Shown here: positions 1 to 64,000 of the stretch, piece after piece
How the letters are laid out: every line of letters starts with the position of its first letter
Numbering within the stretch: the stretch's first letter is position 1
Source: Acidimicrobiia bacterium
GTDB taxonomy: Bacteria > Acidobacteriota > Terriglobia > Bryobacterales > Bryobacteraceae
DNA: 64,000 nt
Reading direction: 5' to 3'
Assembly: GCA_016871315.1 (NCBI GenBank)
Contig: VFZE01000009.1
Coordinates: forward strand, 62,001-126,000
The notes under the pieces: generated by a model
Told to the model about the DNA's origin: nothing
Seen by the model: only the letters and a program-made list of their open reading frames with translations
The model's database searches: none
Made by a program: the position numbers and the translations under genes

Positions 1-1
1 C

Positions 2-505
2 CTGTTCACCGCCAACTCACACGTCAACGACATCATCGGAATGTTCGAAGCGCTGCCATATAAGGAGCCGAACGCGGTCTTCGCGAATCTGGGCAACGGG
101 GAGTTCCGCGACGATTCGGCCACGTTTACCCTGTCCCGCGCGCACCGCGGCGCGGCGTTCGCCGACTTCAACGGCGACGGGCGCATGGACGTGGCCGTGT
201 CGTGCTTGAACGAACCGGCCGAGTTGTGGGAGAACGTCACAGGAGGAGGCCATCATTGGATCCGGCTGATGCCGCGCGGTGTGAAGAGCAACCGTGACGG
301 TATCGGCGCGCGCTTCCGTATCGGGACGCAGAGCAACTGGATGAGCCCGAGCGTCAGCTACGCGTCCTCTTCGCACGCGGGCGTGCATTTCGGGCTGGGA
401 CGGCAGGCGGGCGCAGTGGACGTGGAGGTTGTGTGGCCTTCCGGGCACAAGCAAGTGGAGAAGATTCCGGGCGTGGATGTGGTTCACGTGATTGAGGAAA
501 GGTGA
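2..505 (+). CDS. CRTAC1-type FG-GAP/ASPIC-UnbV secreted protein (C-terminal part)
   Basis: The frame is open from the left edge, so only the last ~167 residues are here. They contain an FG-GAP/VCBS-like calcium-loop repeat (DFNGDGRMDVAV) followed by the ASPIC/UnbV tail: GIGARFRIGT, a SYASSSHAGVHFGLG stretch, then VEVVWPSG near the end. This order matches the C-terminus of the CRTAC1 family; the same tail appears in the genes at 21641-24205 and 28724-30343. Such proteins are normally exported propeller proteins whose ligand is unknown. It is followed after ~95 bp by an Oar-like TonB receptor, the same pairing seen at 21.6-27.9 kb. The family is clear; the function is not established. Confidence 0.85.
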   Translation: MFTANSHVNDIIGMFEALPYKEPNAVFANLGNGEFRDDSATFTLSRAHRGAAFADFNGDGRMDVAVSCLNEPAELWENVTGGGHHWIRLMPRGVKSNRDGIGARFRIGTQSNWMSPSVSYASSSHAGVHFGLGRQAGAVDVEVVWPSGHKQVEKIPGVDVVHVIEER

Positions 506-523
506 TCCAGGCTGATCATTGAC

Positions 524-552
524 TTGACATTGAAGAGCGGACGCGACAGAAT
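524..552 (+). promoter_or_regulatory. Putative sigma70 promoter of the first Oar-like receptor
   Basis: TTGACA (524-529), a 17-bp spacer, then CAGAAT (547-552, 4 of 6 matches to TATAAT). It lies in the gap between the ASPIC/UnbV gene and the receptor and gives a leader of about 40 nt before the GTG at 601. Comparable boxes precede the other two Oar-like receptors (24222-24249 and 58358-58386). Confidence 0.5.
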
Positions 553-600
553 CGCTTCAAACCACTTTGTGTGGGAAATGTCATCCAGTGGGGGTGTCTT

Positions 601-3600
601 GTGAAGAGTTCCATGACTCGGACCGGTCTTGTGATGCTGGCATCGCTGCTCGCGGCGCCAGCCAACGCGCAGGTGCTTTATGGCGTGTTGGTCGGCAACG
701 TGACCGACGCCCAGCAGGGCGCAGTGGTGGGAGCGGCGGTTTCGGCGAGAAACAACGCCACCAACTACGCGGCGGAAGTGAAGACGAATGAGCGGGGAGC
801 GTATGAGATCCGCAATCTGCCGCCGGGCGCCTATGACGTGAAGATCGTAGCTTCCGGCTTCGCCACGTTTGAAGCGAAGGAAATCAACATCCAGGCGAAC
901 AACATCGCGCGCGTGGATGCGCCGCTGCGCGTCGGCGCCGTGACGGAAACGATCACGGTGGGGGCGGAGGTGGCACGGCTGCAGACCGATAAGAGCGACA
1001 TTCACACGGACATCTCCGGCAAGGAGTTGACCAACATTCCGATCGGCGGATACCGGAACTTCCAGTCGGTGATCGACCTGATTCCGGGCTCGACGCCGAG
1101 CCTGTTCCAAAACGCCTCCACCGACACACCGGCGCGGGCGCTGACGACGAACATGAACGGCACGGCGCGCAACTCCAACAACACGCGCATCGACGGCGCG
1201 GCGAGCATTTTCACCTGGCTGCCGCACCACGCCTACTACATCCCGCCGTTGGAATCGATCGAAGTGGTGAATGTTTCGACGAACAACTTTGACGCGGAGC
1301 AGGGCATGTCGGGCGGGGCGGCGGTATCCGTGATTACCAAGTCCGGCACCAACGACTTGCACGGCGTCGCTTTCCTGTTCCATCAGAACCACAAGTGGGG
1401 CGCCAAACAGGTCTTCTTCAACCCGAACACGCCAGCTGGGCCCGGGATCCCGCAGCGCATCGACAACCAGTTCGGCGGAACGCTGAGTGGCCCGATCAAG
1501 AAGGACAAGCTGTTCGTGTTTTCCAGCTGGGAGCGAACGACGACGGCCGAGCGCGGTAACGGGCTGATGAGCGTGCCCACGGCCCAGGTGCGCTCGGGGA
1601 ACTTCGCCGGGCTTACCAGCGTGTTTGATCCTGCCACGGGGAACCCCAATGGCACGGGGCGCACCCCGTTTCCCAATAACCAGGTTCCGCAGGCGCGCTG
1701 GAACGCGGCTGCCATAGCCCTGCAGAACATGCTGCCGCTGCCGAACACCGGAACCGGACAGCAGAACAACTACTTCGCCTCCGTGCCGTATTACTTCAAG
1801 AGGGACATGCTGGACGTGAAGGTGAACTGGACACCGAATGGAAAGCTGAACATCTTCGGGAAGTACAGCCTGATGTTTGCTCCGGTCACCTCCGACGCGC
1901 CGCTGGGAGAGGCGCTAGGAGGGTACCCGGGCGGCGCGGCGGGCGCAGCCGGGATTGGAACCGGCAACAACACGACCCACGTGTTCGGCGGCGGCATCAG
2001 CTACGTCCTCTCGCCGACGTTGTTGTTTGACGCGGCCTACGGGGGCACGCTGATGCACCATGACACACAGGGCCCGGACTACGGGAAGAACATCGGTCTG
2101 GATGTGCTGAGGATCCCGGGCACCAACGGGCCTGACATCCGGCAGAGCGGATTTCCAATCTTCAACATCAGCGGCTACGCGCAGTTCGGGAACACGAACA
2201 ACTGGAGCCCGGTGGTACGCGATGACCGCGGCTTTACCTATGCCGGAAACTTGAGCTGGACGCGTGGCGCGCACAATCTGCGGTTCGGATTCGATTTTGT
2301 GCACCATCAGATGAACCACTGGCAGCCGGAAATCGGCGGGTGGAGCCCGCGCGGGCGGTTCAACTTCGTGAACGGGCTTACCGGCCTCAGCGGCGGCGCG
2401 GCGCCGAACAACTTCAACGCCTATGCGTCGTTCCTGCTCGGATTGCCGGGCAGCATGGGCAAGGCCTACCAGTTCTACGATCCGATGCGGACGCGGGAAT
2501 TCCAGCAGGGCTACTATATCCGGGACAACTGGCAAGCGACGAGGAAACTGAGTTTCAACTTCGGCATGCGATTCGAGCACTTCCCGATCATGCATCGCGG
2601 GGAGTTCGGGATAGAGCGCTGGGATCCGCTGACGAACAAGGTGCTGATCGGCGGGCGTGGGAACAATCCGCGGACGGCAGGCACTGATGCGGTGCCGGTG
2701 ATGTTCGGGCCGCGCGCCGGGCTTGCCTACCGGATGAACGAGAAGACGGTGATACGAGCCGGTTTCGGAATCACGAATGATCCGTACCCGGTGAGCCGGC
2801 CACTGCGCAGCCCGTTTCCGGCGGTGCTCACCGATGAATATAACCAGACGAACTCATGGGTTTCGCCGCAATTCGGCGGGCGTGATCTGACGCTGACGAC
2901 GGGGATACCGACGCCGCGGTTTCCCGACCTTTCCTCCGGCGTCGTCGATATTCCGAACACCTTCGCCACTGTGACGTTGCAGCCGGGCAAGTACCGCCGC
3001 GGCTACATCGAATCGTTCAACTTCACGTTGGAGCGGGACTTGGGGGACGGGTTCGTGCTGCGCACCAGCTATGTCGGCACACGGTCCATCCGTCAGGCTC
3101 TCACCAATTTCGAAGCCAACGCGGGTCTTGTGCCAGGCGCCGGCGCCAACGGCAGACCCTTCTTCGCGCAGTACGGAGTTAATGCCAACCGCGCTTTCCA
3201 CATACCGATGGTCCACCAGCGTTATGACGCCTGGCAGAACAACCTCACGCGGCGTTTCACGCGCGGCTTATTTCTGACCTCCTCCTTCACCTGGTCCAAG
3301 ACGATCGGGATGAACGCGGGTAATTCCGACAATGGGCTGAGCTTCTACGTTCCGAACCAGTTCTCGAAGAACAAATCCGTGGCCAGTTTTGACCGGACCC
3401 TGACATGGGTGACGGCGGCGACCTGGGATCTGCCGTTCGGCAAAGGGAAGAGGTTCGCCTCCGATGGTCTGGCCTCGGCAGTCTTCGGAGGCTGGACGCT
3501 GACGCCGAACATTGCCATCTACTCCGGCACGCCCTTCACGGTGGGCAGCGATGCCGCTTCGCTCAACGCGCCGCAGAATACGCAGGTTGCCGATCAGATC

Positions 3601-3948
3601 ACCGGCGACGTGCGCAAGCTGCGCGGCGTCGGGCTGGGCGCGCCTTTCTATGATCCCAGCAGCTTCTTGGCGGTTCGCGAAGTGCGATTCGGCAACATGG
3701 GTCTGAACTCGCTGCGCGGGCCCAGGCTGTTCGGACTGAACGGAGGGATCTACCGGGCCTTCCGGCTTTCGGAAAGAGTCGGGCTGCAATTCCGCGGCGA
3801 GGCGCTCAACCTCACCAACACCCCGGTGCTCAACAATCCGAACGCGACGGTGACCAGCCCGGCCAACTTCATGCAGATCACGAGCGTGATCACGACGCAC
3901 CCGGCGCCGGCGCGCACGATGCGGTTCGGCTTGCGGCTGGCGTACTAG
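601..3948 (+). CDS. Oar-like TonB-dependent receptor with N-terminal carboxypeptidase-regulatory-like domain
   Basis: About 1115 residues, the size of Acidobacterial Oar-like outer-membrane proteins. A signal peptide (MKSSMTRTGLVMLASLLAAP-ANAQ) is followed at ~25-110 by a carboxypeptidase-regulatory-like beta-sandwich (VTDAQQGAVVGAAV..., YEIRNLPPGAYDVKI). A plug-like segment and a long barrel follow, with many NxxRxGF/FNFGMRFEHF-type strands, ending RFGLRLAY with a terminal aromatic residue. GTG 601 is chosen because a GGGGG stretch (590-594) stands upstream and the signal peptide starts there; the frame is open to GTG 571 and an ATG at 613 is an alternative. Family knowledge: TonB-powered uptake of large substrates, unknown here. 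It is preceded by its own promoter and by an ASPIC/UnbV gene. Confidence 0.9.
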   Translation: MKSSMTRTGLVMLASLLAAPANAQVLYGVLVGNVTDAQQGAVVGAAVSARNNATNYAAEVKTNERGAYEIRNLPPGAYDVKIVASGFATFEAKEINIQANNIARVDAPLRVGAVTETITVGAEVARLQTDKSDIHTDISGKELTNIPIGGYRNFQSVIDLIPGSTPSLFQNASTDTPARALTTNMNGTARNSNNTRIDGAASIFTWLPHHAYYIPPLESIEVVNVSTNNFDAEQGMSGGAAVSVITKSGTNDLHGVAFLFHQNHKWGAKQVFFNPNTPAGPGIPQRIDNQFGGTLSGPIKKDKLFVFSSWERTTTAERGNGLMSVPTAQVRSGNFAGLTSVFDPATGNPNGTGRTPFPNNQVPQARWNAAAIALQNMLPLPNTGTGQQNNYFASVPYYFKRDMLDVKVNWTPNGKLNIFGKYSLMFAPVTSDAPLGEALGGYPGGAAGAAGIGTGNNTTHVFGGGISYVLSPTLLFDAAYGGTLMHHDTQGPDYGKNIGLDVLRIPGTNGPDIRQSGFPIFNISGYAQFGNTNNWSPVVRDDRGFTYAGNLSWTRGAHNLRFGFDFVHHQMNHWQPEIGGWSPRGRFNFVNGLTGLSGGAAPNNFNAYASFLLGLPGSMGKAYQFYDPMRTREFQQGYYIRDNWQATRKLSFNFGMRFEHFPIMHRGEFGIERWDPLTNKVLIGGRGNNPRTAGTDAVPVMFGPRAGLAYRMNEKTVIRAGFGITNDPYPVSRPLRSPFPAVLTDEYNQTNSWVSPQFGGRDLTLTTGIPTPRFPDLSSGVVDIPNTFATVTLQPGKYRRGYIESFNFTLERDLGDGFVLRTSYVGTRSIRQALTNFEANAGLVPGAGANGRPFFAQYGVNANRAFHIPMVHQRYDAWQNNLTRRFTRGLFLTSSFTWSKTIGMNAGNSDNGLSFYVPNQFSKNKSVASFDRTLTWVTAATWDLPFGKGKRFASDGLASAVFGGWTLTPNIAIYSGTPFTVGSDAASLNAPQNTQVADQITGDVRKLRGVGLGAPFYDPSSFLAVREVRFGNMGLNSLRGPRLFGLNGGIYRAFRLSERVGLQFRGEALNLTNTPVLNNPNATVTSPANFMQITSVITTHPAPARTMRFGLRLAY

Positions 3949-3967
3949 TGGAGTGTCGCGACGGAGG

Positions 3968-4068
3968 CGTTACCGACAAAACCGCTCCCTCACGGTCGCG
4001 GCTCAGCTACAGGTCCTCAGCTTTGTAGGAGGTTGCCGAGCCGCGCGCGTCAGCAAGCGGTGGTAACG
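3968..4068. repeat. REP-like imperfect inverted repeat / large hairpin
   Basis: Two 24-nt arms, 3981-4004 (starts ACCGCTCCC, ends CGCGGCTC) and 4038-4061 (starts GAGCCGCG, ends AGCGGT), are imperfect reverse complements. An outer CGTTACC (3968-3974) pairs exactly with GGTAACG (4062-4068). The whole ~100-nt unit sits 20 bp after the receptor stop and lacks a T-run, so it looks more like a repetitive extragenic hairpin than an intrinsic terminator, though it could slow or end transcription. Copy number elsewhere in the genome cannot be seen. Confidence 0.55.
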
Positions 4069-4128
4069 TTTTGGTTAAGACAGGCCACCAAGTTCGACGG
4101 CTGAGAACGAGGATGCCTCTTGGTGGGT

Positions 4129-4147
4129 TGGTTGCGGGGGGTGGATT
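4129..4147. repeat. Distal copy of the tRNA-fMet 3' end (att-like direct repeat)
   Basis: TGGTTGCGGGGGGTGGATT at 4129-4147 is identical over 19 bp to 4691-4709, the 3' end (CCA included) of the tRNA-fMet gene, in the same orientation and 562 bp apart. Similarity stops at both sides, and no further tRNA sequence adjoins this copy. A tRNA 3'-end duplication of this size is what site-specific integration leaves. Confidence 0.6.
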
Positions 4148-4283
4148 GGAAGTCATTCATAACGCCCTGATCGGCTGGCTCGTGCGCCGTTGGTCACTTC
4201 CTAAGAACGGCAGGAGATCGCACCGAACCTAAGGCATCCGAGCCAGCCGCCAGGTGGATTTGCGGCGAAGGAGACCGCAGGCA

Positions 4284-4460
4284 TCATCGCGTAATCTTCT
4301 TCAGAATGTGTTTCGCAAGGGACTCGTTGATCTCCCGATGCCTTGGCACGGGTTGAGAAGCGCCTGTCCTTGGGTTTCGATACCAGTCGTGGTTCCCACC
4401 GTGGCGGACGAGTTCGCAGCCAGCTTCTTCCAGCTTGCGGATCAGGTCCGTTCGCTTCAT
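4284..4460 (-). CDS. hicA: HicA family mRNA interferase toxin
   Basis: 58 residues, the normal size for HicA and intact. The protein runs MKRTDLIRKLEEAGCELVRH, then GGNHDWYRNP, and ends SLAKHILKKITR. The GGNH motif places the catalytic histidine at residue 24, as in characterised HicA toxins with the double-stranded-RNA-binding-like fold. The ATG at 4458-4460 overlaps the hicB stop in an ATGA arrangement, so translation is probably coupled. Known role of the family: ribosome-dependent or free mRNA cleavage until bound by HicB. The gene lies inside a block flanked by copies of the tRNA-fMet 3' end. Confidence 0.9.
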   Translation of the reverse strand: MKRTDLIRKLEEAGCELVRHGGNHDWYRNPRTGASQPVPRHREINESLAKHILKKITR

Positions 4461-4648
4461 CCAACGGCCAATTCAGCTACTCGGCGAATACCGGGGATCT
4501 CTCCGCTGGTCAGGTCCTTGTAGAGATCCCGCAGATTCTCCCGGAGTTCCTCAAGCGTTTCACCCTGCGTCAGGTAGTCCGGGAACTCCTCAAAGTAGCC
4601 GAGCCACATGCCCTGGTCTTGCCAATGGACATACCGAGCCGTACTCAT
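4457..4648 (-). CDS. hicB: HicB family antitoxin (short form)
   Basis: 63 residues, starting MSTARYVHWQDQGMWLGYFE and continuing EFPDYLTQGETLEELRENLR, the partial RNase H-like HicB fold that neutralises HicA. There is no C-terminal DNA-binding domain, so this is the short HicB class and autoregulation is uncertain. The frame stays open upstream into the tRNA, but ATG 4648 matches the family start. It sits 42 bp downstream of tRNA-fMet on the same strand, with hicB before hicA. A TACAAT box ends 6 nt before the ATG, suggesting a leaderless transcript. Confidence 0.88.
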   Translation of the reverse strand: MSTARYVHWQDQGMWLGYFEEFPDYLTQGETLEELRENLRDLYKDLTSGEIPGIRRVAELAVG

Positions 4649-4654
4649 GGCTTC

Positions 4655-4660
4655 ATTGTA
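4655..4660 (-). promoter_or_regulatory. -10-like box directly upstream of hicB
   Basis: TACAAT read on the minus strand, separated from the hicB ATG by 6 nt (GAAGCC). No good -35 is visible. Read-through from the tRNA-fMet promoter is an alternative source of the hicBA transcript. Confidence 0.35.
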
Positions 4661-4690
4661 GCGTTGTGGGGGCGTTGGAGGGGAGAGTCC

Positions 4691-4767
<77 letters not shown>

Positions 4768-4844
4768 GAACCATCCTAGCGCGGCCCCTGGGGTGCGGTC
4801 AATAGCGCTGGCCGGAAACGGAAAATGCTAGACTGCTCCGGAGC

Positions 4845-5489
4845 ATGCCGCCATCTCCGGAACCTTTAAAAACGCCGCAGGTACAAGGCTATCTGCACCG
4901 TCCCGTAGGGGAGCCCGTTGCGGCAATCGTGCTGACTCACGGCGCCGGCTCCCATTGCGAGGCGCCGCTGCTGCGGGCGCTTGGCCGGGAGTTGGCCGGC
5001 GCCGGGCTGCTGGTGCTTCGCATGGATCTTCCGTACCGCCGCCGGAGGCCGATGGGACCGCCGCGCCCGCCGGAGGCGGCCGGCGACCGCCAGGGTCTGC
5101 GCGACGCTATCGATGCCGTGCGCAAGCTCACCTCCGCAAAGCTCTGCCTGGGCGGCCATTCCTATGGCGGGCGGCAGGCCAGCATGCTGGCCGCCGAAGA
5201 TCCAACACTCGCCGCCGCGCTGCTGTTGCTCTCCTATCCTTTGCATCCGCCGCGCAAACCGGAACAACTTCGCACGGCGCACTTTCCCCACCTGCGAACC
5301 CCCGTATGCTTCGTGCACGGAACACGCGACCCGTTCGGCTCGATCGGAGAAATGGAGCAGGCCGTTTCGCAGCTGGCAGCGCCGCACCGCATCATCGCCA
5401 TCGACGGCGCCGGCCACGACCTCCGGGCCGGCCGCGACCTGAGCTTCTGCCCTGCTTTCCTTACCTTTGGCGGGGTGGTTGCCGGCTAA
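4845..5489 (+). CDS. Alpha/beta hydrolase of the KANL3/Tex30 (dienelactone hydrolase-like) type
   Basis: 214 residues. Strand-turn LTHGAGS (30-36) forms the oxyanion region, GGHSYGG gives nucleophile Ser106, HGTRDPF gives Asp162 and GAGHDL gives His191, so the catalytic triad is complete and correctly ordered. No signal peptide, so probably cytosolic. The family contains small serine hydrolases and esterases whose substrates are mostly unknown. The gene follows the tRNA-fMet gene on the opposite strand and stands alone, convergent with the DUF1326 gene. The fold and triad are secure; the substrate is unknown. Confidence 0.85.
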   Translation: MPPSPEPLKTPQVQGYLHRPVGEPVAAIVLTHGAGSHCEAPLLRALGRELAGAGLLVLRMDLPYRRRRPMGPPRPPEAAGDRQGLRDAIDAVRKLTSAKLCLGGHSYGGRQASMLAAEDPTLAAALLLLSYPLHPPRKPEQLRTAHFPHLRTPVCFVHGTRDPFGSIGEMEQAVSQLAAPHRIIAIDGAGHDLRAGRDLSFCPAFLTFGGVVAG

Positions 5490-5532
5490 ACAGGGCTGAA
5501 ACTCCATTCCGCCGCGGCCGGCTCAAAGCTTG

Positions 5533-6144
5533 TTAGTTTACGTCCTTCGATGAGATGTCGTAAGTGATCATGAAGCCGTTGGTGCCCCGGAACTCGAACT
5601 TCTTTGCGCCCTTCCGGTAGGCTTCCACCTCGTTCGGCATCAACACGAACCCCTCGTTACGCGGCACAGCGAAGTACTTCAGGTTGTGGATCACCACCGG
5701 CTTGGCGCTCATGCCGGAGAACTGGTTGAGCACGATTTCGCCGCTTTTACCGGCGTCCAGCCGGGCCACGGCCTTCGTGCCCTGGTGGCTCCAGTCGATC
5801 TTACCGTCGTTGGACACGGTAAAGGATCCCCACTTCACCGGATACACCTTGCCTAGAATCTGCGCGATGGCATCGCGCTGTTGCTTGCCGGCGCTGGGCT
5901 CAAAGGTCAGCTCAGCCCAGTCGGTGGTGCCGTCGCCGAAATTGTCGCCCAGGTCACCCGCGATCCAGAACTTCATACCATCCAGGTTCACGGCGCCGTG
6001 GCTGCCCTTGTTGACCTTGTAGGCCATGTTGAATTTGCAGTAGTGGCTGCTCGCGGCGCCGTGATGATGGGCCGCGGGTTTGGTGTTGAAATAGCACTGG
6101 CAGAACATCGGGCAGCTGCACGCCTCGATGATCGTCGCGTTCAT
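5533..6144 (-). CDS. DUF1326 domain-containing protein
   Basis: 203 residues. It begins with the family hallmark, a cysteine cluster CSCPMFCQC at residues 9-17, followed by an HHHG stretch (26-29). DUF1326 proteins normally start with a similar E-x-C-x-C-x4-C-x-C motif and may bind metal; their function is unknown. The C-terminal part has the expected beta-rich W/F pattern (FRGTNGFMITYD). ATG 6144 is the only ATG in the frame near the Cys motif, though the frame is open for ~15 codons upstream, so an upstream start is possible. Convergent with the hydrolase gene. Confidence 0.8.
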   Translation of the reverse strand: MNATIIEACSCPMFCQCYFNTKPAAHHHGAASSHYCKFNMAYKVNKGSHGAVNLDGMKFWIAGDLGDNFGDGTTDWAELTFEPSAGKQQRDAIAQILGKVYPVKWGSFTVSNDGKIDWSHQGTKAVARLDAGKSGEIVLNQFSGMSAKPVVIHNLKYFAVPRNEGFVLMPNEVEAYRKGAKKFEFRGTNGFMITYDISSKDVN

Positions 6145-6190
6145 TGCCCAGCCGGCACCCCACTGCCCTGCTCCCTCTCCGTGTGCCTCT

Positions 6191-6196
6191 ATTATA
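6191..6196 (-). promoter_or_regulatory. Consensus -10 box (TATAAT) upstream of the DUF1326 gene
   Basis: TATAAT on the minus strand, 46 nt upstream of the ATG at 6144 and 26 nt after the kinase stop. No convincing -35 is found at 16-18 bp. A purine stretch (GGAGAGGGAG) follows in the leader. Confidence 0.4.
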
Positions 6197-6221
6197 ACGA
6201 AGCGGGTGAAGAGTACCGCTT

Positions 6222-8945
6222 TCAGCGACCGATGGCCAGCCAGAGGCGCTGGAGAAGACTGTTACCTGTGTGAAAGTCCTTGAGCATCCAAAGGTCGCCG
6301 GTGGTGGTGAGCGTGCTGGTGGCCAGGCGTTTGCCATCGGGGGAGGAGCTGAGGCGCAGGGTCGGCGAAACTCTCGACCCCACCCGCGTGTTGGGAATGG
6401 CAATCTCGATCGCAACTTCGCCGCGCTTGCGGCCCGTTGCGGCGTCGAAACTCAATAGCCGCTGCGAGCCTTCCATATCCAACAAGGCATAAAGCAGGCT
6501 GCCGTCGCGAGACCAGCCGGTGGCCTCGAACCTTCTTTCGTCCAACAATCGCGTCTGTTTGCCATCCTCGGAAATCAGAGTCAAGCCGCCGGCCAGCGGC
6601 GCCGCGATCCAGCCGCCCTTCGGCGACCACGCCGGCACCAGTTGGTGCTTGGCTTCCATCAGCATCACGGGAGGCTCCAATCCGCCGACACGCACCTTGA
6701 CCAATCCGCTCTTCTCGGCGGTGTGATGAAACACCACCCATTCCCCGTTTGGAGACCAGCTCGGGATCCACTGCGAGCCTTTCGTGATGCGCAACGGCAC
6801 CGGCGCTCCGGCGGTCACCGAAGCAACCCAGATTCTCGGCAGCGCGTTCTCCCCCAGTCCCACGCCGTGCCTCACGAACGCCACCCGCTCCCCGTCGGGC
6901 GAGAAAACAGGCCCCGACAGGAACTTGTCCTCGCCGTCGGAGAAATTCTCCGAAGTTGCCAGCGGGCGGTCCCAACCCCGTTGCATCGATTGCGCCCAGA
7001 TTTCGATGCGTCCGCTGCGGTTGGTGACGTAGGCGTACATGTCCCCTTTCGGCGACCAGTCCGGAGCATACTCGCTGCGCCGCGTGGCGAGCAGACGCGT
7101 GAGATTGCCAGTGGCGGTGTCGATTTCCACCAAGTCGTTATCCCATTCCATCGCCGTGTAGCCGAGGCGGGATCCGTCCGGGGACACGCTCGGCATCCCC
7201 TCCACCCCGATGCCTGCCACCAGCGGCCACACACGGTCCCTTCTGATATCGGCCATGTGGAGGTTGGTGTTGAAGACTTCCCCCTTCGGCGGCGCGGCCA
7301 GCACAATGTGGCGCCCATCCGGCATCCAGTCAAAGCCGCGGATAGGGAATTTCCGCGCAATGGATGCCAGCGCCTTCCTCGGCTTGCCGGCCGGGACAGG
7401 CAGCTCCCAGAACTCCATGCCACGGTCGGCCTGGCTTACCCAGGCCATGATTCCGAGCCGGCTGCCGTCGGGAGAAAAGGCCAGGCGCGGGCGGTTGGAA
7501 AAAGCGACGTCGGCGAGCGGCGCGTCCGGGTAGGGCGCCAGGGCGGCTCCCGGCGGCTCACTCAGCAGGATCTGGTTGCCGCCGCTCAGGCTGCGCAAGA
7601 TGGCAAGCCTGCCGCCGTCACGGGAGACGGCATACTCACGAACCTGGTCGTGAACCAGCACCGGGTCCCCTCCCGCCACGCCGACGCTCCACAAGCCGCC
7701 GCGCATCAAGAAATAGACGCGCGTTCCGTCGCCGGACCAGCTCGGGCTTGTGCAAGGTTCTGAGCAGCGGGTCAGCTGGACCGGGGTCGGCGAAGCCGGC
7801 ACCTTGAGGAAAATCTGCGGCCGCGAGGATACGGTCCCCTGGTACACGATGCTGGCGCCGTCCGGCGACCACGCCACCGCATCTTCGAATTCATCGGAGG
7901 TAGCCAGCGGCGTCAATTGATACTTGCTGATATCGGCTGTCGGCTCCTCCAGAAACAGCGCCGCTCCCAGCGTCACCACCAACATCGCCGACGTGGTCGC
8001 CAGCGCCGTCCGCCAGGAGAAGCGCCGCCTCTTGCCCGTCATCGCGGGCGTCATCCACATGCCGGACATTTCCAGCGCACGTTCCCTTTGATGGCGCAGA
8101 TCCTGGAACAGGTCCCGGGTGTCGGCGTAGCGCTCGGCCGGCTCCTTCGACAGGCATCTCTCGATTGTCCATTGCAGCGGCTGCGGGATGTCCACTTCCA
8201 GTGGCGCCGGGTTGTCCTTCAACGTCGCCGCCAGCAGATCCATCACCGAGGAGCCCTGGAACGGCCTCCGTCCCGACGCCATCTCGTACAAGACCAATCC
8301 GAAGGAAAAGATATCGGAACGGTGGTCCACTGGCAGGCCCTTGATCTGCTCCGGGCTCATGTAGCCCGCCGTGCCCACCACCTTGCCGTCCACGGTCAGG
8401 TTCATGGTCATCGTGGAGCCTTCCGGATCGGCGGCCGGCGCCTCCTGCTTGGCGAGGCCGAAATCGGCGATCTTCGGCCGATCGTCGCGGGTGAGCAGAA
8501 TGTTCTCGGGCTTGAGATCGCGGTGTGTGATGCCGATGCCGTGGGCGGCGGTGAGCCCGTCGGCGATCTGCACCGCCAGATCGTAGAGCTTTTTCACCGG
8601 TACAGGACCGCGTTCCATGAGGCGGCGGAGTGAGTGGCCGTCGACAAGCTCCGTGACGATGTAGAGATTGGGTGGCTCCAGATTGACGTCGAATACCGCG
8701 ACGATGTTCGGATGATTCAGCGCGCCGGCCGACCGCGCCTCGGTGGCGAATCGCTGCAGCCGCCGCGGATTATCCATCATCTCTTGCGGCAGCAGCTTCA
8801 AGGCCACCTCGCGGCCCAGCCGCCTGTCGCGGGCGCGATACACCTTGCCCATTCCGCCCGCGCCGAGCAACGAAATCAACTCATAAGGACCCAGGCTATC
8901 GCCCGGCTGCGGTGTCTGCTCCGGCTTGTTGTCGATTTCGTCCAT
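6222..8945 (-). CDS. Ser/Thr protein kinase with C-terminal TolB/PD40-like beta-propeller
   Basis: 907 residues. Hanks-type kinase at ~21-290: glycine loop [10 protein letters not shown], Lys50 (VALK), catalytic HRDLKPEN (Asp143), DFGLAK (161-166), activation loop [10 protein letters not shown]. One membrane segment at ~312-332 ([19 protein letters not shown]) divides it from an extracytoplasmic region of repeated WSPDG/FSPDGSR blades, i.e. a PD40/TolB-like propeller. All catalytic residues are present, so an active membrane receptor-like kinase is likely; the ligand is unknown. Its start lies inside the end of the GT41 gene (50-bp overlap), so the two are probably co-transcribed with the upstream peptide gene. 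Confidence 0.92.
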
Positions 8946-10338
8946 CCACTGGTTTCCGGGCCGCGCACCAGTTGATCCACATCCTGCGGTATGCAGCCTC
9001 TACTTGAGCGGCCGTCCGCCCTCCGTCCATCATCCTCTGCGCGAACCGGTCACGCAAGCCCCCCCGAACCGCCGCTCTCCAGTCCTGTTCCCGCGCTATT
9101 CTGACCGCCATTTCCACATACTCTTCCCGGCTGCCGGCGATGCACTCCTCCAGTCCCGTTTGCGTGAGAATTCCCACACCCAGCCGCGATGCATGCGTCC
9201 TGCCAGACAGCGTGATTACCGGCACGCCCATCCACAACGCCTCGCAGGTTGCCGTCGCGCCGTTATAGGGAAACGGGTCGAGGGCGACATCCACCTCACG
9301 GTACAGTTCCCAATGCTGCTTCCGCTTACGACGCCCCACTACCCGTAGTCTCTCCTCTCCGATTCCGTGTGCGCCGAACTGCGCCGCCAGTTCCGCAGCC
9401 CATCTCTGCTCCAGCTCCCTTTCCTTTTCCGCATCCTGCTGCGCCACGCCGTAGTGGAGCAGCAACCGTGCGCCCTCGACACGGTGCAGGATCTGGCTCC
9501 ATGCCGCGATCACTCCGCCGTTCAGTTTCGCCTGACGGTGAAACGCCCCGAACGTGATGGGCCCCCCCGCCGGCTGCCCCACCTCCGGATAGTCTTCCAC
9601 CGGCCTGTAGCAGAACTGGGAACCGCCGATCCGTTCCAGTTTTTCGGTGAATAAATGACCGGTCAGGCCCACCGGATCGGTGGCATGGTCGGTAAGCCGG
9701 TAATCGATGGCCGTAAGTCCCGTCGTGCAAGGATAGCCAAGATAAGTTACCTGCACCGGCGCAGGCTTGCGCGCGAAGATCTCCAGGCGGTTTGCCCGTG
9801 TGTGGCCCGACAAATCCACCAGGATGTCGATGCCGTCGGCCTGCATCTGCCGCAGGGCATCCTCGTCGGGCTGGTTGCGGATCCTTCTCCACACGCAGGC
9901 CTTGCCGCGCAGCCGTTCGGTGAAGGAATCGGGCTTGGCGACATTGTCGTAACAGAAGATCTGGAACTGTTCCCGGTCATGTCCATCCAGCAGCGGCTCC
10001 AGAAAGTAGCACACCGGATGGCGGCAGAAATCGCCCGATACGTAGCCCACCTTCAGGCGCCGCTCCGGATCCGCTTCATTGGTGTGATGGCGACAGCAGC
10101 CCCGCCAGTTGGCTTCCATCCGCGCACCCCACCAGCGGTGCTCCCCGGCGACCGCTTCCGGACTGGAACAGTCGTCATACTGCAGCGCCAGCAGCAAATT
10201 GCTGCGGGCTACCCGGAAGTCCTGCTTCCGTGCGAGACTCTGCCGGTAGCTGGCGATTGACTCTTGAACCCGGCCCTGGCTGAGATGGTTGTTGCCCTCT
10301 TGGAAGTACCGCCGGTGCGGCTCCAGTTCTCCCTCCAT
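8896..10338 (-). CDS. GT41 O-GlcNAc transferase-like (SPINDLY/OGT family) glycosyltransferase
   Basis: 480 residues with a single TPR (~10-43) instead of the usual long TPR array. The catalytic region is complete: VGYVSGDFCRHP (His107, equivalent to the OGT active-site His region), VDLSGHTRANR (~174-183), PVQVTYLGYPCTTG, FHRQAKL (Lys271, nucleotide-sugar phosphate contact in the family), and the signature DPFPYNGATATCEALWMGVPV (354-373). Members transfer GlcNAc, fucose or other sugars to Ser/Thr of proteins. It starts 29 bp after the stop of a Ser/Thr-rich repeat peptide on the same strand and overlaps the downstream kinase gene by 50 bp. The short TPR part suggests a narrow substrate range, and the peptide is the obvious candidate (inference). 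Confidence 0.9.
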   Translation of the reverse strand: MEGELEPHRRYFQEGNNHLSQGRVQESIASYRQSLARKQDFRVARSNLLLALQYDDCSSPEAVAGEHRWWGARMEANWRGCCRHHTNEADPERRLKVGYVSGDFCRHPVCYFLEPLLDGHDREQFQIFCYDNVAKPDSFTERLRGKACVWRRIRNQPDEDALRQMQADGIDILVDLSGHTRANRLEIFARKPAPVQVTYLGYPCTTGLTAIDYRLTDHATDPVGLTGHLFTEKLERIGGSQFCYRPVEDYPEVGQPAGGPITFGAFHRQAKLNGGVIAAWSQILHRVEGARLLLHYGVAQQDAEKERELEQRWAAELAAQFGAHGIGEERLRVVGRRKRKQHWELYREVDVALDPFPYNGATATCEALWMGVPVITLSGRTHASRLGVGILTQTGLEECIAGSREEYVEMAVRIAREQDWRAAVRGGLRDRFAQRMMDGGRTAAQVEAAYRRMWINWCAARKPVDGRNRQQAGADTAAGR

Positions 10339-10367
10339 GGCCGGGCTCAGCTTTTCACCGCGGGCCG

Positions 10368-10514
10368 CTACTCTTCACCGCTGGTGTGTGAAGTGCTCTC
10401 TTCTTCGAACCCGCCGGTGGTGGAGCTGGATTCCGAGTCGGAATCATCGAATCCTCCCGTGGTGCTGTTGGATTCCGGCGCGAGGTTGTACACGCGGTCT
10501 TCTCTGTCAATCAT
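10368..10514 (-). CDS. Short Ser/Thr/acidic repeat peptide, putative modified precursor
   Basis: 48 residues with an excellent Shine-Dalgarno (AGAGGAG, 8 nt before ATG 10514). The first 13 residues (MIDREDRVYNLAP) look like a short leader. Two near-identical units follow, ESNSTTGGFDD (14-24) and ESSSTTGGFEE (28-38), repeating every 14 residues, then an acidic Ser/Thr tail ending TSHTSGEE. There is no Cys, Trp, Lys or signal peptide. The GT41 Ser/Thr glycosyltransferase starts 29 bp downstream. The pattern TTxxx[DE][DE] also recalls omega-ester (graspetide) cores, but no ATP-grasp ligase is visible nearby. I do not recognise the family; coding status rests on the RBS, the repeat and the operon position. 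Confidence 0.7.
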   Translation of the reverse strand: MIDREDRVYNLAPESNSTTGGFDDSDSESSSTTGGFEEESTSHTSGEE

Positions 10515-10566
10515 GATACGGACTCCTCTCAAACGCAGCTTGGCTGCTCTACGCGAAATGCTAGCC

Positions 10567-10597
10567 ATTATACCGGAACCGCAATCGCTGCGATAAT
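10567..10597. promoter_or_regulatory. Divergent promoter region with central palindrome
   Basis: Minus strand: TATAAT at 10567-10572, ~50 nt upstream of the peptide ATG. Plus strand: GATAAT at 10592-10597, ending 7 nt before the glycosyltransferase ATG. Between them lies the 11-nt odd palindrome ATCGC-T-GCGAT (10584-10594), which overlaps the plus -10 and would suit a repressor site for both transcripts. The -35 elements are poor. Confidence 0.45.
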
Positions 10598-10604
10598 ACT
10601 TCGG

Positions 10605-11408
10605 ATGGAGTCCACGGGGATACTGGTGCTGGGCCATTCCCGGCCGGCGCACTTGGCCGCCGTGCTGGAAAGTCTGGCGCGGCAGGAAGCGCTGGGCTTG
10701 GTGTGCGTTTGGCTGGACGGCGCCCAGGGCAAGAGCATCTGGCAGACGAAGGTGCGGCAGTGCCGGGAAGTGGCCGCTTGCTATCCGGGTTTGCTGGTCA
10801 CGATCATGAACGGGCACCTCGGCATAGAAAAGCTGATGCTCGATGCCCTTGGTTACATGGCCACGCGCTACCACCGCATCATCGTACTGGAGGACGACTG
10901 CTTCCCTACGCGCACCGCGGTCACCACCTTCCTTCATGCCCTGGACGGGATCCGCGATGAGGAGCAGTTCTTCTCCGTCTATGGACACCCTTTTCTTGTG
11001 TCCGGGGAGAACGGCCGCTTCCCGCGCTTTCAGGGATGGGGCTGGGCCACCTGGAGCCACAAGCTGGAGCCCATCCTCGCCGAAGCCAAACTGCGCTATG
11101 CGATGGCCGAGCCGGATTACCGGGCCTGGGTGGAGCAGGCTCTCACGCCGCAAGTGCATGAAAGGCTTGCCGCCACACCGGGCCGCTATCCACCGGCAAG
11201 GCTGATCTACTCCTGGGACTCCTGCTTCGCTCTGCTCACGGCCATGCAAGGGCTGTGCCACCGACGCACCTCGCCGCGCGTCATCTACAACTGCGGCCTT
11301 GGCCCCGATTCCAGCCACTTTCCCGATGCGGAACGCTGGCGTCGCCCGCCCTACAACATGATCCGGCTCGAGGAGGTTTGGAACTACTTCGACAATGAGC
11401 AACTCTGA
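10605..11408 (+). CDS. GT2-like (GT-A fold) glycosyltransferase
   Basis: 267 residues. It starts MESTGILVLGHSRPAHLAAV, the Rossmann-like entry of GT-A enzymes. VLEDDC at 94-99 is the acidic metal/nucleotide-sugar motif, and FQGWGWATW (~143-151) matches the WGWATW motif of bacterial GT2-like proteins annotated as nucleotide-diphospho-sugar transferases. No signal or membrane segment, so cytosolic. It overlaps the sulfotransferase start by 14 bp and is divergent from the peptide-GT41-kinase unit. The sugar and acceptor are unknown; extension of a sugar placed on the 48-residue peptide is one possibility (inference). A leaderless transcript is likely: the GATAAT box ends 7 nt before the ATG. Confidence 0.82.
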   Translation: MESTGILVLGHSRPAHLAAVLESLARQEALGLVCVWLDGAQGKSIWQTKVRQCREVAACYPGLLVTIMNGHLGIEKLMLDALGYMATRYHRIIVLEDDCFPTRTAVTTFLHALDGIRDEEQFFSVYGHPFLVSGENGRFPRFQGWGWATWSHKLEPILAEAKLRYAMAEPDYRAWVEQALTPQVHERLAATPGRYPPARLIYSWDSCFALLTAMQGLCHRRTSPRVIYNCGLGPDSSHFPDAERWRRPPYNMIRLEEVWNYFDNEQL

Positions 11409-12309
11409 GCCCGGCTCCCATCTGATCTTCCTCATTTCGCAGCCTCGCTCCGGCTCCACGCTGCTGCAAAAGATGCTCGGCGCACATCCGTCCATTCACA
11501 CCGTTTCCGAGCCTTGGCTCGCGCTTTACCCCGCTTATGCACTGCGCGACAACGGCACCACCGCGGAGTTCAGCGGCAGGCTCTACCGCGGCGCCGTGCG
11601 CGAGTTCCTGCGCACGTTGCCGGAGGGGGAACGAGTGTGGCTGGAGGCCAACCGGCTGATGCTGGAGCATCTCTACGGCAAGGCGCTTGCGGCCTCCGGC
11701 AAGAACCTGTTTCTCGACAAGACCCCGCGCTACTACCACATCATCGGGGAGCTTCAGGCGCTGTTTCCGGCGGCGCGTTTCCTGCTGCTGTTCCGCAACC
11801 CGTTGTCGGTGTTTGCCTCCATCCTGGCCGGATACAAGGCGGAGGAACCGGGAATGCTGGCGGGCAGCCGGCATGACCTGCTGTCTGCGCCGGGACTACT
11901 GTTGGAGGGTGTTACGAGGCTCGGTTCAGCCGCGGTTCGAGTGCAGTATGAGCATATGGTGGAGCAGCCGGAACGCGTGATCCGCGGCATCTGTGAATTC
12001 CTCGGCATCGAGTTCCTGCCGGGGATGATCGACTACGGGGAATCTGCTGAGGGGCGGTGGCTGTATGGGGATCAAGGCACCGTCTACCGGCACGGCCGCC
12101 CGATTACGGAGCGGCAGGCGCGGTGGCGCGGCACGCTGGGCCGTTCGGCTGCGCGCTTGAGCTGGGGCGGCTCGTATCTGGATGCTTTGGGAGGAGAGAC
12201 CATCGCCAGGCTCGGCTACCGGATGGAGGAGCTTCGACAGGAACTGGAGACGGTGACTCCCGCCGAACCTGGGCCGGCAATCGGCTGGGAGCAGCTTATC
12301 CTCGGTTGA
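11395..12309 (+). CDS. Sulfotransferase (Sulfotransf_3-like)
   Basis: 304 residues. The 5'-phosphosulfate-binding loop is QPRSGSTLLQ (16-25) and the 3'-phosphate region is around RNPLSVFAS (~132-140), both canonical for PAPS-dependent sulfotransferases. DKTPRYY (~100) is the usual substrate-side motif of this class. Its ATG lies 14 bp inside the glycosyltransferase gene, so the two are translationally coupled and probably act on the same product, for example a sugar. No PAPS-synthesis genes are in the window. The 3' end overlaps the convergent Tat-barrel gene by 14 bp. Confidence 0.88.
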   Translation: MSNSEPGSHLIFLISQPRSGSTLLQKMLGAHPSIHTVSEPWLALYPAYALRDNGTTAEFSGRLYRGAVREFLRTLPEGERVWLEANRLMLEHLYGKALAASGKNLFLDKTPRYYHIIGELQALFPAARFLLLFRNPLSVFASILAGYKAEEPGMLAGSRHDLLSAPGLLLEGVTRLGSAAVRVQYEHMVEQPERVIRGICEFLGIEFLPGMIDYGESAEGRWLYGDQGTVYRHGRPITERQARWRGTLGRSAARLSWGGSYLDALGGETIARLGYRMEELRQELETVTPAEPGPAIGWEQLILG

Positions 12310-13249
12310 GCAGCCGGTTGACACGCTGGGCGTTGTCGCGCACCTGGTCAAAGTAGCGAGGATACATACCGATGATCAGTGCATCGGTGGGCTTGATGTT
12401 GGAGTAGGCGGACTGGAAAGCCTTATCGATCGCCGCGGGGGAATCGGTGGCGCGGCCGGCGGCCAGCACCTTGTAGCAGAGGCAAGGCCGCTTGGTCTGG
12501 CGGATCACCTTGTACATTTTCGCCGGGTCCTCCGGCACGTAAACTTCGCCGAGCGGGCGGGTGCCCAGCAGCTGTTGCCACTCTTCGTTGGAGCGGGTGA
12601 GGTAGTAAAGCGAGGTCATGTAGAAGTCGATGTCCCAGCCTTCGCTTTCCACTTGTTCGAGCAGTGACGGGTCGTGACAGCTCAGGCCGACCAGGACGCC
12701 GGAGTCGCGGACGCTCTTCAGAAAGTCGCGCACCTGGCCGAGCTGGCCCTGACGGCGTTTACGCTCGGCCGACCCGCCATGATGGACGATGCCGACGGGT
12801 TTGTGTTTCACGACGTCCTTCACGAGCGAGTGATCGTTTTCCATCTCGGCGTGGCTGAGCAGAATCCAGTTCATCTTGCCGCCGCGGGCGCGGTGGGCGG
12901 CGAGGTCGGACATGGTACGCGCGGTGTGAGAGAACTGCCAGGTGTTGATGCCGCAACGCTCGCCATGCTCCAGCACCTGGCAGATGCGCTCCGAGGTTGC
13001 CCATTCCGTCATGTGCTGGCTGAAGAGCCGGTTGAAGTGCGAATAGCCGTAGAAAGGATTGCCGCCCACGATCAGGCGCGAAACCTGGTGCTGGCCGAGC
13101 TTGATCTTAGGCAGCGTGATCGGCGGTCCTTCGCTCAGCACGGCCGGAGTGGAATCGGCCGCGGCGGCGGCGGCTTCGGCCTCCGGCGAACAAGGCAGCG
13201 CGGCGCCTGCGGCCGCGGCCTGGAGGAAGCGGCGGCGTGGCTGCTTCAT
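12296..13249 (-). CDS. Tat-exported aldo/keto reductase-like TIM-barrel protein
   Basis: 317 residues. The N-terminus MKQPRRRFLQAAAAGAALPC is a twin-arginine signal. The mature part reads like a TIM barrel of the aldo/keto reductase type: VSRLIVGGNPFYG, GINTWQFSH, then GIVHHGG (~150), VGLSCHD and MTSLYYLTR. The usual AKR Tyr-Lys pair cannot be placed with certainty, so it may be a non-reductase relative. The gene starts 15 bp downstream of the GH88 stop on the same strand, suggesting a common transcript. Probably periplasmic carbohydrate metabolism; this is inference. Confidence 0.6.
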   Translation of the reverse strand: MKQPRRRFLQAAAAGAALPCSPEAEAAAAAADSTPAVLSEGPPITLPKIKLGQHQVSRLIVGGNPFYGYSHFNRLFSQHMTEWATSERICQVLEHGERCGINTWQFSHTARTMSDLAAHRARGGKMNWILLSHAEMENDHSLVKDVVKHKPVGIVHHGGSAERKRRQGQLGQVRDFLKSVRDSGVLVGLSCHDPSLLEQVESEGWDIDFYMTSLYYLTRSNEEWQQLLGTRPLGEVYVPEDPAKMYKVIRQTKRPCLCYKVLAAGRATDSPAAIDKAFQSAYSNIKPTDALIIGMYPRYFDQVRDNAQRVNRLLNRG

Positions 13250-13264
13250 CGTTCACCTCCCGGG

Positions 13265-14392
13265 TTAAAGTTTGCGCAGGGCGTGCTCCAACGCTTCCAC
13301 GAAGAAGTAATCTCCCCACATCACGGATTCGTTCACGCCGAGTCCTTTGTGGATATGATACACCCCGCCCTTGAGAATGCCTTCCCACTTTTCCGGCTTC
13401 CTGCCAAGGTGCTTTTCCGACAAGGAGCGCAGAATGCGGATGGCCGTGGACCAATAGAAGTGGCCCTTCACCGGATCGGCCAGCAGGCGGCAGAGGCGGA
13501 GCATGCCGGCGGCGGCAATAGCGCCGGCGGAGGTGTCCACTTGCTTGCGGGAATCTGGCGGGGCGTTGAAGTCCCATGGCGGCACTCCGTCGCTGGGCGT
13601 GTGGGTGATGTAGTAGTCGGCGCAGGCTTCGGCGGTTTGCAGGAAATGGGGATCGCGGCTGTACTCGTAGCAGGTGGAGAAGCCGTAGAGCGACCAGGCG
13701 AGGCCGCGGGACCAGCAGGAGTCGGCGCGGTAGCCCTGCTGGGTGGACTGGTGCAGAAACTCGCCGGTGCCGATGTCGAAGATGCCTTCGTGCGAGGTGG
13801 AGCCGTCGCCGCGGACCAGCACGCGCCGGGTGGTGAGCGCATGGCGCAGCGCGACTTCGCGCAGATTGCGGTCGCCGGTTTCGCGCGCGGCGTAGAAGAT
13901 GATGCCGACGTTCATCATGATGTCGATGAACAGCGAATTGTCGGCGACGAAGGAGCGGAGGTAATGGCCCTTGTCCTTGTAGCGCATGGCGAGGGTGCGG
14001 CCGGCCTGGATGAGGACGTCCTTGAATGCCTGTTCGCCGGTGAGCTGGTGCCAGCGGTAGTACGTGCTGAGGAAGATGAAGCCGAGGTCGTGCACGTCGC
14101 GGTCGAGCTTGCGCGGCTCCAGCGGCTTGGTGTAGCGGATGGCCTGCTCCCGCCACCAGTTCGGGTCGCGCTCGCGGTCGGCCTCAAAACGCCGGAAGAC
14201 CCACATCATGCCGGGGAGGAAGCCGTCGCACCAGTGCGTCCACTTGGGCCCTTCGTGCTTCCACTTGCCGTCCTTGGTGTACATCGGATAGTAATCCGGG
14301 TGCTTCTCGATCAACCGCTTCACCTGCTTCTGGGCAAACAGCATCGCGCCGGTGAGCAGTTCCCGGTCCGATTCCAGTTCAAAATGAATCAC
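13265..14392 (-). CDS. Glycoside hydrolase family 88 (unsaturated glucuronyl hydrolase-like)
   Basis: 375 residues, usual GH88 size. The motif RDVHDLGF places the general acid at Asp102, and LFIDIMMN gives the second conserved Asp (157), matching the spacing of Bacillus unsaturated glucuronyl hydrolase. [12 protein letters not shown] and [13 protein letters not shown] are further family blocks of the (alpha/alpha)6 barrel. These enzymes remove unsaturated uronic acid from lyase products of glycosaminoglycans, xanthan, gellan or rhamnogalacturonan. No signal peptide is visible. It lies between a secreted protein of unknown function and the Tat-barrel gene, with ~15-bp gaps, so it is part of a minus-strand operon. 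Confidence 0.88.
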
Positions 14393-14407
14393 TGTTTCTT
14401 CCCCGCG

Positions 14408-15631
14408 CTATTTGGATTGTGTCCGCCAGAGCATGCGGAAACCCTTCCCCAGCTCCAGGCGGTTACCTCTTAAGGATATCGTGCCTTGGTCCATGTCTTC
14501 AGCAGGCGGCTCCATGACCACAACTCTGGCATTGGGCAGGATGGACGGTCCGGCATCTTCCAGCCTGGCGTGCAGTTCGCCGTAGGCTCCCGGAAAGGTG
14601 ATTTCGTCGAAGATGAGCCCGAAGGTGATGATCTCGGTCCGGAAGAAGGTTTTCTGGATCCGCGTGACGCGGCCTTTGACCACCGCGCCCTTGGGGACGA
14701 CGATTTCCCCCTGACGCTTCACGTTGGAGGCTACGGTGGCCGTCAGCGGGTCGCCGATGGCGGAGGAGCCGAACTTCACCGGCGTTTCCAGACGCAGGTC
14801 GAGCGACAGGCCTTCGGGCAGTTCCAGCTTGCGCGGAATCACCGGCGGCGGCGCGTCGGTTACTTCCGGGGGAGGATCGGCGAAACTGATCACCGATTCG
14901 GTGGCGTACTGGCGGCAGTTGTTGAACTGGATCTGGTTGCGGCTTTCGCCGCCGAGCATGTCGGCCACCGTGAGCAGGGAGGACAGGGGCAGCAGGAAGT
15001 CGCCCGATCCAATGGGGAGGCGCAGGTAGCGCATCAGGCTGGAGGTACGGCTGATGGGCACGTGCGGGGGGATCTCGTCGGTGATCACATCCAGTTCCAC
15101 CAGGTCGAGCGTTCTTGCGTCCACCTGGAACGTGCCGTGATAGGCGACGATGGCTTCCGCATCACCGCTGCGGATGCGGTACCCGCTGAGCATCTGCGGA
15201 ACGTCGTAGCTGTACTGGAACAGCTTGCGGCCGTTCTCCTCGACGATGCCTTCATAAGAGAACCGGGGTGCGTTGGAGAGAAAGACACTGCGGGCGTGGA
15301 TGGCGAAGTTGCCGTTGCCGAAGGTGCCGTTGCCCACCAGATCGCGCATCTCCTTGTCCTCGAATCTGCCTGAGCCGGGCCAGGAGAAGAGTTCCTTGCC
15401 TTCCACCAAGGCGACCTCCAGGCGGAGCGTGTCCTGCAGCTCAAAGCGGCGGCTGCGGGGCAGGCGGCGGGAGCGCTCTATGGTCTGGGTGCAGGTATAG
15501 TTGGGCAGCCCCTGGAGGTTGGCGCCCATGTGGACCTTGATCCGCGCCAGGCGGAGCAGGTCGGCGTCGATCTTGGGCTCGGGCGCCTCCTGAGCCGTCA
15601 GCGTGAGCGCGGCTAGGAGCAACATCCACAT
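14408..15631 (-). CDS. Secreted protein of unknown function
   Basis: 407 residues with a short signal peptide (MWMLLLAALTLTAQ). The middle is beta-rich with a single YTCTQTIERS segment (~45-55). The C-terminal part (~275-400) has a pattern seen in export-apparatus or TrbI-like beta domains (SLDLRLETPVKFGSSAIGDP, IVVPKGAVVKGRV). Similar proteins are frequent and uncharacterised in Acidobacteriota as far as I recall. It heads the minus-strand unit leading to GH88 and the Tat-barrel gene. A TATAAT box ends 8 nt before the ATG, so the mRNA is probably leaderless. No function is assigned. Confidence 0.7.
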   Translation of the reverse strand: MWMLLLAALTLTAQEAPEPKIDADLLRLARIKVHMGANLQGLPNYTCTQTIERSRRLPRSRRFELQDTLRLEVALVEGKELFSWPGSGRFEDKEMRDLVGNGTFGNGNFAIHARSVFLSNAPRFSYEGIVEENGRKLFQYSYDVPQMLSGYRIRSGDAEAIVAYHGTFQVDARTLDLVELDVITDEIPPHVPISRTSSLMRYLRLPIGSGDFLLPLSSLLTVADMLGGESRNQIQFNNCRQYATESVISFADPPPEVTDAPPPVIPRKLELPEGLSLDLRLETPVKFGSSAIGDPLTATVASNVKRQGEIVVPKGAVVKGRVTRIQKTFFRTEIITFGLIFDEITFPGAYGELHARLEDAGPSILPNARVVVMEPPAEDMDQGTISLRGNRLELGKGFRMLWRTQSK

Positions 15632-15639
15632 TAGTAGCC

Positions 15640-15645
15640 ATTATA
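15640..15645 (-). promoter_or_regulatory. Consensus -10 box, leaderless start of the 15631 gene
   Basis: TATAAT on the minus strand followed by 8 nt (GGCTACTA) and the ATG. Its context CCGATATAATGGCTA matches 14 of 15 bases of CCGGTATAATGGCTA at the peptide-gene promoter (10562-10576). Confidence 0.5.
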
Positions 15646-15683
15646 TCGGGCGGTCTTGGCGGTTCCTTCAGGGGTTGTTTTGC

Positions 15684-15689
15684 TACCAT
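15684..15689 (+). promoter_or_regulatory. -10-like box ahead of the CDGSH gene
   Basis: TACCAT, ending 7 nt before the ATG at 15697; it would give a leaderless mRNA. No clear -35. Confidence 0.3.
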
Positions 15690-15696
15690 CGGGAAT

Positions 15697-15927
15697 ATGC
15701 CTACCAAAGTCACTGTGCTGAACAATGGGCCCTTGCGTATCGAGGGGGATTTTTCGATTTGCGACGCCGCGGGGGGTGAGTTTGGGCTCGCCGGGCGGAC
15801 TGTGCTAAGCCTGTGCCGCTGCGGCCATTCGGCGAACAAGCCGTTCTGCGACGGCTCACATGGGCGGCAGGGATTTCAATCGGTGGAGACGGCGCGTGAG
15901 TTGCCGCCACCGAAGCCGAAGGTCTAG
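15697..15927 (+). CDS. CDGSH iron-sulfur domain protein (mitoNEET type)
   Basis: 76 residues, a complete single-domain protein. The motif LCRCGHSANKPFCDGSH carries the three Cys and one His ligands (C-x-C-x9-C-x3-H) of the 3Cys-1His [2Fe-2S] cluster. The N-terminal half (VLNNGPLRIEGDFSICDAAG) is the usual small beta part. The cluster in this family is redox-active and labile; roles in electron or cluster transfer are general knowledge and not specific here. It stands between divergent and convergent neighbours as a single gene. Confidence 0.92.
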   Translation: MPTKVTVLNNGPLRIEGDFSICDAAGGEFGLAGRTVLSLCRCGHSANKPFCDGSHGRQGFQSVETARELPPPKPKV

Positions 15928-15953
15928 AGCGCAGCGCTTTCCGGGCCGCTAAC

Positions 15954-17255
15954 CTACACCTTCGCCAGTTCCCCCGCCAGGCGCTGCACCTTGGCAACCG
16001 CCTCGGCGATTTGGGCCATATCCTCCCGCGGCCCCAGCAGCATTGTCTGCGTCAGCCACACCGCCTGTTCGCACAAGGCGTCATTGGCCGGACAACGGTT
16101 CCGCTCCTCCCATTGATCGAGAAGCTTCGCCGGGTAAATCCGGCGGTACGCTTTGCCTGTCACCGTCTCGCTGATGAACGGCTCCTTGTTAAGCGGGCGG
16201 TAGCCGCCCGAGGCGCGAACGCCTTCCGCCGCCAGCGCCCGCAGAAAAAGTTCCCGCTTCACCCCGGAGAATGCCCGCGCGTCGTAGCGCAGCATGAATA
16301 GGTGCCACGCACTGCGCGTGCAGCCGTCGTAATTCCGCACCGGCTGGATCCCCGGAATCTGCCGCAACAGCGATGTCAGATACCGCGCATTCTCCTCTCT
16401 CCGTCTCGACTGCTCCTCCACGCGCTTCATCTGGCTTAACAGCAGCGCCGCCTGAAACTCGGTCAGCCGCAGATTCGCGCCGCCGGAACGATAGCGGAAA
16501 TCGGCTCCGGTATTCCTCCTCCCGCGCCCGTTGTTGTGGAACGTGTAACAGCGCTCCAGCAGATCATCGCTCGAACAGACAACAGCCCCGCCTTCGCCCG
16601 AATTCAGATTCTTCGAAGCCTGGAAACTGAAGCAGCCCGCCGTGCCCAACGTACCCAGTTTTTTCCCGCGCCATTCGCCCAAGTGCGCCTGGCAGGCATC
16701 CTCGATCACGGGGATTTTCCGCCGCTCCCCGATCGCCAGGATCCGGTCCAGGTCCGCCGCGCCGCCGGCCATGTGCACAGGTACCAGCGCCGCTGTGCGC
16801 TCACTGATCTGCGCCTCCACGTTACCCGCGTCCATCTGAAACGTCTCGATATCGGTATCCACGAAGACCGGCAGCGCGTGATTCAGCAGCACCACGTTGA
16901 TCGTGGCCACAAAGGTGTAGGGCGGCACGATCACCTCGTCACCGGGCCCGATCCCCAGCGCATGGATCGACGTGATCAGGGCGCTGGTTCCGTTCGCCGT
17001 CGCCAGCACATGCCGCGCACCCAGCATCTCCGCGTAGCGCCGCTCAAACTCCTCCACCGCCTTGCCGCCCAGCCTCCCCCACTTGCCCGAGCGCAAAACG
17101 TCGACCAGCGCCTTCTCCTCGCTTGCGTCCTGCACCGGCCACGACGGAAACGGTTTCCGCCGCACCGGCTCCCCGCCCTGAATCGCCAGCTTTCCGTTGG
17201 CGCCCGATACTGCCGTGGCCGCGGCCGCTGTCGCCACAAAATCTCGCCGCTTCAT
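15954..17255 (-). CDS. DegT/DnrJ/EryC1/StrS-family PLP aminotransferase with Tat-like N-terminus
   Basis: 433 residues. A twin-arginine-like leader (MKRRDFVATAAAATAVSGAN) is followed by a full DegT fold: NGTSAL (88-93), VIEDACQAHLG with Asp187 for the pyridine N, and FSFQASKNLNSGEGG with the PLP lysine at Lys215. Family members aminate or dehydrate keto-sugars or make AHBA. The start ATG 17255 has AGAGGTG upstream; the frame is open for a further 110 codons, but those are antisense to the UDG gene. A Tat leader on a PLP sugar aminotransferase is unusual, because such enzymes normally act on nucleotide sugars in the cytosol. Divergent from the UDG gene by 45 bp. Confidence 0.88.
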   Translation of the reverse strand: MKRRDFVATAAAATAVSGANGKLAIQGGEPVRRKPFPSWPVQDASEEKALVDVLRSGKWGRLGGKAVEEFERRYAEMLGARHVLATANGTSALITSIHALGIGPGDEVIVPPYTFVATINVVLLNHALPVFVDTDIETFQMDAGNVEAQISERTAALVPVHMAGGAADLDRILAIGERRKIPVIEDACQAHLGEWRGKKLGTLGTAGCFSFQASKNLNSGEGGAVVCSSDDLLERCYTFHNNGRGRRNTGADFRYRSGGANLRLTEFQAALLLSQMKRVEEQSRRREENARYLTSLLRQIPGIQPVRNYDGCTRSAWHLFMLRYDARAFSGVKRELFLRALAAEGVRASGGYRPLNKEPFISETVTGKAYRRIYPAKLLDQWEERNRCPANDALCEQAVWLTQTMLLGPREDMAQIAEAVAKVQRLAGELAKV

Positions 17256-17300
17256 TGCACGTTCACCTCTGGTGACAATGTTACTCTCGGGGTTGATCCG

Positions 17301-17987
17301 ATGCATCCCCTGTTCCAGCTCCAACAATCCATCACTGCCTGCAACCTCTGCCCGCGCCTGCGTGAACATTGCCGGGAAGTTGCCCGCGTGAAGCGCCGCG
17401 CCTATCTCGACTGGGACTACTGGGGACAGCCCGTTCCCTCCTTCGGCGATCCCGGTGCGCGCCTGCTCATTGTCGGCCTGGCCCCCGGCGCGCACGGCGC
17501 CAACCGCACCGGGCGCATGTTCACGGGCGACTCCTCCGGCGAACTTCTCTACCGCGTTCTGCACGGCTGCGGCTTCGCCTCGCAACCGGAATCCCGCAAC
17601 GCCAGTGACGGCCTGACGCTGATAGACGCCTACATCACCGCCGCCGCCCGCTGCGCCCCGCCCGGCAACAAGCCGTCGCCCGCCGAGCTACACGCCTGCC
17701 GCCCTTACCTCCACCGGGAAATCGGCCTCCTAAGGAACGTTCAAGTGGTTGTCGCCCTGGGCCGCATCGCTTTTGACGCCTACCTCACGGTTCTTGCCGA
17801 AGCCAACCGCATCGCCTCGAAAGCCCCCTACACATTCGCCCACAATAAAACGCACCGCACCGGGAAAGCCGACCCCATCCTCATCAGCTCTTACCACCCC
17901 AGCCAGCAAAACACCTCCACCGGCCGCCTCACCGAGGCCATGCTCCGCGCTGTCTTTCAAAGAGCGAAAAAACTCACTCGCGCCTGA
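17301..17987 (+). CDS. Uracil-DNA glycosylase family 5 (UDGb)
   Basis: 228 residues. Motif A GLAPGAHGANRTGRMFTGD (59-77) is the family-5 signature, lacking the catalytic Asp of family 1, and motif B SYHPSQQNTSTG lies near the C-terminus. Four cysteines (14, 17, 118, 133) are placed as for the 4Fe-4S cluster of families 4 and 5. The enzyme removes uracil, and in this family also hypoxanthine/xanthine-type lesions, in base-excision repair. ATG 17301 gives the family length, although the frame is open far upstream antisense to the aminotransferase. The end overlaps the convergent ThuA gene by 14 bp. Confidence 0.92.
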   Translation: MHPLFQLQQSITACNLCPRLREHCREVARVKRRAYLDWDYWGQPVPSFGDPGARLLIVGLAPGAHGANRTGRMFTGDSSGELLYRVLHGCGFASQPESRNASDGLTLIDAYITAAARCAPPGNKPSPAELHACRPYLHREIGLLRNVQVVVALGRIAFDAYLTVLAEANRIASKAPYTFAHNKTHRTGKADPILISSYHPSQQNTSTGRLTEAMLRAVFQRAKKLTRA

Positions 17988-19050
17988 CCAGCACCGTCCG
18001 CGGCGCACTGCGCTCGACGTTCCCGCTGACCACAATCACCTCGGCCGTAATGTTCTCGTCCAGCCCTGCGGGCGCTTCCGCCACAAGCGCCCTTGGACTC
18101 ACCAGCACAAGGCCCCCCGGCTCGCCGTTCCACAGCACCTGCGTACCCGCCAGCTTCACCGGACTGCCCGCGGCCACCGCCGTCGATCCGCTGGTCAACC
18201 CATCGCCGGAGATCACCACGTACCGCCCCGCCATCACCATACCGTCGCCCGCTTGCCCCAGCGCCGAAACCTGGCCGATCACCGGTGCACTCTTCCTCAC
18301 CGCCGCCGAGCCCTCGGCCTCCCCGGCCAGCCACAGCAGCGTCTGCTCCAGCATCTTCTGGAAGCGCGCGTCCAGCCACGTCTCATCGAAATGTCCCAGC
18401 GCCGTGTAGAAGACCCGCCCCCGCCCGAACTCGCGCACCCACGCGAGCGCGAAGTCGCCATCGTTACGGCTCACTCCCTGGGCCTTCAGATCCGCCGTCC
18501 GCGTATCCAGCGTCATGAGTACGCGCACGCGTTCGCGGGAAAACTCGCGGAACTGGTAGATCTCCTCCAGAATCCGGAATGACGGCGCCAGATGCCGCGC
18601 CGCGGGATGATCGGGATCCTCCACGTCGATCGACACCTCCTGCGTCCACGGATGCCCATCGAAATAGCCGCCGATCAGCTCGCCGTATTCCGGCCAAGTG
18701 TACAAGGTGTCGGTAGCGCTATGCGCTCCTCCAAACCCCTTGCCCGCGCGCACGAACTCCAGCAGCCCCTCGCGTTGAGCCTGCGTCAGCGCCAACTCCC
18801 CGCTGGTGAAGAAGAACAGCACGTCGAACTCCCGCAGCCGCTCCGGCTCCAGCATCGACAGGTCTTCCGTCGAAACCACCTCCAGCTTGCCAGAGCGTTC
18901 CGCGGCCTGCGCCATCACGCGCCGCGACACCTCGATGCTCCCGTGGCGGAAGCCCGCCGAATGCGTCACGTACAGCACGCGCTTGGCGGCCGCGCTCAGC
19001 GTCAGCGCCAGTATCAACCCCACCGAAACAAGCCGGCCCATATCTTCCAT
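17974..19050 (-). CDS. ThuA-domain secreted protein with TIGR03437-like C-terminal domain
   Basis: 358 residues. Signal peptide (MGRLVSVGLILALTLSAAA, counting from the second Met). The ThuA/trehalose-utilisation class I glutamine amidotransferase-like domain follows (~25-240): VLYVTHSAGFRHGSI, FFFTSGELALT, GGAHSATDTLYTWPEYGELI, and the C-terminal ALGHFDETW. The tail (~262-356, PVIGQVSALGQAG..., QVLWNGEPGGLVLVSP) resembles the Solibacter-type TIGR03437 beta domain. Catalytic Cys is absent, as usual for ThuA. ATG 19050 or 19041 may be the start; the long upstream frame is antisense to the PhoD-like gene. Substrate unknown. Confidence 0.85.
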   Translation of the reverse strand: MEDMGRLVSVGLILALTLSAAAKRVLYVTHSAGFRHGSIEVSRRVMAQAAERSGKLEVVSTEDLSMLEPERLREFDVLFFFTSGELALTQAQREGLLEFVRAGKGFGGAHSATDTLYTWPEYGELIGGYFDGHPWTQEVSIDVEDPDHPAARHLAPSFRILEEIYQFREFSRERVRVLMTLDTRTADLKAQGVSRNDGDFALAWVREFGRGRVFYTALGHFDETWLDARFQKMLEQTLLWLAGEAEGSAAVRKSAPVIGQVSALGQAGDGMVMAGRYVVISGDGLTSGSTAVAAGSPVKLAGTQVLWNGEPGGLVLVSPRALVAEAPAGLDENITAEVIVVSGNVERSAPRTVLVRRE

Positions 19051-19059
19051 CCTAAGGCG

Positions 19060-19065
19060 TATCCT
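19060..19065 (+). promoter_or_regulatory. -10-like box ahead of the PhoD-like gene
   Basis: TATCCT followed by 6 nt (GAAAAA) and GTG 19072. No obvious Shine-Dalgarno at normal spacing, so a leaderless start is plausible. Confidence 0.3.
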
Positions 19066-19071
19066 GAAAAA

Positions 19072-21651
19072 GTGAAGATCCCCCGCCGCCAATTCGTTGC
19101 AGGCATCGCCGGCGCCACCCTCACCAAAAAACTCTCCGCCACCACCTTTAAGAGCGATTTCTCCGGCAAGGACGCCATCTGGCCCGGCCCCGCTTTTTGG
19201 ACCAACCCGCTCCAGGACTGGCGCGTGCGCAACGCACGGCTGGAATGCTTCGTCGCCGGAGGAGACCGCAACGTCTATCTGCTCACGCGCGAGATCGCCG
19301 CCATTCCCGGCGACATCGACATCAGCGTCCGGCTCGGCCGGCTGGAGGAAGACCGCGAACCGCTCAAGGACGGATTCATTGGGTTCCGCCTCGGCATCCG
19401 CGGCCACTTTGGCGACTATCGCGACTCGGCCGTGCGCGGTGTAGGAATGAATGCAGGCGTTGCTGCGGACGGCCGGCTCTTTATCGCCGAACTGACCGCC
19501 GACGCCCCGCGCGCCGCCTCGCTTGCGAATCTCGAACTCCGGCTCACCGCCGCGCCCGCTGGAGAAGCCTACAAGATCACGCTCCAGGCACTCGATGAAA
19601 AACGCACACTCCTGGCCGAGCTGACCCGAGAGGTACCTGCGGGATGGCTCCCTGGCGGCATCGCGCTGGTCTGCTCCTCCGGACCGGTAGAAAAATCGCC
19701 GCGCCCGCCCGACCCCATGCAGCCTTCTGGCAGCGTCAAGCGCGGCACACAGCGCGGCGGCACGCTCCGCTTCTGGTTCGAGGACTGGACCGTCGCCGGC
19801 TCGAAAATCACCACCCATCTTGACCGCGTCTTCGGCCCCGTGCTGTTCGCCATGCACACCGTGAGCCGCGGCGTCATGAAGCTGACGGCGCAGATGGCGC
19901 CCGTTGCCGAAGAAAACGAAAAAGTACGGCTCGAGGTTCGCCGCGGCCGCCGCTGGCGCAGAATCGCATCCAGCCCCATCGACGCGCTTTCCCGCACCGC
20001 CACCTTCCGCCTCACCCATTGGGACGACAAACACGACATCGAGTACCGCGTGAACTATCAGGGCGCGACACTGGATGGTGTCATCCGCCATGAGCCCAAG
20101 AACAAACCGAAGCTCACCATCGCCGCACTCACATGCAACAACGACTTCGGCTTTCCCCACTCCGACATCGTCCGCTCCGTGTCTCATTTCAAGCCCGACC
20201 TGCTGCTGTTCACCGGCGACCAGATCTATGAGCGTGTCGGCGAGTACGGCACGCAGATGGAGCCGCTGGAAACCTCCATGCTCGACTACCTGCGCAAGTG
20301 GTTCCTGTTCGGCTGGGCCTACCGCGACCTGCTCTCCACCGTCCCCACGGTGACCCTGCCCGATGATCACGACGTCTTCCACGGCAACGTGTGGGGCGCC
20401 GGCGGCAAGCGCGCCGACAAGCCTCCAGCCGGCACGCCTGGCAACGTCAACAAGGCGTGGCAGGACTCCGGCGGCTATAAGCTGGAGCCCGACGTGGTCA
20501 ACGCCATCCAGCGGACCCAGACTTCACACCTGCCCGATCCGTTCGACCCCGCGCCCGCCGGCGCGGGCATCGGCGTCTACTACACCTCGCTGCTGTGGGG
20601 TGGCGTCAGCTTTGCGCTGCTCGAAGACCGCAAGTGGAAAACGCCCCCGCGCACCGCCATCCCGTGGGCCGATATCGAAAACGGCTGGGCACAGAATCCC
20701 AAGTATGATGGCGCCCGCGATGGCGACGCACCCGGCGCCGATCTGCTCGGCAAGCGCCAGCTCGCTTTCCTCGACAAGTGGGCCGAGGACTGGTCGGGCG
20801 GCGCATTCCTCAAGATCGTTGTCTCGCAAACCTTGTTTGCGAACCTGGCAACCCTGCCGCCTCCGGCCAACAATGACGACGTCACTCCCGGGCTGCCCGT
20901 GAACCCGCCTGGCGTCTTCCCAAAGGGCGAGGTGAAGGTGCAGGATCACGACTCCAACGGCTGGCCTCAAACCGGCCGCAACCAGGCTCTCCGTTCTATG
21001 CGCCGCGCCCTGGCCTTCCACATCGGCGGCGATCAGCACCTGGGCTCGACCGTGCAATATGGCATTGACGCGCACAATGACGCCGCATATTGCCTCTGCA
21101 CTCCCGCCATCTCCAACATCTGGCCCCGCCGCTGGTATCCGCCCGAGAGCGGCGCCAACCGCCGGCCGGGCGCTTCGTTTTATACCGGGGAGTTCCTGGA
21201 CGGCTTCGGCAACCGCATCACGGTTCACGCCGTGGCGAACCCGCAGGCTTTCGGCGCCGAACCCGCCACGCTTCACGATCGCGCTCCCGGTTACGGCATC
21301 GTCGAAATCGAGCGCGCCACGCGCCGCATCACCATCGCGAATTGGCCACGCTACGCAGACCCGTCGCGGCCGGCCGCCAAGCCGTACCCCGGCTGGCCCA
21401 TTACGATCCACCAGTACGATAACGGGCTCAGCGCGGCTCCCTTTCAGCTGGAGCCGGTTACTCTCACCAGTCACGCCCCCATTGTCCAAGTGGTTGAGGA
21501 ATCTTCCGGACACGTTCTATACACCCTGCGCCCCGAAGGGCGTTCCTTCACGCCCCAGGTCTTTCACCGCGGAAGCTATAGCGTAAAATTGCTCACGGAA
21601 GGCGGACGTGAGGTAAGCGTGTCGCGAGGCATCGAAGCCCGTGCCGGATAA
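19072..21651 (+). CDS. PhoD-like metallophosphatase / phosphodiesterase, Tat-exported
   Basis: 859 residues from GTG 19072, where a twin-arginine-like leader begins (KIPRRQFVAGIAGATLTKK). A concanavalin-like beta region occupies ~45-250. The metallophosphatase follows: FTGDQIYE (~379-386), LPDDHDVFHGNVWG (~429-442), and GGDQHLGS (~651-658) near the C-terminal metal site. These blocks match alkaline phosphatase D/PhoD and its relatives, which hydrolyse phosphodiesters or phosphomonoesters outside the cytoplasm using metal. The start is supported by the leader; the frame is open ~160 codons upstream, antisense to ThuA. Its stop overlaps the next gene by 11 bp, suggesting coupling. Exact substrate unknown. 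Confidence 0.85.
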   Translation: MKIPRRQFVAGIAGATLTKKLSATTFKSDFSGKDAIWPGPAFWTNPLQDWRVRNARLECFVAGGDRNVYLLTREIAAIPGDIDISVRLGRLEEDREPLKDGFIGFRLGIRGHFGDYRDSAVRGVGMNAGVAADGRLFIAELTADAPRAASLANLELRLTAAPAGEAYKITLQALDEKRTLLAELTREVPAGWLPGGIALVCSSGPVEKSPRPPDPMQPSGSVKRGTQRGGTLRFWFEDWTVAGSKITTHLDRVFGPVLFAMHTVSRGVMKLTAQMAPVAEENEKVRLEVRRGRRWRRIASSPIDALSRTATFRLTHWDDKHDIEYRVNYQGATLDGVIRHEPKNKPKLTIAALTCNNDFGFPHSDIVRSVSHFKPDLLLFTGDQIYERVGEYGTQMEPLETSMLDYLRKWFLFGWAYRDLLSTVPTVTLPDDHDVFHGNVWGAGGKRADKPPAGTPGNVNKAWQDSGGYKLEPDVVNAIQRTQTSHLPDPFDPAPAGAGIGVYYTSLLWGGVSFALLEDRKWKTPPRTAIPWADIENGWAQNPKYDGARDGDAPGADLLGKRQLAFLDKWAEDWSGGAFLKIVVSQTLFANLATLPPPANNDDVTPGLPVNPPGVFPKGEVKVQDHDSNGWPQTGRNQALRSMRRALAFHIGGDQHLGSTVQYGIDAHNDAAYCLCTPAISNIWPRRWYPPESGANRRPGASFYTGEFLDGFGNRITVHAVANPQAFGAEPATLHDRAPGYGIVEIERATRRITIANWPRYADPSRPAAKPYPGWPITIHQYDNGLSAAPFQLEPVTLTSHAPIVQVVEESSGHVLYTLRPEGRSFTPQVFHRGSYSVKLLTEGGREVSVSRGIEARAG

Positions 21652-24205
21652 CCGCTCACGGTGGTTGCTTAGATTAGGCGCGGTCCTTTTCTTCCCAGTG
21701 TTTCTTGGCGCTGCGCAGGAGGTTTGCCGGCTCGGAATGGAAGCTGCACGCGCCCGGGATTGGGCCGCCGCGGAAAAGCATCTGCTGGCCTGCCGCCAAG
21801 CAAGCCCGTCGCTGCTTGATGCACACCTGATGTTGTGTGCGGTGTATCAGCAAACCGGAAACGCGGCGGCACTGGAAGAAGCTGCCTTGGAAGCAATCCG
21901 CCATCACCCCAACGATATTCGCTTTTATCTGACCGCTGGGACGTACGCCGGCAGGAGACAGGAGTTTGTTCGCGCGGTGGATATCCTGGATAAAGGTCTG
22001 GCGCGCTGGCCATCGGATCCCAAGCTGCTCAACCTGGCATCCAGCGCTCTATTGGGGCTAGGGCAGCAACTGTTGGACCAGGGTAATTCGGCAGGCGCCG
22101 CTGCCGCGCTTTCCCGGGCGCACGAGATGGCGCCCGGCGATGTCGACATTCTCCTCAACCTCGGCCGCGCCGAGCACAACCTACATCGCGCGGCGGACGC
22201 GTTGCGGCGATTTGACCGCGTAGTCGAACAGCGGCCGGACACACCGCTGATCCGTTTCCACCGTGGACTTGCCTTACACAGCCTCGGTGACTTTGACGCC
22301 GCCATCGGCGAGATGACGCTGGAGATCGATTCCGGCTCCAACTACGGCCCGGCCTACATGGTGCGCGCGATGTGCTGGATCGCCAAGGGGGAGTGGGGCC
22401 GCGCCGCGCCGGACGCCTCGCAAGCGGCCAAGCTGATGCCTGAGGACGCACGGGCGCAATTCACGTGGGCCCGCTGCCTGATGCAGAGCGGTGATCACAA
22501 GCAGGCCGAGGTTGCGCTCCGCAAGACCGTCGCATTAGACAAGGACGATTCCGCGGCGGCGAACATGCTTGCGCAACTCTTGCTGCGCACCGCAAGAGCG
22601 GGGAACCAACCGGAAGAGACAAAGCAAACCCCAGTGGCGATCCCACGCTTCGTGAACACCGCCGCGAAAGCAGGGCTCACGATCAAAGTGGTGAATGGGG
22701 ATGAGAAAGAAAAGAAATTCCTGCCAGAGTCCATCGGCGGCGGCTTGGCGGTGATCGACTACAACGGCGACGGCTGGATGGATCTCTACATCGTCAACGG
22801 CACGACGATCGAGCAAGCGCGCGGCGGAAAAATCACGCAGCGCAGCGCGCTTTACCGCAACAACCGGGACGGAACTTTCACCGACGTCACGATGCAGGCG
22901 GGCGTTCCCGGCGGCGGATGGGGTAAGGGGGTGCTCGCCGCCGACTTCAACAACGACGGCTGGACGGACCTTTACATCCTCAACCTCGGGCCGAACATTC
23001 TCTATTGGAACAACGGGGACGGCACGTTCCGCGAAGGCACCAGACAGGCGGGCGTCGGCGGCGGGAATGCCTGGTCCTCGGCGGCAGCGGCGGCGGATTT
23101 CGACAAGGACGGCGATCTGGACCTGTTCGTCGCCAACTATCTGGAATACGATCTGAACGACCTGCCCAAGGAGGGCCAGTTCTGCGAATACCAGGGGATC
23201 AAGGTAGCCTGCGGTCCGCGAGGATTGAAAGGCGCCAGAGACGTCTTCTACCGCAACAACGGCGATGGCACTTTCACCGATATCAGCAAGGAGTCAGGGC
23301 TTGCCGATGAGGCGGGCCACTACGGCCTCGGCGCGGCGTGGGGAGACTATGACAACGACGGAGACCTGGATCTCTTCGTGGCCAACGACAGCACACCGAA
23401 TTACCTGTACCGGAACAATGGCGACGGCACGTTTGCCGAAGTGGCGCTGGAAGCGGGCGTGGCTTACAGCGAAGACGGACGGGAGCAAGCATGCATGGGC
23501 GTCGAGTTCGAGGACCTGGACAATGACGGGCTGCTGGACATCATGGTCACCAATTTCTCCGAGGACTACAACACCATGTACCGCAACCTGGGCGGTGGCG
23601 TGTTTCAGGACATCTCGCACCAGGCAGGGTTGGTAGCCGATAGTTGGGCCGACCTGAGTTGGGGTGTGGGTTTTTTTGATTTCAACAACGACGGGTGGAA
23701 GGACGTTTTTGTAGGCAATGGTCACATCTACCCGCAGGTGGACCGGCGCCCCGGCAAAGTGCGCTACCGCCAGACCAGCAAGCTCTATTTGAACGACGGC
23801 AGCCGGCGGTTGAAGAATGTGAGCACGGAAGCCGGGTTGACGGCGCTGAAGTCCAGCCGTGGCGCCGCCTTCGCCGACTTCAATAACGACGGGTGGATGG
23901 ATATCGCAGTGGTCGATCTGGATGAGGCTCCTTCGCTGTTCATCAACCAGGGCGGCGAAAACCACTGGCTGATGATTGCCGTCAAAGGTGACGCGGCACG
24001 AGTCTGGGTGAAGGCCGGCGGGAAGGAACAGATGCGGGAGTTCAAGTTCGGTGGGAGCTACGCGTCCACCAATGACCCCCGGGCGCACTTCGGCCTGGGA
24101 ACGGCGGAAATGGCAGAGGAAGTCCGGGTGGTGTGGCGCGATGGCCGTACGCGCGTAATGAGAAACGTAAGGCCGAATCGAACCATTCAGCTGGCGCCGG
24201 AATAG
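21641..24205 (+). CDS. TPR-containing CRTAC1-type FG-GAP/ASPIC-UnbV secreted protein
   Basis: 854 residues, start GTG 21641 inside the end of the PhoD-like gene. Signal peptide at ~8-25 (LLRLGAVLFFPVFLGAAQEV). About nine TPR units run to ~320 (e.g. HLMLCAVYQQTGNAAALEEA). Then come at least seven FG-GAP/VCBS repeats with DxDxDG calcium loops (DYNGDGWMDLYIVNG, DFNNDGWTDLYILNLG, DFDKDGDLDLFVANY, DNDGDLDLFVANDS). An ASPIC/UnbV tail (SYASTNDPRAHFGLG, VRVVWRDG) ends it. TPR-CRTAC1 fusions like this are widespread in Acidobacteriota but uncharacterised. It directly precedes an Oar receptor, hinting at a shared surface role. Confidence 0.92.
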   Translation: MPDNRSRWLLRLGAVLFFPVFLGAAQEVCRLGMEAARARDWAAAEKHLLACRQASPSLLDAHLMLCAVYQQTGNAAALEEAALEAIRHHPNDIRFYLTAGTYAGRRQEFVRAVDILDKGLARWPSDPKLLNLASSALLGLGQQLLDQGNSAGAAAALSRAHEMAPGDVDILLNLGRAEHNLHRAADALRRFDRVVEQRPDTPLIRFHRGLALHSLGDFDAAIGEMTLEIDSGSNYGPAYMVRAMCWIAKGEWGRAAPDASQAAKLMPEDARAQFTWARCLMQSGDHKQAEVALRKTVALDKDDSAAANMLAQLLLRTARAGNQPEETKQTPVAIPRFVNTAAKAGLTIKVVNGDEKEKKFLPESIGGGLAVIDYNGDGWMDLYIVNGTTIEQARGGKITQRSALYRNNRDGTFTDVTMQAGVPGGGWGKGVLAADFNNDGWTDLYILNLGPNILYWNNGDGTFREGTRQAGVGGGNAWSSAAAAADFDKDGDLDLFVANYLEYDLNDLPKEGQFCEYQGIKVACGPRGLKGARDVFYRNNGDGTFTDISKESGLADEAGHYGLGAAWGDYDNDGDLDLFVANDSTPNYLYRNNGDGTFAEVALEAGVAYSEDGREQACMGVEFEDLDNDGLLDIMVTNFSEDYNTMYRNLGGGVFQDISHQAGLVADSWADLSWGVGFFDFNNDGWKDVFVGNGHIYPQVDRRPGKVRYRQTSKLYLNDGSRRLKNVSTEAGLTALKSSRGAAFADFNNDGWMDIAVVDLDEAPSLFINQGGENHWLMIAVKGDAARVWVKAGGKEQMREFKFGGSYASTNDPRAHFGLGTAEMAEEVRVVWRDGRTRVMRNVRPNRTIQLAPE

Positions 24206-24221
24206 CCCGGGCGGGGGGGGG

Positions 24222-24249
24222 TTGACAGAGCCCCTCCCAAACGTATATT
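24222..24249 (+). promoter_or_regulatory. Strong sigma70 promoter of the second Oar-like receptor
   Basis: Perfect -35 TTGACA (24222-24227), 16-bp spacer, -10 TATATT (24244-24249, one mismatch). It begins 17 bp after the upstream stop and leaves an ~80-nt leader, so the receptor is independently and probably strongly transcribed. Confidence 0.75.
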
Positions 24250-24336
24250 GTCCCAAGCAACGACAATTTCAGGGATTGAACAAAAAGTTCTAGTCATGGA
24301 AACAGTGTCTAGCTTCAGAAGAGAGGAATGATGGAT

Positions 24337-27300
24337 ATGAAATCTCAAATCACGGTGGTTCTGTTGATGGCAGCGGCGTTGCTGTTTGGCCAGGGAGAGA
24401 GAGCAACCTTCGATGGGACCGTCACCGACCCGTCTGGTTCCTCGGTACCAGGGGCTACAGTGAAGGCCACCAATGTCGCTACGAATGTCGAGATCCAGGC
24501 GACAACCAACTCCTCGGGAATCTACCGTCTCCCCTATTTGCCTTCGGGAACGTACAGGATTTCGATCACCGCGCCGGGCTTCAAAAGCGCCGTACGGGAG
24601 AACGTAAACCTGTCGGTGGCGCAAACACTGACGGTGAATTTCACCATGGAAGTGGGAGCTGTATCGGAACAGATCACCGTGTCGAGCGAGCCGCCGCTGC
24701 TGGAAACCGGCACCTCGGAAATCGGCAGCTACGTGTCGAAGAAGGAGTTCGACACGTGGCCCATCACGGTGGGCGACGGACGCCGGCAGATTCAGCAATT
24801 CATCTTTACGGCGCTGCCCGGCACCGTAGGAGGGACGTTCCAGGGCTCGATCAACGGAGGCCAATTCTACTCACATGAGATCCTCATTGACGGGATTTCC
24901 ATCGGCCGTTTTGACCTGCAGGGCGGATCCAACAACGAGTTCAGCCCCTCGGCCGAAGCCGTTTCCGAGTTCAAGCTCCAAACGGGCACGGTAAGCGCGC
25001 AGTACACCGGAGGCCAGACCTCGGTGGCCAACTTCGCGACCAAGAGCGGCACAAACGAGCTGCACGGCAGCGGCTATTACTACGTGCAAAACGACGCGCT
25101 CCGCGCCAACGGCTTCAACAACAACGCGGCCGCGATCGCGCGCCAGCCGTTCAAGCAGCACAATGGAGGTTACTCGGTTGGCGGTCCTGTGTTCCTACCC
25201 AAGATCTACGATGGGCGCAACAAGAGTTTCTTCTTCCACAACGTGGAGCGAACCAAGGTAAAGAACTTCACCTCCACAGGTTTCAGCCACCTGCCGATGC
25301 CGGACTTCAAGCGCGGCGACTTTAGCCGCCTGTTCTCCTCCGCCTTCACCGGCAATGGCGCTTCGGGCGGAATGGCGGGAACCGACGCCGCCGGACGGTC
25401 GGTGCGGTTCGGTTCGATTTACGATCCGACGACGGCGCGCCAGGTAGATGGCCGCTGGATTCGCGACCCCTTCCCGAATAATCAGGTGCCTGTGGCGCGC
25501 TGGAGCCCGGTGAGCCGAAAGATTATCGACGATGTCGGCATCGATGATCCGCTGTTCGACACGATGCTCCGCAATATGCCTAACCTGGGCGCCTGCTGCC
25601 CTCTGTTTGATGAGTGGATGCTGCTGCTCAAGGGCGACCATAACTTCAGTTCGAACCACAGAATGTATTCCACATTCACCCGCAACTTCCGCCAGCGGAA
25701 CAATTCGCCGGGCGGACGCTGGGGCGTGCCTCCGGGCCGTCCCACCGGCGTCTACCAATTACAGGACACGCCGGGAACCGCGGTTCGTCTCAGCTATGAC
25801 TCCACGCTGACGCCGACGATTCTCAATCACGCGGCTATCGGCTACAACCGCTTCGGCAACCTGAACCAGAGTGTCTTTATCGATCAGGATTGGCCCTCGA
25901 AGATCGGGCTGCAAAACGTGGACCAGACACACTTCCCGACGCTGGTCTTTGGTGGACAGCCTCACCAGGGCGGCGGCATCGGCGCGGGCGGCAGGCTCGG
26001 CTCGGGCAACGCCGGCGGCTCCTACAACGGCAGCACGATCGTGCAGGATGACCTCACGATGATCCGCGGGAAGCACAATTTCAAGATGGGCTTTGAGACG
26101 CGCCGGTATTACTACAACATCCGCAACCGGTCCGGTTCCGGCAATTTCAATTTCAACCCGGCGCAAACCGCGCAGCCGGGTTTCCTCAACGAAACCGGCC
26201 ACTCGTTCGCGAGCTTTTTGCTGGGCGCGGTTCAAAGCACCAACCGGGGCATCAACCCCGCGAACTTCGGCTATCGCTGGCGCAGCGCCGGTTTCTACTT
26301 CATGGACGACTGGAAGGTGAACCGCAAGCTGACGCTCAACCTCGGGATGCGCTGGGAGATCATCGGCGGACTGATTGAAGTAGCCGGGCGCATGTCGGGC
26401 GCCGATCTGAGCGTTCCCAACGCGGCGGCGGGCAATCGCCTCGGTGCGCTGGTGTTTGTCGACGACCTGAACCGGAAGGGCTTCATGGACACCTACTGGC
26501 GGCAGATCTCGCCGAAGTTCGGCTTTGCCTACCAGCTGGCTGACAAGCTGGTGATGCGCGGCGGTTATGGCATCAATAACATGCCGCCGAACATGAACGG
26601 CTTCTCTTTCCCGGGCACGCTTGGCTACAGCGGCGCCATCAACGTCAGCGCCGCCAACACGCAGCTTCGCTTCGCCGACGAGCCGGTGATGTTTCTGCAC
26701 GACCGGTATCCGGACTTTACCGCGACCCTGCCCAACAAGAGCGCGACGCTCTCCAACAATTTGGGCATCGGCTATATTGCACCGGACGCCAACAGGCTCG
26801 CTTACACACAGAACTGGAACTTCGGCTTCCAATATCAGCTTCCTTCCTCGACGGTGCTCGAACTCAACTATGTCGGCAACAAAGGCACGCGCCTGGAGGC
26901 CGACGGCTTCGGCAACCTCCATGCGCTTCCCGCCACGCTGCTGTCGATGGGCAACGTTCTGGGCGACAACTGGTCGCCTGCCACCGGCATCCCTGCCCCC
27001 TACGCGGGATTCAGCGGTAGTGTCACGAGGGCGCTTTCCCCTTACCCGCAGTTCACCGGTGTCGGCCAGATCTTCAGCAACCTCGGCACTTCCAGCTACA
27101 ACTCGCTGCAAGTGCAGGTGACCCGTCATTACCGCAACGGTCTTGCCATCCTCGGGGCCTACACTTGGTCCAAGGCGATCGCCTTGTCCAGCAGCGCCAT
27201 CGACGGGGAATCCGTGGCGGATGCATTCAACCGGAAACTGGAAAAGACGATCACGTCGTACCATGTGCCGCATTTCGGGAAACTCACCTGGATTTACGAT

Positions 27301-27852
27301 CTGCCCATCGGGCCTGGCAAGCTGATCAATCTCACTGGCGTGGCTGGCAAGGTGATTGGGGGCTGGCAGTTGACCGGCAACCATCAATTCCGCAGCGGCG
27401 CTCCTCTGTCCATCGGTACCGGCGGCATCTCCAACCCCGTCGGGGCGGCGCGTGCCGACCTGGTGCTGGGACAGAGCGTCATACAAAACTCCTCGGCGCC
27501 GATCAACTTCCGAGGATTCTCCGGCGGCCAAACCTATTTGAACCGCGCGGCGTTCGCCAATCCGGCGGTACATCCCGGCGGGCGCAACGTGATCACACGG
27601 CTGGGAACGCTGCCGGAACTCCTTTCCCAGTTTCGCAATCGCCACCAGGTTTCCGAAGACTTGGGGATCTCGAAGCTATTCAACTTCGGCGAGCAGCGGA
27701 CGTTTGAAATCCGTGGAGTTTTGCTCAATCCGTTCAACCGCCACGGCATCGGCGGCTTGATTACCAACATCGTGGACCCGAACTTCGGTCAGTTCACAGG
27801 CCAGCAGACGGGTGGCAGGAACGTCGAGCTATCGGCAAGAATCACGTTCTAA
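24337..27852 (+). CDS. Oar-like TonB-dependent receptor
   Basis: 1171 residues from ATG 24337; two earlier in-frame ATGs (24328, 24331) sit too close to the AGAGGA Shine-Dalgarno. Signal peptide MKSQITVVLLMAAALLFGQG. The carboxypeptidase-regulatory-like domain at ~22-105 has the usual VTDPSGSSVPGATVKATN and YRLPYLPSGTYRISI. A plug-like section contains NEFSPSAEAVSEFKLQTGTV. The barrel has repeated strand motifs (FYFMDDWKVNRKLTLNLGMRWE) and ends VELSARITF with an aromatic C-terminus, as recognised by the BAM complex. It has its own consensus promoter and lies between the TPR-CRTAC1 gene and a TPR lipoprotein-like gene. Confidence 0.93.
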   Translation: MKSQITVVLLMAAALLFGQGERATFDGTVTDPSGSSVPGATVKATNVATNVEIQATTNSSGIYRLPYLPSGTYRISITAPGFKSAVRENVNLSVAQTLTVNFTMEVGAVSEQITVSSEPPLLETGTSEIGSYVSKKEFDTWPITVGDGRRQIQQFIFTALPGTVGGTFQGSINGGQFYSHEILIDGISIGRFDLQGGSNNEFSPSAEAVSEFKLQTGTVSAQYTGGQTSVANFATKSGTNELHGSGYYYVQNDALRANGFNNNAAAIARQPFKQHNGGYSVGGPVFLPKIYDGRNKSFFFHNVERTKVKNFTSTGFSHLPMPDFKRGDFSRLFSSAFTGNGASGGMAGTDAAGRSVRFGSIYDPTTARQVDGRWIRDPFPNNQVPVARWSPVSRKIIDDVGIDDPLFDTMLRNMPNLGACCPLFDEWMLLLKGDHNFSSNHRMYSTFTRNFRQRNNSPGGRWGVPPGRPTGVYQLQDTPGTAVRLSYDSTLTPTILNHAAIGYNRFGNLNQSVFIDQDWPSKIGLQNVDQTHFPTLVFGGQPHQGGGIGAGGRLGSGNAGGSYNGSTIVQDDLTMIRGKHNFKMGFETRRYYYNIRNRSGSGNFNFNPAQTAQPGFLNETGHSFASFLLGAVQSTNRGINPANFGYRWRSAGFYFMDDWKVNRKLTLNLGMRWEIIGGLIEVAGRMSGADLSVPNAAAGNRLGALVFVDDLNRKGFMDTYWRQISPKFGFAYQLADKLVMRGGYGINNMPPNMNGFSFPGTLGYSGAINVSAANTQLRFADEPVMFLHDRYPDFTATLPNKSATLSNNLGIGYIAPDANRLAYTQNWNFGFQYQLPSSTVLELNYVGNKGTRLEADGFGNLHALPATLLSMGNVLGDNWSPATGIPAPYAGFSGSVTRALSPYPQFTGVGQIFSNLGTSSYNSLQVQVTRHYRNGLAILGAYTWSKAIALSSSAIDGESVADAFNRKLEKTITSYHVPHFGKLTWIYDLPIGPGKLINLTGVAGKVIGGWQLTGNHQFRSGAPLSIGTGGISNPVGAARADLVLGQSVIQNSSAPINFRGFSGGQTYLNRAAFANPAVHPGGRNVITRLGTLPELLSQFRNRHQVSEDLGISKLFNFGEQRTFEIRGVLLNPFNRHGIGGLITNIVDPNFGQFTGQQTGGRNVELSARITF

Positions 27853-27919
27853 AAGGTCCCGGCACGTACGGGGCAGGAAGGGAAAGACCTGCCCCACCTT
27901 CGGCCATGGCGGTGATGCA

Positions 27920-28744
27920 ATGAAACGCCGCGCAGGCACGATCACAGTGTTGGGTTCATTGGCTTGCTTGCTGATTGGCGTGCCGGCAAGGATGGCAGCA
28001 TCTTGCGCAGAGATTGCGGAAGGCGCGCAGCGGGCTTTTGAAGCGCGTCAGTTCGAACTGGCAGCCCGGGAATTCGAACGGGCGAGTTCGGAGTGCCCGA
28101 CTCACACGGGAATCCTGCTGGCGCTGGGGCAAGTACTGTACCTGACGGGAAAAGAGATTGAGGCGGAAGCGGCGATAGGAAAGGCATTGTCCGTCGACAG
28201 CAACAACGTTGATGCGCGGTATGCCTTGGGGCGAATTTACTATCAGCAGAAGCGATACCTGGAAGCGGCAAATGCGCTACAGAAGACTGTGGAGCTAGAC
28301 CCGAAACACTACAAGGCCTGGGATAACCTCGGAGTCACCTACGACGCATTAAACCAGGACTCCGACGCATTGCGCAGTTTCTTCAAGGCCTTGGATCTGG
28401 TGATGAAGGATCACCCGGATTATGATTGGGCGCACGCCAATCTGGCCGATTTCTTCTTGCGGCGGAACGAGTATGAGAAGGCGTTCCAACTGGCCGCCGA
28501 GGCGGCACGCCGCAACCCTGGTGCGGCGCGCAACTGCTTCCTGACGGGCAAGGCGCTGGTGAAACTGGACAAGCACGAGCTGAGTTTGCGGTGGCTGGAG
28601 CGGGCTGCCGAGTTGGATCCGAACTATCCGGAGGCGTTGTATCTTTTGGCGCAAACGTACCGCAAGCTGGGGAAGGAACAGGAGTCGGCGAAGGCGCTGG
28701 AGAGGTTCCGGGAGGCGAGCAAGTCAAGGCCTGAGCGGAGGTGA
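27920..28744 (+). CDS. Secreted TPR protein
   Basis: 274 residues from ATG 27920, chosen because a signal peptide begins there (MKRRAGTITVLGSLACLLIG). About six TPR motifs follow (~35-265), e.g. ARYALGRIYYQQKRYLEAAN and AWDNLGVTYDALNQDSDALR, with no other domain. The gene sits 67 bp after the Oar receptor and is probably co-transcribed. TPR proteins in such clusters may scaffold envelope complexes; that is inference. The 3' end overlaps the convergent CRTAC1 gene by 21 bp. Confidence 0.85.
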   Translation: MKRRAGTITVLGSLACLLIGVPARMAASCAEIAEGAQRAFEARQFELAAREFERASSECPTHTGILLALGQVLYLTGKEIEAEAAIGKALSVDSNNVDARYALGRIYYQQKRYLEAANALQKTVELDPKHYKAWDNLGVTYDALNQDSDALRSFFKALDLVMKDHPDYDWAHANLADFFLRRNEYEKAFQLAAEAARRNPGAARNCFLTGKALVKLDKHELSLRWLERAAELDPNYPEALYLLAQTYRKLGKEQESAKALERFREASKSRPERR

Positions 28745-30343
28745 GATTGGGAGGATCTGATTTGCAGGAACGTTTTCGCGGCGGGTAACCACGCCGTTTG
28801 GCCACTCGACTTCGACAAGTTTCGCGGTGGCGGCGGCGCCGAGGCCGAAATGGACGCGTGGATCGTTGGCCGAGAGATAGCTCCCGGTTGTATTGAGGAT
28901 GGCGCGTTGCTCGCGGCCGTCCTCGCCAACGATGCGAACACGGGTACCGGTGACGCCCGCGGCATCAATGGTCAGCCAGTGGTTCGCGTTGCCGCCGCGG
29001 TTGCGCAAGATCACCGGCGAGCCGTTGTTGCAGTTGATGACGATGTCGATCCAGCCGTCGTTGTCCAGGTCCCCGAACGCGGCTCCGCGTGCCGCCAGCG
29101 GACGAGAAAAGATTTCGCCGCTAGTGGATGAGACGTCCTCGAATTTGCCGGCGGCGTTGCGCATGAGCAGCGGAGGCTCCAGGTACGTAAGAGAGGGCTG
29201 GGTCAGCTGGATGTTGTCCATGACGTGGCCTTGCGCGACAAACAGGTCGCGCCAGCCGTCGTTATCGTAGTCAATGAATTTTGTCCCCCAGCCGGAGCGC
29301 ATGCGGGTGATACGGCCGACGTTGGTGGTTGGAGAGGCGTATTCAAACAGGCCTTTCAGATTGCGGAATAGAGCGTAGCGCTGCATCGCGAGCGCGTTGA
29401 TGAAGATATCCGGCCAGCCGTCGTTGTCATAGTCGGCAAAGTCGACGCCCATGCCGCCGAAGACGCGTCCGTCCTCGTCGTAGGCGATGCCGGCCTCCAG
29501 GCCCATCTCGCGGAAGCGCCCGCCGCCGAGGTTACGGAACAGCTGTTGCGGGAAACTGTCGTTGGCTACTACGATGTCAATCTTGCCGTCGCGGTCGAAG
29601 TCATTGAGCGCGATGCCGAGGCCCTTGCCGGGAGACTGCCTCCATCCGGACTTTTCGGTGACGTCTTCAAAGCTGCCGTCCCCCCGGTTGCGGTAGAGGA
29701 TGTGCGTGATGGGCTGGAACTGATCGGGATGACAGTAGGAACGGTAGCCTTCCTGGCGGCTGCCGCACCAGATGTCGGGTTGAAAGTCCCACTTTACGTA
29801 GCGGGCGACGATCAGGTCGAGATATCCATCCGAGTCGAAATCGGCCCAGGCGGCGCTGGTAGACCAGCCGCCGGCCTTGACGCCGGCTTTTTCCGTGACA
29901 TCTTCCAACGTACCGTCGCCGCGGTTGCGGTACAGGATGTTGGCCCCGAAGTTGGTGACGTAGAGGTCGACCCGCCCGTCGGAGTCATAGTCGCCGGCGG
30001 CGGCCCCCATCCCGTACCCTCTGCCCCGGAGGCCTGCCTTTTCTGTGACATCTTCAAAGCGGAAGCCGCCCATGTTCCGGTAGAGGCGGTTCCAGAACTT
30101 GGGGCTGGATTTGTCCGGGGATTGGGAGGGATTCATCGGGTCGGTGAGAGCGGCTCCGTTGACAAAGTAGAGATCGAGCCGGCCGTCGGAATCGTAATCG
30201 ATCATCGCGACGCCGCCGGTTACCGATTCGATGAGGTACTTGCGGGTTGTCGGGCTCTTGTCGTGACGGAAGCCGATCCCGGACTCCGGGGTGACGTCCT
30301 GAAAGATGGGCAAAGCGGCGGCAAGCAGGAGAGTGAGCCACAT
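28724..30343 (-). CDS. CRTAC1-type FG-GAP/ASPIC-UnbV secreted protein
   Basis: 539 residues from ATG 30343, which starts a short signal peptide (MWLTLLLAAALPIFQ). The frame is open 53 codons further, but those residues do not look like a leader and overlap the divergent kinase gene. Mature protein: FQDVTPESGIGFRH, then about eight FG-GAP repeats (DYDSDGRLDLYFVNG, DYDSDGRVDLYVTNFG, DFDRDGKIDIVVANDS), ending with the ASPIC/UnbV part (GTRVRIVGEDGREQ, SYLSANDPRVHFGLG, VEVEWPNG). Same architecture as the partial gene at the left edge, without TPR. Extracytoplasmic, calcium-binding by motif; function unknown. Confidence 0.9.
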   Translation of the reverse strand: MWLTLLLAAALPIFQDVTPESGIGFRHDKSPTTRKYLIESVTGGVAMIDYDSDGRLDLYFVNGAALTDPMNPSQSPDKSSPKFWNRLYRNMGGFRFEDVTEKAGLRGRGYGMGAAAGDYDSDGRVDLYVTNFGANILYRNRGDGTLEDVTEKAGVKAGGWSTSAAWADFDSDGYLDLIVARYVKWDFQPDIWCGSRQEGYRSYCHPDQFQPITHILYRNRGDGSFEDVTEKSGWRQSPGKGLGIALNDFDRDGKIDIVVANDSFPQQLFRNLGGGRFREMGLEAGIAYDEDGRVFGGMGVDFADYDNDGWPDIFINALAMQRYALFRNLKGLFEYASPTTNVGRITRMRSGWGTKFIDYDNDGWRDLFVAQGHVMDNIQLTQPSLTYLEPPLLMRNAAGKFEDVSSTSGEIFSRPLAARGAAFGDLDNDGWIDIVINCNNGSPVILRNRGGNANHWLTIDAAGVTGTRVRIVGEDGREQRAILNTTGSYLSANDPRVHFGLGAAATAKLVEVEWPNGVVTRRENVPANQILPISPPLRP

Positions 30344-30443
30344 GAAGCGATTCCATTGTACCGGGGCAGGCCGTTGCGATGGCGCCGCGATGCGCGGCCG
30401 AAGCTGAACGCGCAGTCTGGCCTGAGATAAGCTAGGAAGTAAC

Positions 30444-32063
30444 ATGACGGAGGATGCTGGGTCGCGATTACAACCGGCGCGGGGAGTCTCCTCACCGTCC
30501 ACCAGCCCCGGACTGCTGAGCGGGGAAACGCGCCAACTGCCGCTGGATCTGGTAGAGAAGGCGGTCGGACGGCTGGGCTGGGTAGGAGCTGTCTACGCGG
30601 CCACCTACCTCATCCTCTATCTCATTGACAGCTACGCGCACCGCGGCAACCCGGCCGTGGAGCCGCACCTGGATTTCTTCACCCGCAGTATGGTGGTTGG
30701 CGTGGCGTTGGGGCTTGCCGTGTTTGCGCTGGCGCGCAGCCGGAAGCTTCCGCCCAGGCTGATGCTCGATCTCGGCCTGCTGTTTGAAGTCGCCGGCGCC
30801 CTGATGATCGCCATCGCGGAAACGTGCATGCCCATCGGGCCCGCTTACGAGATCCGTGGCCATTCAGCGGTCGCCGTATGGGTTGTCTTCTTTGTTCTCG
30901 TCGTACCGACTTCCACGGCCAAGGCCGCCCTGGCCTCCTTCACCGCCGCGGCCATGGGGCCGCTTGGCATGATGCTGAATATTGCCTGGAACGGCGTGCC
31001 TGTTCCCACGCTGGGTCAGTGGCTGCTGCTGTTCAGCGCCAACTTTCTGATGGCCTTCTGGTCCGTGCTCCTGTCGCGGTATGTCTACAACCTCGGAGCG
31101 CAGATGGGCCGCGCCAAGGAGATGGGCAGCTATGAATTGGTGGAGTTGATCGGCAAGGGAGGAATGGGCGAGGTCTGGCGCGCGCGCCACCGGATGCTGG
31201 TGCGCAGCGCGGCGATCAAACTCATCAGCCCGGAAGCGCTATGCTGCGACTCGGCGGAACAGATCGAGGCAGCCCGGCGCCGCTTTGAGCGCGAAGCCCA
31301 GGCCACCGCGGCGCTGAGTTCTCCGCACACGGTAGCGTTGCATGACTACGGCGTCAGCCGCGAAGGCACTTTTTATTACGTGATGGAGCTGCTCAACGGC
31401 GTCGATCTGGAAACACTGATCGAACGATTTGGGCCGCAACCGGCCTCGCGCGTGATCCACCTCATCCAGCAGGTTTGCGAATCGCTCTCCGAAGCTCACG
31501 CGGCCGGACTCACCCATCGCGACATTAAACCGCGCAACATCTACACCTGCCGGCTGGGCATGCAATACGATTTCGTGAAGGTGCTCGACTTCGGGCTCGT
31601 CAAAGTACGCGGCGGAGGCGGTGATACGCGGCTAACGCAGGACGGGCTCACTACAGGCACGCCCGCCTACATGTCCCCCGAGATGGCGATGGGCCATCAC
31701 GACGTGGACGCCCGTACCGACATCTATGCGGTCGGCTGCGTCGCTTACTGGCTGCTCACCGGACACTTAGTTTTTGAGGCATCCACGCCGCTGGCAATGG
31801 CATTGGAGCACGTGCAGTCAAAACCGGTTCCACCGTCCGAGCGCACGGAAATGGAAGTGCCGCCGGAGTTGGAGCGCGTCATCCTGCAATGCCTGGAGAA
31901 GGACCCCAAGGCTCGTCCGCAAAGCGCGCGGGAGCTGAGCCGCATGCTGGCCTCCTGCCGCACGTCCGAACCGTGGGACCGGGAAAGGGCCGAGCAGTGG
32001 TGGCGGATTCATGTGCCGGCGGTGTCGGGCGGCGTGCCCGCTTCGCTTGTTGCAGCCCACTAG
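30444..32063 (+). CDS. Ser/Thr protein kinase with N-terminal membrane domain
   Basis: 539 residues. Five or six hydrophobic helices at ~45-215 are followed directly by a Hanks-type kinase (~230-525): glycine loop IGKGGMGEVW, Lys259 (AAIKL), HRDIKPRNI with catalytic Asp360, LDFGLVK (381-387) and GTPAYMSPEMA. In HRDIKPRN the usual E of HRDxKPEN is R, a common bacterial variant. Having the membrane part before the kinase is the reverse of the propeller kinase at 6222-8945. It is followed 13 bp later by the FkbM methyltransferase on the same strand. An integral-membrane sensor kinase is likely; the signal is unknown. Confidence 0.92.
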   Translation: MTEDAGSRLQPARGVSSPSTSPGLLSGETRQLPLDLVEKAVGRLGWVGAVYAATYLILYLIDSYAHRGNPAVEPHLDFFTRSMVVGVALGLAVFALARSRKLPPRLMLDLGLLFEVAGALMIAIAETCMPIGPAYEIRGHSAVAVWVVFFVLVVPTSTAKAALASFTAAAMGPLGMMLNIAWNGVPVPTLGQWLLLFSANFLMAFWSVLLSRYVYNLGAQMGRAKEMGSYELVELIGKGGMGEVWRARHRMLVRSAAIKLISPEALCCDSAEQIEAARRRFEREAQATAALSSPHTVALHDYGVSREGTFYYVMELLNGVDLETLIERFGPQPASRVIHLIQQVCESLSEAHAAGLTHRDIKPRNIYTCRLGMQYDFVKVLDFGLVKVRGGGGDTRLTQDGLTTGTPAYMSPEMAMGHHDVDARTDIYAVGCVAYWLLTGHLVFEASTPLAMALEHVQSKPVPPSERTEMEVPPELERVILQCLEKDPKARPQSARELSRMLASCRTSEPWDRERAEQWWRIHVPAVSGGVPASLVAAH

Positions 32064-32064
32064 A

Positions 32065-32070
32065 TACACT
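32065..32070 (+). promoter_or_regulatory. -10-like box ahead of the FkbM gene
   Basis: TACACT followed by 6 nt (GAGGGG) and ATG 32077. The GAGGGG touches the ATG and is too close to serve as a ribosome-binding site, so a leaderless start or coupling to the upstream kinase gene is possible. Confidence 0.3.
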
Positions 32071-32076
32071 GAGGGG

Positions 32077-33303
32077 ATGCTGGAGAGCGCGATCCTCGTC
32101 CTCGTGTTGATCCTGGTTTGCCTGGGCGCGGCTCTGCTGTGGTACTTACGGCAGATGCGGCTTCAAATGCATGCCAATCTGCTTGAGGTGCATGGCGCGC
32201 TGGAAAGCCAGCTTCGCGGGTCGCTGCAGGCCCACATGGAATCGCTGCAGGCCTGTAGGGACGAGCATGTGCGTGTGCGCAGCGAGTTCAGGCGGCTGCG
32301 GCGGCACCTGAACTGGTGGCTTTCCACGGAGCCCGACAGCGCCTTGCCGGGCAACCTGGCGGAAGCGGAGTTGCTTGCCCTGGCCCGCAATCTTGCCGCG
32401 CTGCGGCCCCTGGTCCCCTATCCGACGTGGCAGTTCGACCGGGATTGGGATAATCCTGATCTGCTGTACCGCCTGCGGCGCGCGGTATGGAATCACTTCC
32501 GCGGGGACCCTCAGGCGCCGGAGTTGATCCTGGACTGGCACCACGGAACGAAGCTGGCGCTCCATCTGGGCAATGATCTGAGCAAGCAGATCTTCGTGGG
32601 CGGCTGCATGGACCCGAATGAACTGGCGCTGCTTGACAAGCTGCTCAAGCCGGGAATGAGTTTCCTCGACGCCGGCGCGATGGAGGGCGCCTACACCGTG
32701 CTGGCGGCGGCGCTGGTTGGCCCCGGCGGAGTGATCTGGTCTGTTGAGCCGAGCGCGCGCGAGCGGCGCCGGTTGGAGCGCAACCTTGAGCGCAACGGCT
32801 TCCGCCACGTGACGGTTCATCCGGTGGCGCTGGCCGATTCCGACGGCAAGGCCGAGCTGAAAGTGGCCAGGGATGAGCATTCCGGCCAGAACACCATCGG
32901 CGAGGTTGTCTACGAACAGGCGCGGGAGATCATGCGGGAGACGGTTGAGATCCGGCGGCTGGATTCCCTGGCCGATGAGTACGGGCTCAAAGCGCTGGAC
33001 GTTGTGAAAATGGATATCGAAGGCGCCGAATACCGCGCCTTGCAGGGCGCCGAAGCGTCGATTCAGCGCTTCCGTCCGGTGATCCTCCTGGAGGTGTTCG
33101 ATGAGGCGCTGGAGAAGCAGGGCGGGAGCAGGGCTCTTCTGTTGAGCTGGCTGAAGGAGCACGGCTACGACTTCTATGTGTTCGACTATGCGACAGCGCG
33201 CCTGCGGCCCGATGACGGCAGGATCGCCGGAGACAACCTGGTTGCCGTGCCGGTGGAGAAACCGCTGCCCGCGGAGGCCTTTTCGCTCCTGCCACGCGCC
33301 TGA
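32077..33303 (+). CDS. Membrane-anchored FkbM-family methyltransferase
   Basis: 408 residues. One N-terminal membrane helix (~5-23, AILVLVLILVCLGAALLWY), then a probable helical stretch of ~80 residues (RLQMHANLLEVHGALESQLR...). The FkbM SAM-binding domain starts at ~215: FLDAGAMEGAYTVLAAALVG, IWSVEPSARERRRLERNL, RRLDSLADEYGLKALDVVKM and DIEGAEYRALQGA. FkbM enzymes O-methylate sugars or polyketides. ATG 32077 is used because the membrane helix starts there; 22 extra upstream codons overlap the kinase. The membrane anchor and helical segment are unusual for FkbM and suggest action near the envelope. Confidence 0.85.
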   Translation: MLESAILVLVLILVCLGAALLWYLRQMRLQMHANLLEVHGALESQLRGSLQAHMESLQACRDEHVRVRSEFRRLRRHLNWWLSTEPDSALPGNLAEAELLALARNLAALRPLVPYPTWQFDRDWDNPDLLYRLRRAVWNHFRGDPQAPELILDWHHGTKLALHLGNDLSKQIFVGGCMDPNELALLDKLLKPGMSFLDAGAMEGAYTVLAAALVGPGGVIWSVEPSARERRRLERNLERNGFRHVTVHPVALADSDGKAELKVARDEHSGQNTIGEVVYEQAREIMRETVEIRRLDSLADEYGLKALDVVKMDIEGAEYRALQGAEASIQRFRPVILLEVFDEALEKQGGSRALLLSWLKEHGYDFYVFDYATARLRPDDGRIAGDNLVAVPVEKPLPAEAFSLLPRA

Positions 33304-33322
33304 TGTGATAAAACTTAGGCTC

Positions 33323-35758
33323 ATGAAACGCGCAGCCTTGTTCCTGAGCCTTTGTTGCGGTTTGGCGCATGCCCAATTCAGCGGAGTAACGCGGGTCGGG
33401 CACGAGTTCCGGCAGGACGATCTGCCTGCGATTGCCGCCGCGCCGGACGGCTCGATCTGGGCGGCGTGGCTGAGCTTTGTGGGCGACCGGGACGATGTAG
33501 CCATCCGCCAATACAAGGATGGCAAGTGGGGCAGCCTGCAATGGGTTCCCAACACCAGCGGCGACAGCTGGCTGCCGCAGGTGGGTGTCGACTTGGGCAA
33601 TCGCGTCTGGGTGGTCTGGTCGCAGATGGCAGGCGGGAACTGGGACATCTATGCGCGCCGCTTCGATCCCGCAAAACAGGAATGGAGCGCGCTGGAGCGT
33701 CTGACCAGCGATCCGATGCCGGACATCAATCCGCGGCTGGCCAGTGACGGCAAGGGCCGCGTGGCGCTGGTCTGGCAGGGCTTCCGCGGGAAGAATTCGA
33801 ACATTTTTCTGAAATGGCTGGATGGAGAGCAGTGGTCGGCGGATATGCGGGTGACCAACCGGCCGGTCAACGATTGGGAGCCCGCGGTGGCGCTGGATGC
33901 GAGCGGTAACGCGTGGGTGGCGTACGACAGCTACAAGAACGGGAACTACGACGTGATGCTGTCGCGCGTGACGGCGGCGGGAGTTCCAGGCAGTGAAATG
34001 GCGGTAGCGGCGACGGCGCGCTTTGAAGCGCGTGCGACGGTGGCGGTAGACACGGCAAACCGCGTGTGGGTGGCCTGGGAGGCGGGCATGCCGAACTGGG
34101 GCAAGGATCAGGGCTACATCCTGCGCGACCGCCGGACCGGCGTTCCGCTGGGCGCGGCGCGCGAGCCGCGGATCAAGTGCTACGACAACGGCCAGTGGCG
34201 CGATCCTGCGGCGGCGCTGGCTACCGCATATCCGACCGGGAATAACACTTATCAACCGCACGTGTTCTCCGACGGGCAAGGGTCTGTGTTCGTGGCGGCC
34301 AAGACTCGGCTGGCGGGCCAGCAAGGTAATCGCGGCTGGTGGGAATACCGGCTGACGCGGCTGGAGGGCGGAGCGTGGATGAACTCGGCAACCGTCCCGC
34401 ATAGCATGGGGCGCTCGAGCACACGGATACAGGCCGCGCTGGGCTCAGACGGCGCGCTGTGGATGGCGTGGGACACCGACGGCAGGCGCGAGTCGTTCCT
34501 GCACCGGCCGATACAGCAGCAGGTGCATGCCGGCAAGCTAATGCCGCCGCGCGCGCCGGCGCCCGTGTGGGGTCAGGCGCCGGTGGAGAACCTCACCGTG
34601 GCGGCGGGGCATGCCGATGAGGCAGGCGACCTGAATCGTATCCGTTCCTACACGGCCACGGTGGGCGGCAAGAAGCTGAACATCGTGCGCGGTGATTTTC
34701 ACCGCCACACGGAGCTGAGCTGGGACGGCGGCGGCAGCAATGACGGGTCGCTGCAGGATTTCTACCGCTACATGATCGACGCCGGTTCGATGGACTTCGG
34801 CGCTTCCACCGATCACCAGGGCGGCGCTTGGCCCTATTGGTGGTGGTATACGCAGAAGATGACCGACATGTACCATGTGCCGGGCGCCTATGTGCCGATC
34901 TTCGGCTATGAGCGCAGCGCAGTGTTTCCCAATGGCCACCGCAACATGTTCTTCGCCAAGCGGTCGGAATCGCGCGTGACGCCGTTTCATCTGAAGGCCG
35001 GGGCGGCGCAGTTCGGGCTGGGGCAGAACGCGATGGGCGATGAGCCGGGCATCGGATCGGGCGAGCTGGTGGAGAACGACACGAAGCTGCTGTACGAAGA
35101 GATCCGGCGCCTGAACGGGATCGCGATCTCGCACACCTCCGGCACGCGAATGGGCACCGACTGGCGCGATAACGATCCGGAGCTGGAGCCGGTCGTCGAG
35201 ATATTTCAGGGCGCGCGCACCAGCTATGAGCAGCTCGGCTTTCCCTACGTGGTGGTGGAGGGCAAGGACGACGCGCACATGAAGCAGGCCGGGTATCAGC
35301 CGCAAGGGATGGTGAATCTCGCCTGGGCGAAGGGTTACAAGCTGGGGATCATCACCAGCTCCGACCACGGTTCGACGCACATTTCCTACGCGATGGTGTA
35401 CACGGACAACCCGACGCGGCAAGGAGTGCTCGACGGCATCCGCAAGCGCCACACATATGGGGCGACGGACAACATGATTCTCGACGTGCGCATGGGTCCG
35501 CACTTCATGGGCGATGAGTTCCCGCTGACCAAGGCGGCGCCGCTGAAGGTGAAGGCGCGGGGGACACGGGCGGTGGTGCGGGTGGATATCATAAAAGACA
35601 ACCAGGTGATCTATACGGCCGAGCCGAAGAAGCAGGATGTGGAGTTCGAGTATGTGGACAAGGGCGAGATCACCGGCCGGCATTTCTACTACGTGCGCCT
35701 GATGCAGGACGACGGAATGATCGCATGGTCGAGCCCGATGTTTATCAATTACAAATGA
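33323..35758 (+). CDS. Secreted DUF3604 (PHP-like) protein with N-terminal beta-propeller
   Basis: 811 residues. Signal peptide MKRAALFLSLCCGLAHAQ. The N-terminal ~400 residues are sialidase/BNR-like blades (IAAAPDGSIWAAWLSF, SDGKGRVALVWQGF, ALDASGNAWVAYDSYKNGNY). The C-terminal ~350 residues form a DUF3604-type PHP-like metal-dependent domain: GDFHRHTELS, GASTDHQG, and further conserved blocks ISHTSGTRMG and ITSSDHGSTHISYA. PHP-type His/Asp residues for metal ions are present. DUF3604 proteins are probable hydrolases of unknown substrate. The following Tat-exported isomerase-like gene starts 10 bp later, so the two form an operon. Confidence 0.8.
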   Translation: MKRAALFLSLCCGLAHAQFSGVTRVGHEFRQDDLPAIAAAPDGSIWAAWLSFVGDRDDVAIRQYKDGKWGSLQWVPNTSGDSWLPQVGVDLGNRVWVVWSQMAGGNWDIYARRFDPAKQEWSALERLTSDPMPDINPRLASDGKGRVALVWQGFRGKNSNIFLKWLDGEQWSADMRVTNRPVNDWEPAVALDASGNAWVAYDSYKNGNYDVMLSRVTAAGVPGSEMAVAATARFEARATVAVDTANRVWVAWEAGMPNWGKDQGYILRDRRTGVPLGAAREPRIKCYDNGQWRDPAAALATAYPTGNNTYQPHVFSDGQGSVFVAAKTRLAGQQGNRGWWEYRLTRLEGGAWMNSATVPHSMGRSSTRIQAALGSDGALWMAWDTDGRRESFLHRPIQQQVHAGKLMPPRAPAPVWGQAPVENLTVAAGHADEAGDLNRIRSYTATVGGKKLNIVRGDFHRHTELSWDGGGSNDGSLQDFYRYMIDAGSMDFGASTDHQGGAWPYWWWYTQKMTDMYHVPGAYVPIFGYERSAVFPNGHRNMFFAKRSESRVTPFHLKAGAAQFGLGQNAMGDEPGIGSGELVENDTKLLYEEIRRLNGIAISHTSGTRMGTDWRDNDPELEPVVEIFQGARTSYEQLGFPYVVVEGKDDAHMKQAGYQPQGMVNLAWAKGYKLGIITSSDHGSTHISYAMVYTDNPTRQGVLDGIRKRHTYGATDNMILDVRMGPHFMGDEFPLTKAAPLKVKARGTRAVVRVDIIKDNQVIYTAEPKKQDVEFEYVDKGEITGRHFYYVRLMQDDGMIAWSSPMFINYK

Positions 35759-35768
35759 GGAAATCCCC

Positions 35769-36569
35769 ATGACAACACGACGCACTTTTCTCGGAGCCGC
35801 CCTGGCGGCGGGAGCACTCGCGAAACCGGAAAACGGCCTCAAACTCGGCGTTGCTTCCTATTCGTTCCGCAAACTGACGCGGGCCCAAGCGATCGCGGCG
35901 ATGAAGGAGCTGAAGACTCCCTACATCAACATCAAGGAGTTCCACCTGCGCTACACCTCGACGCCGGAGGAGATCGCGGCCGGCCGCAAGGAGTTCCAGG
36001 GAGCGGGGCTGGAAGTGCTCGGCGGCGGCAACATCGATCTGAAGGGCGATGAGGCCACGCTGCGCAAAATGTTCGATTACGCCAAGGCGGCGGGCTTCCC
36101 GCTGATCGTGTGCGCGCCGGCGCGGGATAACGTGCACATTGTCGAGAAGCTGGTGAAGGAGTACAACATCAAGGCCGCGATTCACAATCACGGTCCGGAG
36201 GACAAGCAGTTCCCGTCGCCGCAAAGCGTGCTGGAGCTGGTGAAGAACATGGACCCGCGCGTGGGGTTGTGCATCGATATCGGGCATACAGCGCGGACCG
36301 GCGTGGATGTAGTGGAATCGATCCGGCTGGCCGGGCCGAGGCTTCTGGACCTGCATGTGAAGGATCTGAAGGACCTGATGGTGAAGGAGAGTCAGTGCGT
36401 CGTGGGCGAAGGCGCGATGCCGATCCAGGAGATTTTCGCGACGCTCAAGAAGATGAAGTTCACCGGCGGAGTGATGCTGGAGTACGAGATTGACGCCGAG
36501 AACCCTCTGCCGGGGATGCTGAAATCGTTCGCTAACATGCGGCGGGTGCTGTCGGAGCTGAAGAGCTGA
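35769..36569 (+). CDS. Tat-exported sugar phosphate isomerase/epimerase-like TIM-barrel protein
   Basis: 266 residues, ATG 35769 with GAGGAAA upstream. MTTRRTFLGAALAAGALAKP is a twin-arginine leader. The mature protein is a xylose-isomerase-like AP-endonuclease-2 type barrel: LKLGVASYSFRK, AAIHNHGPEDKQFP (metal His), GLCIDIGHTARTG (metal Asp/His) and MLEYEID at the end (metal Glu). The metal ligands of the family are all present. Periplasmic members occur widely in Acidobacteriota and Planctomycetota with unknown sugar substrates. Probably works with the upstream DUF3604 protein. Confidence 0.88.
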   Translation: MTTRRTFLGAALAAGALAKPENGLKLGVASYSFRKLTRAQAIAAMKELKTPYINIKEFHLRYTSTPEEIAAGRKEFQGAGLEVLGGGNIDLKGDEATLRKMFDYAKAAGFPLIVCAPARDNVHIVEKLVKEYNIKAAIHNHGPEDKQFPSPQSVLELVKNMDPRVGLCIDIGHTARTGVDVVESIRLAGPRLLDLHVKDLKDLMVKESQCVVGEGAMPIQEIFATLKKMKFTGGVMLEYEIDAENPLPGMLKSFANMRRVLSELKS

Positions 36570-36576
36570 TGTATGG

Positions 36577-36652
36577 CCGCAGATGAACGCAGATGAACGC
36601 AGATGAACGCAGATGCAGCCAAGGCTATTTTGCATCTGCGTTCATCGGCGGC
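36577..36652. repeat. CGCAGATGAA tandem repeat with inverted 3' arm
   Basis: Three tandem CGCAGATGAA units (36579-36608) and a fourth partial unit ending AGATGCA are followed, after ~13 nt, by the inverted arm TGCATCTGCGTTCATCGGCG (36631-36650). The unit can fold into a hairpin of ~13 perfect pairs. From memory, CGCAGATGAACGCAGAT-type repeats recur in intergenic DNA of many environmental bacteria. It lies between the isomerase gene and the decayed methyltransferase. Confidence 0.7.
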
Positions 36653-36659
36653 TAATTGA

Positions 36660-37064
36660 ATGGAAAGCCGCTACAACGCTGGAGCCTACGAAACGCTGGC
36701 CGGGGTTGAGGATCGGCATTTCTGGTTCCGGCGGCGTGCTGATGGTCACAGTGCCTGCGCACGCCAGCCTTTGGAGCTATTTCGACGAGTTCTCAGGACA
36801 CTTCCGGCGGTACGCGCCGGACGAGTTGCGTGGGAAGATCGAGCGAACGGGCTTCAAAATCGAATATCAATCCTAGTATATGGCGTCGCTACTGCCGGTA
36901 ATGTGGCTGGGCCGGCGGCTGATGGCGAACAAGCCGGCCGATTTGAAAGTGGTCCCGGTGCTGAACGAAGTGATGGGGCTGCTGTTGGCGCTTGAAGCCC
37001 GCTGGGCGGGCCAGGGAAGAAGGCTGCCCTTCGGGACTTCGCTGATCGCGGTGGCGCGGCGGGA

Positions 37065-37068
<4 letters not shown>
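36660..37068 (+). pseudogene. Decayed class I SAM methyltransferase
   Basis: Three fragments of one methyltransferase remain. Frame 1 from ATG 36660 reads MESRYNAGAYETLAGVEDRHFWFR, the family N-terminus. At about 36730 the homology jumps, with a frame change, to the C-terminal part (GVLMVTVPAHASLWSYFDEF, SGHFRRYAPDELRGKIERTG). An in-frame TAG (36874-36876) then interrupts it before YMASLLPVMWLGRR and the end at 37068. The SAM-binding core, normally ~90 residues, is deleted. Intact relatives often serve sugar or lipid pathways. The end overlaps pnp by 4 bp on the other strand. Dead by deletion plus nonsense codon. Confidence 0.8.
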
Positions 37069-39173
<2,105 letters not shown>

Positions 39174-39309
39174 TGAAATGCTCTCCTTAATCGTGACCGA
39201 TCAAGGGAGACTGGAGTGTTGTGTGGAATGGGATCAGTAGACCGGAAAACACCGGCATAGATCTGTTCAGAATGGGCACGGTGGGGGCAGCGAACAACTC
39301 GCCAAGCGC

Positions 39310-39579
39310 TTAGCGCCTCAGGCCAAGCCTATCGATGAGGGACTTGTACCGTTCCGGGCTGGTGCGCTTCAGGTAGTTCAACAAACGCCGGCGTCGCGCG
39401 ACCATCAGCAGCAGTCCGCGCCGGGAGTGATGATCCTTCTTGTGCGCCTTGAAGTGATCGGTCAACTGCTGGATGCGGTGGCTCAGTAGCGCTACCTGCA
39501 CCTCCGGGGAACCGGAATCACTCTTGTGCGTACGGTAGTCGGAAACTACCTGCTTTTTTACCTCTGCCGCCAGTGCCAT
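39310..39579 (-). CDS. rpsO: 30S ribosomal protein S15
   Basis: 89 residues from ATG 39579, exactly the S15 length; the frame is open 26 codons upstream. Family motifs: [19 protein letters not shown] (18-36), [19 protein letters not shown] (38-56), and [20 protein letters not shown]. It binds 16S rRNA helices 20-22 and helps form the central domain. It precedes pnp, the usual order. A promoter-like pair lies at 39634-39661. Confidence 0.98.
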
Positions 39580-39633
39580 TCCTTGCTTACGAACTCCTTG
39601 TCTTCCTTTAATCTCAATTGATGTGTCCCTAAC

Positions 39634-39661
39634 AGGATAGCATAGAACCTTGCCCAAACAA
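39634..39661 (-). promoter_or_regulatory. Putative rpsO-pnp promoter
   Basis: Minus-strand TTGTTT (39656-39661), 16-bp spacer, TATCCT (39634-39639). It gives a leader of about 50 nt before rpsO ATG 39579 and lies just after the terminator of the upstream PEP-CTERM gene. Confidence 0.4.
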
Positions 39662-39682
39662 GGCGGGGATTCCGTGACCTCG

Positions 39683-39720
39683 AAATAAAAAAGAAAAGAG
39701 CGCGGGGGGGGCCGCGCTCT
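39683..39720 (-). terminator. Rho-independent terminator of the PEP-CTERM gene
   Basis: On the minus strand a perfect 9-bp stem AGAGCGCGG/CCGCGCTCT with a C6 loop is followed by TTTTCTTTTTTATTT. It starts 25 nt after the PEP-CTERM stop and isolates that gene from rpsO-pnp. Confidence 0.9.
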
Positions 39721-39744
39721 AGTGGAAAGCGACTTGGTTAGGTG

Positions 39745-40398
39745 TTAGATTATGCGGCGGCGGCGAAGCACGCCGACGAAGGCCAGAGCGGAACCGATCA
39801 ACACGTAGGTGCTCGGTTCGGGAATGTGTTCAAACGTCAGGTTGTCCAGGACAAAGCCGTCGCGGCCCACGTCCACGACTTCAATTCGTCCGATGGGAGA
39901 TCCTGAGAAACCATTGAACGTCGCCGCTTGCGCCGCACCAGTGGAAATCACCGTGGTGCCGAGGAGGCCGTTGGCCGTGTTATACCACCTAAACGTGTAG
40001 TTCCCTTCGGTGTCGGACATGAAGAAGCTCAAAGCGCTGGCAATCGTTCCGATGACCGGACCCCCGGCGGTGTTCCGGAACCAGATATTCAAGCTAATTG
40101 GAGTAGTGCCAAGCGCTTGACAAGCGGCCATTGAGGGTGTCGCATTGGCACCGCAACTGGTGAAGGCCAGGGACCTTCCCATAGGAGCGTTTTCGAAGAT
40201 GGAAACCGTCGTAAAGGGGTTGCTGCCGGAATCGGTTATCTCGAATTCCACGCCGGGAAGGGTCACGGCATTCAGCGCAGCGGTGGAAGTGATCCCGACC
40301 GCAAAGGAATTAAAGTTTAATGTCGTTGGCGTTCCCCAAGACATTGACGCTGTCAACGCCACCAGGAACGCAAGTTTCAGAAGATTCTTTGTTGTCAC
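39745..40398 (-). CDS. PEP-CTERM sorting-domain secreted protein
   Basis: 217 residues from GTG 40398, with GGAGGAG upstream. Signal peptide MTTKNLLKLAFLVALTASMS ends ~22. A beta-rich mature part follows (TTLNFNSFAVGITS...). The C-terminus has PEPSTYVLIGSALAFVGVLR plus an RRRR cluster, the complete exosortase sorting signal (PEP motif, hydrophobic helix, basic end). Family knowledge: cleaved and anchored by an EpsH/exosortase, usually linked to exopolysaccharide. No exosortase is in the window. Terminated by a strong hairpin. Confidence 0.92.
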   Translation of the reverse strand: MTTKNLLKLAFLVALTASMSWGTPTTLNFNSFAVGITSTAALNAVTLPGVEFEITDSGSNPFTTVSIFENAPMGRSLAFTSCGANATPSMAACQALGTTPISLNIWFRNTAGGPVIGTIASALSFFMSDTEGNYTFRWYNTANGLLGTTVISTGAAQAATFNGFSGSPIGRIEVVDVGRDGFVLDNLTFEHIPEPSTYVLIGSALAFVGVLRRRRII

Positions 40399-40639
40399 TA
40401 TCTCCTCCTACCAAATCAGCTTTCCAAACCAGAAGTTTGTATCGTTTTGCAATGAACTGCTTTCAGCATTATAGGCCAGCCCGCAAGATGAAAGCAATAG
40501 GTTTGTGAACGGTTTGGCAAAGATTCTTGAAGTCCTGGTGTGTCCAGTACGTTGGAAACGCGGGCGCTCGATCGCCTTCCAAGCAAAAGAAAATAAGGAA
40601 GATATCTGCCGAGTAAGGGCTTCTGGAAGGATTGGTCAC

Positions 40640-42373
40640 CTATTCCTGGGGCAACTCCAGTATTCGGTACGCAATACGGCAGGCCTGTCCTGTGTATACC
40701 TCCTCGTCTCGCACAAGAACTCTAATCCCTGCCTTTTCAATGGCTTCCATCCCGGCATCGAGTTCCAAAGGATCTTCCGCCAGCAGGAACAAGATGCGGA
40801 TCCGCTGCAACTGTTGTTGGAGAGCTGGTGTGAGGTTCGGCATCTCCTCGCTGCTCTCCCGATGAAGCCGACTGTAGAGAAAGAGACCAACCGACTGAAC
40901 CGAATTCAGATAGGAACCTCGGTCGCCGGAGTACCAGAAGCCGATCCGCCCACTGCCCGGTGAAAACCGGTCCATGCGGCTCCGTAACCAGATAGCGGCG
41001 CGGTACAGATCCCATTCCAAGGCCGGATTAGCTTGGTAGATGGCTCCGTATCCAAAACTGTCCCAATCGACAGTGCGGTTTTTTTCCAGGATGGGAATTC
41101 GGTTGTAGACTGGCTTGCACAGCGCCAAAGGTGAAGCCGCCATAAGCAGACTGACAACGGCTAAGCCGAGCATCGGAAACCACCTTGAAGCGGCGACGCA
41201 CAACAGCGCCAGTCCTGCCGCCAGCACGAAGCCCCATGCCGGAAGCCTGGCGTCCAGTGGGTGCACAACCGGATACAGGAAATGCCAGACCGGGCTCAGC
41301 AGCGCGATTCCAATCAGAATCGGCGCTACGCGGCGCTGCGGGTGCTTCGCCGCCAGGCTGCCTACCACTACACCCCAGCAAAGCAAACTCGCTGGAAGCA
41401 AGAATACGAAGTAGTAGGGTAACCCGATTACGGAAAGGTGGAATCCGAAGCTGCTGATCAGATATAGCCCCATCACGAAGCCGAGATGCAGCAGGGAAAA
41501 GCGCAGAACCGGCGTTCTCATCCCAGGCCATGAGAACCAGACGAACAAGGCGGTCAGCCACACAGCCGGTGGAATCAGGATATGCACCCATCCGTTCCAA
41601 ATCAGCCATGACGGGTCTATGAACCACTCTTCCGCACCGCCTTCCATCAGATTGGCGGCGACTTTGAACGGGATGGCGTCCAGGAGAAAACCGTGTTGCG
41701 GGAATTGCACGTACCGGACTACACACAAGCTCAGATAGCAAGCGGCGAAACCGGAAACGTATGCCGCCACGCTCTTTGCCCGTGAATGGAATGAAGCTGG
41801 GCGGCTCAATAACCAGGCTGGCAGCAGCAGGCCCGAGACGCCGAGCAAGTAGAGGTTGGTATTGGCTGCCAGTGCCGAGAATGCTCCCGCCAACAGCAGC
41901 CTTCCTTTGGCTACTCCGGACGCCGTCGCGAACAATGCTGTGCAAACCAGCAGGTAAACGACGCCGGAGGAGTCCGTATAGTCCCAAAACAGTGAGCGCA
42001 ACAGCCACGGGGAAAAGGCCGCGCCCACTACCAGCAAGATGCCCACGGCAACCGGATAATAGGAGCGGATCATTGCCCAAACCGAGATCAGCGCCGCTGA
42101 CAACAGCATAAACCGGTACGCGACGTACCCTTTCTCCGGACCCAGCGCCGAGGCCAGAATCGAGGCCGGGTAGATATGGGCGATCCTCGTGGAATAGTAG
42201 GTGTTGCCGAACCGCTCCACCAGATCGGCATAGTTGTGGATGAACGATGTGTAGAAGTATGCGTCAATAGTTCCCGCCTGGATCAGGATACCCCGTGATC
42301 CGGCCAGAATCAGACCCGTCAGGAGCAGGATCGCAATCAGTTCGATTTTGACTTGTCTGGGTAGCGGCTGCAC
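40640..42373 (-). CDS. Polytopic membrane protein, GT-C glycosyltransferase-like
   Basis: 577 residues with about 11-12 hydrophobic helices (e.g. VKIELIAILLLTGLILAGS at 8-26, then a run to ~420). A soluble C-terminal domain (~430-577) follows. The first periplasmic loop has AGTIDAYFYTSFIHNYADL, where GT-C enzymes carry their acidic metal site. The topology and size fit the GT-C class, which uses polyprenyl-phosphate sugars, but I cannot name a family. The C-terminal sequence QRIRILFLLAEDPLELDAGM is echoed in a decayed fragment just upstream (42437-42736). Confidence 0.6.
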   Translation of the reverse strand: MQPLPRQVKIELIAILLLTGLILAGSRGILIQAGTIDAYFYTSFIHNYADLVERFGNTYYSTRIAHIYPASILASALGPEKGYVAYRFMLLSAALISVWAMIRSYYPVAVGILLVVGAAFSPWLLRSLFWDYTDSSGVVYLLVCTALFATASGVAKGRLLLAGAFSALAANTNLYLLGVSGLLLPAWLLSRPASFHSRAKSVAAYVSGFAACYLSLCVVRYVQFPQHGFLLDAIPFKVAANLMEGGAEEWFIDPSWLIWNGWVHILIPPAVWLTALFVWFSWPGMRTPVLRFSLLHLGFVMGLYLISSFGFHLSVIGLPYYFVFLLPASLLCWGVVVGSLAAKHPQRRVAPILIGIALLSPVWHFLYPVVHPLDARLPAWGFVLAAGLALLCVAASRWFPMLGLAVVSLLMAASPLALCKPVYNRIPILEKNRTVDWDSFGYGAIYQANPALEWDLYRAAIWLRSRMDRFSPGSGRIGFWYSGDRGSYLNSVQSVGLFLYSRLHRESSEEMPNLTPALQQQLQRIRILFLLAEDPLELDAGMEAIEKAGIRVLVRDEEVYTGQACRIAYRILELPQE

Positions 42374-42436
42374 TTTTTCCTGCCGTTAAAGGCTCAGGAA
42401 TCCAAATATAGCCGATACGGCCCGAACACGGGCTCG

Positions 42437-42736
42437 TCACTGCAGGCCAAGGCCATAGTCACCCCGGCCTGGTTGCTCAACATCGAGGATGGAAACATGC
42501 AAGCGAAATGCCTTCCCCAGATAAGCCGATCCGGCTTTCCACCGAGCCGGCAAGCCTGCCGCGTGGAGTACGCCGTAGGCCTGCTCCAGCTGGGTTTGAT
42601 CGTCGGCCAGCAACACAAGATAGCGGCACTGCAGCATCCGGCTCAGCAGCGCCGGCCCTGGGGGATTGGGGAGGCATTCTTGTCGAACTACTGTGCCAAA
42701 AGGGTGCACAACGGCCACGACTGTGGGTGGCTGATC
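42437..42736 (-). pseudogene. C-terminal remnant of a paralogue of the 40640-42373 membrane protein
   Basis: The translated end, LQCRYLVLLADDQTQLEQAY and FRLHVSILDVEQPG, aligns with the intact neighbour's LQRIRILFLLAEDPLELDAG and CRIAYRILELPQE at the same relative positions. Preceding residues (VVAVVHPFGTVVRQE) match VQSVGLFLYSRLHRE. Only about 95 codons remain, with no start and no membrane part, and the stop lies 63 bp upstream of the intact copy in tandem. It is read as an old tandem duplicate mostly deleted. A short real gene is the less likely alternative. Confidence 0.55.
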
Positions 42737-42737
42737 G

Positions 42738-43193
42738 CTACATCCCCGGCCGGATGCGCGCCAGGGCGGCGTCGGCGGCGCGGGCGATGCCGGCGTCGGC
42801 ATCGTGACGCAGTCTTGCCAGGGCATCGACGGATTTGGCGTCCTTGCGCTGGGCGATGGAGTTGATCACGCCGATGAGGAGGTTGCCTTTCAGATTCGCG
42901 AGCGCGGCACGAAGAGCATCCCCGGCGGATGGGTCGGAAATGGGCTCCAGCCCAAAGCGTGCATAGTGGGAAAGCTGCGTGTCGGCAAGCAGGGCGGCGA
43001 GGGCTGGGACGGCGCTTTTGTCGCCGACGACGGCGAGGCGCTGGCAGGCCTTGGCCCTGGCATAAACGGATGCGGACTTGTCCTGGAGAATCGCGATGAG
43101 GCGGGGCTGGGATAGCGCCATGATCTCGCCGGCTGCGCCGTACTTGTTGTCCACCATCGGCTGGGGCGGGGCTGGCTGTTGTGTTTGCGGCAT
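42738..43193 (-). CDS. HEAT-repeat protein
   Basis: 151 residues from ATG 43193, with a very strong AAGGAGGAG Shine-Dalgarno; the open frame upstream is antisense noise. After a Pro/Gln-rich start (MPQTQQPAPPQPMVDNKYGA) come about three to four HEAT-type helix pairs: ASVYARAKACQRLAVVGDKS, AVPALAALLADTQLSHYARF and DAKSVDALARLRHDADAGIA. Helical-repeat scaffolds of this kind bind partner proteins; which partner is unknown. It starts 20 bp downstream of the Gfo/Idh/MocA stop on the same strand and is probably co-transcribed with it. Confidence 0.8.
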   Translation of the reverse strand: MPQTQQPAPPQPMVDNKYGAAGEIMALSQPRLIAILQDKSASVYARAKACQRLAVVGDKSAVPALAALLADTQLSHYARFGLEPISDPSAGDALRAALANLKGNLLIGVINSIAQRKDAKSVDALARLRHDADAGIARAADAALARIRPGM

Positions 43194-43213
43194 GTTGATA
43201 CTCCTCCTTCTCT

Positions 43214-44527
43214 CTACAGGCGCCACGGTTCGCGCATAGCGCGGGAGCGCATGCGATTGGCTTCGGCGTCGCCAACGAACGTATCGGTGGCGGGATCGAA
43301 CGCGAGTTTGCGGCCCAACTGAAACGCGATGTAGGCGGCGTGGCAGAGGATATGCGTCTGTCCGGCGGCCAGGGCGTTGGAGCGCGGCTGGCGGCGGTTC
43401 TTCACGCAAGCGACAAAATCGCGCACGTGGTTGGTGGTGGCTTCGCGGGCGTCTTCCGGTGTCACCAGCAGGTTCTCGTTCCGGAGATTCTCGGAGACTT
43501 CGATCTTGCCGCCGTCGGCGGTCTCCACCCAGCCGTTGTCGCCTTCGTAGCGGATGTGACAGCTGCCGAGGCCGAGGAAGCCTTTGTCGCGCAGGACCAG
43601 CCGCAACCCGTTCGCGTAGCGGCAGTGAATCGAATAAGGCGAATCGGCGCCCATGCCGCGTGGCTCATATTCCACGGGCGCGGTCTCATCCATGCCGGCC
43701 ACCCACTGGCACAGATCCGCGGTATGGGAACCCCATTCCAGGATGCCGCCGCCGTGAAAGTCGAAGTAGCCGCGCCAGCGGCCCTGGATGTAGTTCGAGT
43801 TGTACGGACGCCAGGGCGCGGGCCCGAGCCAGCGGTCCCAGTCGGTGACTTGTTTGGGCGGTTCCGGTTCGGCCGGCAGCCAGGCGTGTGAGGTGAGCGG
43901 GGCCCAGCGTTCGCCGGGGCCGGCCTCGGCGTGCAGCGTCTGCAGCTTGCCGAGTTTGCCCGAGCGCGCCAGCTCATACGCGCGGACAAAGTTGGTGCCA
44001 TTGCGGCGCTGCGTGCCCGCCTGATAGACGCGGCCAAGTTGGTGGAAGGTGGCGGCCAAGGCGCGGCTTTCGGCAACGGTCATCGAGCAAGGCTTTTCGC
44101 AGTAGACATCCTTGCCCGCGCGAGCCGACAGGATGGAGAGCAGAGCGTGCCAGCGGTCTCCGGTGGCGATGAGCAGCGCGTCGATATCCTTGCGCGCCCA
44201 CAGCTCTTCCTGCTCACTGTACATTGTGCAGTCGCGGTTGCCGTATTTCTGGTCAGCCATGCTCTTGATGGTTTCGCGGCGGTCGTTACGAACGTCGCAG
44301 ATGGCAAGGAACTGCACGTCGGACTGGGCCAGGAATGACTGCAGCACGCGAGTGCCGCGGCTGCCAATGCCGAGGCCGCCGAGGGTAACACGGTCAGAGG
44401 GCGGAGTTGCGCCGGCCAGGCCGAGGGCGGAAGCCGGCACAAAATGCGGAGCGGTGATAAGGGCGGAAGCGGTTGCGGTTTTCTTCAGCAGAGAACGGCG
44501 GGTAACAGATTCTGATTTGAAAGCCAT
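43214..44527 (-). CDS. Tat-exported Gfo/Idh/MocA-family oxidoreductase
   Basis: 437 residues from ATG 44527 (GGAGGAC upstream). Leader MAFKSESVTRRSLLKKTATA with a twin-arginine motif. The Rossmann domain begins VTLGGLGIGSRGTRVLQSFL (~48-67), continues with DIDALLIATGDRWHA, and CEKPCSMTVAE contains the EKP motif with the NAD-binding catalytic Lys. The C-terminal domain follows from ~190. Family members act on sugars and related alcohols; Acidobacterial and Planctomycetal copies are often exported through Tat. Operon with the HEAT-repeat gene. Substrate unknown. Confidence 0.9.
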   Translation of the reverse strand: MAFKSESVTRRSLLKKTATASALITAPHFVPASALGLAGATPPSDRVTLGGLGIGSRGTRVLQSFLAQSDVQFLAICDVRNDRRETIKSMADQKYGNRDCTMYSEQEELWARKDIDALLIATGDRWHALLSILSARAGKDVYCEKPCSMTVAESRALAATFHQLGRVYQAGTQRRNGTNFVRAYELARSGKLGKLQTLHAEAGPGERWAPLTSHAWLPAEPEPPKQVTDWDRWLGPAPWRPYNSNYIQGRWRGYFDFHGGGILEWGSHTADLCQWVAGMDETAPVEYEPRGMGADSPYSIHCRYANGLRLVLRDKGFLGLGSCHIRYEGDNGWVETADGGKIEVSENLRNENLLVTPEDAREATTNHVRDFVACVKNRRQPRSNALAAGQTHILCHAAYIAFQLGRKLAFDPATDTFVGDAEANRMRSRAMREPWRL

Positions 44528-44591
44528 GATGTCCTCCAGGGCCGAAAAAGGGGCCCTGCCACATTGTAGCCCCGGAGCCATCAAAACTTGA

Positions 44592-44630
44592 AGCGCCGGT
44601 TTTCCAGGAGGAGGTAGGAAAACCGGCGCT
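44592..44630. other. 14-bp perfect hairpin with Shine-Dalgarno-like/anti-Shine-Dalgarno loop
   Basis: Stem AGCGCCGGTTTTCC (44592-44605) pairs perfectly with 44617-44630; the loop is AGGAGGAGGTA on the plus strand, TACCTCCTCCT on the minus strand. It lies in the 265-bp gap between the M3 peptidase gene and the Gfo/Idh/MocA gene, both minus strand. No T-run follows, so it is a weak terminator candidate. The minus-strand loop contains TCCTCC, complementary to the Gfo/Idh gene's GGAGGA. A second small hairpin, GCCGG-AAA-CCGGC, follows at ~44637-44649. Confidence 0.6.
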
Positions 44631-44792
44631 ATCCAGGCCGGAAACCGGCATGGAAACCTCGGCAGCAGCTTCTCCCTGGGTACACTCGCGCGGCTCGAAC
44701 TGGTTGCCGCCGCGCCAGTCACCGATTCCTCTTTCATTGTACCCGTTTATTTGTTGCGCGGAGTATTTTTTTTGGGTGATTTTGCAGTTCCG

Positions 44793-46835
44793 TTAAACAA
44801 GTCCGGCGCGGGCCAAAAGGGCGGCCGGATCGGGGTCGCGGCCCATGAACTGACGGAACAGTTCGGCGGGATCTTCGCTATCGCCTTTTTCAAGAATGTC
44901 ACGGCGAAAGCGCAGGCCTGCCTCACGGCTGAAGACGCCGAGTTTCATGAAGAGGGTAAATGCGTCGGCATCGAGCACCTCGGCCCACTTGTAGCTGTAG
45001 TAGCCGGCGGCGTAGCCAACCGGGTTGGCGAACAAGTGGGTGAAAGAGGCGACGCTGGAATGATCCGGGCCGAGCGTGGCGGGGGAGAACTGCTGGAGAA
45101 TCGAGCGGCTGTATGCGTTGACATCGCCGTGCCTGGCGGGATCGTAGAGCCGGTGCAGGGAGAGATCCAGGAAGCCGAAACTCAACTGGCGCATCATCGC
45201 ATTGGCGGCGCGGAAGGTGCGGGCCCGGAGCATGCGCTCAAACAGATCCTGTGGGAGCGGCTCGCCGGTTTTCCAGTGGCGGGCGAACATATCCATCGCC
45301 TCCCGCTCCCAGCACCAGTTCTCCATGATCTGCGAAGGCAGCTCGACGAAGTCCCATGGAACACTGGTGCCGGCCAGGTTGCGGACCTCGACGCGGCTCA
45401 GGCAGTGGTGCAGGAGATGGCCGAACTCGTGATAAACGGTCTCCACATCGCGGTGGGTGAGGAGGGCGGGCTTGCCGCCGGAGGGTGGATTCATGTTGCC
45501 GCACATCAGGCCGAGGTGGGGAGAGAAAGCGCCGTCCTGCGGGCGGCCGGTAATGAAGGCGTCCATCCAGGCGCCGCCTCGCTTGTCTTCGCGCGGGAAC
45601 CAGTCGGCGTAAAAGGCCCCGATGAGGGCGCCGGACTCATCGCGGATCTCGTAAAACTTGACGTCGGCGTGCCAGGCCGGCACGCCGGGTTTTTCCCGGA
45701 CCGTAATGCCGTAGAGGCGCTCCACTGTGCCGAACATGCCGTCCAGCACCTGGGCCATCGGGAAGTAGGGGCGGAGCATCTCCTCGTCCAGGTCGTAGCG
45801 TGCCTTCCGGAGCTTTTCGGCGTAGTAGGCGATATCCCAGGCTTCCAGAGCCGGCGCTCCGGACCCTTCCAACTCACGGCGGAACGCCGCCAGATCCTCA
45901 TTCTCGCGCTGGAAGAAGGATTCCGTTTTCTCGCGCAGCCCTTGAAGGAAAAACCACGCGTTTTCCCCCTTTGCCGCCATGCGATCCTCGAGAACGAAGT
46001 CGGCAAAGTCCGGGTAGCCGAGCAGAGCTGACTTGGCCTTGCGCAGCGCGAGGATGCGGAGCAGATTCTCCGTGTTGTCGAATTGGCCGGAGCCGGCGCG
46101 GGACTGATAGGCGCGATGGAGTTTCTCGCGGATGGCCGCATGGTCCAGATACATCATCGCGGCCAGGTAACTGGGCTGCTGGAGCGTAAAGCGCCAGCCG
46201 TCCAGTCCCTTGGCTTGGGCGCTTTCGCGCGCCATTTCGATAGCGCTTTCCGGCAGGCCGGCCAGCTGCGTTTCGACTGTGATCAGCAGTTCAAAACTGT
46301 TGGTGGCGTCGAGCACGTTCTCACTGAATTTGGTAGTCAGGGCGGACAGCTCGACATCGATTCTTTCCAGTTCCGCTTTGCCTTCCGGAGGCAACGCGGC
46401 GCCATGCCGGCGGAAGGCGTCGAGAGTCTTCCTGAGATAGCGCTTCCGGACGCCTTGAAGGGAAGCGGCCTCCGCGGTGGCGGCAAACTCCTGCAGCGTA
46501 TTCCACAAACCCTCATGCAATGGAATGCGGGAATAGAAGGCGCTTGCGATCGGTTCCACCGCGTTGTAGGCGGCGCGCATTTCCGGCGTCGTGGCCACGG
46601 ACTCCAAATGCCGCACCACGGAAAGCGCGGTGTCCAGCGGCTCGGTCAACTGATCCAGCGGAACCATCGTATTGGCATAGGTTCGCAGGCTTTGCGGCTC
46701 GGCGATCTGCTCCAGCCGCCGGGCGGCTTGTTCGATGAGGATCTGAATGGCGGGCTCGACATGCGTGGCCCGTATGCTGTGAAAGGGGATCTCGAAGCTG
46801 AGATTCAGCAGGGGGTTTTCCTGGGGAGAGGTCAT
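44793..46835 (-). CDS. prlC: M3-family zinc metallopeptidase (oligopeptidase A type)
   Basis: 680 residues, the size of oligopeptidase A. Zinc motif HEFGHLLHH (H469, H473) with the downstream Glu region (ELPSQIMENWCWE, third ligand). The all-helical N-terminal cap is typical (PFHSIRATHVEPAIQILIEQ). Cytosolic: cleaves short peptides and signal-peptide fragments. The start ATG overlaps the proC stop by 4 bp (ATGA), so translation is coupled. The gene symbol follows the closest well-known member; other M3 peptidases (dcp) are possible but have longer chains. Confidence 0.88.
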   Translation of the reverse strand: MTSPQENPLLNLSFEIPFHSIRATHVEPAIQILIEQAARRLEQIAEPQSLRTYANTMVPLDQLTEPLDTALSVVRHLESVATTPEMRAAYNAVEPIASAFYSRIPLHEGLWNTLQEFAATAEAASLQGVRKRYLRKTLDAFRRHGAALPPEGKAELERIDVELSALTTKFSENVLDATNSFELLITVETQLAGLPESAIEMARESAQAKGLDGWRFTLQQPSYLAAMMYLDHAAIREKLHRAYQSRAGSGQFDNTENLLRILALRKAKSALLGYPDFADFVLEDRMAAKGENAWFFLQGLREKTESFFQRENEDLAAFRRELEGSGAPALEAWDIAYYAEKLRKARYDLDEEMLRPYFPMAQVLDGMFGTVERLYGITVREKPGVPAWHADVKFYEIRDESGALIGAFYADWFPREDKRGGAWMDAFITGRPQDGAFSPHLGLMCGNMNPPSGGKPALLTHRDVETVYHEFGHLLHHCLSRVEVRNLAGTSVPWDFVELPSQIMENWCWEREAMDMFARHWKTGEPLPQDLFERMLRARTFRAANAMMRQLSFGFLDLSLHRLYDPARHGDVNAYSRSILQQFSPATLGPDHSSVASFTHLFANPVGYAAGYYSYKWAEVLDADAFTLFMKLGVFSREAGLRFRRDILEKGDSEDPAELFRQFMGRDPDPAALLARAGLV

Positions 46836-47677
46836 GGGCCTGTGTCTAATTCGTTCTTGGCTTTGTCGCTGACGTGACGGGAGTGCTGCGTTGCGGTTTC
46901 TATGGCGGAGATGAGCATGGAGCGCAATCCGTGGCGTTCCAGCTCGTGAACCGCGGAGATGGTGACGCCGCCGGGGGTGATGACCTGGTCTTTGAGAATC
47001 GCCGGGTGCAGACCGGTTTCACGCACCAGCTTCGCGGCGCCGAGCACAGTCTGCTCGGCCAGCCGCGTGGCCACCTCATGAGTGAGCCCCATTTTCAGGC
47101 CGCCGGCGATCATCGCCTCAATCACCATGTAGATGTATGCCGGGCCGCTCCCGCTGAGCGCGGTGACGGCGTGCAACTGGTCTTCCTCCACCCAGTGAAC
47201 GGTGCCGACCGCGCGGAAGATCCGCTCAACGATTTCCACCTGCCCGGGCTGGGCGGAGCCATTTGCGGCGATGCACGTGGCGCCTTCCTCTACCTGCACG
47301 GCGATGTTGGGCATCGCGCGGAACATCGGCAGGTGGCGTCCCAGCAGCGCCTCGATCAGGCCCATCGGGAAGGAGGCGGCCAGCGAGATCAGCGTGCGGT
47401 CATCGCGCAAACCCCAGCGGATCTCTTCGAGAAGCTGAGGAATCCGGAACGGCTTCACCCCAAGGATGATGGCTTCGGCGCCCTCGATCGCGGCGAGGTT
47501 TTCACCGGCCAGCGCACGTATGCCGAACTGCTCCGCCATCCGGCGCGCCTTATCGGCCGTGTGTACGGTGGCTGACAGATGTTCCGGAGTAGAGACGCCT
47601 GTCTTGAGGATGCCGCGGATCAGCGCGCTCCCCATGTTGCCGGCACCGAGCACGGCGATCCGGATGGGCGAAACCAT
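46832..47677 (-). CDS. proC: Pyrroline-5-carboxylate reductase
   Basis: 281 residues. Rossmann motif VLGAGNMGSALIRGILKTG (9-27), IILGVKPFRIPQLLEEIR (~70-87), RAMPNIAVQVEEGATCI (119-135), and the C-terminal dimer signature with SGSGPAYIYMVIEAMIAGG (~176-194) and ITPGGVTISAVHELERHGLR (~234-253). Last step of proline synthesis: pyrroline-5-carboxylate to proline with NAD(P)H. Its stop overlaps the M3 peptidase start, a plausible link between peptide recycling and amino-acid metabolism. The ATG is preceded by AGGAAA and a GACAAT box 6 nt away. Confidence 0.95.
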   Translation of the reverse strand: MVSPIRIAVLGAGNMGSALIRGILKTGVSTPEHLSATVHTADKARRMAEQFGIRALAGENLAAIEGAEAIILGVKPFRIPQLLEEIRWGLRDDRTLISLAASFPMGLIEALLGRHLPMFRAMPNIAVQVEEGATCIAANGSAQPGQVEIVERIFRAVGTVHWVEEDQLHAVTALSGSGPAYIYMVIEAMIAGGLKMGLTHEVATRLAEQTVLGAAKLVRETGLHPAILKDQVITPGGVTISAVHELERHGLRSMLISAIETATQHSRHVSDKAKNELDTGP

Positions 47678-47683
47678 TTTCCT

Positions 47684-47689
47684 ATTGTC
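47684..47689 (-). promoter_or_regulatory. -10-like box ahead of proC
   Basis: GACAAT (minus strand), ending 6 nt before ATG 47677. It gives an almost leaderless mRNA; the AGGA of the 6-nt gap is too close to act as a normal Shine-Dalgarno. Confidence 0.3.
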
Positions 47690-47728
47690 TTCATAGCGAG
47701 TGGGCTAAAGCAATCCCGAGCGGAAGTT

Positions 47729-48477
47729 GGACGGGCACGGGCATTCACCTGCCCCGGCGCCTTCGCCGAGACGACAGACTCGGGATGCTACGAGGGCGCA
47801 CTCTGCGCCATGCTGAAGGGCGCAGACGAGCCGCCCGCCAACTGGTTCGGCACCCTCACCCAGGGCGTCGACGCCGCAGCCTACCGCAACAGGCGCGTCC
47901 GCTACCGCGCTGCCGTACGTGTGGAGGGCCCACCCGGCACCCGCGCCCAGTTGTGGTTGCGCGTCGATCGCCGTACGGGCGGCTTCTCCTTCTTCGACCA
48001 TATGAGCACGCGGCCAATCACCTCCTCCACTTGGTCCCAGTACACCATCGACGGGTACGTCCTGGACGATAGCGCCCAAGTATTCTTCGGCGTGATCATC
48101 GGAGGTCCGGGACGCGTGTGGGTGGACGCGGTAACCCTGGAGACCGCCGGCCAGGTGCATGTCGATCCGCCGGAGCCCAGCCGCCTGCTTTCCGACGCCG
48201 GTCTGACCAACCTGGCCGCCTTCGCCAAGGTCTATGGTTACGCACGCTTCTTCAACCCCAGCGACCAGGCGGCCACCGCGGACTGGGACACGATCGCCGT
48301 CGAAGGAGCGCGCCTGGCGGAGGAGGCGGGCGACGCGCGCGAACTGGCAGAGCGGATTCAATGGGTGTTCAATCTGATCACGCCCACGCTGCGCGTCTAT
48401 CCGGAAGGCGGCCGCCCCGAGCTGCCCCCGGAACTCCGGCCCGGCAGCCCTAACCCCGAGGCCCCCTTCAGGACTGG
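47729..48477 (+). pseudogene. N-terminal fragment of an S41-family peptidase-like secreted protein
   Basis: About 250 codons remain of a much longer protein. The first part is the beta-sandwich typical ahead of some S41 peptidases (CYEGALCAMLKGADEPPANW, VRYRAAVRVEGPPGTRAQLW, RPITSSTWSQYTIDGYV), followed by LTNLAAFAKVYGYARFFNPS and the helical segment to TPTLRVYPEG. The signal peptide and the entire peptidase domain are missing. The reading continues past 48477 as non-homologous sequence inside the next gene. No start codon with a ribosome-binding site is visible. It looks like a deletion remnant joined to the WalJ-like gene. Confidence 0.65.
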
Positions 48478-49299
48478 GTGTGCTACCCTCCCCTTGTACG
48501 GGAGGTTCGCATCGTCAAGATTTCTGTGCTGGCAACGTCCAGCTCCGGCAACTGCACATTCATCGGGACCTCCCACACCCGGATTCTGATTGATGCCGGA
48601 TTGAGCCGCCTGGAAACCTTTCAACGTCTGGCGTCCATTGGCGAAGACCCAGCGTCGCTGGACGCGATCCTGGTGACGCATGAGCACAGCGACCATGTCG
48701 CCGGGCTGTCGGTAATCGCCCGCACCTACCAAAAGAAGTTTCAGCGGCGGCTGCCCGTTTACCTCACACACCTCACCGCGCCCGCCATCGAATGGGCCGG
48801 CGCCGAGCCGGAGATACGCACATTTCAGGCGGGGACTGGTTTCCAAATCGGCGACCTCTCGGTTTCGAGCTTCACCATCCCGCACGACGCGGCCGATCCG
48901 GTTGGCTACACGGTGGAGGCCGAAGGCATCAAGGTCGGCCTGGCGATGGATCTCGGATACCTGCCGGAATCGGTGAAGTATCATCTGCAAGGATGCAGGC
49001 TGATCGTGTTGGAATCCAATCACGATCTGGACATGCTCAAGGTGGGGCCGTATCCATGGTCGGTGAAGCAACGGGTAATGAGCCGCAAGGGCCACCTCTC
49101 CAACGATCTGGTTTCCGAGTTTATCCTGGATGGGTTGGACCGCGAAGTGAAAACATTGGTGCTGGGCCACCTCTCCGAGCACAATAACCATCCCGGTCTG
49201 GTTCGGCTGGTCGCCAGCCAGGCGCTGGAGCGGAAAGCCTTGCCGGCCGAGCTTGTCGTGGCCGAGCCGCGGCGGCAGGGTGAGCTGTTCACGTATTAG
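48478..49299 (+). CDS. MBL-fold metallo-hydrolase, WalJ/YycJ-like
   Basis: 273 residues if GTG 48478 is used (AGGA 7 nt upstream). The core begins KISVLATSSSGNCTFIGTSH, the family start, with the metal motif THEHSDHVAG (~65-74), HDAADPVGYTV, MDLGYLPESV and a late His region (LGHLSEHNNHP). YycJ relatives are predicted nucleases tied to cell-wall or DNA-replication control. The family normally starts right at KISVL, but the codons there are ATC and GTC, with GGGAGG just upstream, so the true start is uncertain. Followed 11 bp later by purB. Confidence 0.85.
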   Translation: MCYPPLVREVRIVKISVLATSSSGNCTFIGTSHTRILIDAGLSRLETFQRLASIGEDPASLDAILVTHEHSDHVAGLSVIARTYQKKFQRRLPVYLTHLTAPAIEWAGAEPEIRTFQAGTGFQIGDLSVSSFTIPHDAADPVGYTVEAEGIKVGLAMDLGYLPESVKYHLQGCRLIVLESNHDLDMLKVGPYPWSVKQRVMSRKGHLSNDLVSEFILDGLDREVKTLVLGHLSEHNNHPGLVRLVASQALERKALPAELVVAEPRRQGELFTY

Positions 49300-49310
49300 G
49301 AATCACAGGA

Positions 49311-50617
<1,307 letters not shown>

Positions 50618-50621
<4 letters not shown>

Positions 50622-51244
50622 TCACTGACCCGGGGATCGATCAGTACATCCTGAACCTGATTCCGCCTCGGGATGAGGTCCTGGCGGAAATGGAAGCGTA
50701 TGCAGCCGAGCATCGCGTGCCCATCATCGGCCCCGCCGTGGCTGCTTTGCTCGCGCAACTGGTGCACATCTCCGGAGCCAAGCGGATCTTCGAACTCGGC
50801 TCCGCCATAGGCTACTCCACCATCTGGCTGGCCCGCGCCGCCGGCGCAGGCGCTGAGGTTCATTATTCAGACGGCGACCCTGCAAGTGCCGATCGGGCAC
50901 GGGACTACTTCCGGCGGGCAGGCGTCGCCGATCGCATTCAGGTACATGTTTCCGACGCTTTACAGGCGCTTGCCTCAGTTCCTGGTTCCTTCGACCTCAT
51001 CTTCAACGATGTGGACAAAGAGGGTTACCCCGCCGTACTGAAAGTGGCGCCAGGGCGATTGAAAAAAGGGGGACTGTTCATCACGGATAATACTTTGTGG
51101 CACGGTAAAGTACTGAATCCACAGGACGAGGAGACAAGAGCTGTGGTAGAGTTCGATTCGCAAATCTTTCAGGATAAGCGACTTATCAGCAGCATAGTCC
51201 CGTTGCGGGATGGGGTCGTCATCGCCTGGAAAAGAGAGAATTAA
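50618..51244 (+). CDS. O-methyltransferase (family 3, class I SAM)
   Basis: 208 residues, full length for the catechol/caffeoyl-CoA O-methyltransferase group. SAM motif I IFELGSAIGYSTIWLARAAG (~54-73), DGDPASADRARDYF (acidic end of beta-2), DLIFNDVDKEGYPAVL with the metal Asp (~125), GGLFITDNTLWHGKV (DN metal pair). Start ATG overlaps the purB stop by 4 bp. These enzymes methylate hydroxyls of small aromatic or other substrates; which one is unknown here. Coupling to purB may be simply positional. Confidence 0.9.
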
Positions 51245-51293
51245 CAGTTGTTATAGAAATATAATAAGACTTTCGTACCCCCGAAGTCTTCCC

Positions 51294-51321
51294 TTGAGTT
51301 ATTTCCGGTTTCGGGTAAACT
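51294..51321 (+). promoter_or_regulatory. Putative sigma70 promoter of the receiver gene
   Basis: TTGAGT (51294-51299), 16-bp spacer, TAAACT (51316-51321). It gives a 5' leader of only ~8 nt before GTG 51337. Confidence 0.5.
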
Positions 51322-51336
51322 GGACTTAGACGTCCT

Positions 51337-51786
51337 GTGAAGACATTGACCAAACCCGAATCCGATTCCGCCGTGCAAACGTTGGAACTGGCGCGTGTTC
51401 TGCTGGTGGACGACGACCCTGCCTCCCGGCTGACTCTGCAAACCATCTTGAAGGCAGGCGGCTACCATGTGGAGTCGGCGGCTTCGGCGGCGGAAGCGTT
51501 TTCGAAACTGGACGAGCAGGAATATGAGCTGGTGCTCAGCGACTTGAGAATGGAGTCGCCCGAGGCGGGCTACCGGGTTCTCTCGCACGCCAGGCGGATG
51601 GACTACCGTCCGGCGACGGCGTTGCTCACCACCTACCATGGGCCGAACGAGGGTTCATTGCGCACAGGGGAACCAGTGCTGATCGAACCGGAGGACGTGC
51701 CAGGGCTCCTCACCAAGATAGCCAACCTGATCAGCCGCCGCGCCTCCCGCAAAGTGCACCGCGAGATGCGGCTGGCCGGCAGCTAG
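51337..51786 (+). CDS. Stand-alone receiver-domain response regulator lacking the conserved Lys
   Basis: 149 residues, GTG start, single REC domain. VLLVDDDPAS gives the acidic pocket (Asp25-27) and LVLSDLRMESPEAG the phospho-acceptor Asp69. TALLTTYHG keeps the Thr (~98). The beta-5 motif, normally xKP, reads LIEPEDV, so the conserved Lys is Glu117. The Lys is important for phospho-signalling, so the output may be altered or phospho-independent. It is convergent with the hybrid kinase gene, 7 bp from its stop, and could be its partner (inference). The basic tail (RRASRKVHREMRLAG) has no DNA-binding domain. Confidence 0.85.
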   Translation: MKTLTKPESDSAVQTLELARVLLVDDDPASRLTLQTILKAGGYHVESAASAAEAFSKLDEQEYELVLSDLRMESPEAGYRVLSHARRMDYRPATALLTTYHGPNEGSLRTGEPVLIEPEDVPGLLTKIANLISRRASRKVHREMRLAGS

Positions 51787-51792
51787 GCAGTA

Positions 51793-54201
51793 TCAACTCT
51801 TCAGGACTGCTTCTCCGATCTGGTGATCTGCGCCCGCGTCGCGCGACTCTACCGATGCGGCGATTCGGGCCAGTTTGAGGGCTAGTTCATTACGGTCCAA
51901 AGGTTTCGTCAGATAGTCGTCCATTCCGGCCTCCAGGCACTTTTCCTTGTCGCCCCGGAGCGCGTAGGCCGTCACGGCAATGATCGGAATGCGGGAGCCG
52001 GAACCTTCCTCGCGGAGCCGGATCGTGCGAGCCGCCTCATAGCCGCCCATCTCCGGCATCTGGCAATCCATGAGAACCACGTCGAAACGGGGTCCCTCCC
52101 TCGTCGCACGCTCCAACGCTTCCACGGCCATCTTGCCGTTGTCCACGACTGCATACTCGTGGCCAAGCTTCTTGAGAATTGCCGTTACCAGCCGCTGGTT
52201 CACCAAGTTGTCCTCCGCCACCAGGATGCGGAGCGAGCGCGTCGCATCAGATTCCCAGCCCGCTGACGGCCTTGGATTCATCTCCTGCGGCCGGTGGCCG
52301 AGAGCGTAGCGAACCGCGTCGCGCAGTTCATACGGGTTGATTGGCTTGGAGAGCGAGCGAACGGCGCCCAGTTCCGCGGCCCGTCTGCTGAACTCGGTCT
52401 GATCGACCGCATCCAGCATCATGATCGCAAACGGCTTCGCGCCGCCCTCGGCCCACAATGTGCGCACAAGTGCAACCCCGTCCATACCCGGCATCCGGAA
52501 CTCCGCAAGGATTACCTGGAAGGAGGTCCCCTCCAGGGCCGCCTCTCTGGTTAGCACAATCGCCTGTTCCGGTTGCGCCACCTGCACCGGCTCCATTCCC
52601 ATCCAACCGGCGTAGCCGGCCAGCACGCGCCGAGTGGCGGAACGCGGCTCGACGATGAGCGCGCGCAATCCGCGCAGGGGCGGCTCGGAAGGCGATCTGC
52701 CGTCGCCTTTCTCCACGACAGGAAACCCCAGCTCGAAATGGAATGTGCTGCCGCGCTCCAACTCGCTTTCCAGCCCGATTTCTCCGCCCATCCGCTGCAC
52801 CAGTTTGGCGGCGATCGACAATCCCAACCCGGTTCCTCCGAATTTCCGCGTGATCGAACCATCCGCCTGCGTGAAGGACTCAAAGATCGCGGACTGGCTG
52901 CTTTGGGCGATCCCGATCCCGGTATCGGACACCGCGAATTGGATGCGTGCAGATCCGCCTTCCATTCCGTTCAGCCTCGCCACCAGCGTAATCGCGCCCG
53001 CTTCGGTGAACTTGATCGCGTTGCTGATTATGTTCGTGAGTACTTGCTTCAGCCGCGTCTCATCGGCCAACACCACCAGGGGAATACCGGGGTCTGCATC
53101 AAAAACCAGCTCCAATCCCTTCTTGTGCGCTTGCGGGGCAAAGGTCTTCAAGAGCCGGCTGAGAGTGGCCAGGATCTTACAGGGCACCGGATCCAGGATC
53201 AGCTTGCCCGCATCGATTTTCGAGAAATCCAGGATTTCGTTGATGATCGCCAGCAGGCTCTCGGCCGAGGTCGTGGCCGTTTCCAGGTAATCGCGCGCCT
53301 CGGCGGGAAGATCGCTGTCCAGAGCCAGCGAAGTCATCCCGATCACTCCGTTCAGCGGTGTGCGGATCTCGTGACTCATATTGGCAAGGAATTCGCTTTT
53401 TAGCCGCGCCGATTCCTCGGCCTTTTCCCGCGCCGCCTCCAGGTCTCGTGTCCGTTTCCGGACTTCATCCTCCAGATGCTCGCGGTGATCGTTCAACTGA
53501 CGGTCTCGATCGCGGATCGCGACCATCATGCCCTGGAAACACTCCGTCAGCTGCCCCACCTCATCGTTGCCGGCGCCAGGGAGTGTAACTTCGTAATCGG
53601 CGTGCTTGCTCAGCCGGCGGGCCGCCTCCGTCAGAGACAGCACGGGCCGGATCACGATAGCCGCCAGCCGGCGCGACATGAAAACCCCAAGGCACAAGGA
53701 AAGTCCCAGCACGATAAGGCCAACGGATATGTTGCGCCGGAGCCGCTGCCGGAACTGGTCCAGGCTCGCGCGCAGCACGATGCGGCCTAGCAATTCTCCG
53801 TGCAGACGGATCTCCTCCACAAGCAGCACGGAGCTGGATTCGAACGTCGCGCCCAAAGGCATTTCCAAAGGCTTCTCAAACCTCTTAAAATCACCCGGCC
53901 GGTAGGCGGCAAACAGTTCCCCTTTCGGAAGGTAGATGGCCGCTCCGGCCACGCGCGGATCGTGTTTGAGCGATTCCAGATTCTCCTGCGCCGTCCGTTT
54001 ATCTCCAAAGCTGATGGCGGCCGTGGAATTGTTCCCGATCGTGCCCACCACGGCGAGCAGTTCCATCGCCAGATCGCTTCTTGCCTGCCGGTATTCCAGC
54101 GCTAGAAACGTCACCGCAAGCCAGCTGAGCGTCACCGCATTGGTAACCACCACCAGGCCGACGATCTTAGTGTTCAGCCGGAGGTTCCGCATCCTCTTCA
54201 T
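51793..54201 (-). CDS. Hybrid sensor histidine kinase with CHASE8-like sensor and two receivers
   Basis: 802 residues. TM1 ~12-35, a periplasmic CHASE8-like segment ~40-150 ([40 protein letters not shown]) like that of YfiN, TM2 ~158-178, HAMP ~180-235, coiled coil, His[21 protein letters not shown] (His278), HATPase (N-box, FSKIDAGK; G-boxes DTGIGIA and [14 protein letters not shown]), then two REC domains. REC1 ([27 protein letters not shown]) has Glu in place of the phospho-Asp and lacks the acidic pair. REC2 ([27 protein letters not shown]) is canonical. Start overlaps the yfiR-like stop by 4 bp. Likely receives its signal through YfiR. Confidence 0.93.
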
Positions 54202-54773
54202 GGCTTGCCCTGTCCATCGGAAACAATCGTCGCCAGCCGCAACAGTTGCGATCGCATGTCCAGCCCCGCGCCGCGCGCCGTGTTAAGGTTGATCTCGATG
54301 GAGACCCTTCCCTCATCGATCTTCAGATTCACCATACCGCCCATCTTCGTGAATCCGTCGGTTTCTCCCACCAGCAGCACAGGCGGATAGCTCCAATTCC
54401 CCAGCAGCTCCTGCAGCTGCTTACGCTTTCCCGCGGCAAGGAAAGCGACATCGCAAGCGGTTAGCTGATCAGAACCATTCACCGCACGCACCGTCAATGG
54501 CCGGTTGTAGAGGCTTTTCCCCTTCAGCATCCCCCGCAGGAGCTCCGCCAGATCGTCGTTGCCAAGAACACAGAAACGCAGCGGATCACCGGACTTGGCC
54601 GGCGGCCAGGCCACGTATTGGGCCAACTGATAGAGAAAGGCGGCGCGAACCTGTTCGTCGGTGGCGGTTCGCACCGTGTCAGCAGTGAGTAACCCCGCCA
54701 GAATGCCGCCGGCGAACAGGGCCCGGCGGCAATGCGCCTTGAGCGCTTCCAGGGAGCCTATGACGGAGCGCAT
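54198..54773 (-). CDS. YfiR-family (DUF4154) periplasmic protein
   Basis: 191 residues from ATG 54773. The frame extends to TTG 54806, overlapping the TonB gene. Leader around [23 protein letters not shown]4154 core from ~45: [82 protein letters not shown], and [20 protein letters not shown]. In Pseudomonas, YfiR is a periplasmic inhibitor that binds the CHASE8 domain of YfiN. Here its coupled partner is a histidine kinase with a similar sensor. It lies between a TonB receptor and that kinase. Confidence 0.9.
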
Positions 54774-54793
54774 GATAAGCCATCTCGCTTTGA

Positions 54794-56794
54794 TCACCGT
54801 CCCCAACGCAGCCCTATCGAAATACTCCGTCCGATCTTGCCGTCGGCATAAGAGAACTCCCCTGCGAACTCGGCATGGTTGGCGTGCAACAGATTCTGCG
54901 CATTGAGGAATATGCCGGCCTGCTCGCCGATCCTTCTCTCCAGCCGGAGATCGGTCCGCGTCCAGCCCGCTGCCGCCTTTGCCCCATCGTGCTTCAATTC
55001 CCCAGTTCGGTATACCTCCAGGTCCAACAACCAGCGGCGCCGTAGATCGAAGGAGGAGCGAATCTGCCCCATGTGAGCCGGATAGTGCGGACTTTGCCGG
55101 AGGATCCTCTCCGCGCTATAGCCGGGACGCAGCCTGCTGTTCCGCATGGCCGTGCTGTAAGAGCCGGCCATTCGCCAACTCCTCATGACGTCATACTGGG
55201 CCACAATTTCCCCCCCCCGCAGGACCGCGTTGCGGCTGTTGACGATCGTCGCCGGAATACTCCGCTGGCCCCGTTGCAGCGCCGCTCCGAAATTCTGCGC
55301 CGTCAGCGGAAACGGAGTTTGATATTCGCTCAATCCCCGGAACCGGTTGTGGAATGCAGTTACCTCCACGGCGGCTCTTTTCCCTAGCTGCCATCTGGCT
55401 CCGGCTTCCACCGCGCGCAATTTTTCCGGCTGCACCTGCTCGCTACCGCTGATCAGCAGCGGCACGGGAATCAGATTCCCCGATGATGCGCCCAGCGGGT
55501 AACGCAACGCGTAGTCGACGTGTGACGGGACCCGTACCGCGCCCGATACCGCCGCCCAATAAGCCTGCTTGCGCGCCGGCGTCCACATCAGCCGCACGCT
55601 CGGCTGAAAGGCCGGATCTGCCAGCGTGTATCGCTCCACCTTCGCTCCTAGCGTCAGTACCAGCAGATCCGGTGATATCTCCCAGTCATCTTGCAGGAAA
55701 GTATTCGAAATCATGTAGGTGCGGCCGGCGGGTTCGAAAAACAGATTCCGGTTGCCGTCCGTCGACAGTTGGCTGACCCGGAATCCGCCGCCGGCCAGTA
55801 GATGATGACCGTAGGGCAACCGCAGCGAATGCTGCACATCGATGTCGAAGGTCCTTACCCCGATCGGGACGATTCCTGTGTCCATCTCCTGAATGTCCTG
55901 GAAAACCTGCAGCTTTGTCTGGTCGCCCCGGCGATTGACCCGGCTCCATTCCGCCAGCAGAAACCCTGCCCCTCCTCCGGAGCGCACCTTTGCGATCTCC
56001 AGCGCCAGCGGCCGCGGATACCGGGTGACGTTGGCGTCGGCGTCCAGCAGCGCTACTTCGGCTTGCACCGTAACTTGGCTGGAATCGTTCCCGGACCAAT
56101 CCAGCCGCACTCCCGCGCGGCCCGTATTCCAGCCATCCAATTCCGGACCTGCGCTGTCGATCGCCTGCCCGTTTCTCTCCTGGTGCACCCAGGAGCGCCA
56201 CGCCAGCCTTTGCCCCACCTTCGATCCGAAACGGAAACTATAACGGCCAGGGTCCATCGAGCCGCCTGATGCGGCCAGCATCGCTCCCTGTGTCGCCTCC
56301 GCCTTCCTGGTGATCACGTTGATCACTCCACCTACCGCATTGGCCCCCCATACCGCTCCTGCCGGGCCCCGAATCACCTCGATTCGTTCAATGTCCTCCA
56401 GCATGATCATGTGGTGGTTCCACAACACCCCCGACATGATCGGATGGTATATCGTGCGGCCGTCGATCATCACCAGCAGTTGATTGTTGGCGAACGAATT
56501 GACCCCGCGCATGCCCACAGCCCACATCGATCCGCTGAGCCGCGCTACATGCACCCCAGGAACCAGACGCAGCGCCTCCGGCAGGCTGACAGCCCCGCTA
56601 CGACGCAGATCTTCTTGAGTAATGACGTGCACCGCCGCTGGCGCCCGCGACAGCTTTTGGTGGCTCTTGCGCACAGACACCACTTCGATCTTGAGGAAAT
56701 CCTCAAGGCTGAGTGAGGTGAGATCTTTTTCCTCCGCACGCAACGCTCCGGCGCTGAAAACGGCGATCAGACCATACGTGCGTATATGTTTCAT
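54794..56794 (-). CDS. TonB-dependent outer-membrane receptor (classical, short)
   Basis: 666 residues, much shorter than the Oar-like receptors and lacking the carboxypeptidase-like domain. Signal peptide MKHIRTYGLIAVFSAGALRA. A TonB-box-like LTSLSLEDFLKIEVVSV precedes the plug (~40-155: APAAVHVITQEDLRRSGAVS, LLVMIDGRTIYHPIMSGVLW, IERIEVIRGPAGAVWGANAV, GGVINVITRKA). A 22-strand-like barrel ends ISIGLRWGR. It is first in the operon with the YfiR-like gene and the hybrid kinase, so it may act as a signal-transducing receptor. The ligand is unknown. Confidence 0.93.
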   Translation of the reverse strand: MKHIRTYGLIAVFSAGALRAEEKDLTSLSLEDFLKIEVVSVRKSHQKLSRAPAAVHVITQEDLRRSGAVSLPEALRLVPGVHVARLSGSMWAVGMRGVNSFANNQLLVMIDGRTIYHPIMSGVLWNHHMIMLEDIERIEVIRGPAGAVWGANAVGGVINVITRKAEATQGAMLAASGGSMDPGRYSFRFGSKVGQRLAWRSWVHQERNGQAIDSAGPELDGWNTGRAGVRLDWSGNDSSQVTVQAEVALLDADANVTRYPRPLALEIAKVRSGGGAGFLLAEWSRVNRRGDQTKLQVFQDIQEMDTGIVPIGVRTFDIDVQHSLRLPYGHHLLAGGGFRVSQLSTDGNRNLFFEPAGRTYMISNTFLQDDWEISPDLLVLTLGAKVERYTLADPAFQPSVRLMWTPARKQAYWAAVSGAVRVPSHVDYALRYPLGASSGNLIPVPLLISGSEQVQPEKLRAVEAGARWQLGKRAAVEVTAFHNRFRGLSEYQTPFPLTAQNFGAALQRGQRSIPATIVNSRNAVLRGGEIVAQYDVMRSWRMAGSYSTAMRNSRLRPGYSAERILRQSPHYPAHMGQIRSSFDLRRRWLLDLEVYRTGELKHDGAKAAAGWTRTDLRLERRIGEQAGIFLNAQNLLHANHAEFAGEFSYADGKIGRSISIGLRWGR

Positions 56795-56939
56795 TACTCG
56801 CTGTATCGGTCAAAACAGGAAACTTTTGAGGAGATTCACTCACACAGCAACTGCTTTCCGTGCTCTCTATCTGGCTCTTGCGGCATGCCTCCGCAGCCCG
56901 CCAAAACAAGAGCGGTCGCTTGTCCGTTGCTCCCTCACC

Positions 56940-58316
56940 CTACTTCGGCAGATGCGAGTGATCCGGCTGGTACGGCCCGTGCGGGTAGACGTCGGGCACC
57001 ACGCGCACATCGGTGGTGAACTTCAGTGGGAATTTACCCGGGCCGGAATAAGTCACCTCCAGGAAGTAGGCGGTGAAACCCTGCGCCGGCTTATCCACCT
57101 TGCCGACATAGACGCCGCCCGCGGCTTCCACCGCCGTGGCCTTCCACGCGGCCCCGATGGTCATCAGCCGGAAGTCGCGCGCCTTTTCATTCGACGCCTG
57201 CCACAGCTTCACTTCCTTGGGCGCATCCTTGGCCTGCAACCGGATGCTGCCGTCCTTTTCCATTTTCCAGGAGAATCGAGGCCGCGGCGCCCCGCCGATC
57301 ACCGACTGAACCCAGGAGATTATGCTTTGCACGGCGTCGGAGTTGCGCATGGAGTGATCGGTATTCGGGATGTAGCGTAGATACTTTTCGCCCTTCAGGT
57401 CCTTGAAGTAGAACTGCGAGGAGTCGGGCAGGAAGAACTGGTCACCACTGGCGTTGAGCAGCAGCTTGGGCATGGCGAGACGGTCGCGGTATTCGTAGGG
57501 CTCGACGATCTTCATCATTTCCTTGTAGCGCGGCGTGCCGCTCCAGTCCATGATTTTCATCTGCTCGTAGTCCTTGATGGCGGGGGCCCAGAAGCCGTAG
57601 ACACGCCAGTGATGCTCAAAGCTGGGGACGACGTTGAGCATGTCAATCACGGAAGGTGCGATCGCGACCACACGCTTGTCCACGGCGGCCGTGGTCCAGG
57701 TTGTCCAGCCGCGCTTGGAGCCGCCGGCGACGATGTACTTGTCGATCGTCAATCCTCCACCGGCATCGGTTTTCGCGAATGCGGTGGCGGTGTCCATCGC
57801 GCGGACGGCGCTCTTGGTCATGGGCAGCCGTGCCAGCCACTCGGGACCGCCGCCGCGGAGAAACTTGTCCCAGCCGTAGGCGATGAGGCTGTCCTCGACG
57901 CGGGACTTGGCGGCCGGGTCGGAGAGGAACTTCAGTGGCTGGTTGGGCACCATCCGCAGCTCTACCACTACGGCGCCGGATTCACGCGCCACCATCGAAA
58001 GCATCGCCTCGGCGCGCTCCGGCGGCTTGCCGCCGTTGCCTCCGCCGGAGATAAACAGGAAAGCGGTGGTGGATGCCACCTTCTCCGGCCGGATCACCGT
58101 TACCCAGTGTTGCCACAGGGTACGGTCCACTTCTTTTTCATCGAGCCAGGTTTGCGATTTCATGTCGATGACATGCGCGGTGCAGTTGTCGCAGGTGACG
58201 GGACCGACAAGATCCCACTTATAAGCGGGGTCGTGCTTGGCCACATACTCATCCAGCGGAGTACGGGAGTTGGCGCCGAATGCAGCCAGGGCCAGCATGA
58301 CGGCGGCCAAACCCAT
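56940..58316 (-). CDS. PhoPQ-activated pathogenicity-related (PqaA-like) protein
   Basis: 458 residues from ATG 58316, where a signal peptide begins (MGLAAVMLALAAFGANS). The PhoPQ_related alpha/beta-hydrolase fold: FLFISGGGNGG (oxyanion), YIVAGGSKRGWTTWTTA with nucleophile Ser in GGSKRG, LLNASGDQFFLPDSSQFYF (acid) and IPNTDHSMR (His). The C-terminal Ig-like part follows (RFSWKMEKDGSIRLQ). The family was named from Salmonella PqaA; the enzymatic substrate is unknown. Divergent from the third Oar-like receptor with overlapping promoter regions; the frame is open a further 23 codons into them. Confidence 0.88.
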   Translation of the reverse strand: MGLAAVMLALAAFGANSRTPLDEYVAKHDPAYKWDLVGPVTCDNCTAHVIDMKSQTWLDEKEVDRTLWQHWVTVIRPEKVASTTAFLFISGGGNGGKPPERAEAMLSMVARESGAVVVELRMVPNQPLKFLSDPAAKSRVEDSLIAYGWDKFLRGGGPEWLARLPMTKSAVRAMDTATAFAKTDAGGGLTIDKYIVAGGSKRGWTTWTTAAVDKRVVAIAPSVIDMLNVVPSFEHHWRVYGFWAPAIKDYEQMKIMDWSGTPRYKEMMKIVEPYEYRDRLAMPKLLLNASGDQFFLPDSSQFYFKDLKGEKYLRYIPNTDHSMRNSDAVQSIISWVQSVIGGAPRPRFSWKMEKDGSIRLQAKDAPKEVKLWQASNEKARDFRLMTIGAAWKATAVEAAGGVYVGKVDKPAQGFTAYFLEVTYSGPGKFPLKFTTDVRVVPDVYPHGPYQPDHSHLPK

Positions 58317-58357
58317 GCGGAAAAAGGCGCCTAGGCGAAGGTTAACGTTTATAAGTA

Positions 58358-58386
58358 TTGACTGGGTCACAAGGCGATTGTACACT
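58358..58386 (+). promoter_or_regulatory. Sigma70 promoter of the third Oar-like receptor
   Basis: TTGACT (58358-58363), 17-bp spacer, TACACT (58381-58386). Together with the boxes at 524-552 and 24222-24249 it shows that each large receptor has its own near-consensus promoter. Confidence 0.65.
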
Positions 58387-58423
58387 CAACGGTGGTTGGG
58401 GTGGGGAAGGAGTGAAAAGAATC

Positions 58424-61400
58424 ATGATCAGGGGTGTGTTCGTTTCTTTCTTGTCTGTTCTGCTCATGACGGGCGCCTTCGCGCAATCCACCGACGCCAT
58501 GCTCTCCGGCACGGTGACCGATGAGAGCGAAGCCGTCATCGCTGGCGCCACGGTAGTGGCGCAGAATATCAAGACGGGCGTCGTCAGCCGTACGGCAACC
58601 AATGAGTCCGGCGTTTACGCGTTCCCGGCGCTGCCGCCGGGAGTCTACCGCCTCAGCGGCGAGATGGCCGGCTTCAAGAAGCTTGTCTACAACGAGTTGA
58701 CCCTGGAAGTGGCTTCCCGCCTCAGCATCAACCTCCGGCTGGAGATAGGCGCAACGGCCGAATCGATCGAGGTGAGCGCGCTGAATGAAGCCGCGCTGGC
58801 CACCTTCAACAGCTCCGTCGGCGGCATGCTGACGGGACAGAAGGTGCTGGACCTGCCCCTGATCAACCGCAATGCCCTGAGCCTGGTCTATGTGAACGCG
58901 GGCCTTGTGGGCGATAACTTCTCCGGCGCCCGCATCGGTACCCTCAACATCACCGTGGACGGGATGAACGTGCAGGACGGTCGCATTAACACCGGTGTTG
59001 CCTCGCCGATCTTCACCAGCGTCGATCGCATTGAAGAGTTCCGCATCATCACCTCACCCGCCGACGCCGAATACGGCCGAGGCTCCGGCCAGATCCAGAT
59101 GATCACCCGCAGCGGCGACAACAAGTTCCGCGGCTCGCTAATGGAGCAGCACCGCAACACCGTGCTTAACGCCAACACTTTTTTCAACAATCAGCGTGGA
59201 GTAAATTTGGAGACCGGCGAGCCCATCTCGCCGCGGAACAACCTGATCCGCAACCAGTTCGTGGCCCGCGTGGGCGGCCCCATCATCAAGAACCGGACCT
59301 TTTTCCACGCGCTTTATGAAGGCCAGCGGCAGCGTCAGAAGACGGCCGTGAACGCCACCACCTATACGGAAACGGCCCGCCGCGGCGTTTTCCGCTTCTA
59401 TCCGGGCGTTCAGAATGGCAACGCTGGATCGGTACGCCCATCTGTCGACAGGCTGGGTAACCCGGTGCGGCCTGCCGCAGCGACCGGCGATCTGCAAACA
59501 GTAAACCTGTTCGGCCGCGATCCCAACCGGATGGCGCCGGACTCCAGCGGTGCGGTGCAGCAGATGCTCAGCCTGACTCCGCTGCCGAACAACTTCCTGG
59601 GCGGCGATGGATTGAACACAGCCTTTTATACCTGGAGCCGCGTATCCTCGAATGACTTTGATCAGTTTAATTTCAAGGTCGATCACAATTTCAATGAGAA
59701 GCACCGCATCGCGGTGAGCTTCAACAAGGAATGGGGGCTGAACGGAAACACGTTCCTGCCGGGTCCCTTCCCGGACTCCCCGGGTGGCAACAGCAAGAGC
59801 AACGATTCCCTCACCTCGATTCAACTGACCTCCAACTTGCGCCCCAACTTGCTGAATGCTTTCCGGGTCGGCGCGTTGCGGCCCCGGCTGCGGTTCTTTG
59901 CTCCATGGGAGGTGGCCGGAAGCGACAAGCAGCCCGTCGTCGGTGGGCAGCCATACCTGCTGGACCTGCTGACGGTAACTGATCCGATTGACCTCAGCAA
60001 CGATCCTCAGGGCCGCATTTCCCCGGTTTATGACATCGCCAACGACATGACTTGGCTCAAAGCCGCCCATTCCTTCAAGGGCGGCATCCTGTTCCGGTTT
60101 GCCTCCACCAACGGGTTCAACTCCTTTGACGTGATGCCGCGGGCGCAGATCGGAAACGGCGGGCAACCGATCCGCAACCTGGATACGATCCCGGGCATCG
60201 GGGCAAATCTCGGCCTGGCCAATAACACGCTGAACAACCTGGCGGGTTCGGTGAACCAGGCCATTCAGGCGTTCAACTCGCCCGGCGGCGCCGATCCGCA
60301 ATTCCTGGCGGGAGAACCCAAACAGCGCACCTGGAAACAGCGCGAGATGCATTTCTACTTCAAGGACGATTGGAAAGTCCGGCCCAATCTGACTCTCAAT
60401 CTAGGCATCCGTTATGAGTTCTATTCCGTCCCTTGGGACGCCAATGGCAAGACCGTCGGTCTGATCGGGGGCAGTTCTTCGATCTTCGGCTTATCCGGCA
60501 CGAATTTCGGTGACATGTTCCAGCCTGGTCTGATGAACGGGCAGCTTACGCGCCTGCAACAGGTCGGCAGGAATTCCCCCAATCCGAACGAGAAGCTCTT
60601 TAACAACGACTGGAATAACTTTGCCCCGGCCGTAGGGCTGACCTGGGCGCTGCCCTGGTTCGGCAAGGACCGTACCGTCTTGCGGGCCGGCTACTCCATC
60701 GGGTACGAGCGCGGATCCCTCCGCATTGTCGACGTCGTGGCGGGCGATCAGCCCGGCTTGCGCGAGCGGCGCGTGCAGACCTTCGGAGCGCAGCACGTGG
60801 ACCTGCGCAGCCTGCGGCTACCCCTCAACCCGCTTGACCGGCCGCTGACCACTGTCCCTCTCACTGACCGCCTCCAGATTGTGCGCGCTTTCGACACCAA
60901 TCTCCGCAACCCCTATGTGCAGAACTGGAATCTGGCGATTCAGCGGGCCATCGGCGAAAGTTCCACCTTCGAGCTCCGCTATGTCGGCAACAAGGGGACA
61001 CGTCTGTGGCGCGGCACCTCCGTGAACGAGACCAACATTTTCGAGACAGGGATACTGGACGCATTCCTCATCACGCAAGCCGGCGGCCACTCGCCCCTGC
61101 TCAACCGCATCTTTATGGGGTTGAACGTGCCAGGGCTCGGTGTCGTCGACGGAGTAACCCGAACCGGTTCCGATGCCGTCCGCGCCATCACCACCACACA
61201 GACGCATTTGGCGCAAAACAACGTTGGCTCCTTCGCCGACTACCTCGGCAGCACCGATCAGCTCACTGGCGAACGTGGCGGACTGCTGCGGCGCGCAAGG
61301 CTGCCCGAGAATTTCGTGATGACCAACCCGCAGTTTGCCTCCGCCCGGCTGACTTCCAACTTCGCCAGCTCCACCTACCATTCCTTGCAACTGGAGTGGA

Positions 61401-62197
61401 TCAAGCGCTGGCGCTCAGGATGGACCATCCAATCCAACTACACTTGGTCACGAGGCTTTGGCGAAGAGGAAGGCTCCGGTCAGGAGATGGTCGATTCCTA
61501 CCGCACGCTGCGCAATCGCTCCTTCGATAAGCGCCTGATGGGTTTCCACCGCACCCACGTGATCCGCAACAACGGAACCTATGAGCTTCCCATCGGCCGC
61601 AACAAGGCGCTGGCCAGCGGTGCCCCCGGCTGGCTCAACCACATCATCGGCGGCTGGCGCACCTCTGCCGTATTCAACCTCTTCTCCGGCGCACCGCTCA
61701 ACCTTGCCGCCGACATCAACGCCATCAACACCTTCGGCGACAATACGCCAAACGCCATGGCGGTGATTCCGAAGAACATGGGCAAGGTCCAACGTGGCAG
61801 TAACGCCGTGCAGTATTTCACCGGGCTCGGCAGCACTGCTGATCCGTTTGTGAGCACCATGACGACCGCCAACAACATCCGCGGCCGCAGTACCCTTACC
61901 GCCATCACCGATGCCAGCGGCAACGTCATCCTCGCCAACCCGCAACCCGGTCAGATGGGTTCACTGGGTCAGCGGCTGCTGGAAGGCCCAGGTTCCTTCC
62001 GGCTGGATATGAACCTGATCAAGAAGATCACGGTGCGCGAGACCTGGAACCTGGAGCTTCGCGCTGATGCCGAGGATGTCTGGAACAAGCCTGATTTCAA
62101 CGACCCGAACGGCAATATCAACTCGGTGGATTTCGGGCGCATCACCGGCGCAGGCGGGAACCGGATCGTGGTGCTCAGTCTGAGGCTGAACTTCTAG
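58424..62197 (+). CDS. Oar-like TonB-dependent receptor
   Basis: 1257 residues from ATG 58424, where the signal peptide starts (MIRGVFVSFLSVLLMTGAFA); GTG 58412 is an alternative nearer to AAGGAG. Carboxypeptidase-regulatory-like domain ~25-105 (GTVTDESEAVIAGATVVAQN, YAFPALPPGVYRLSGEMAGF). Plug-like region with DRIEEFRIITSPADAEYGRG, then a long barrel (FYFKDDWKVRPNLTLNLGIR, TFELRYVGNKGTRLW) ending VVLSLRLNF. Largest of the three receptors in the window. Probable TonB-powered uptake of an oligomeric substrate, unknown. Preceded by a near-consensus promoter and followed by the Spy/anti-sigma/ECF unit on the other strand. Confidence 0.93.
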   Translation: MIRGVFVSFLSVLLMTGAFAQSTDAMLSGTVTDESEAVIAGATVVAQNIKTGVVSRTATNESGVYAFPALPPGVYRLSGEMAGFKKLVYNELTLEVASRLSINLRLEIGATAESIEVSALNEAALATFNSSVGGMLTGQKVLDLPLINRNALSLVYVNAGLVGDNFSGARIGTLNITVDGMNVQDGRINTGVASPIFTSVDRIEEFRIITSPADAEYGRGSGQIQMITRSGDNKFRGSLMEQHRNTVLNANTFFNNQRGVNLETGEPISPRNNLIRNQFVARVGGPIIKNRTFFHALYEGQRQRQKTAVNATTYTETARRGVFRFYPGVQNGNAGSVRPSVDRLGNPVRPAAATGDLQTVNLFGRDPNRMAPDSSGAVQQMLSLTPLPNNFLGGDGLNTAFYTWSRVSSNDFDQFNFKVDHNFNEKHRIAVSFNKEWGLNGNTFLPGPFPDSPGGNSKSNDSLTSIQLTSNLRPNLLNAFRVGALRPRLRFFAPWEVAGSDKQPVVGGQPYLLDLLTVTDPIDLSNDPQGRISPVYDIANDMTWLKAAHSFKGGILFRFASTNGFNSFDVMPRAQIGNGGQPIRNLDTIPGIGANLGLANNTLNNLAGSVNQAIQAFNSPGGADPQFLAGEPKQRTWKQREMHFYFKDDWKVRPNLTLNLGIRYEFYSVPWDANGKTVGLIGGSSSIFGLSGTNFGDMFQPGLMNGQLTRLQQVGRNSPNPNEKLFNNDWNNFAPAVGLTWALPWFGKDRTVLRAGYSIGYERGSLRIVDVVAGDQPGLRERRVQTFGAQHVDLRSLRLPLNPLDRPLTTVPLTDRLQIVRAFDTNLRNPYVQNWNLAIQRAIGESSTFELRYVGNKGTRLWRGTSVNETNIFETGILDAFLITQAGGHSPLLNRIFMGLNVPGLGVVDGVTRTGSDAVRAITTTQTHLAQNNVGSFADYLGSTDQLTGERGGLLRRARLPENFVMTNPQFASARLTSNFASSTYHSLQLEWIKRWRSGWTIQSNYTWSRGFGEEEGSGQEMVDSYRTLRNRSFDKRLMGFHRTHVIRNNGTYELPIGRNKALASGAPGWLNHIIGGWRTSAVFNLFSGAPLNLAADINAINTFGDNTPNAMAVIPKNMGKVQRGSNAVQYFTGLGSTADPFVSTMTTANNIRGRSTLTAITDASGNVILANPQPGQMGSLGQRLLEGPGSFRLDMNLIKKITVRETWNLELRADAEDVWNKPDFNDPNGNINSVDFGRITGAGGNRIVVLSLRLNF

Positions 62198-62219
62198 GGG
62201 GATACAGCGCCGCTTCGTC

Positions 62220-62615
62220 TCAAAAGTGGTGCTTTTTCTTCTTTTTCTTTTCGCGCTCGGCCAGGAATTCTTTGTAGGCTGCCTGCTGTTCCGGCTTGAG
62301 TATCGCCCGTACCTGCGCGATCTGATGCTGCTGAATCGCTTCAAACTCCGGCTTGTGCTTGTCCGCCACTTCCCGGTACAGGGCGCGCGTGGCATCCAGG
62401 ATGGTGTTCAGCTTCTGCAACTGATCCGGACTCAGATTCAGCCGCGTCTCCATTTCCTGCAGGTAGCGTTGCCGGTATTCTTCCGGGGAGAAACGCTGCG
62501 TGCTGGCGCTGACCGAGCGTGTCGTGTAGAGCCAGAAACCGAGGGCTCCCACGGCGGCGCCGCTGCCGAAGGTGAGAAACAAATAGGCGGCGACGATCAG
62601 GCCCGAACGTTTCAT
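62220..62615 (-). CDS. Spy/CpxP-like periplasmic protein, membrane anchored
   Basis: 131 residues. One N-terminal membrane helix (~5-30, GLIVAAYLFLTFGSGAAVGA). The rest is helical with the LTxxQ-like signature: TRLNLSPDQLQKLNTILDAT (~78-97) and VRAILKPEQQAAYKEFLAER. The extreme C-terminus is KKKKKKHHF. Spy/CpxP and CnrX-type proteins sense or buffer envelope stress or metals. It is last of three coupled genes after an ECF sigma factor and a membrane protein, so envelope-stress response is the likely context (inference). Confidence 0.75.
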   Translation of the reverse strand: MKRSGLIVAAYLFLTFGSGAAVGALGFWLYTTRSVSASTQRFSPEEYRQRYLQEMETRLNLSPDQLQKLNTILDATRALYREVADKHKPEFEAIQQHQIAQVRAILKPEQQAAYKEFLAEREKKKKKKHHF

Positions 62616-62965
62616 TGCATTTCCCTGCCATTCTGGTCATCGAAGACCAGCTCGGAAAAGGCCATCGCTTCCGGCGAATTGGCGCTGCGCAGCGTGTCGA
62701 GGTAGGTCTGCGAGTAAACCGCCTCGCTCCCATTGCCCTGCACGGTGAATTGAAACACCATCACCGCCAGGCATACCGCGGCCGCGACGCTGACCAAGCC
62801 GCGGGCGTAAAGCTGGATTCGCCAGGCGAAGTTCCTGCGCGCCTCGATCTTCTCCCACAGCCTGGGCATGAAAGCGGCGGAGGGTTCCGGGTCGGCTGAC
62901 AGCCGCCGGTACAGTGCGAACAGTCGATTTAATTCGTCGTTATCCTGATTCATAACACTGCTCAT
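62612..62965 (-). CDS. Single-pass membrane protein, putative anti-sigma factor
   Basis: 117 residues. Cytoplasmic N-terminus (~1-55: NRLFALYRRLSADPEPSAAF, MPRLWEKIEARRNF), one membrane helix at ~57-75 (GLVSVAAAVCLAVMVFQFTV), short outer tail. The position just after the ECF sigma gene (22 bp) and the topology match anti-sigma factors, but the zinc HxxxCxxC motif is absent and no family signature is clear. Its stop overlaps the Spy-like start by 4 bp. Start may be ATG 62965 or ATG 62953; no good Shine-Dalgarno for either. Confidence 0.6.
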   Translation of the reverse strand: MSSVMNQDNDELNRLFALYRRLSADPEPSAAFMPRLWEKIEARRNFAWRIQLYARGLVSVAAAVCLAVMVFQFTVQGNGSEAVYSQTYLDTLRSANSPEAMAFSELVFDDQNGREMQ

Positions 62966-62987
62966 CCATCATACATAATTCAATGGC

Positions 62988-63599
62988 TCAGCCTGCCGCC
63001 CCACCCTTGGCTTCCCGCCTCTGAGATTCCTCATAGGCCTTCAGCACACGCTGGCGGGCACGAAACAGCCTCACCTTCAATGCGTTTTCCTTCACTCCGT
63101 ATATCGCTTCCAGTTCCTTCAACGATAGGCCTTCCACTTCCTTCAGCGTCAGCAAAATGCGGTCCTCTGCGGAAACTTCCGCCAGCAGCGCCTGCGCATA
63201 TTCGCGAATGCCGTCGGCGTATTGTTTCTCACTGAGCGCCTTCCCGCCTGCCATGGCGTCGGCCACGGCCACTTGTTGTTCGCTCAGGTCCGCCATCCGC
63301 GACTCCTGCCTCCGCTTTTGGCGGCGCAAGTAATCGTAGGCGGCGTTCACCGTGAGCCGGTACAGCCAGGGCTCGAAAACTTCCGGCGCCCGCAACTGAT
63401 CGAGCGAATAATAGAGGCGTAGAAAAACCTCCTGTCCTACATCTTCGACATCTTCCGGCCTGCCTATCAGACGCGAGATCGTACCCAGGATGCGCTTGCG
63501 GTACGCCACGACGATCTGACTGAACGCAGCATCATCACCGGCTCGGGCCTTTTCGATGAGCTCGAAGTTTACCTGCATGGCGGCAGATTGGGCCACCAC
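62988..63599 (-). CDS. ECF RNA polymerase sigma factor
   Basis: 203 residues from GTG 63599 (ATG 63578 is an alternative). Sigma2 region ~15-100: FSQIVVAYRKRILGTISRLI, DVEDVGQEVFLRLYYSLDQL, FEPWLYRLTVNAAYDYLRRQ. Sigma4 region ~135-190: SAEDRILLTLKEVEGLSLKE, VKENALKVRLFRARQRVLKA. No sigma3, as expected for group IV. Followed by the putative anti-sigma and Spy-like genes. It probably directs its own operon, but no recognisable matching promoter was identified in the upstream 200 bp. Confidence 0.93.
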   Translation of the reverse strand: MVAQSAAMQVNFELIEKARAGDDAAFSQIVVAYRKRILGTISRLIGRPEDVEDVGQEVFLRLYYSLDQLRAPEVFEPWLYRLTVNAAYDYLRRQKRRQESRMADLSEQQVAVADAMAGGKALSEKQYADGIREYAQALLAEVSAEDRILLTLKEVEGLSLKELEAIYGVKENALKVRLFRARQRVLKAYEESQRREAKGGAAG

Positions 63600-63806
63600 C
63601 TACAACAAGCCCTTACCGGCCCTCGTTAGCAATGGCGCGCCCCCAAATTGTTAGGTTACAAAGCATTGATGGAAAAGGCAAAGCGCCTCTCCACGGCATC
63701 CCCCACAGACCGTGGCTCCAAGGGAGGGAAACAGGCCTGTCGGGGACCCTGTCCGCACACCGAAGCGGGCCCTTCGGCTGCCCTCACGTTCTTCATAACA
63801 ATGGGC

Positions 63807-63980
63807 TTATATGCGAGTTCGCTTCGCTTTACCCATCCCGGAGGCTCTGCACACCCGGTTGTAGTGCTCCAGCGAGCGGATAAGGTCTTCCACCGCGTAC
63901 TTGCGCTGGTACAAAGACTTCAAATCTGCCCGCAAAGAAACCTGACCATTGGGGGAGGAAACGGCGGTCTTGAGCGTCAT
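63807..63980 (-). CDS. Small ORF of unknown function
   Basis: 57 residues: MTLKTAVSSPNGQVSLRADL, then KSLYQRKYAVEDLIRSLEHY, then NRVCRASG and a basic end (KAKRTRI). Amphipathic helix in the middle, no signal, single Cys. TATAAC (63987-63992) ends 6 nt before the ATG, the arrangement seen for several other genes here. I do not recognise a family. About 210 bp separate it from the sigma gene on the same strand; that gap holds a few small hairpins (e.g. CCGAAG...CTTCGG at 63760-63777) and nothing else recognisable. Confidence 0.45.
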   Translation of the reverse strand: MTLKTAVSSPNGQVSLRADLKSLYQRKYAVEDLIRSLEHYNRVCRASGMGKAKRTRI

Positions 63981-63986
63981 GCAATA

Positions 63987-63992
63987 GTTATA
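63987..63992 (-). promoter_or_regulatory. -10-like box ahead of the small ORF
   Basis: TATAAC on the minus strand, 6 nt before ATG 63980. The -35 would lie at or beyond the window edge. Confidence 0.3.
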
Positions 63993-64000
63993 TCAGTACT

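Follow-up and report, generated by a model that had tools for sequence, protein, structure and literature searches.

A small Ser/Thr-rich repeat peptide gene beside a GT41 glycosyltransferase and a Ser/Thr kinase gene in a Bryobacteraceae genome: indications of a small glycoprotein system

Glycosyltransferases of family GT41 are known from flagellin glycosylation islands, where they are encoded near the likely protein acceptor (PMC4875605). The Thermobaculum OGT (PDB 5djs), which did not act in vitro on the peptides assayed (PMC4683255), and the SPINDLY O-fucosyltransferase belong to the same catalytic family. Little is known about what bacterial OGT-like enzymes modify in nature. In glycocins, a ribosomal peptide is accompanied by the gene of a glycosyltransferase specific to it; these systems possess SunS-type GT2 enzymes and Cys-containing bacteriocin cores. 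The locus described here is located in a window of 64,000 nt (the whole stretch analysed; positions 62,001–126,000 of contig VFZE01000009.1, assembly GCA_016871315.1). It resembles the flagellin islands in having a GT41 gene near a likely acceptor, but the proposed acceptor is a repeat peptide of 48–62 aa, the GT41 has a minimal TPR part, genes for a kinase, a sulfotransferase and a GT-A-like protein join it, and a blastp search of the called ORFs (at least 120 aa) in positions 1–16000 revealed no flagellin. It differs from glycocins by a GT41 instead of a GT2 and by an acidic Ser/Thr peptide without Cys; the locus showed no recognisable exporter, protease or leader motif (exporter and protease by eye, from the ORF lists only). 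Comparisons were made with G031, the genome of a sister species of the same genus. The features are:

6222–8945, minus strand: Ser/Thr protein kinase with PD40 (WD40-like) repeats (PF00069, 1.8e-50; PF07676, 1.9e-23)
8896–10338, minus strand: GT41 (OGT/SPINDLY-type) glycosyltransferase with minimal TPR, 480 aa (PF13844, E 1.4e-49; 55% ortholog in G031)
10368–10514, minus strand: acidic Ser/Thr/Gly repeat peptide, proposed GT41 acceptor, 48-aa ORF (homologous peptide in G031)
10428–10469, minus strand: repeat unit 1, NSTTGGFDDSDSES
10386–10427, minus strand: repeat unit 2, SSTTGGFEEESTSH
10523–10529, minus strand: Shine-Dalgarno sequence AGAGGAG, 8 nt before the ATG
10605–11408, plus strand: divergent GT-A-like protein (60% ortholog in G031; poor predicted model)
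11395–12309, plus strand: sulfotransferase (PF13469, 9.7e-28)

The peptide (MIDREDRVYNLAPESNSTTGGFDDSDSESSSTTGGFEEESTSHTSGEE) contains two STTGGF[DE][DE] units, spaced exactly 14 residues apart, and gave no match in Pfam or NCBIfam. Its stop codon is separated from the ATG of the complete GT41 gene by 29 bp. The ORF, its Shine-Dalgarno sequence, the repeats and this spacing are as stated in the preliminary description. The Shine-Dalgarno sequence lies within a 14-nt stretch (10521–10534) which is identical in G031. Between the units there is synonymous drift: 7 of 24 nt differ, 5 of these at third positions, with STTGGF kept. When the 7 changes were placed at random, STTGGF was kept in 0.1% of 100,000 trials, and STTGGF together with both acidic residues in 0.002%. 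The best internal 8-mer repeat (7/8) was reached in 0 of 300 shuffles.

In G031 a homologous peptide is encoded at L113:6382-6570, upstream of the orthologous divergent GT-A-like gene. It has three 14-residue repeats, versus two in the window, so that repeat number differs between the two genomes. Peptide and GT41 of G031 are on separate contigs, so that their adjacency there is presumed. A precursor gene next to a candidate modifying enzyme, as is usual for RiPPs, is seen by gene order only, with the GT41 gene at 29 bp in the window and the GT-A-like gene in G031. Between the two genomes the four enzymes (GT41, kinase, GT-A-like protein and sulfotransferase) are 55–60% identical, whereas the peptide has diverged; by sequence, it appears to be the fast-changing member of a conserved gene set.

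The catalytic domain of the GT41 is clearly recognised (PF13844, 169.2 bits versus a cut-off of 25). The single TPR mentioned in the preliminary description corresponds to matches at residues 11–37 (TPR_2) and 15–55 (TPR_Slam), both below the Pfam cut-offs, and the N-terminal part is the shortest of 90 GT41 rows, excluding rows cut by a contig end. The nearest solved chains (phmmer) are Thermobaculum OGT 5djs (2.5e-79) and SPINDLY 7y4i (1.8e-78); NGT chains of the PDB were weaker matches (E 1.6e-7 to 2.5e-6, the OGT/SPINDLY types being at about 1e-79), and close similarity to HMW1C/NGT was not found (NF049992, 37.2 bits versus a cut-off of 1000). The position of this GT41 was not resolved in a 57-row tree; in a quicker tree of 90 rows, and in that tree only, it groups with kinase-linked GT41s (SH-aLRT 95, midpoint root).

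The kinase gene overlaps the end of the GT41 gene by 50 bp. In G031 a 60% ortholog, truncated by the contig end, follows the GT41 gene; the own genome contains 34 kinases at E ≤ 1e-20. The GT-A-like protein had no match in Pfam or NCBIfam. Its AlphaFold model resembles GT-A and nucleotidyltransferase folds, POMGNT1 among them, but since the model is poor (pLDDT 49, low confidence), these matches lend weak support to what may be called a GT-A-like product. A 59% sulfotransferase ortholog adjoins the GT-A-like gene in G031. These three neighbours had been left out of the preliminary description.

It seems reasonably probable that the GT41 has in this peptide a dedicated acceptor for O-glycosylation, the sugar being perhaps extended and sulfated, and that the kinase is a partner. 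The GT41 encoded directly behind the peptide would glycosylate Ser/Thr residues in the STTGG-type units, this sugar would probably be extended and sulfated by the GT-A-like enzyme and the sulfotransferase, and the kinase could regulate the module or phosphorylate the same acidic Ser/Thr-rich peptide. It is in this conditional form that we infer the substrate, the choice of sugar, the roles of the other three enzymes and the final function. The conserved gene set in two species, together with an arrangement which is repeated in relatives, suggests a system of small glycoproteins that is so far undescribed.

This repetition became apparent from 91 GT41 ORFs of the bacterial family. A same-strand Ser/Thr kinase gene was found immediately beside the GT41 in 16 of 91, compared to 1 of 318 control genes drawn from stretches without a linked GT41; within two genes it was present for 19 of 91, in both gene orders. 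In 17 of 20 kinase-linked loci a small ORF (48–154 aa; selected by the author's hand from mechanical ORF lists) precedes the GT41. Significant internal repeats occurred in 7 of 21 small ORFs and were absent in 14 (shuffle test). Kinase-linked small ORFs bearing Thr repeats include those of loci L136, L138, L146 and L173. A general enrichment of Ser/Thr near His was considered and rejected: it exceeded shuffles in only 2 of 21 (p<0.05, uncorrected) and failed in 19. Flagellin was encoded in the stretches of 27 of 91 GT41 ORFs, none of them among the 19 kinase-linked ones. Gaps between kinase and GT41 amounted to 177–705 bp (15 loci) and held a small ORF in 14 (L174 being ambiguous), versus 53–201 bp between flagellin and GT41 (14 loci; p 6e-6), where ORFs of 20–72 aa without an SD-like sequence were listed. 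For the 14 GT41s directly after flagellin, this protein is a plausible acceptor, likewise encoded next door. The proposed peptide and GT41 system is partly supported, as to the real gene, its homologue, the short N-terminal part of the GT41 and the recurrent small ORF, but its gene set was incomplete. Small ORFs before a GT41 occur at other loci as well, and the partner that recurs is a Ser/Thr kinase, joined within the genus by the GT-A-like gene and the sulfotransferase.

Other explanations should be weighed. Kinase and GT41 could compete for Ser/Thr of the peptide, which would then be an intracellular signalling scaffold and not a natural product. The kinase linkage in both gene orders, the acidic and Ser-rich character of the peptide, and the presence of ECF sigma genes in 15 stretches and PAP2-like genes in 9 would agree with such competition; a GH84 O-GlcNAcase match was absent in G000 and G031, but this search matched no control genome either, so that its negative result shows little. 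We regard this explanation as possible, although doubtful. Slightly less likely still is that a real peptide works together with the kinase or the sulfotransferase, while the GT41 modifies flagellin or other proteins. Besides the 27 flagellin-containing stretches, a second GT41 of the own genome, with flagellin genes in its stretch, speaks for this; against it stand the 29-bp linkage, the minimal TPR part and the small ORF that recurs ahead of kinase-linked GT41s.

A graspetide precursor with Thr-to-Asp/Glu side-chain links, suggested earlier, is most improbable. The repeated motif TTxxx[DE][DE] resembles graspetide cores, but this spacing is missing from the G031 repeats. Graspetide loci encode an ATP-grasp enzyme (PMC8939145), and RimK-type matches (PF08443, the only ATP-grasp family searched) of the own genome lie on contigs C81 and C49, with none on that of the window, C9. 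An equally slight chance attaches to a fortuitous ORF: long open frames are common in this high-GC stretch, but the synonymous drift between the repeats, which is also counted for the acceptor reading, the conserved Shine-Dalgarno stretch and the homologous peptide at the corresponding place speak against it.

Small-protein/GT41/kinase cassettes apparently form a wider, undescribed group in the family; among the literature matches listed, with most subscription journals outside the scope, no description of such a pairing was found. Tentatively, throughout the family an OGT-like GT41 and a Ser/Thr kinase might act at several sites of one small protein dedicated to them, in many cases with repeats, as a genetically encoded switch between O-glycosylation and O-phosphorylation to which the genus would add a second sugar and sulfate. 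Since candidate acceptors lie beside the enzyme in about twenty such loci, acceptor, donor and any interplay with phosphorylation should be directly testable in E. coli. With this locus, GT41 might also come to be counted among the glycosyltransferases that tailor peptides.

Searches for further relatives: This type of peptide was found in two genomes only, its own and G031. The window peptide matched only itself in its own genome, and the exact motif pattern occurred in 1 of 257 genomes of the order, again its own. The sole other match in 200 family genomes (G118, E 0.07) was rejected, since it lay in an alternative frame of 44 aa within an ORF of 439 aa. With the G031 peptide as query, 156 of 237 genomes gave matches (E up to 1); GT41 and kinase motif were absent from the fetched flanks at all 19 places checked of the best 21 after G031's own, and on the basis of these flank checks the further matches were taken as compositional noise, several of the frames themselves having been imperfectly re-read (short flanks or internal stops). 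A scan of genome contigs yielded three distant GT41s in other phyla, and the upstream ORFs of two of these showed no similar peptide. A phylum search gave a match in 16 of 396 genomes, by match count alone. Signs of RiPP biosynthesis, which count in favour of the acceptor reading, were present near some family GT41s elsewhere, namely an NHLP-type leader peptide with a SagB dehydrogenase (L078/L171), a SagD-type YcaO (L100/L170) and a LanC-like gene (L141).

The peptide ORF, its Shine-Dalgarno sequence AGAGGAG 8 nt 5' of the ATG, the two units at a 14-residue period and the 29-bp spacer to the GT41 gene's ATG, all claimed in the preliminary description, were found again in the sequence. The features concerned are:

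8896-10338, minus strand: GT41 gene, OGT/SPINDLY-type (PF13844, 1.4e-49; nearest solved chains 5djs and SPINDLY)
10368-10514, minus strand: peptide ORF, 48 codons, two STTGGF[DE][DE] units, 14-residue period
10605-11408, divergent from peptide/GT41: putative GT-A-like protein, without family matches
Divergent from peptide/GT41: sulfotransferase (PF13469)

Between the two units, 7 of 24 nucleotides differ, five of these being third positions, and a serine codon AGC in one corresponds to TCC in the other; seven randomly placed changes retained STTGGF in 0.1% of 100,000 trials. TPR-like matches of the GT41 protein were weak only and near the N-terminus. The GT41 gene shares its last 50 bp with a downstream gene for a Ser/Thr kinase with PD40 repeats. 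The structure model of the 10605-11408 product was poor (pLDDT 49); its fold matches were GT-A and nucleotidyltransferase folds (IspD first, human POMGNT1 second), and it may, with caution, be termed GT-A-like. Two small overlapping ORFs at 4284-4717 (minus strand) resemble, by eye only, a HicA/HicB toxin-antitoxin pair.

In the same-genus genome G031, orthologs of the GT-A-like and sulfotransferase genes (60% and 59% vs. the window) adjoin each other, and a 62-residue ORF lies upstream of the former, before the contig end. It reads MDPRTLLSYSASSTGYQEEE, followed by three 14-residue units around ESGTGCGTGHEEE, and is preceded by GTTTGAGAGGAGTC, which is identical in the window. Repeat number thus varies between homologues, as the preliminary description had proposed to check: two units in the window, three in G031, at equal period. 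The orthologs of GT41 (55%) and of the kinase (60% over the part present) are not on the peptide's contig; theirs starts 45 bp upstream of the GT41 ORF's first ATG. That peptide and GT41 adjoin in G031 as well is likely. Hence the gene set is conserved and the peptide has diverged.

The simplest account is that the window peptide is a dedicated acceptor of its GT41 enzyme. Its reading as a graspetide is very improbable, since a RimK-type ATP-grasp match is absent from the window's contig.

For the family comparison, GT41 loci (L numbers) came from 237 genomes of the family; a script called ORFs of at least 120 aa, among which BLAST identified the kinases, flagellins and GT41s. The 89 stretches contain 91 GT41 ORFs of 300 aa or more, 14 of them at an edge. 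Of these 91, 16 had an immediate same-strand Ser/Thr kinase neighbour and 19 had one within two genes, vs. 1 of 318 other genes with an immediate one in a control set without kinase-linked stretches. The window's own genome holds 34 kinases at E<=1e-20. Flagellin was present in the stretches of 27 GT41 ORFs, none kinase-linked. Regulation or shared sites are suggested by the link to kinases. As most of the linked loci fall in one part of the GT41 tree, they do not count as independent. ECF sigma genes (15 stretches) were always kinase-linked, and PAP2-like genes (9 stretches) likewise save in L139, a short contig; since longer flanks were taken for nine kinase-linked stretches, not seeing these genes in other stretches carries less weight.

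In a 57-row tree the window paired with L051 (100/99), the pair's placement not being settled; in a quick 90-row tree (midpoint root; L102, L104, L139 and L170 labelled kinase-linked by hand) both fell in a 29-row set (SH-aLRT 95), of which 21 rows are kinase-linked and none is flagellin-linked. Of the rows that no contig end truncates, the window GT41 has the shortest N-terminal part; next come L170, L171 and L165, each of them kinase-linked. Four rows (L143, L097, L162, L163) are shorter still and start at contig ends. The second GT41 detected in the window's genome (L056, G000:C39:38000-50000) has a long TPR part, and flagellin genes in its stretch.

A small ORF of 48-154 aa precedes GT41 in 17 of 20 kinase-linked loci (L170 added, its kinase three genes away), the exceptions being L051 (contig end), L165 (none clear) and L174 (ambiguous overlap). 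These were hand-picked from mechanical lists, mainly on Shine-Dalgarno sequence and position; the L175 pick stops 446 bp short of GT41 and that of L170 has no displayed Shine-Dalgarno sequence. Among these loci, only L171 and the window have the order peptide, GT41, kinase; the others have kinase, small ORF, GT41, in L170 with an opposite-strand gene between. The gap to GT41 was 177-705 bp for kinase (15 loci) vs. 53-201 bp for flagellin (14 loci; p 6e-6). A cassette of kinase, small ORF, GT41 and PAP2-like protein recurs in L136, L138, L140, L145, L166, L167 and L168; in six of these seven loci the stretch also carries an ECF sigma gene. A similar hydrophobic, strand-like C-terminal tail was seen by eye in many of the small proteins.

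Internal repeats were tested in 21 small ORFs: the 17 picks, the G031 peptide, L102 and L104 (upstream gene cut) and L174. Seven exceeded composition shuffles (p<=0.003, 300 shuffles), namely the window, G031, L136 (TPHPFKPD), L138 (TPHHGF), L140 (THHGA), L146 (DTGHER) and L173 (KHTG), with Thr in all seven repeat units and His in six; the other 14 had none at this level. Ser/Thr residues near His were in excess of the shuffles in two of the 21, at p 0.003 (window) and p 0.03 (L167), both uncorrected.

RiPP-like genes occur near other GT41s. At L078/L171 these are a SagB dehydrogenase (1.8e-44) and an NHLP-type leader peptide (PF02979 exceeding its cut-off, TIGR03793 at 3.6e-10 falling short of its own), at L100/L170 a SagD-type YcaO protein (TIGR03604 at 9.3e-63, slightly below its cut-off; TIGR03882 above its cut-off). 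The GT41s of L171 (G199:C768) and L170 (G033:C3) are short, with a Ser/Thr kinase in each locus. A peptide at L060 resembles, by eye, one with a Gly-Gly leader, its family matches all being sub-threshold. In L141 (G120:C29:5000-16000), a LanC-like gene lies roughly 0.9 kb away from GT41, and a radical SAM gene 3.4 kb away, beyond a transposase-like gene; this is possibly a RiPP cluster containing GT41.
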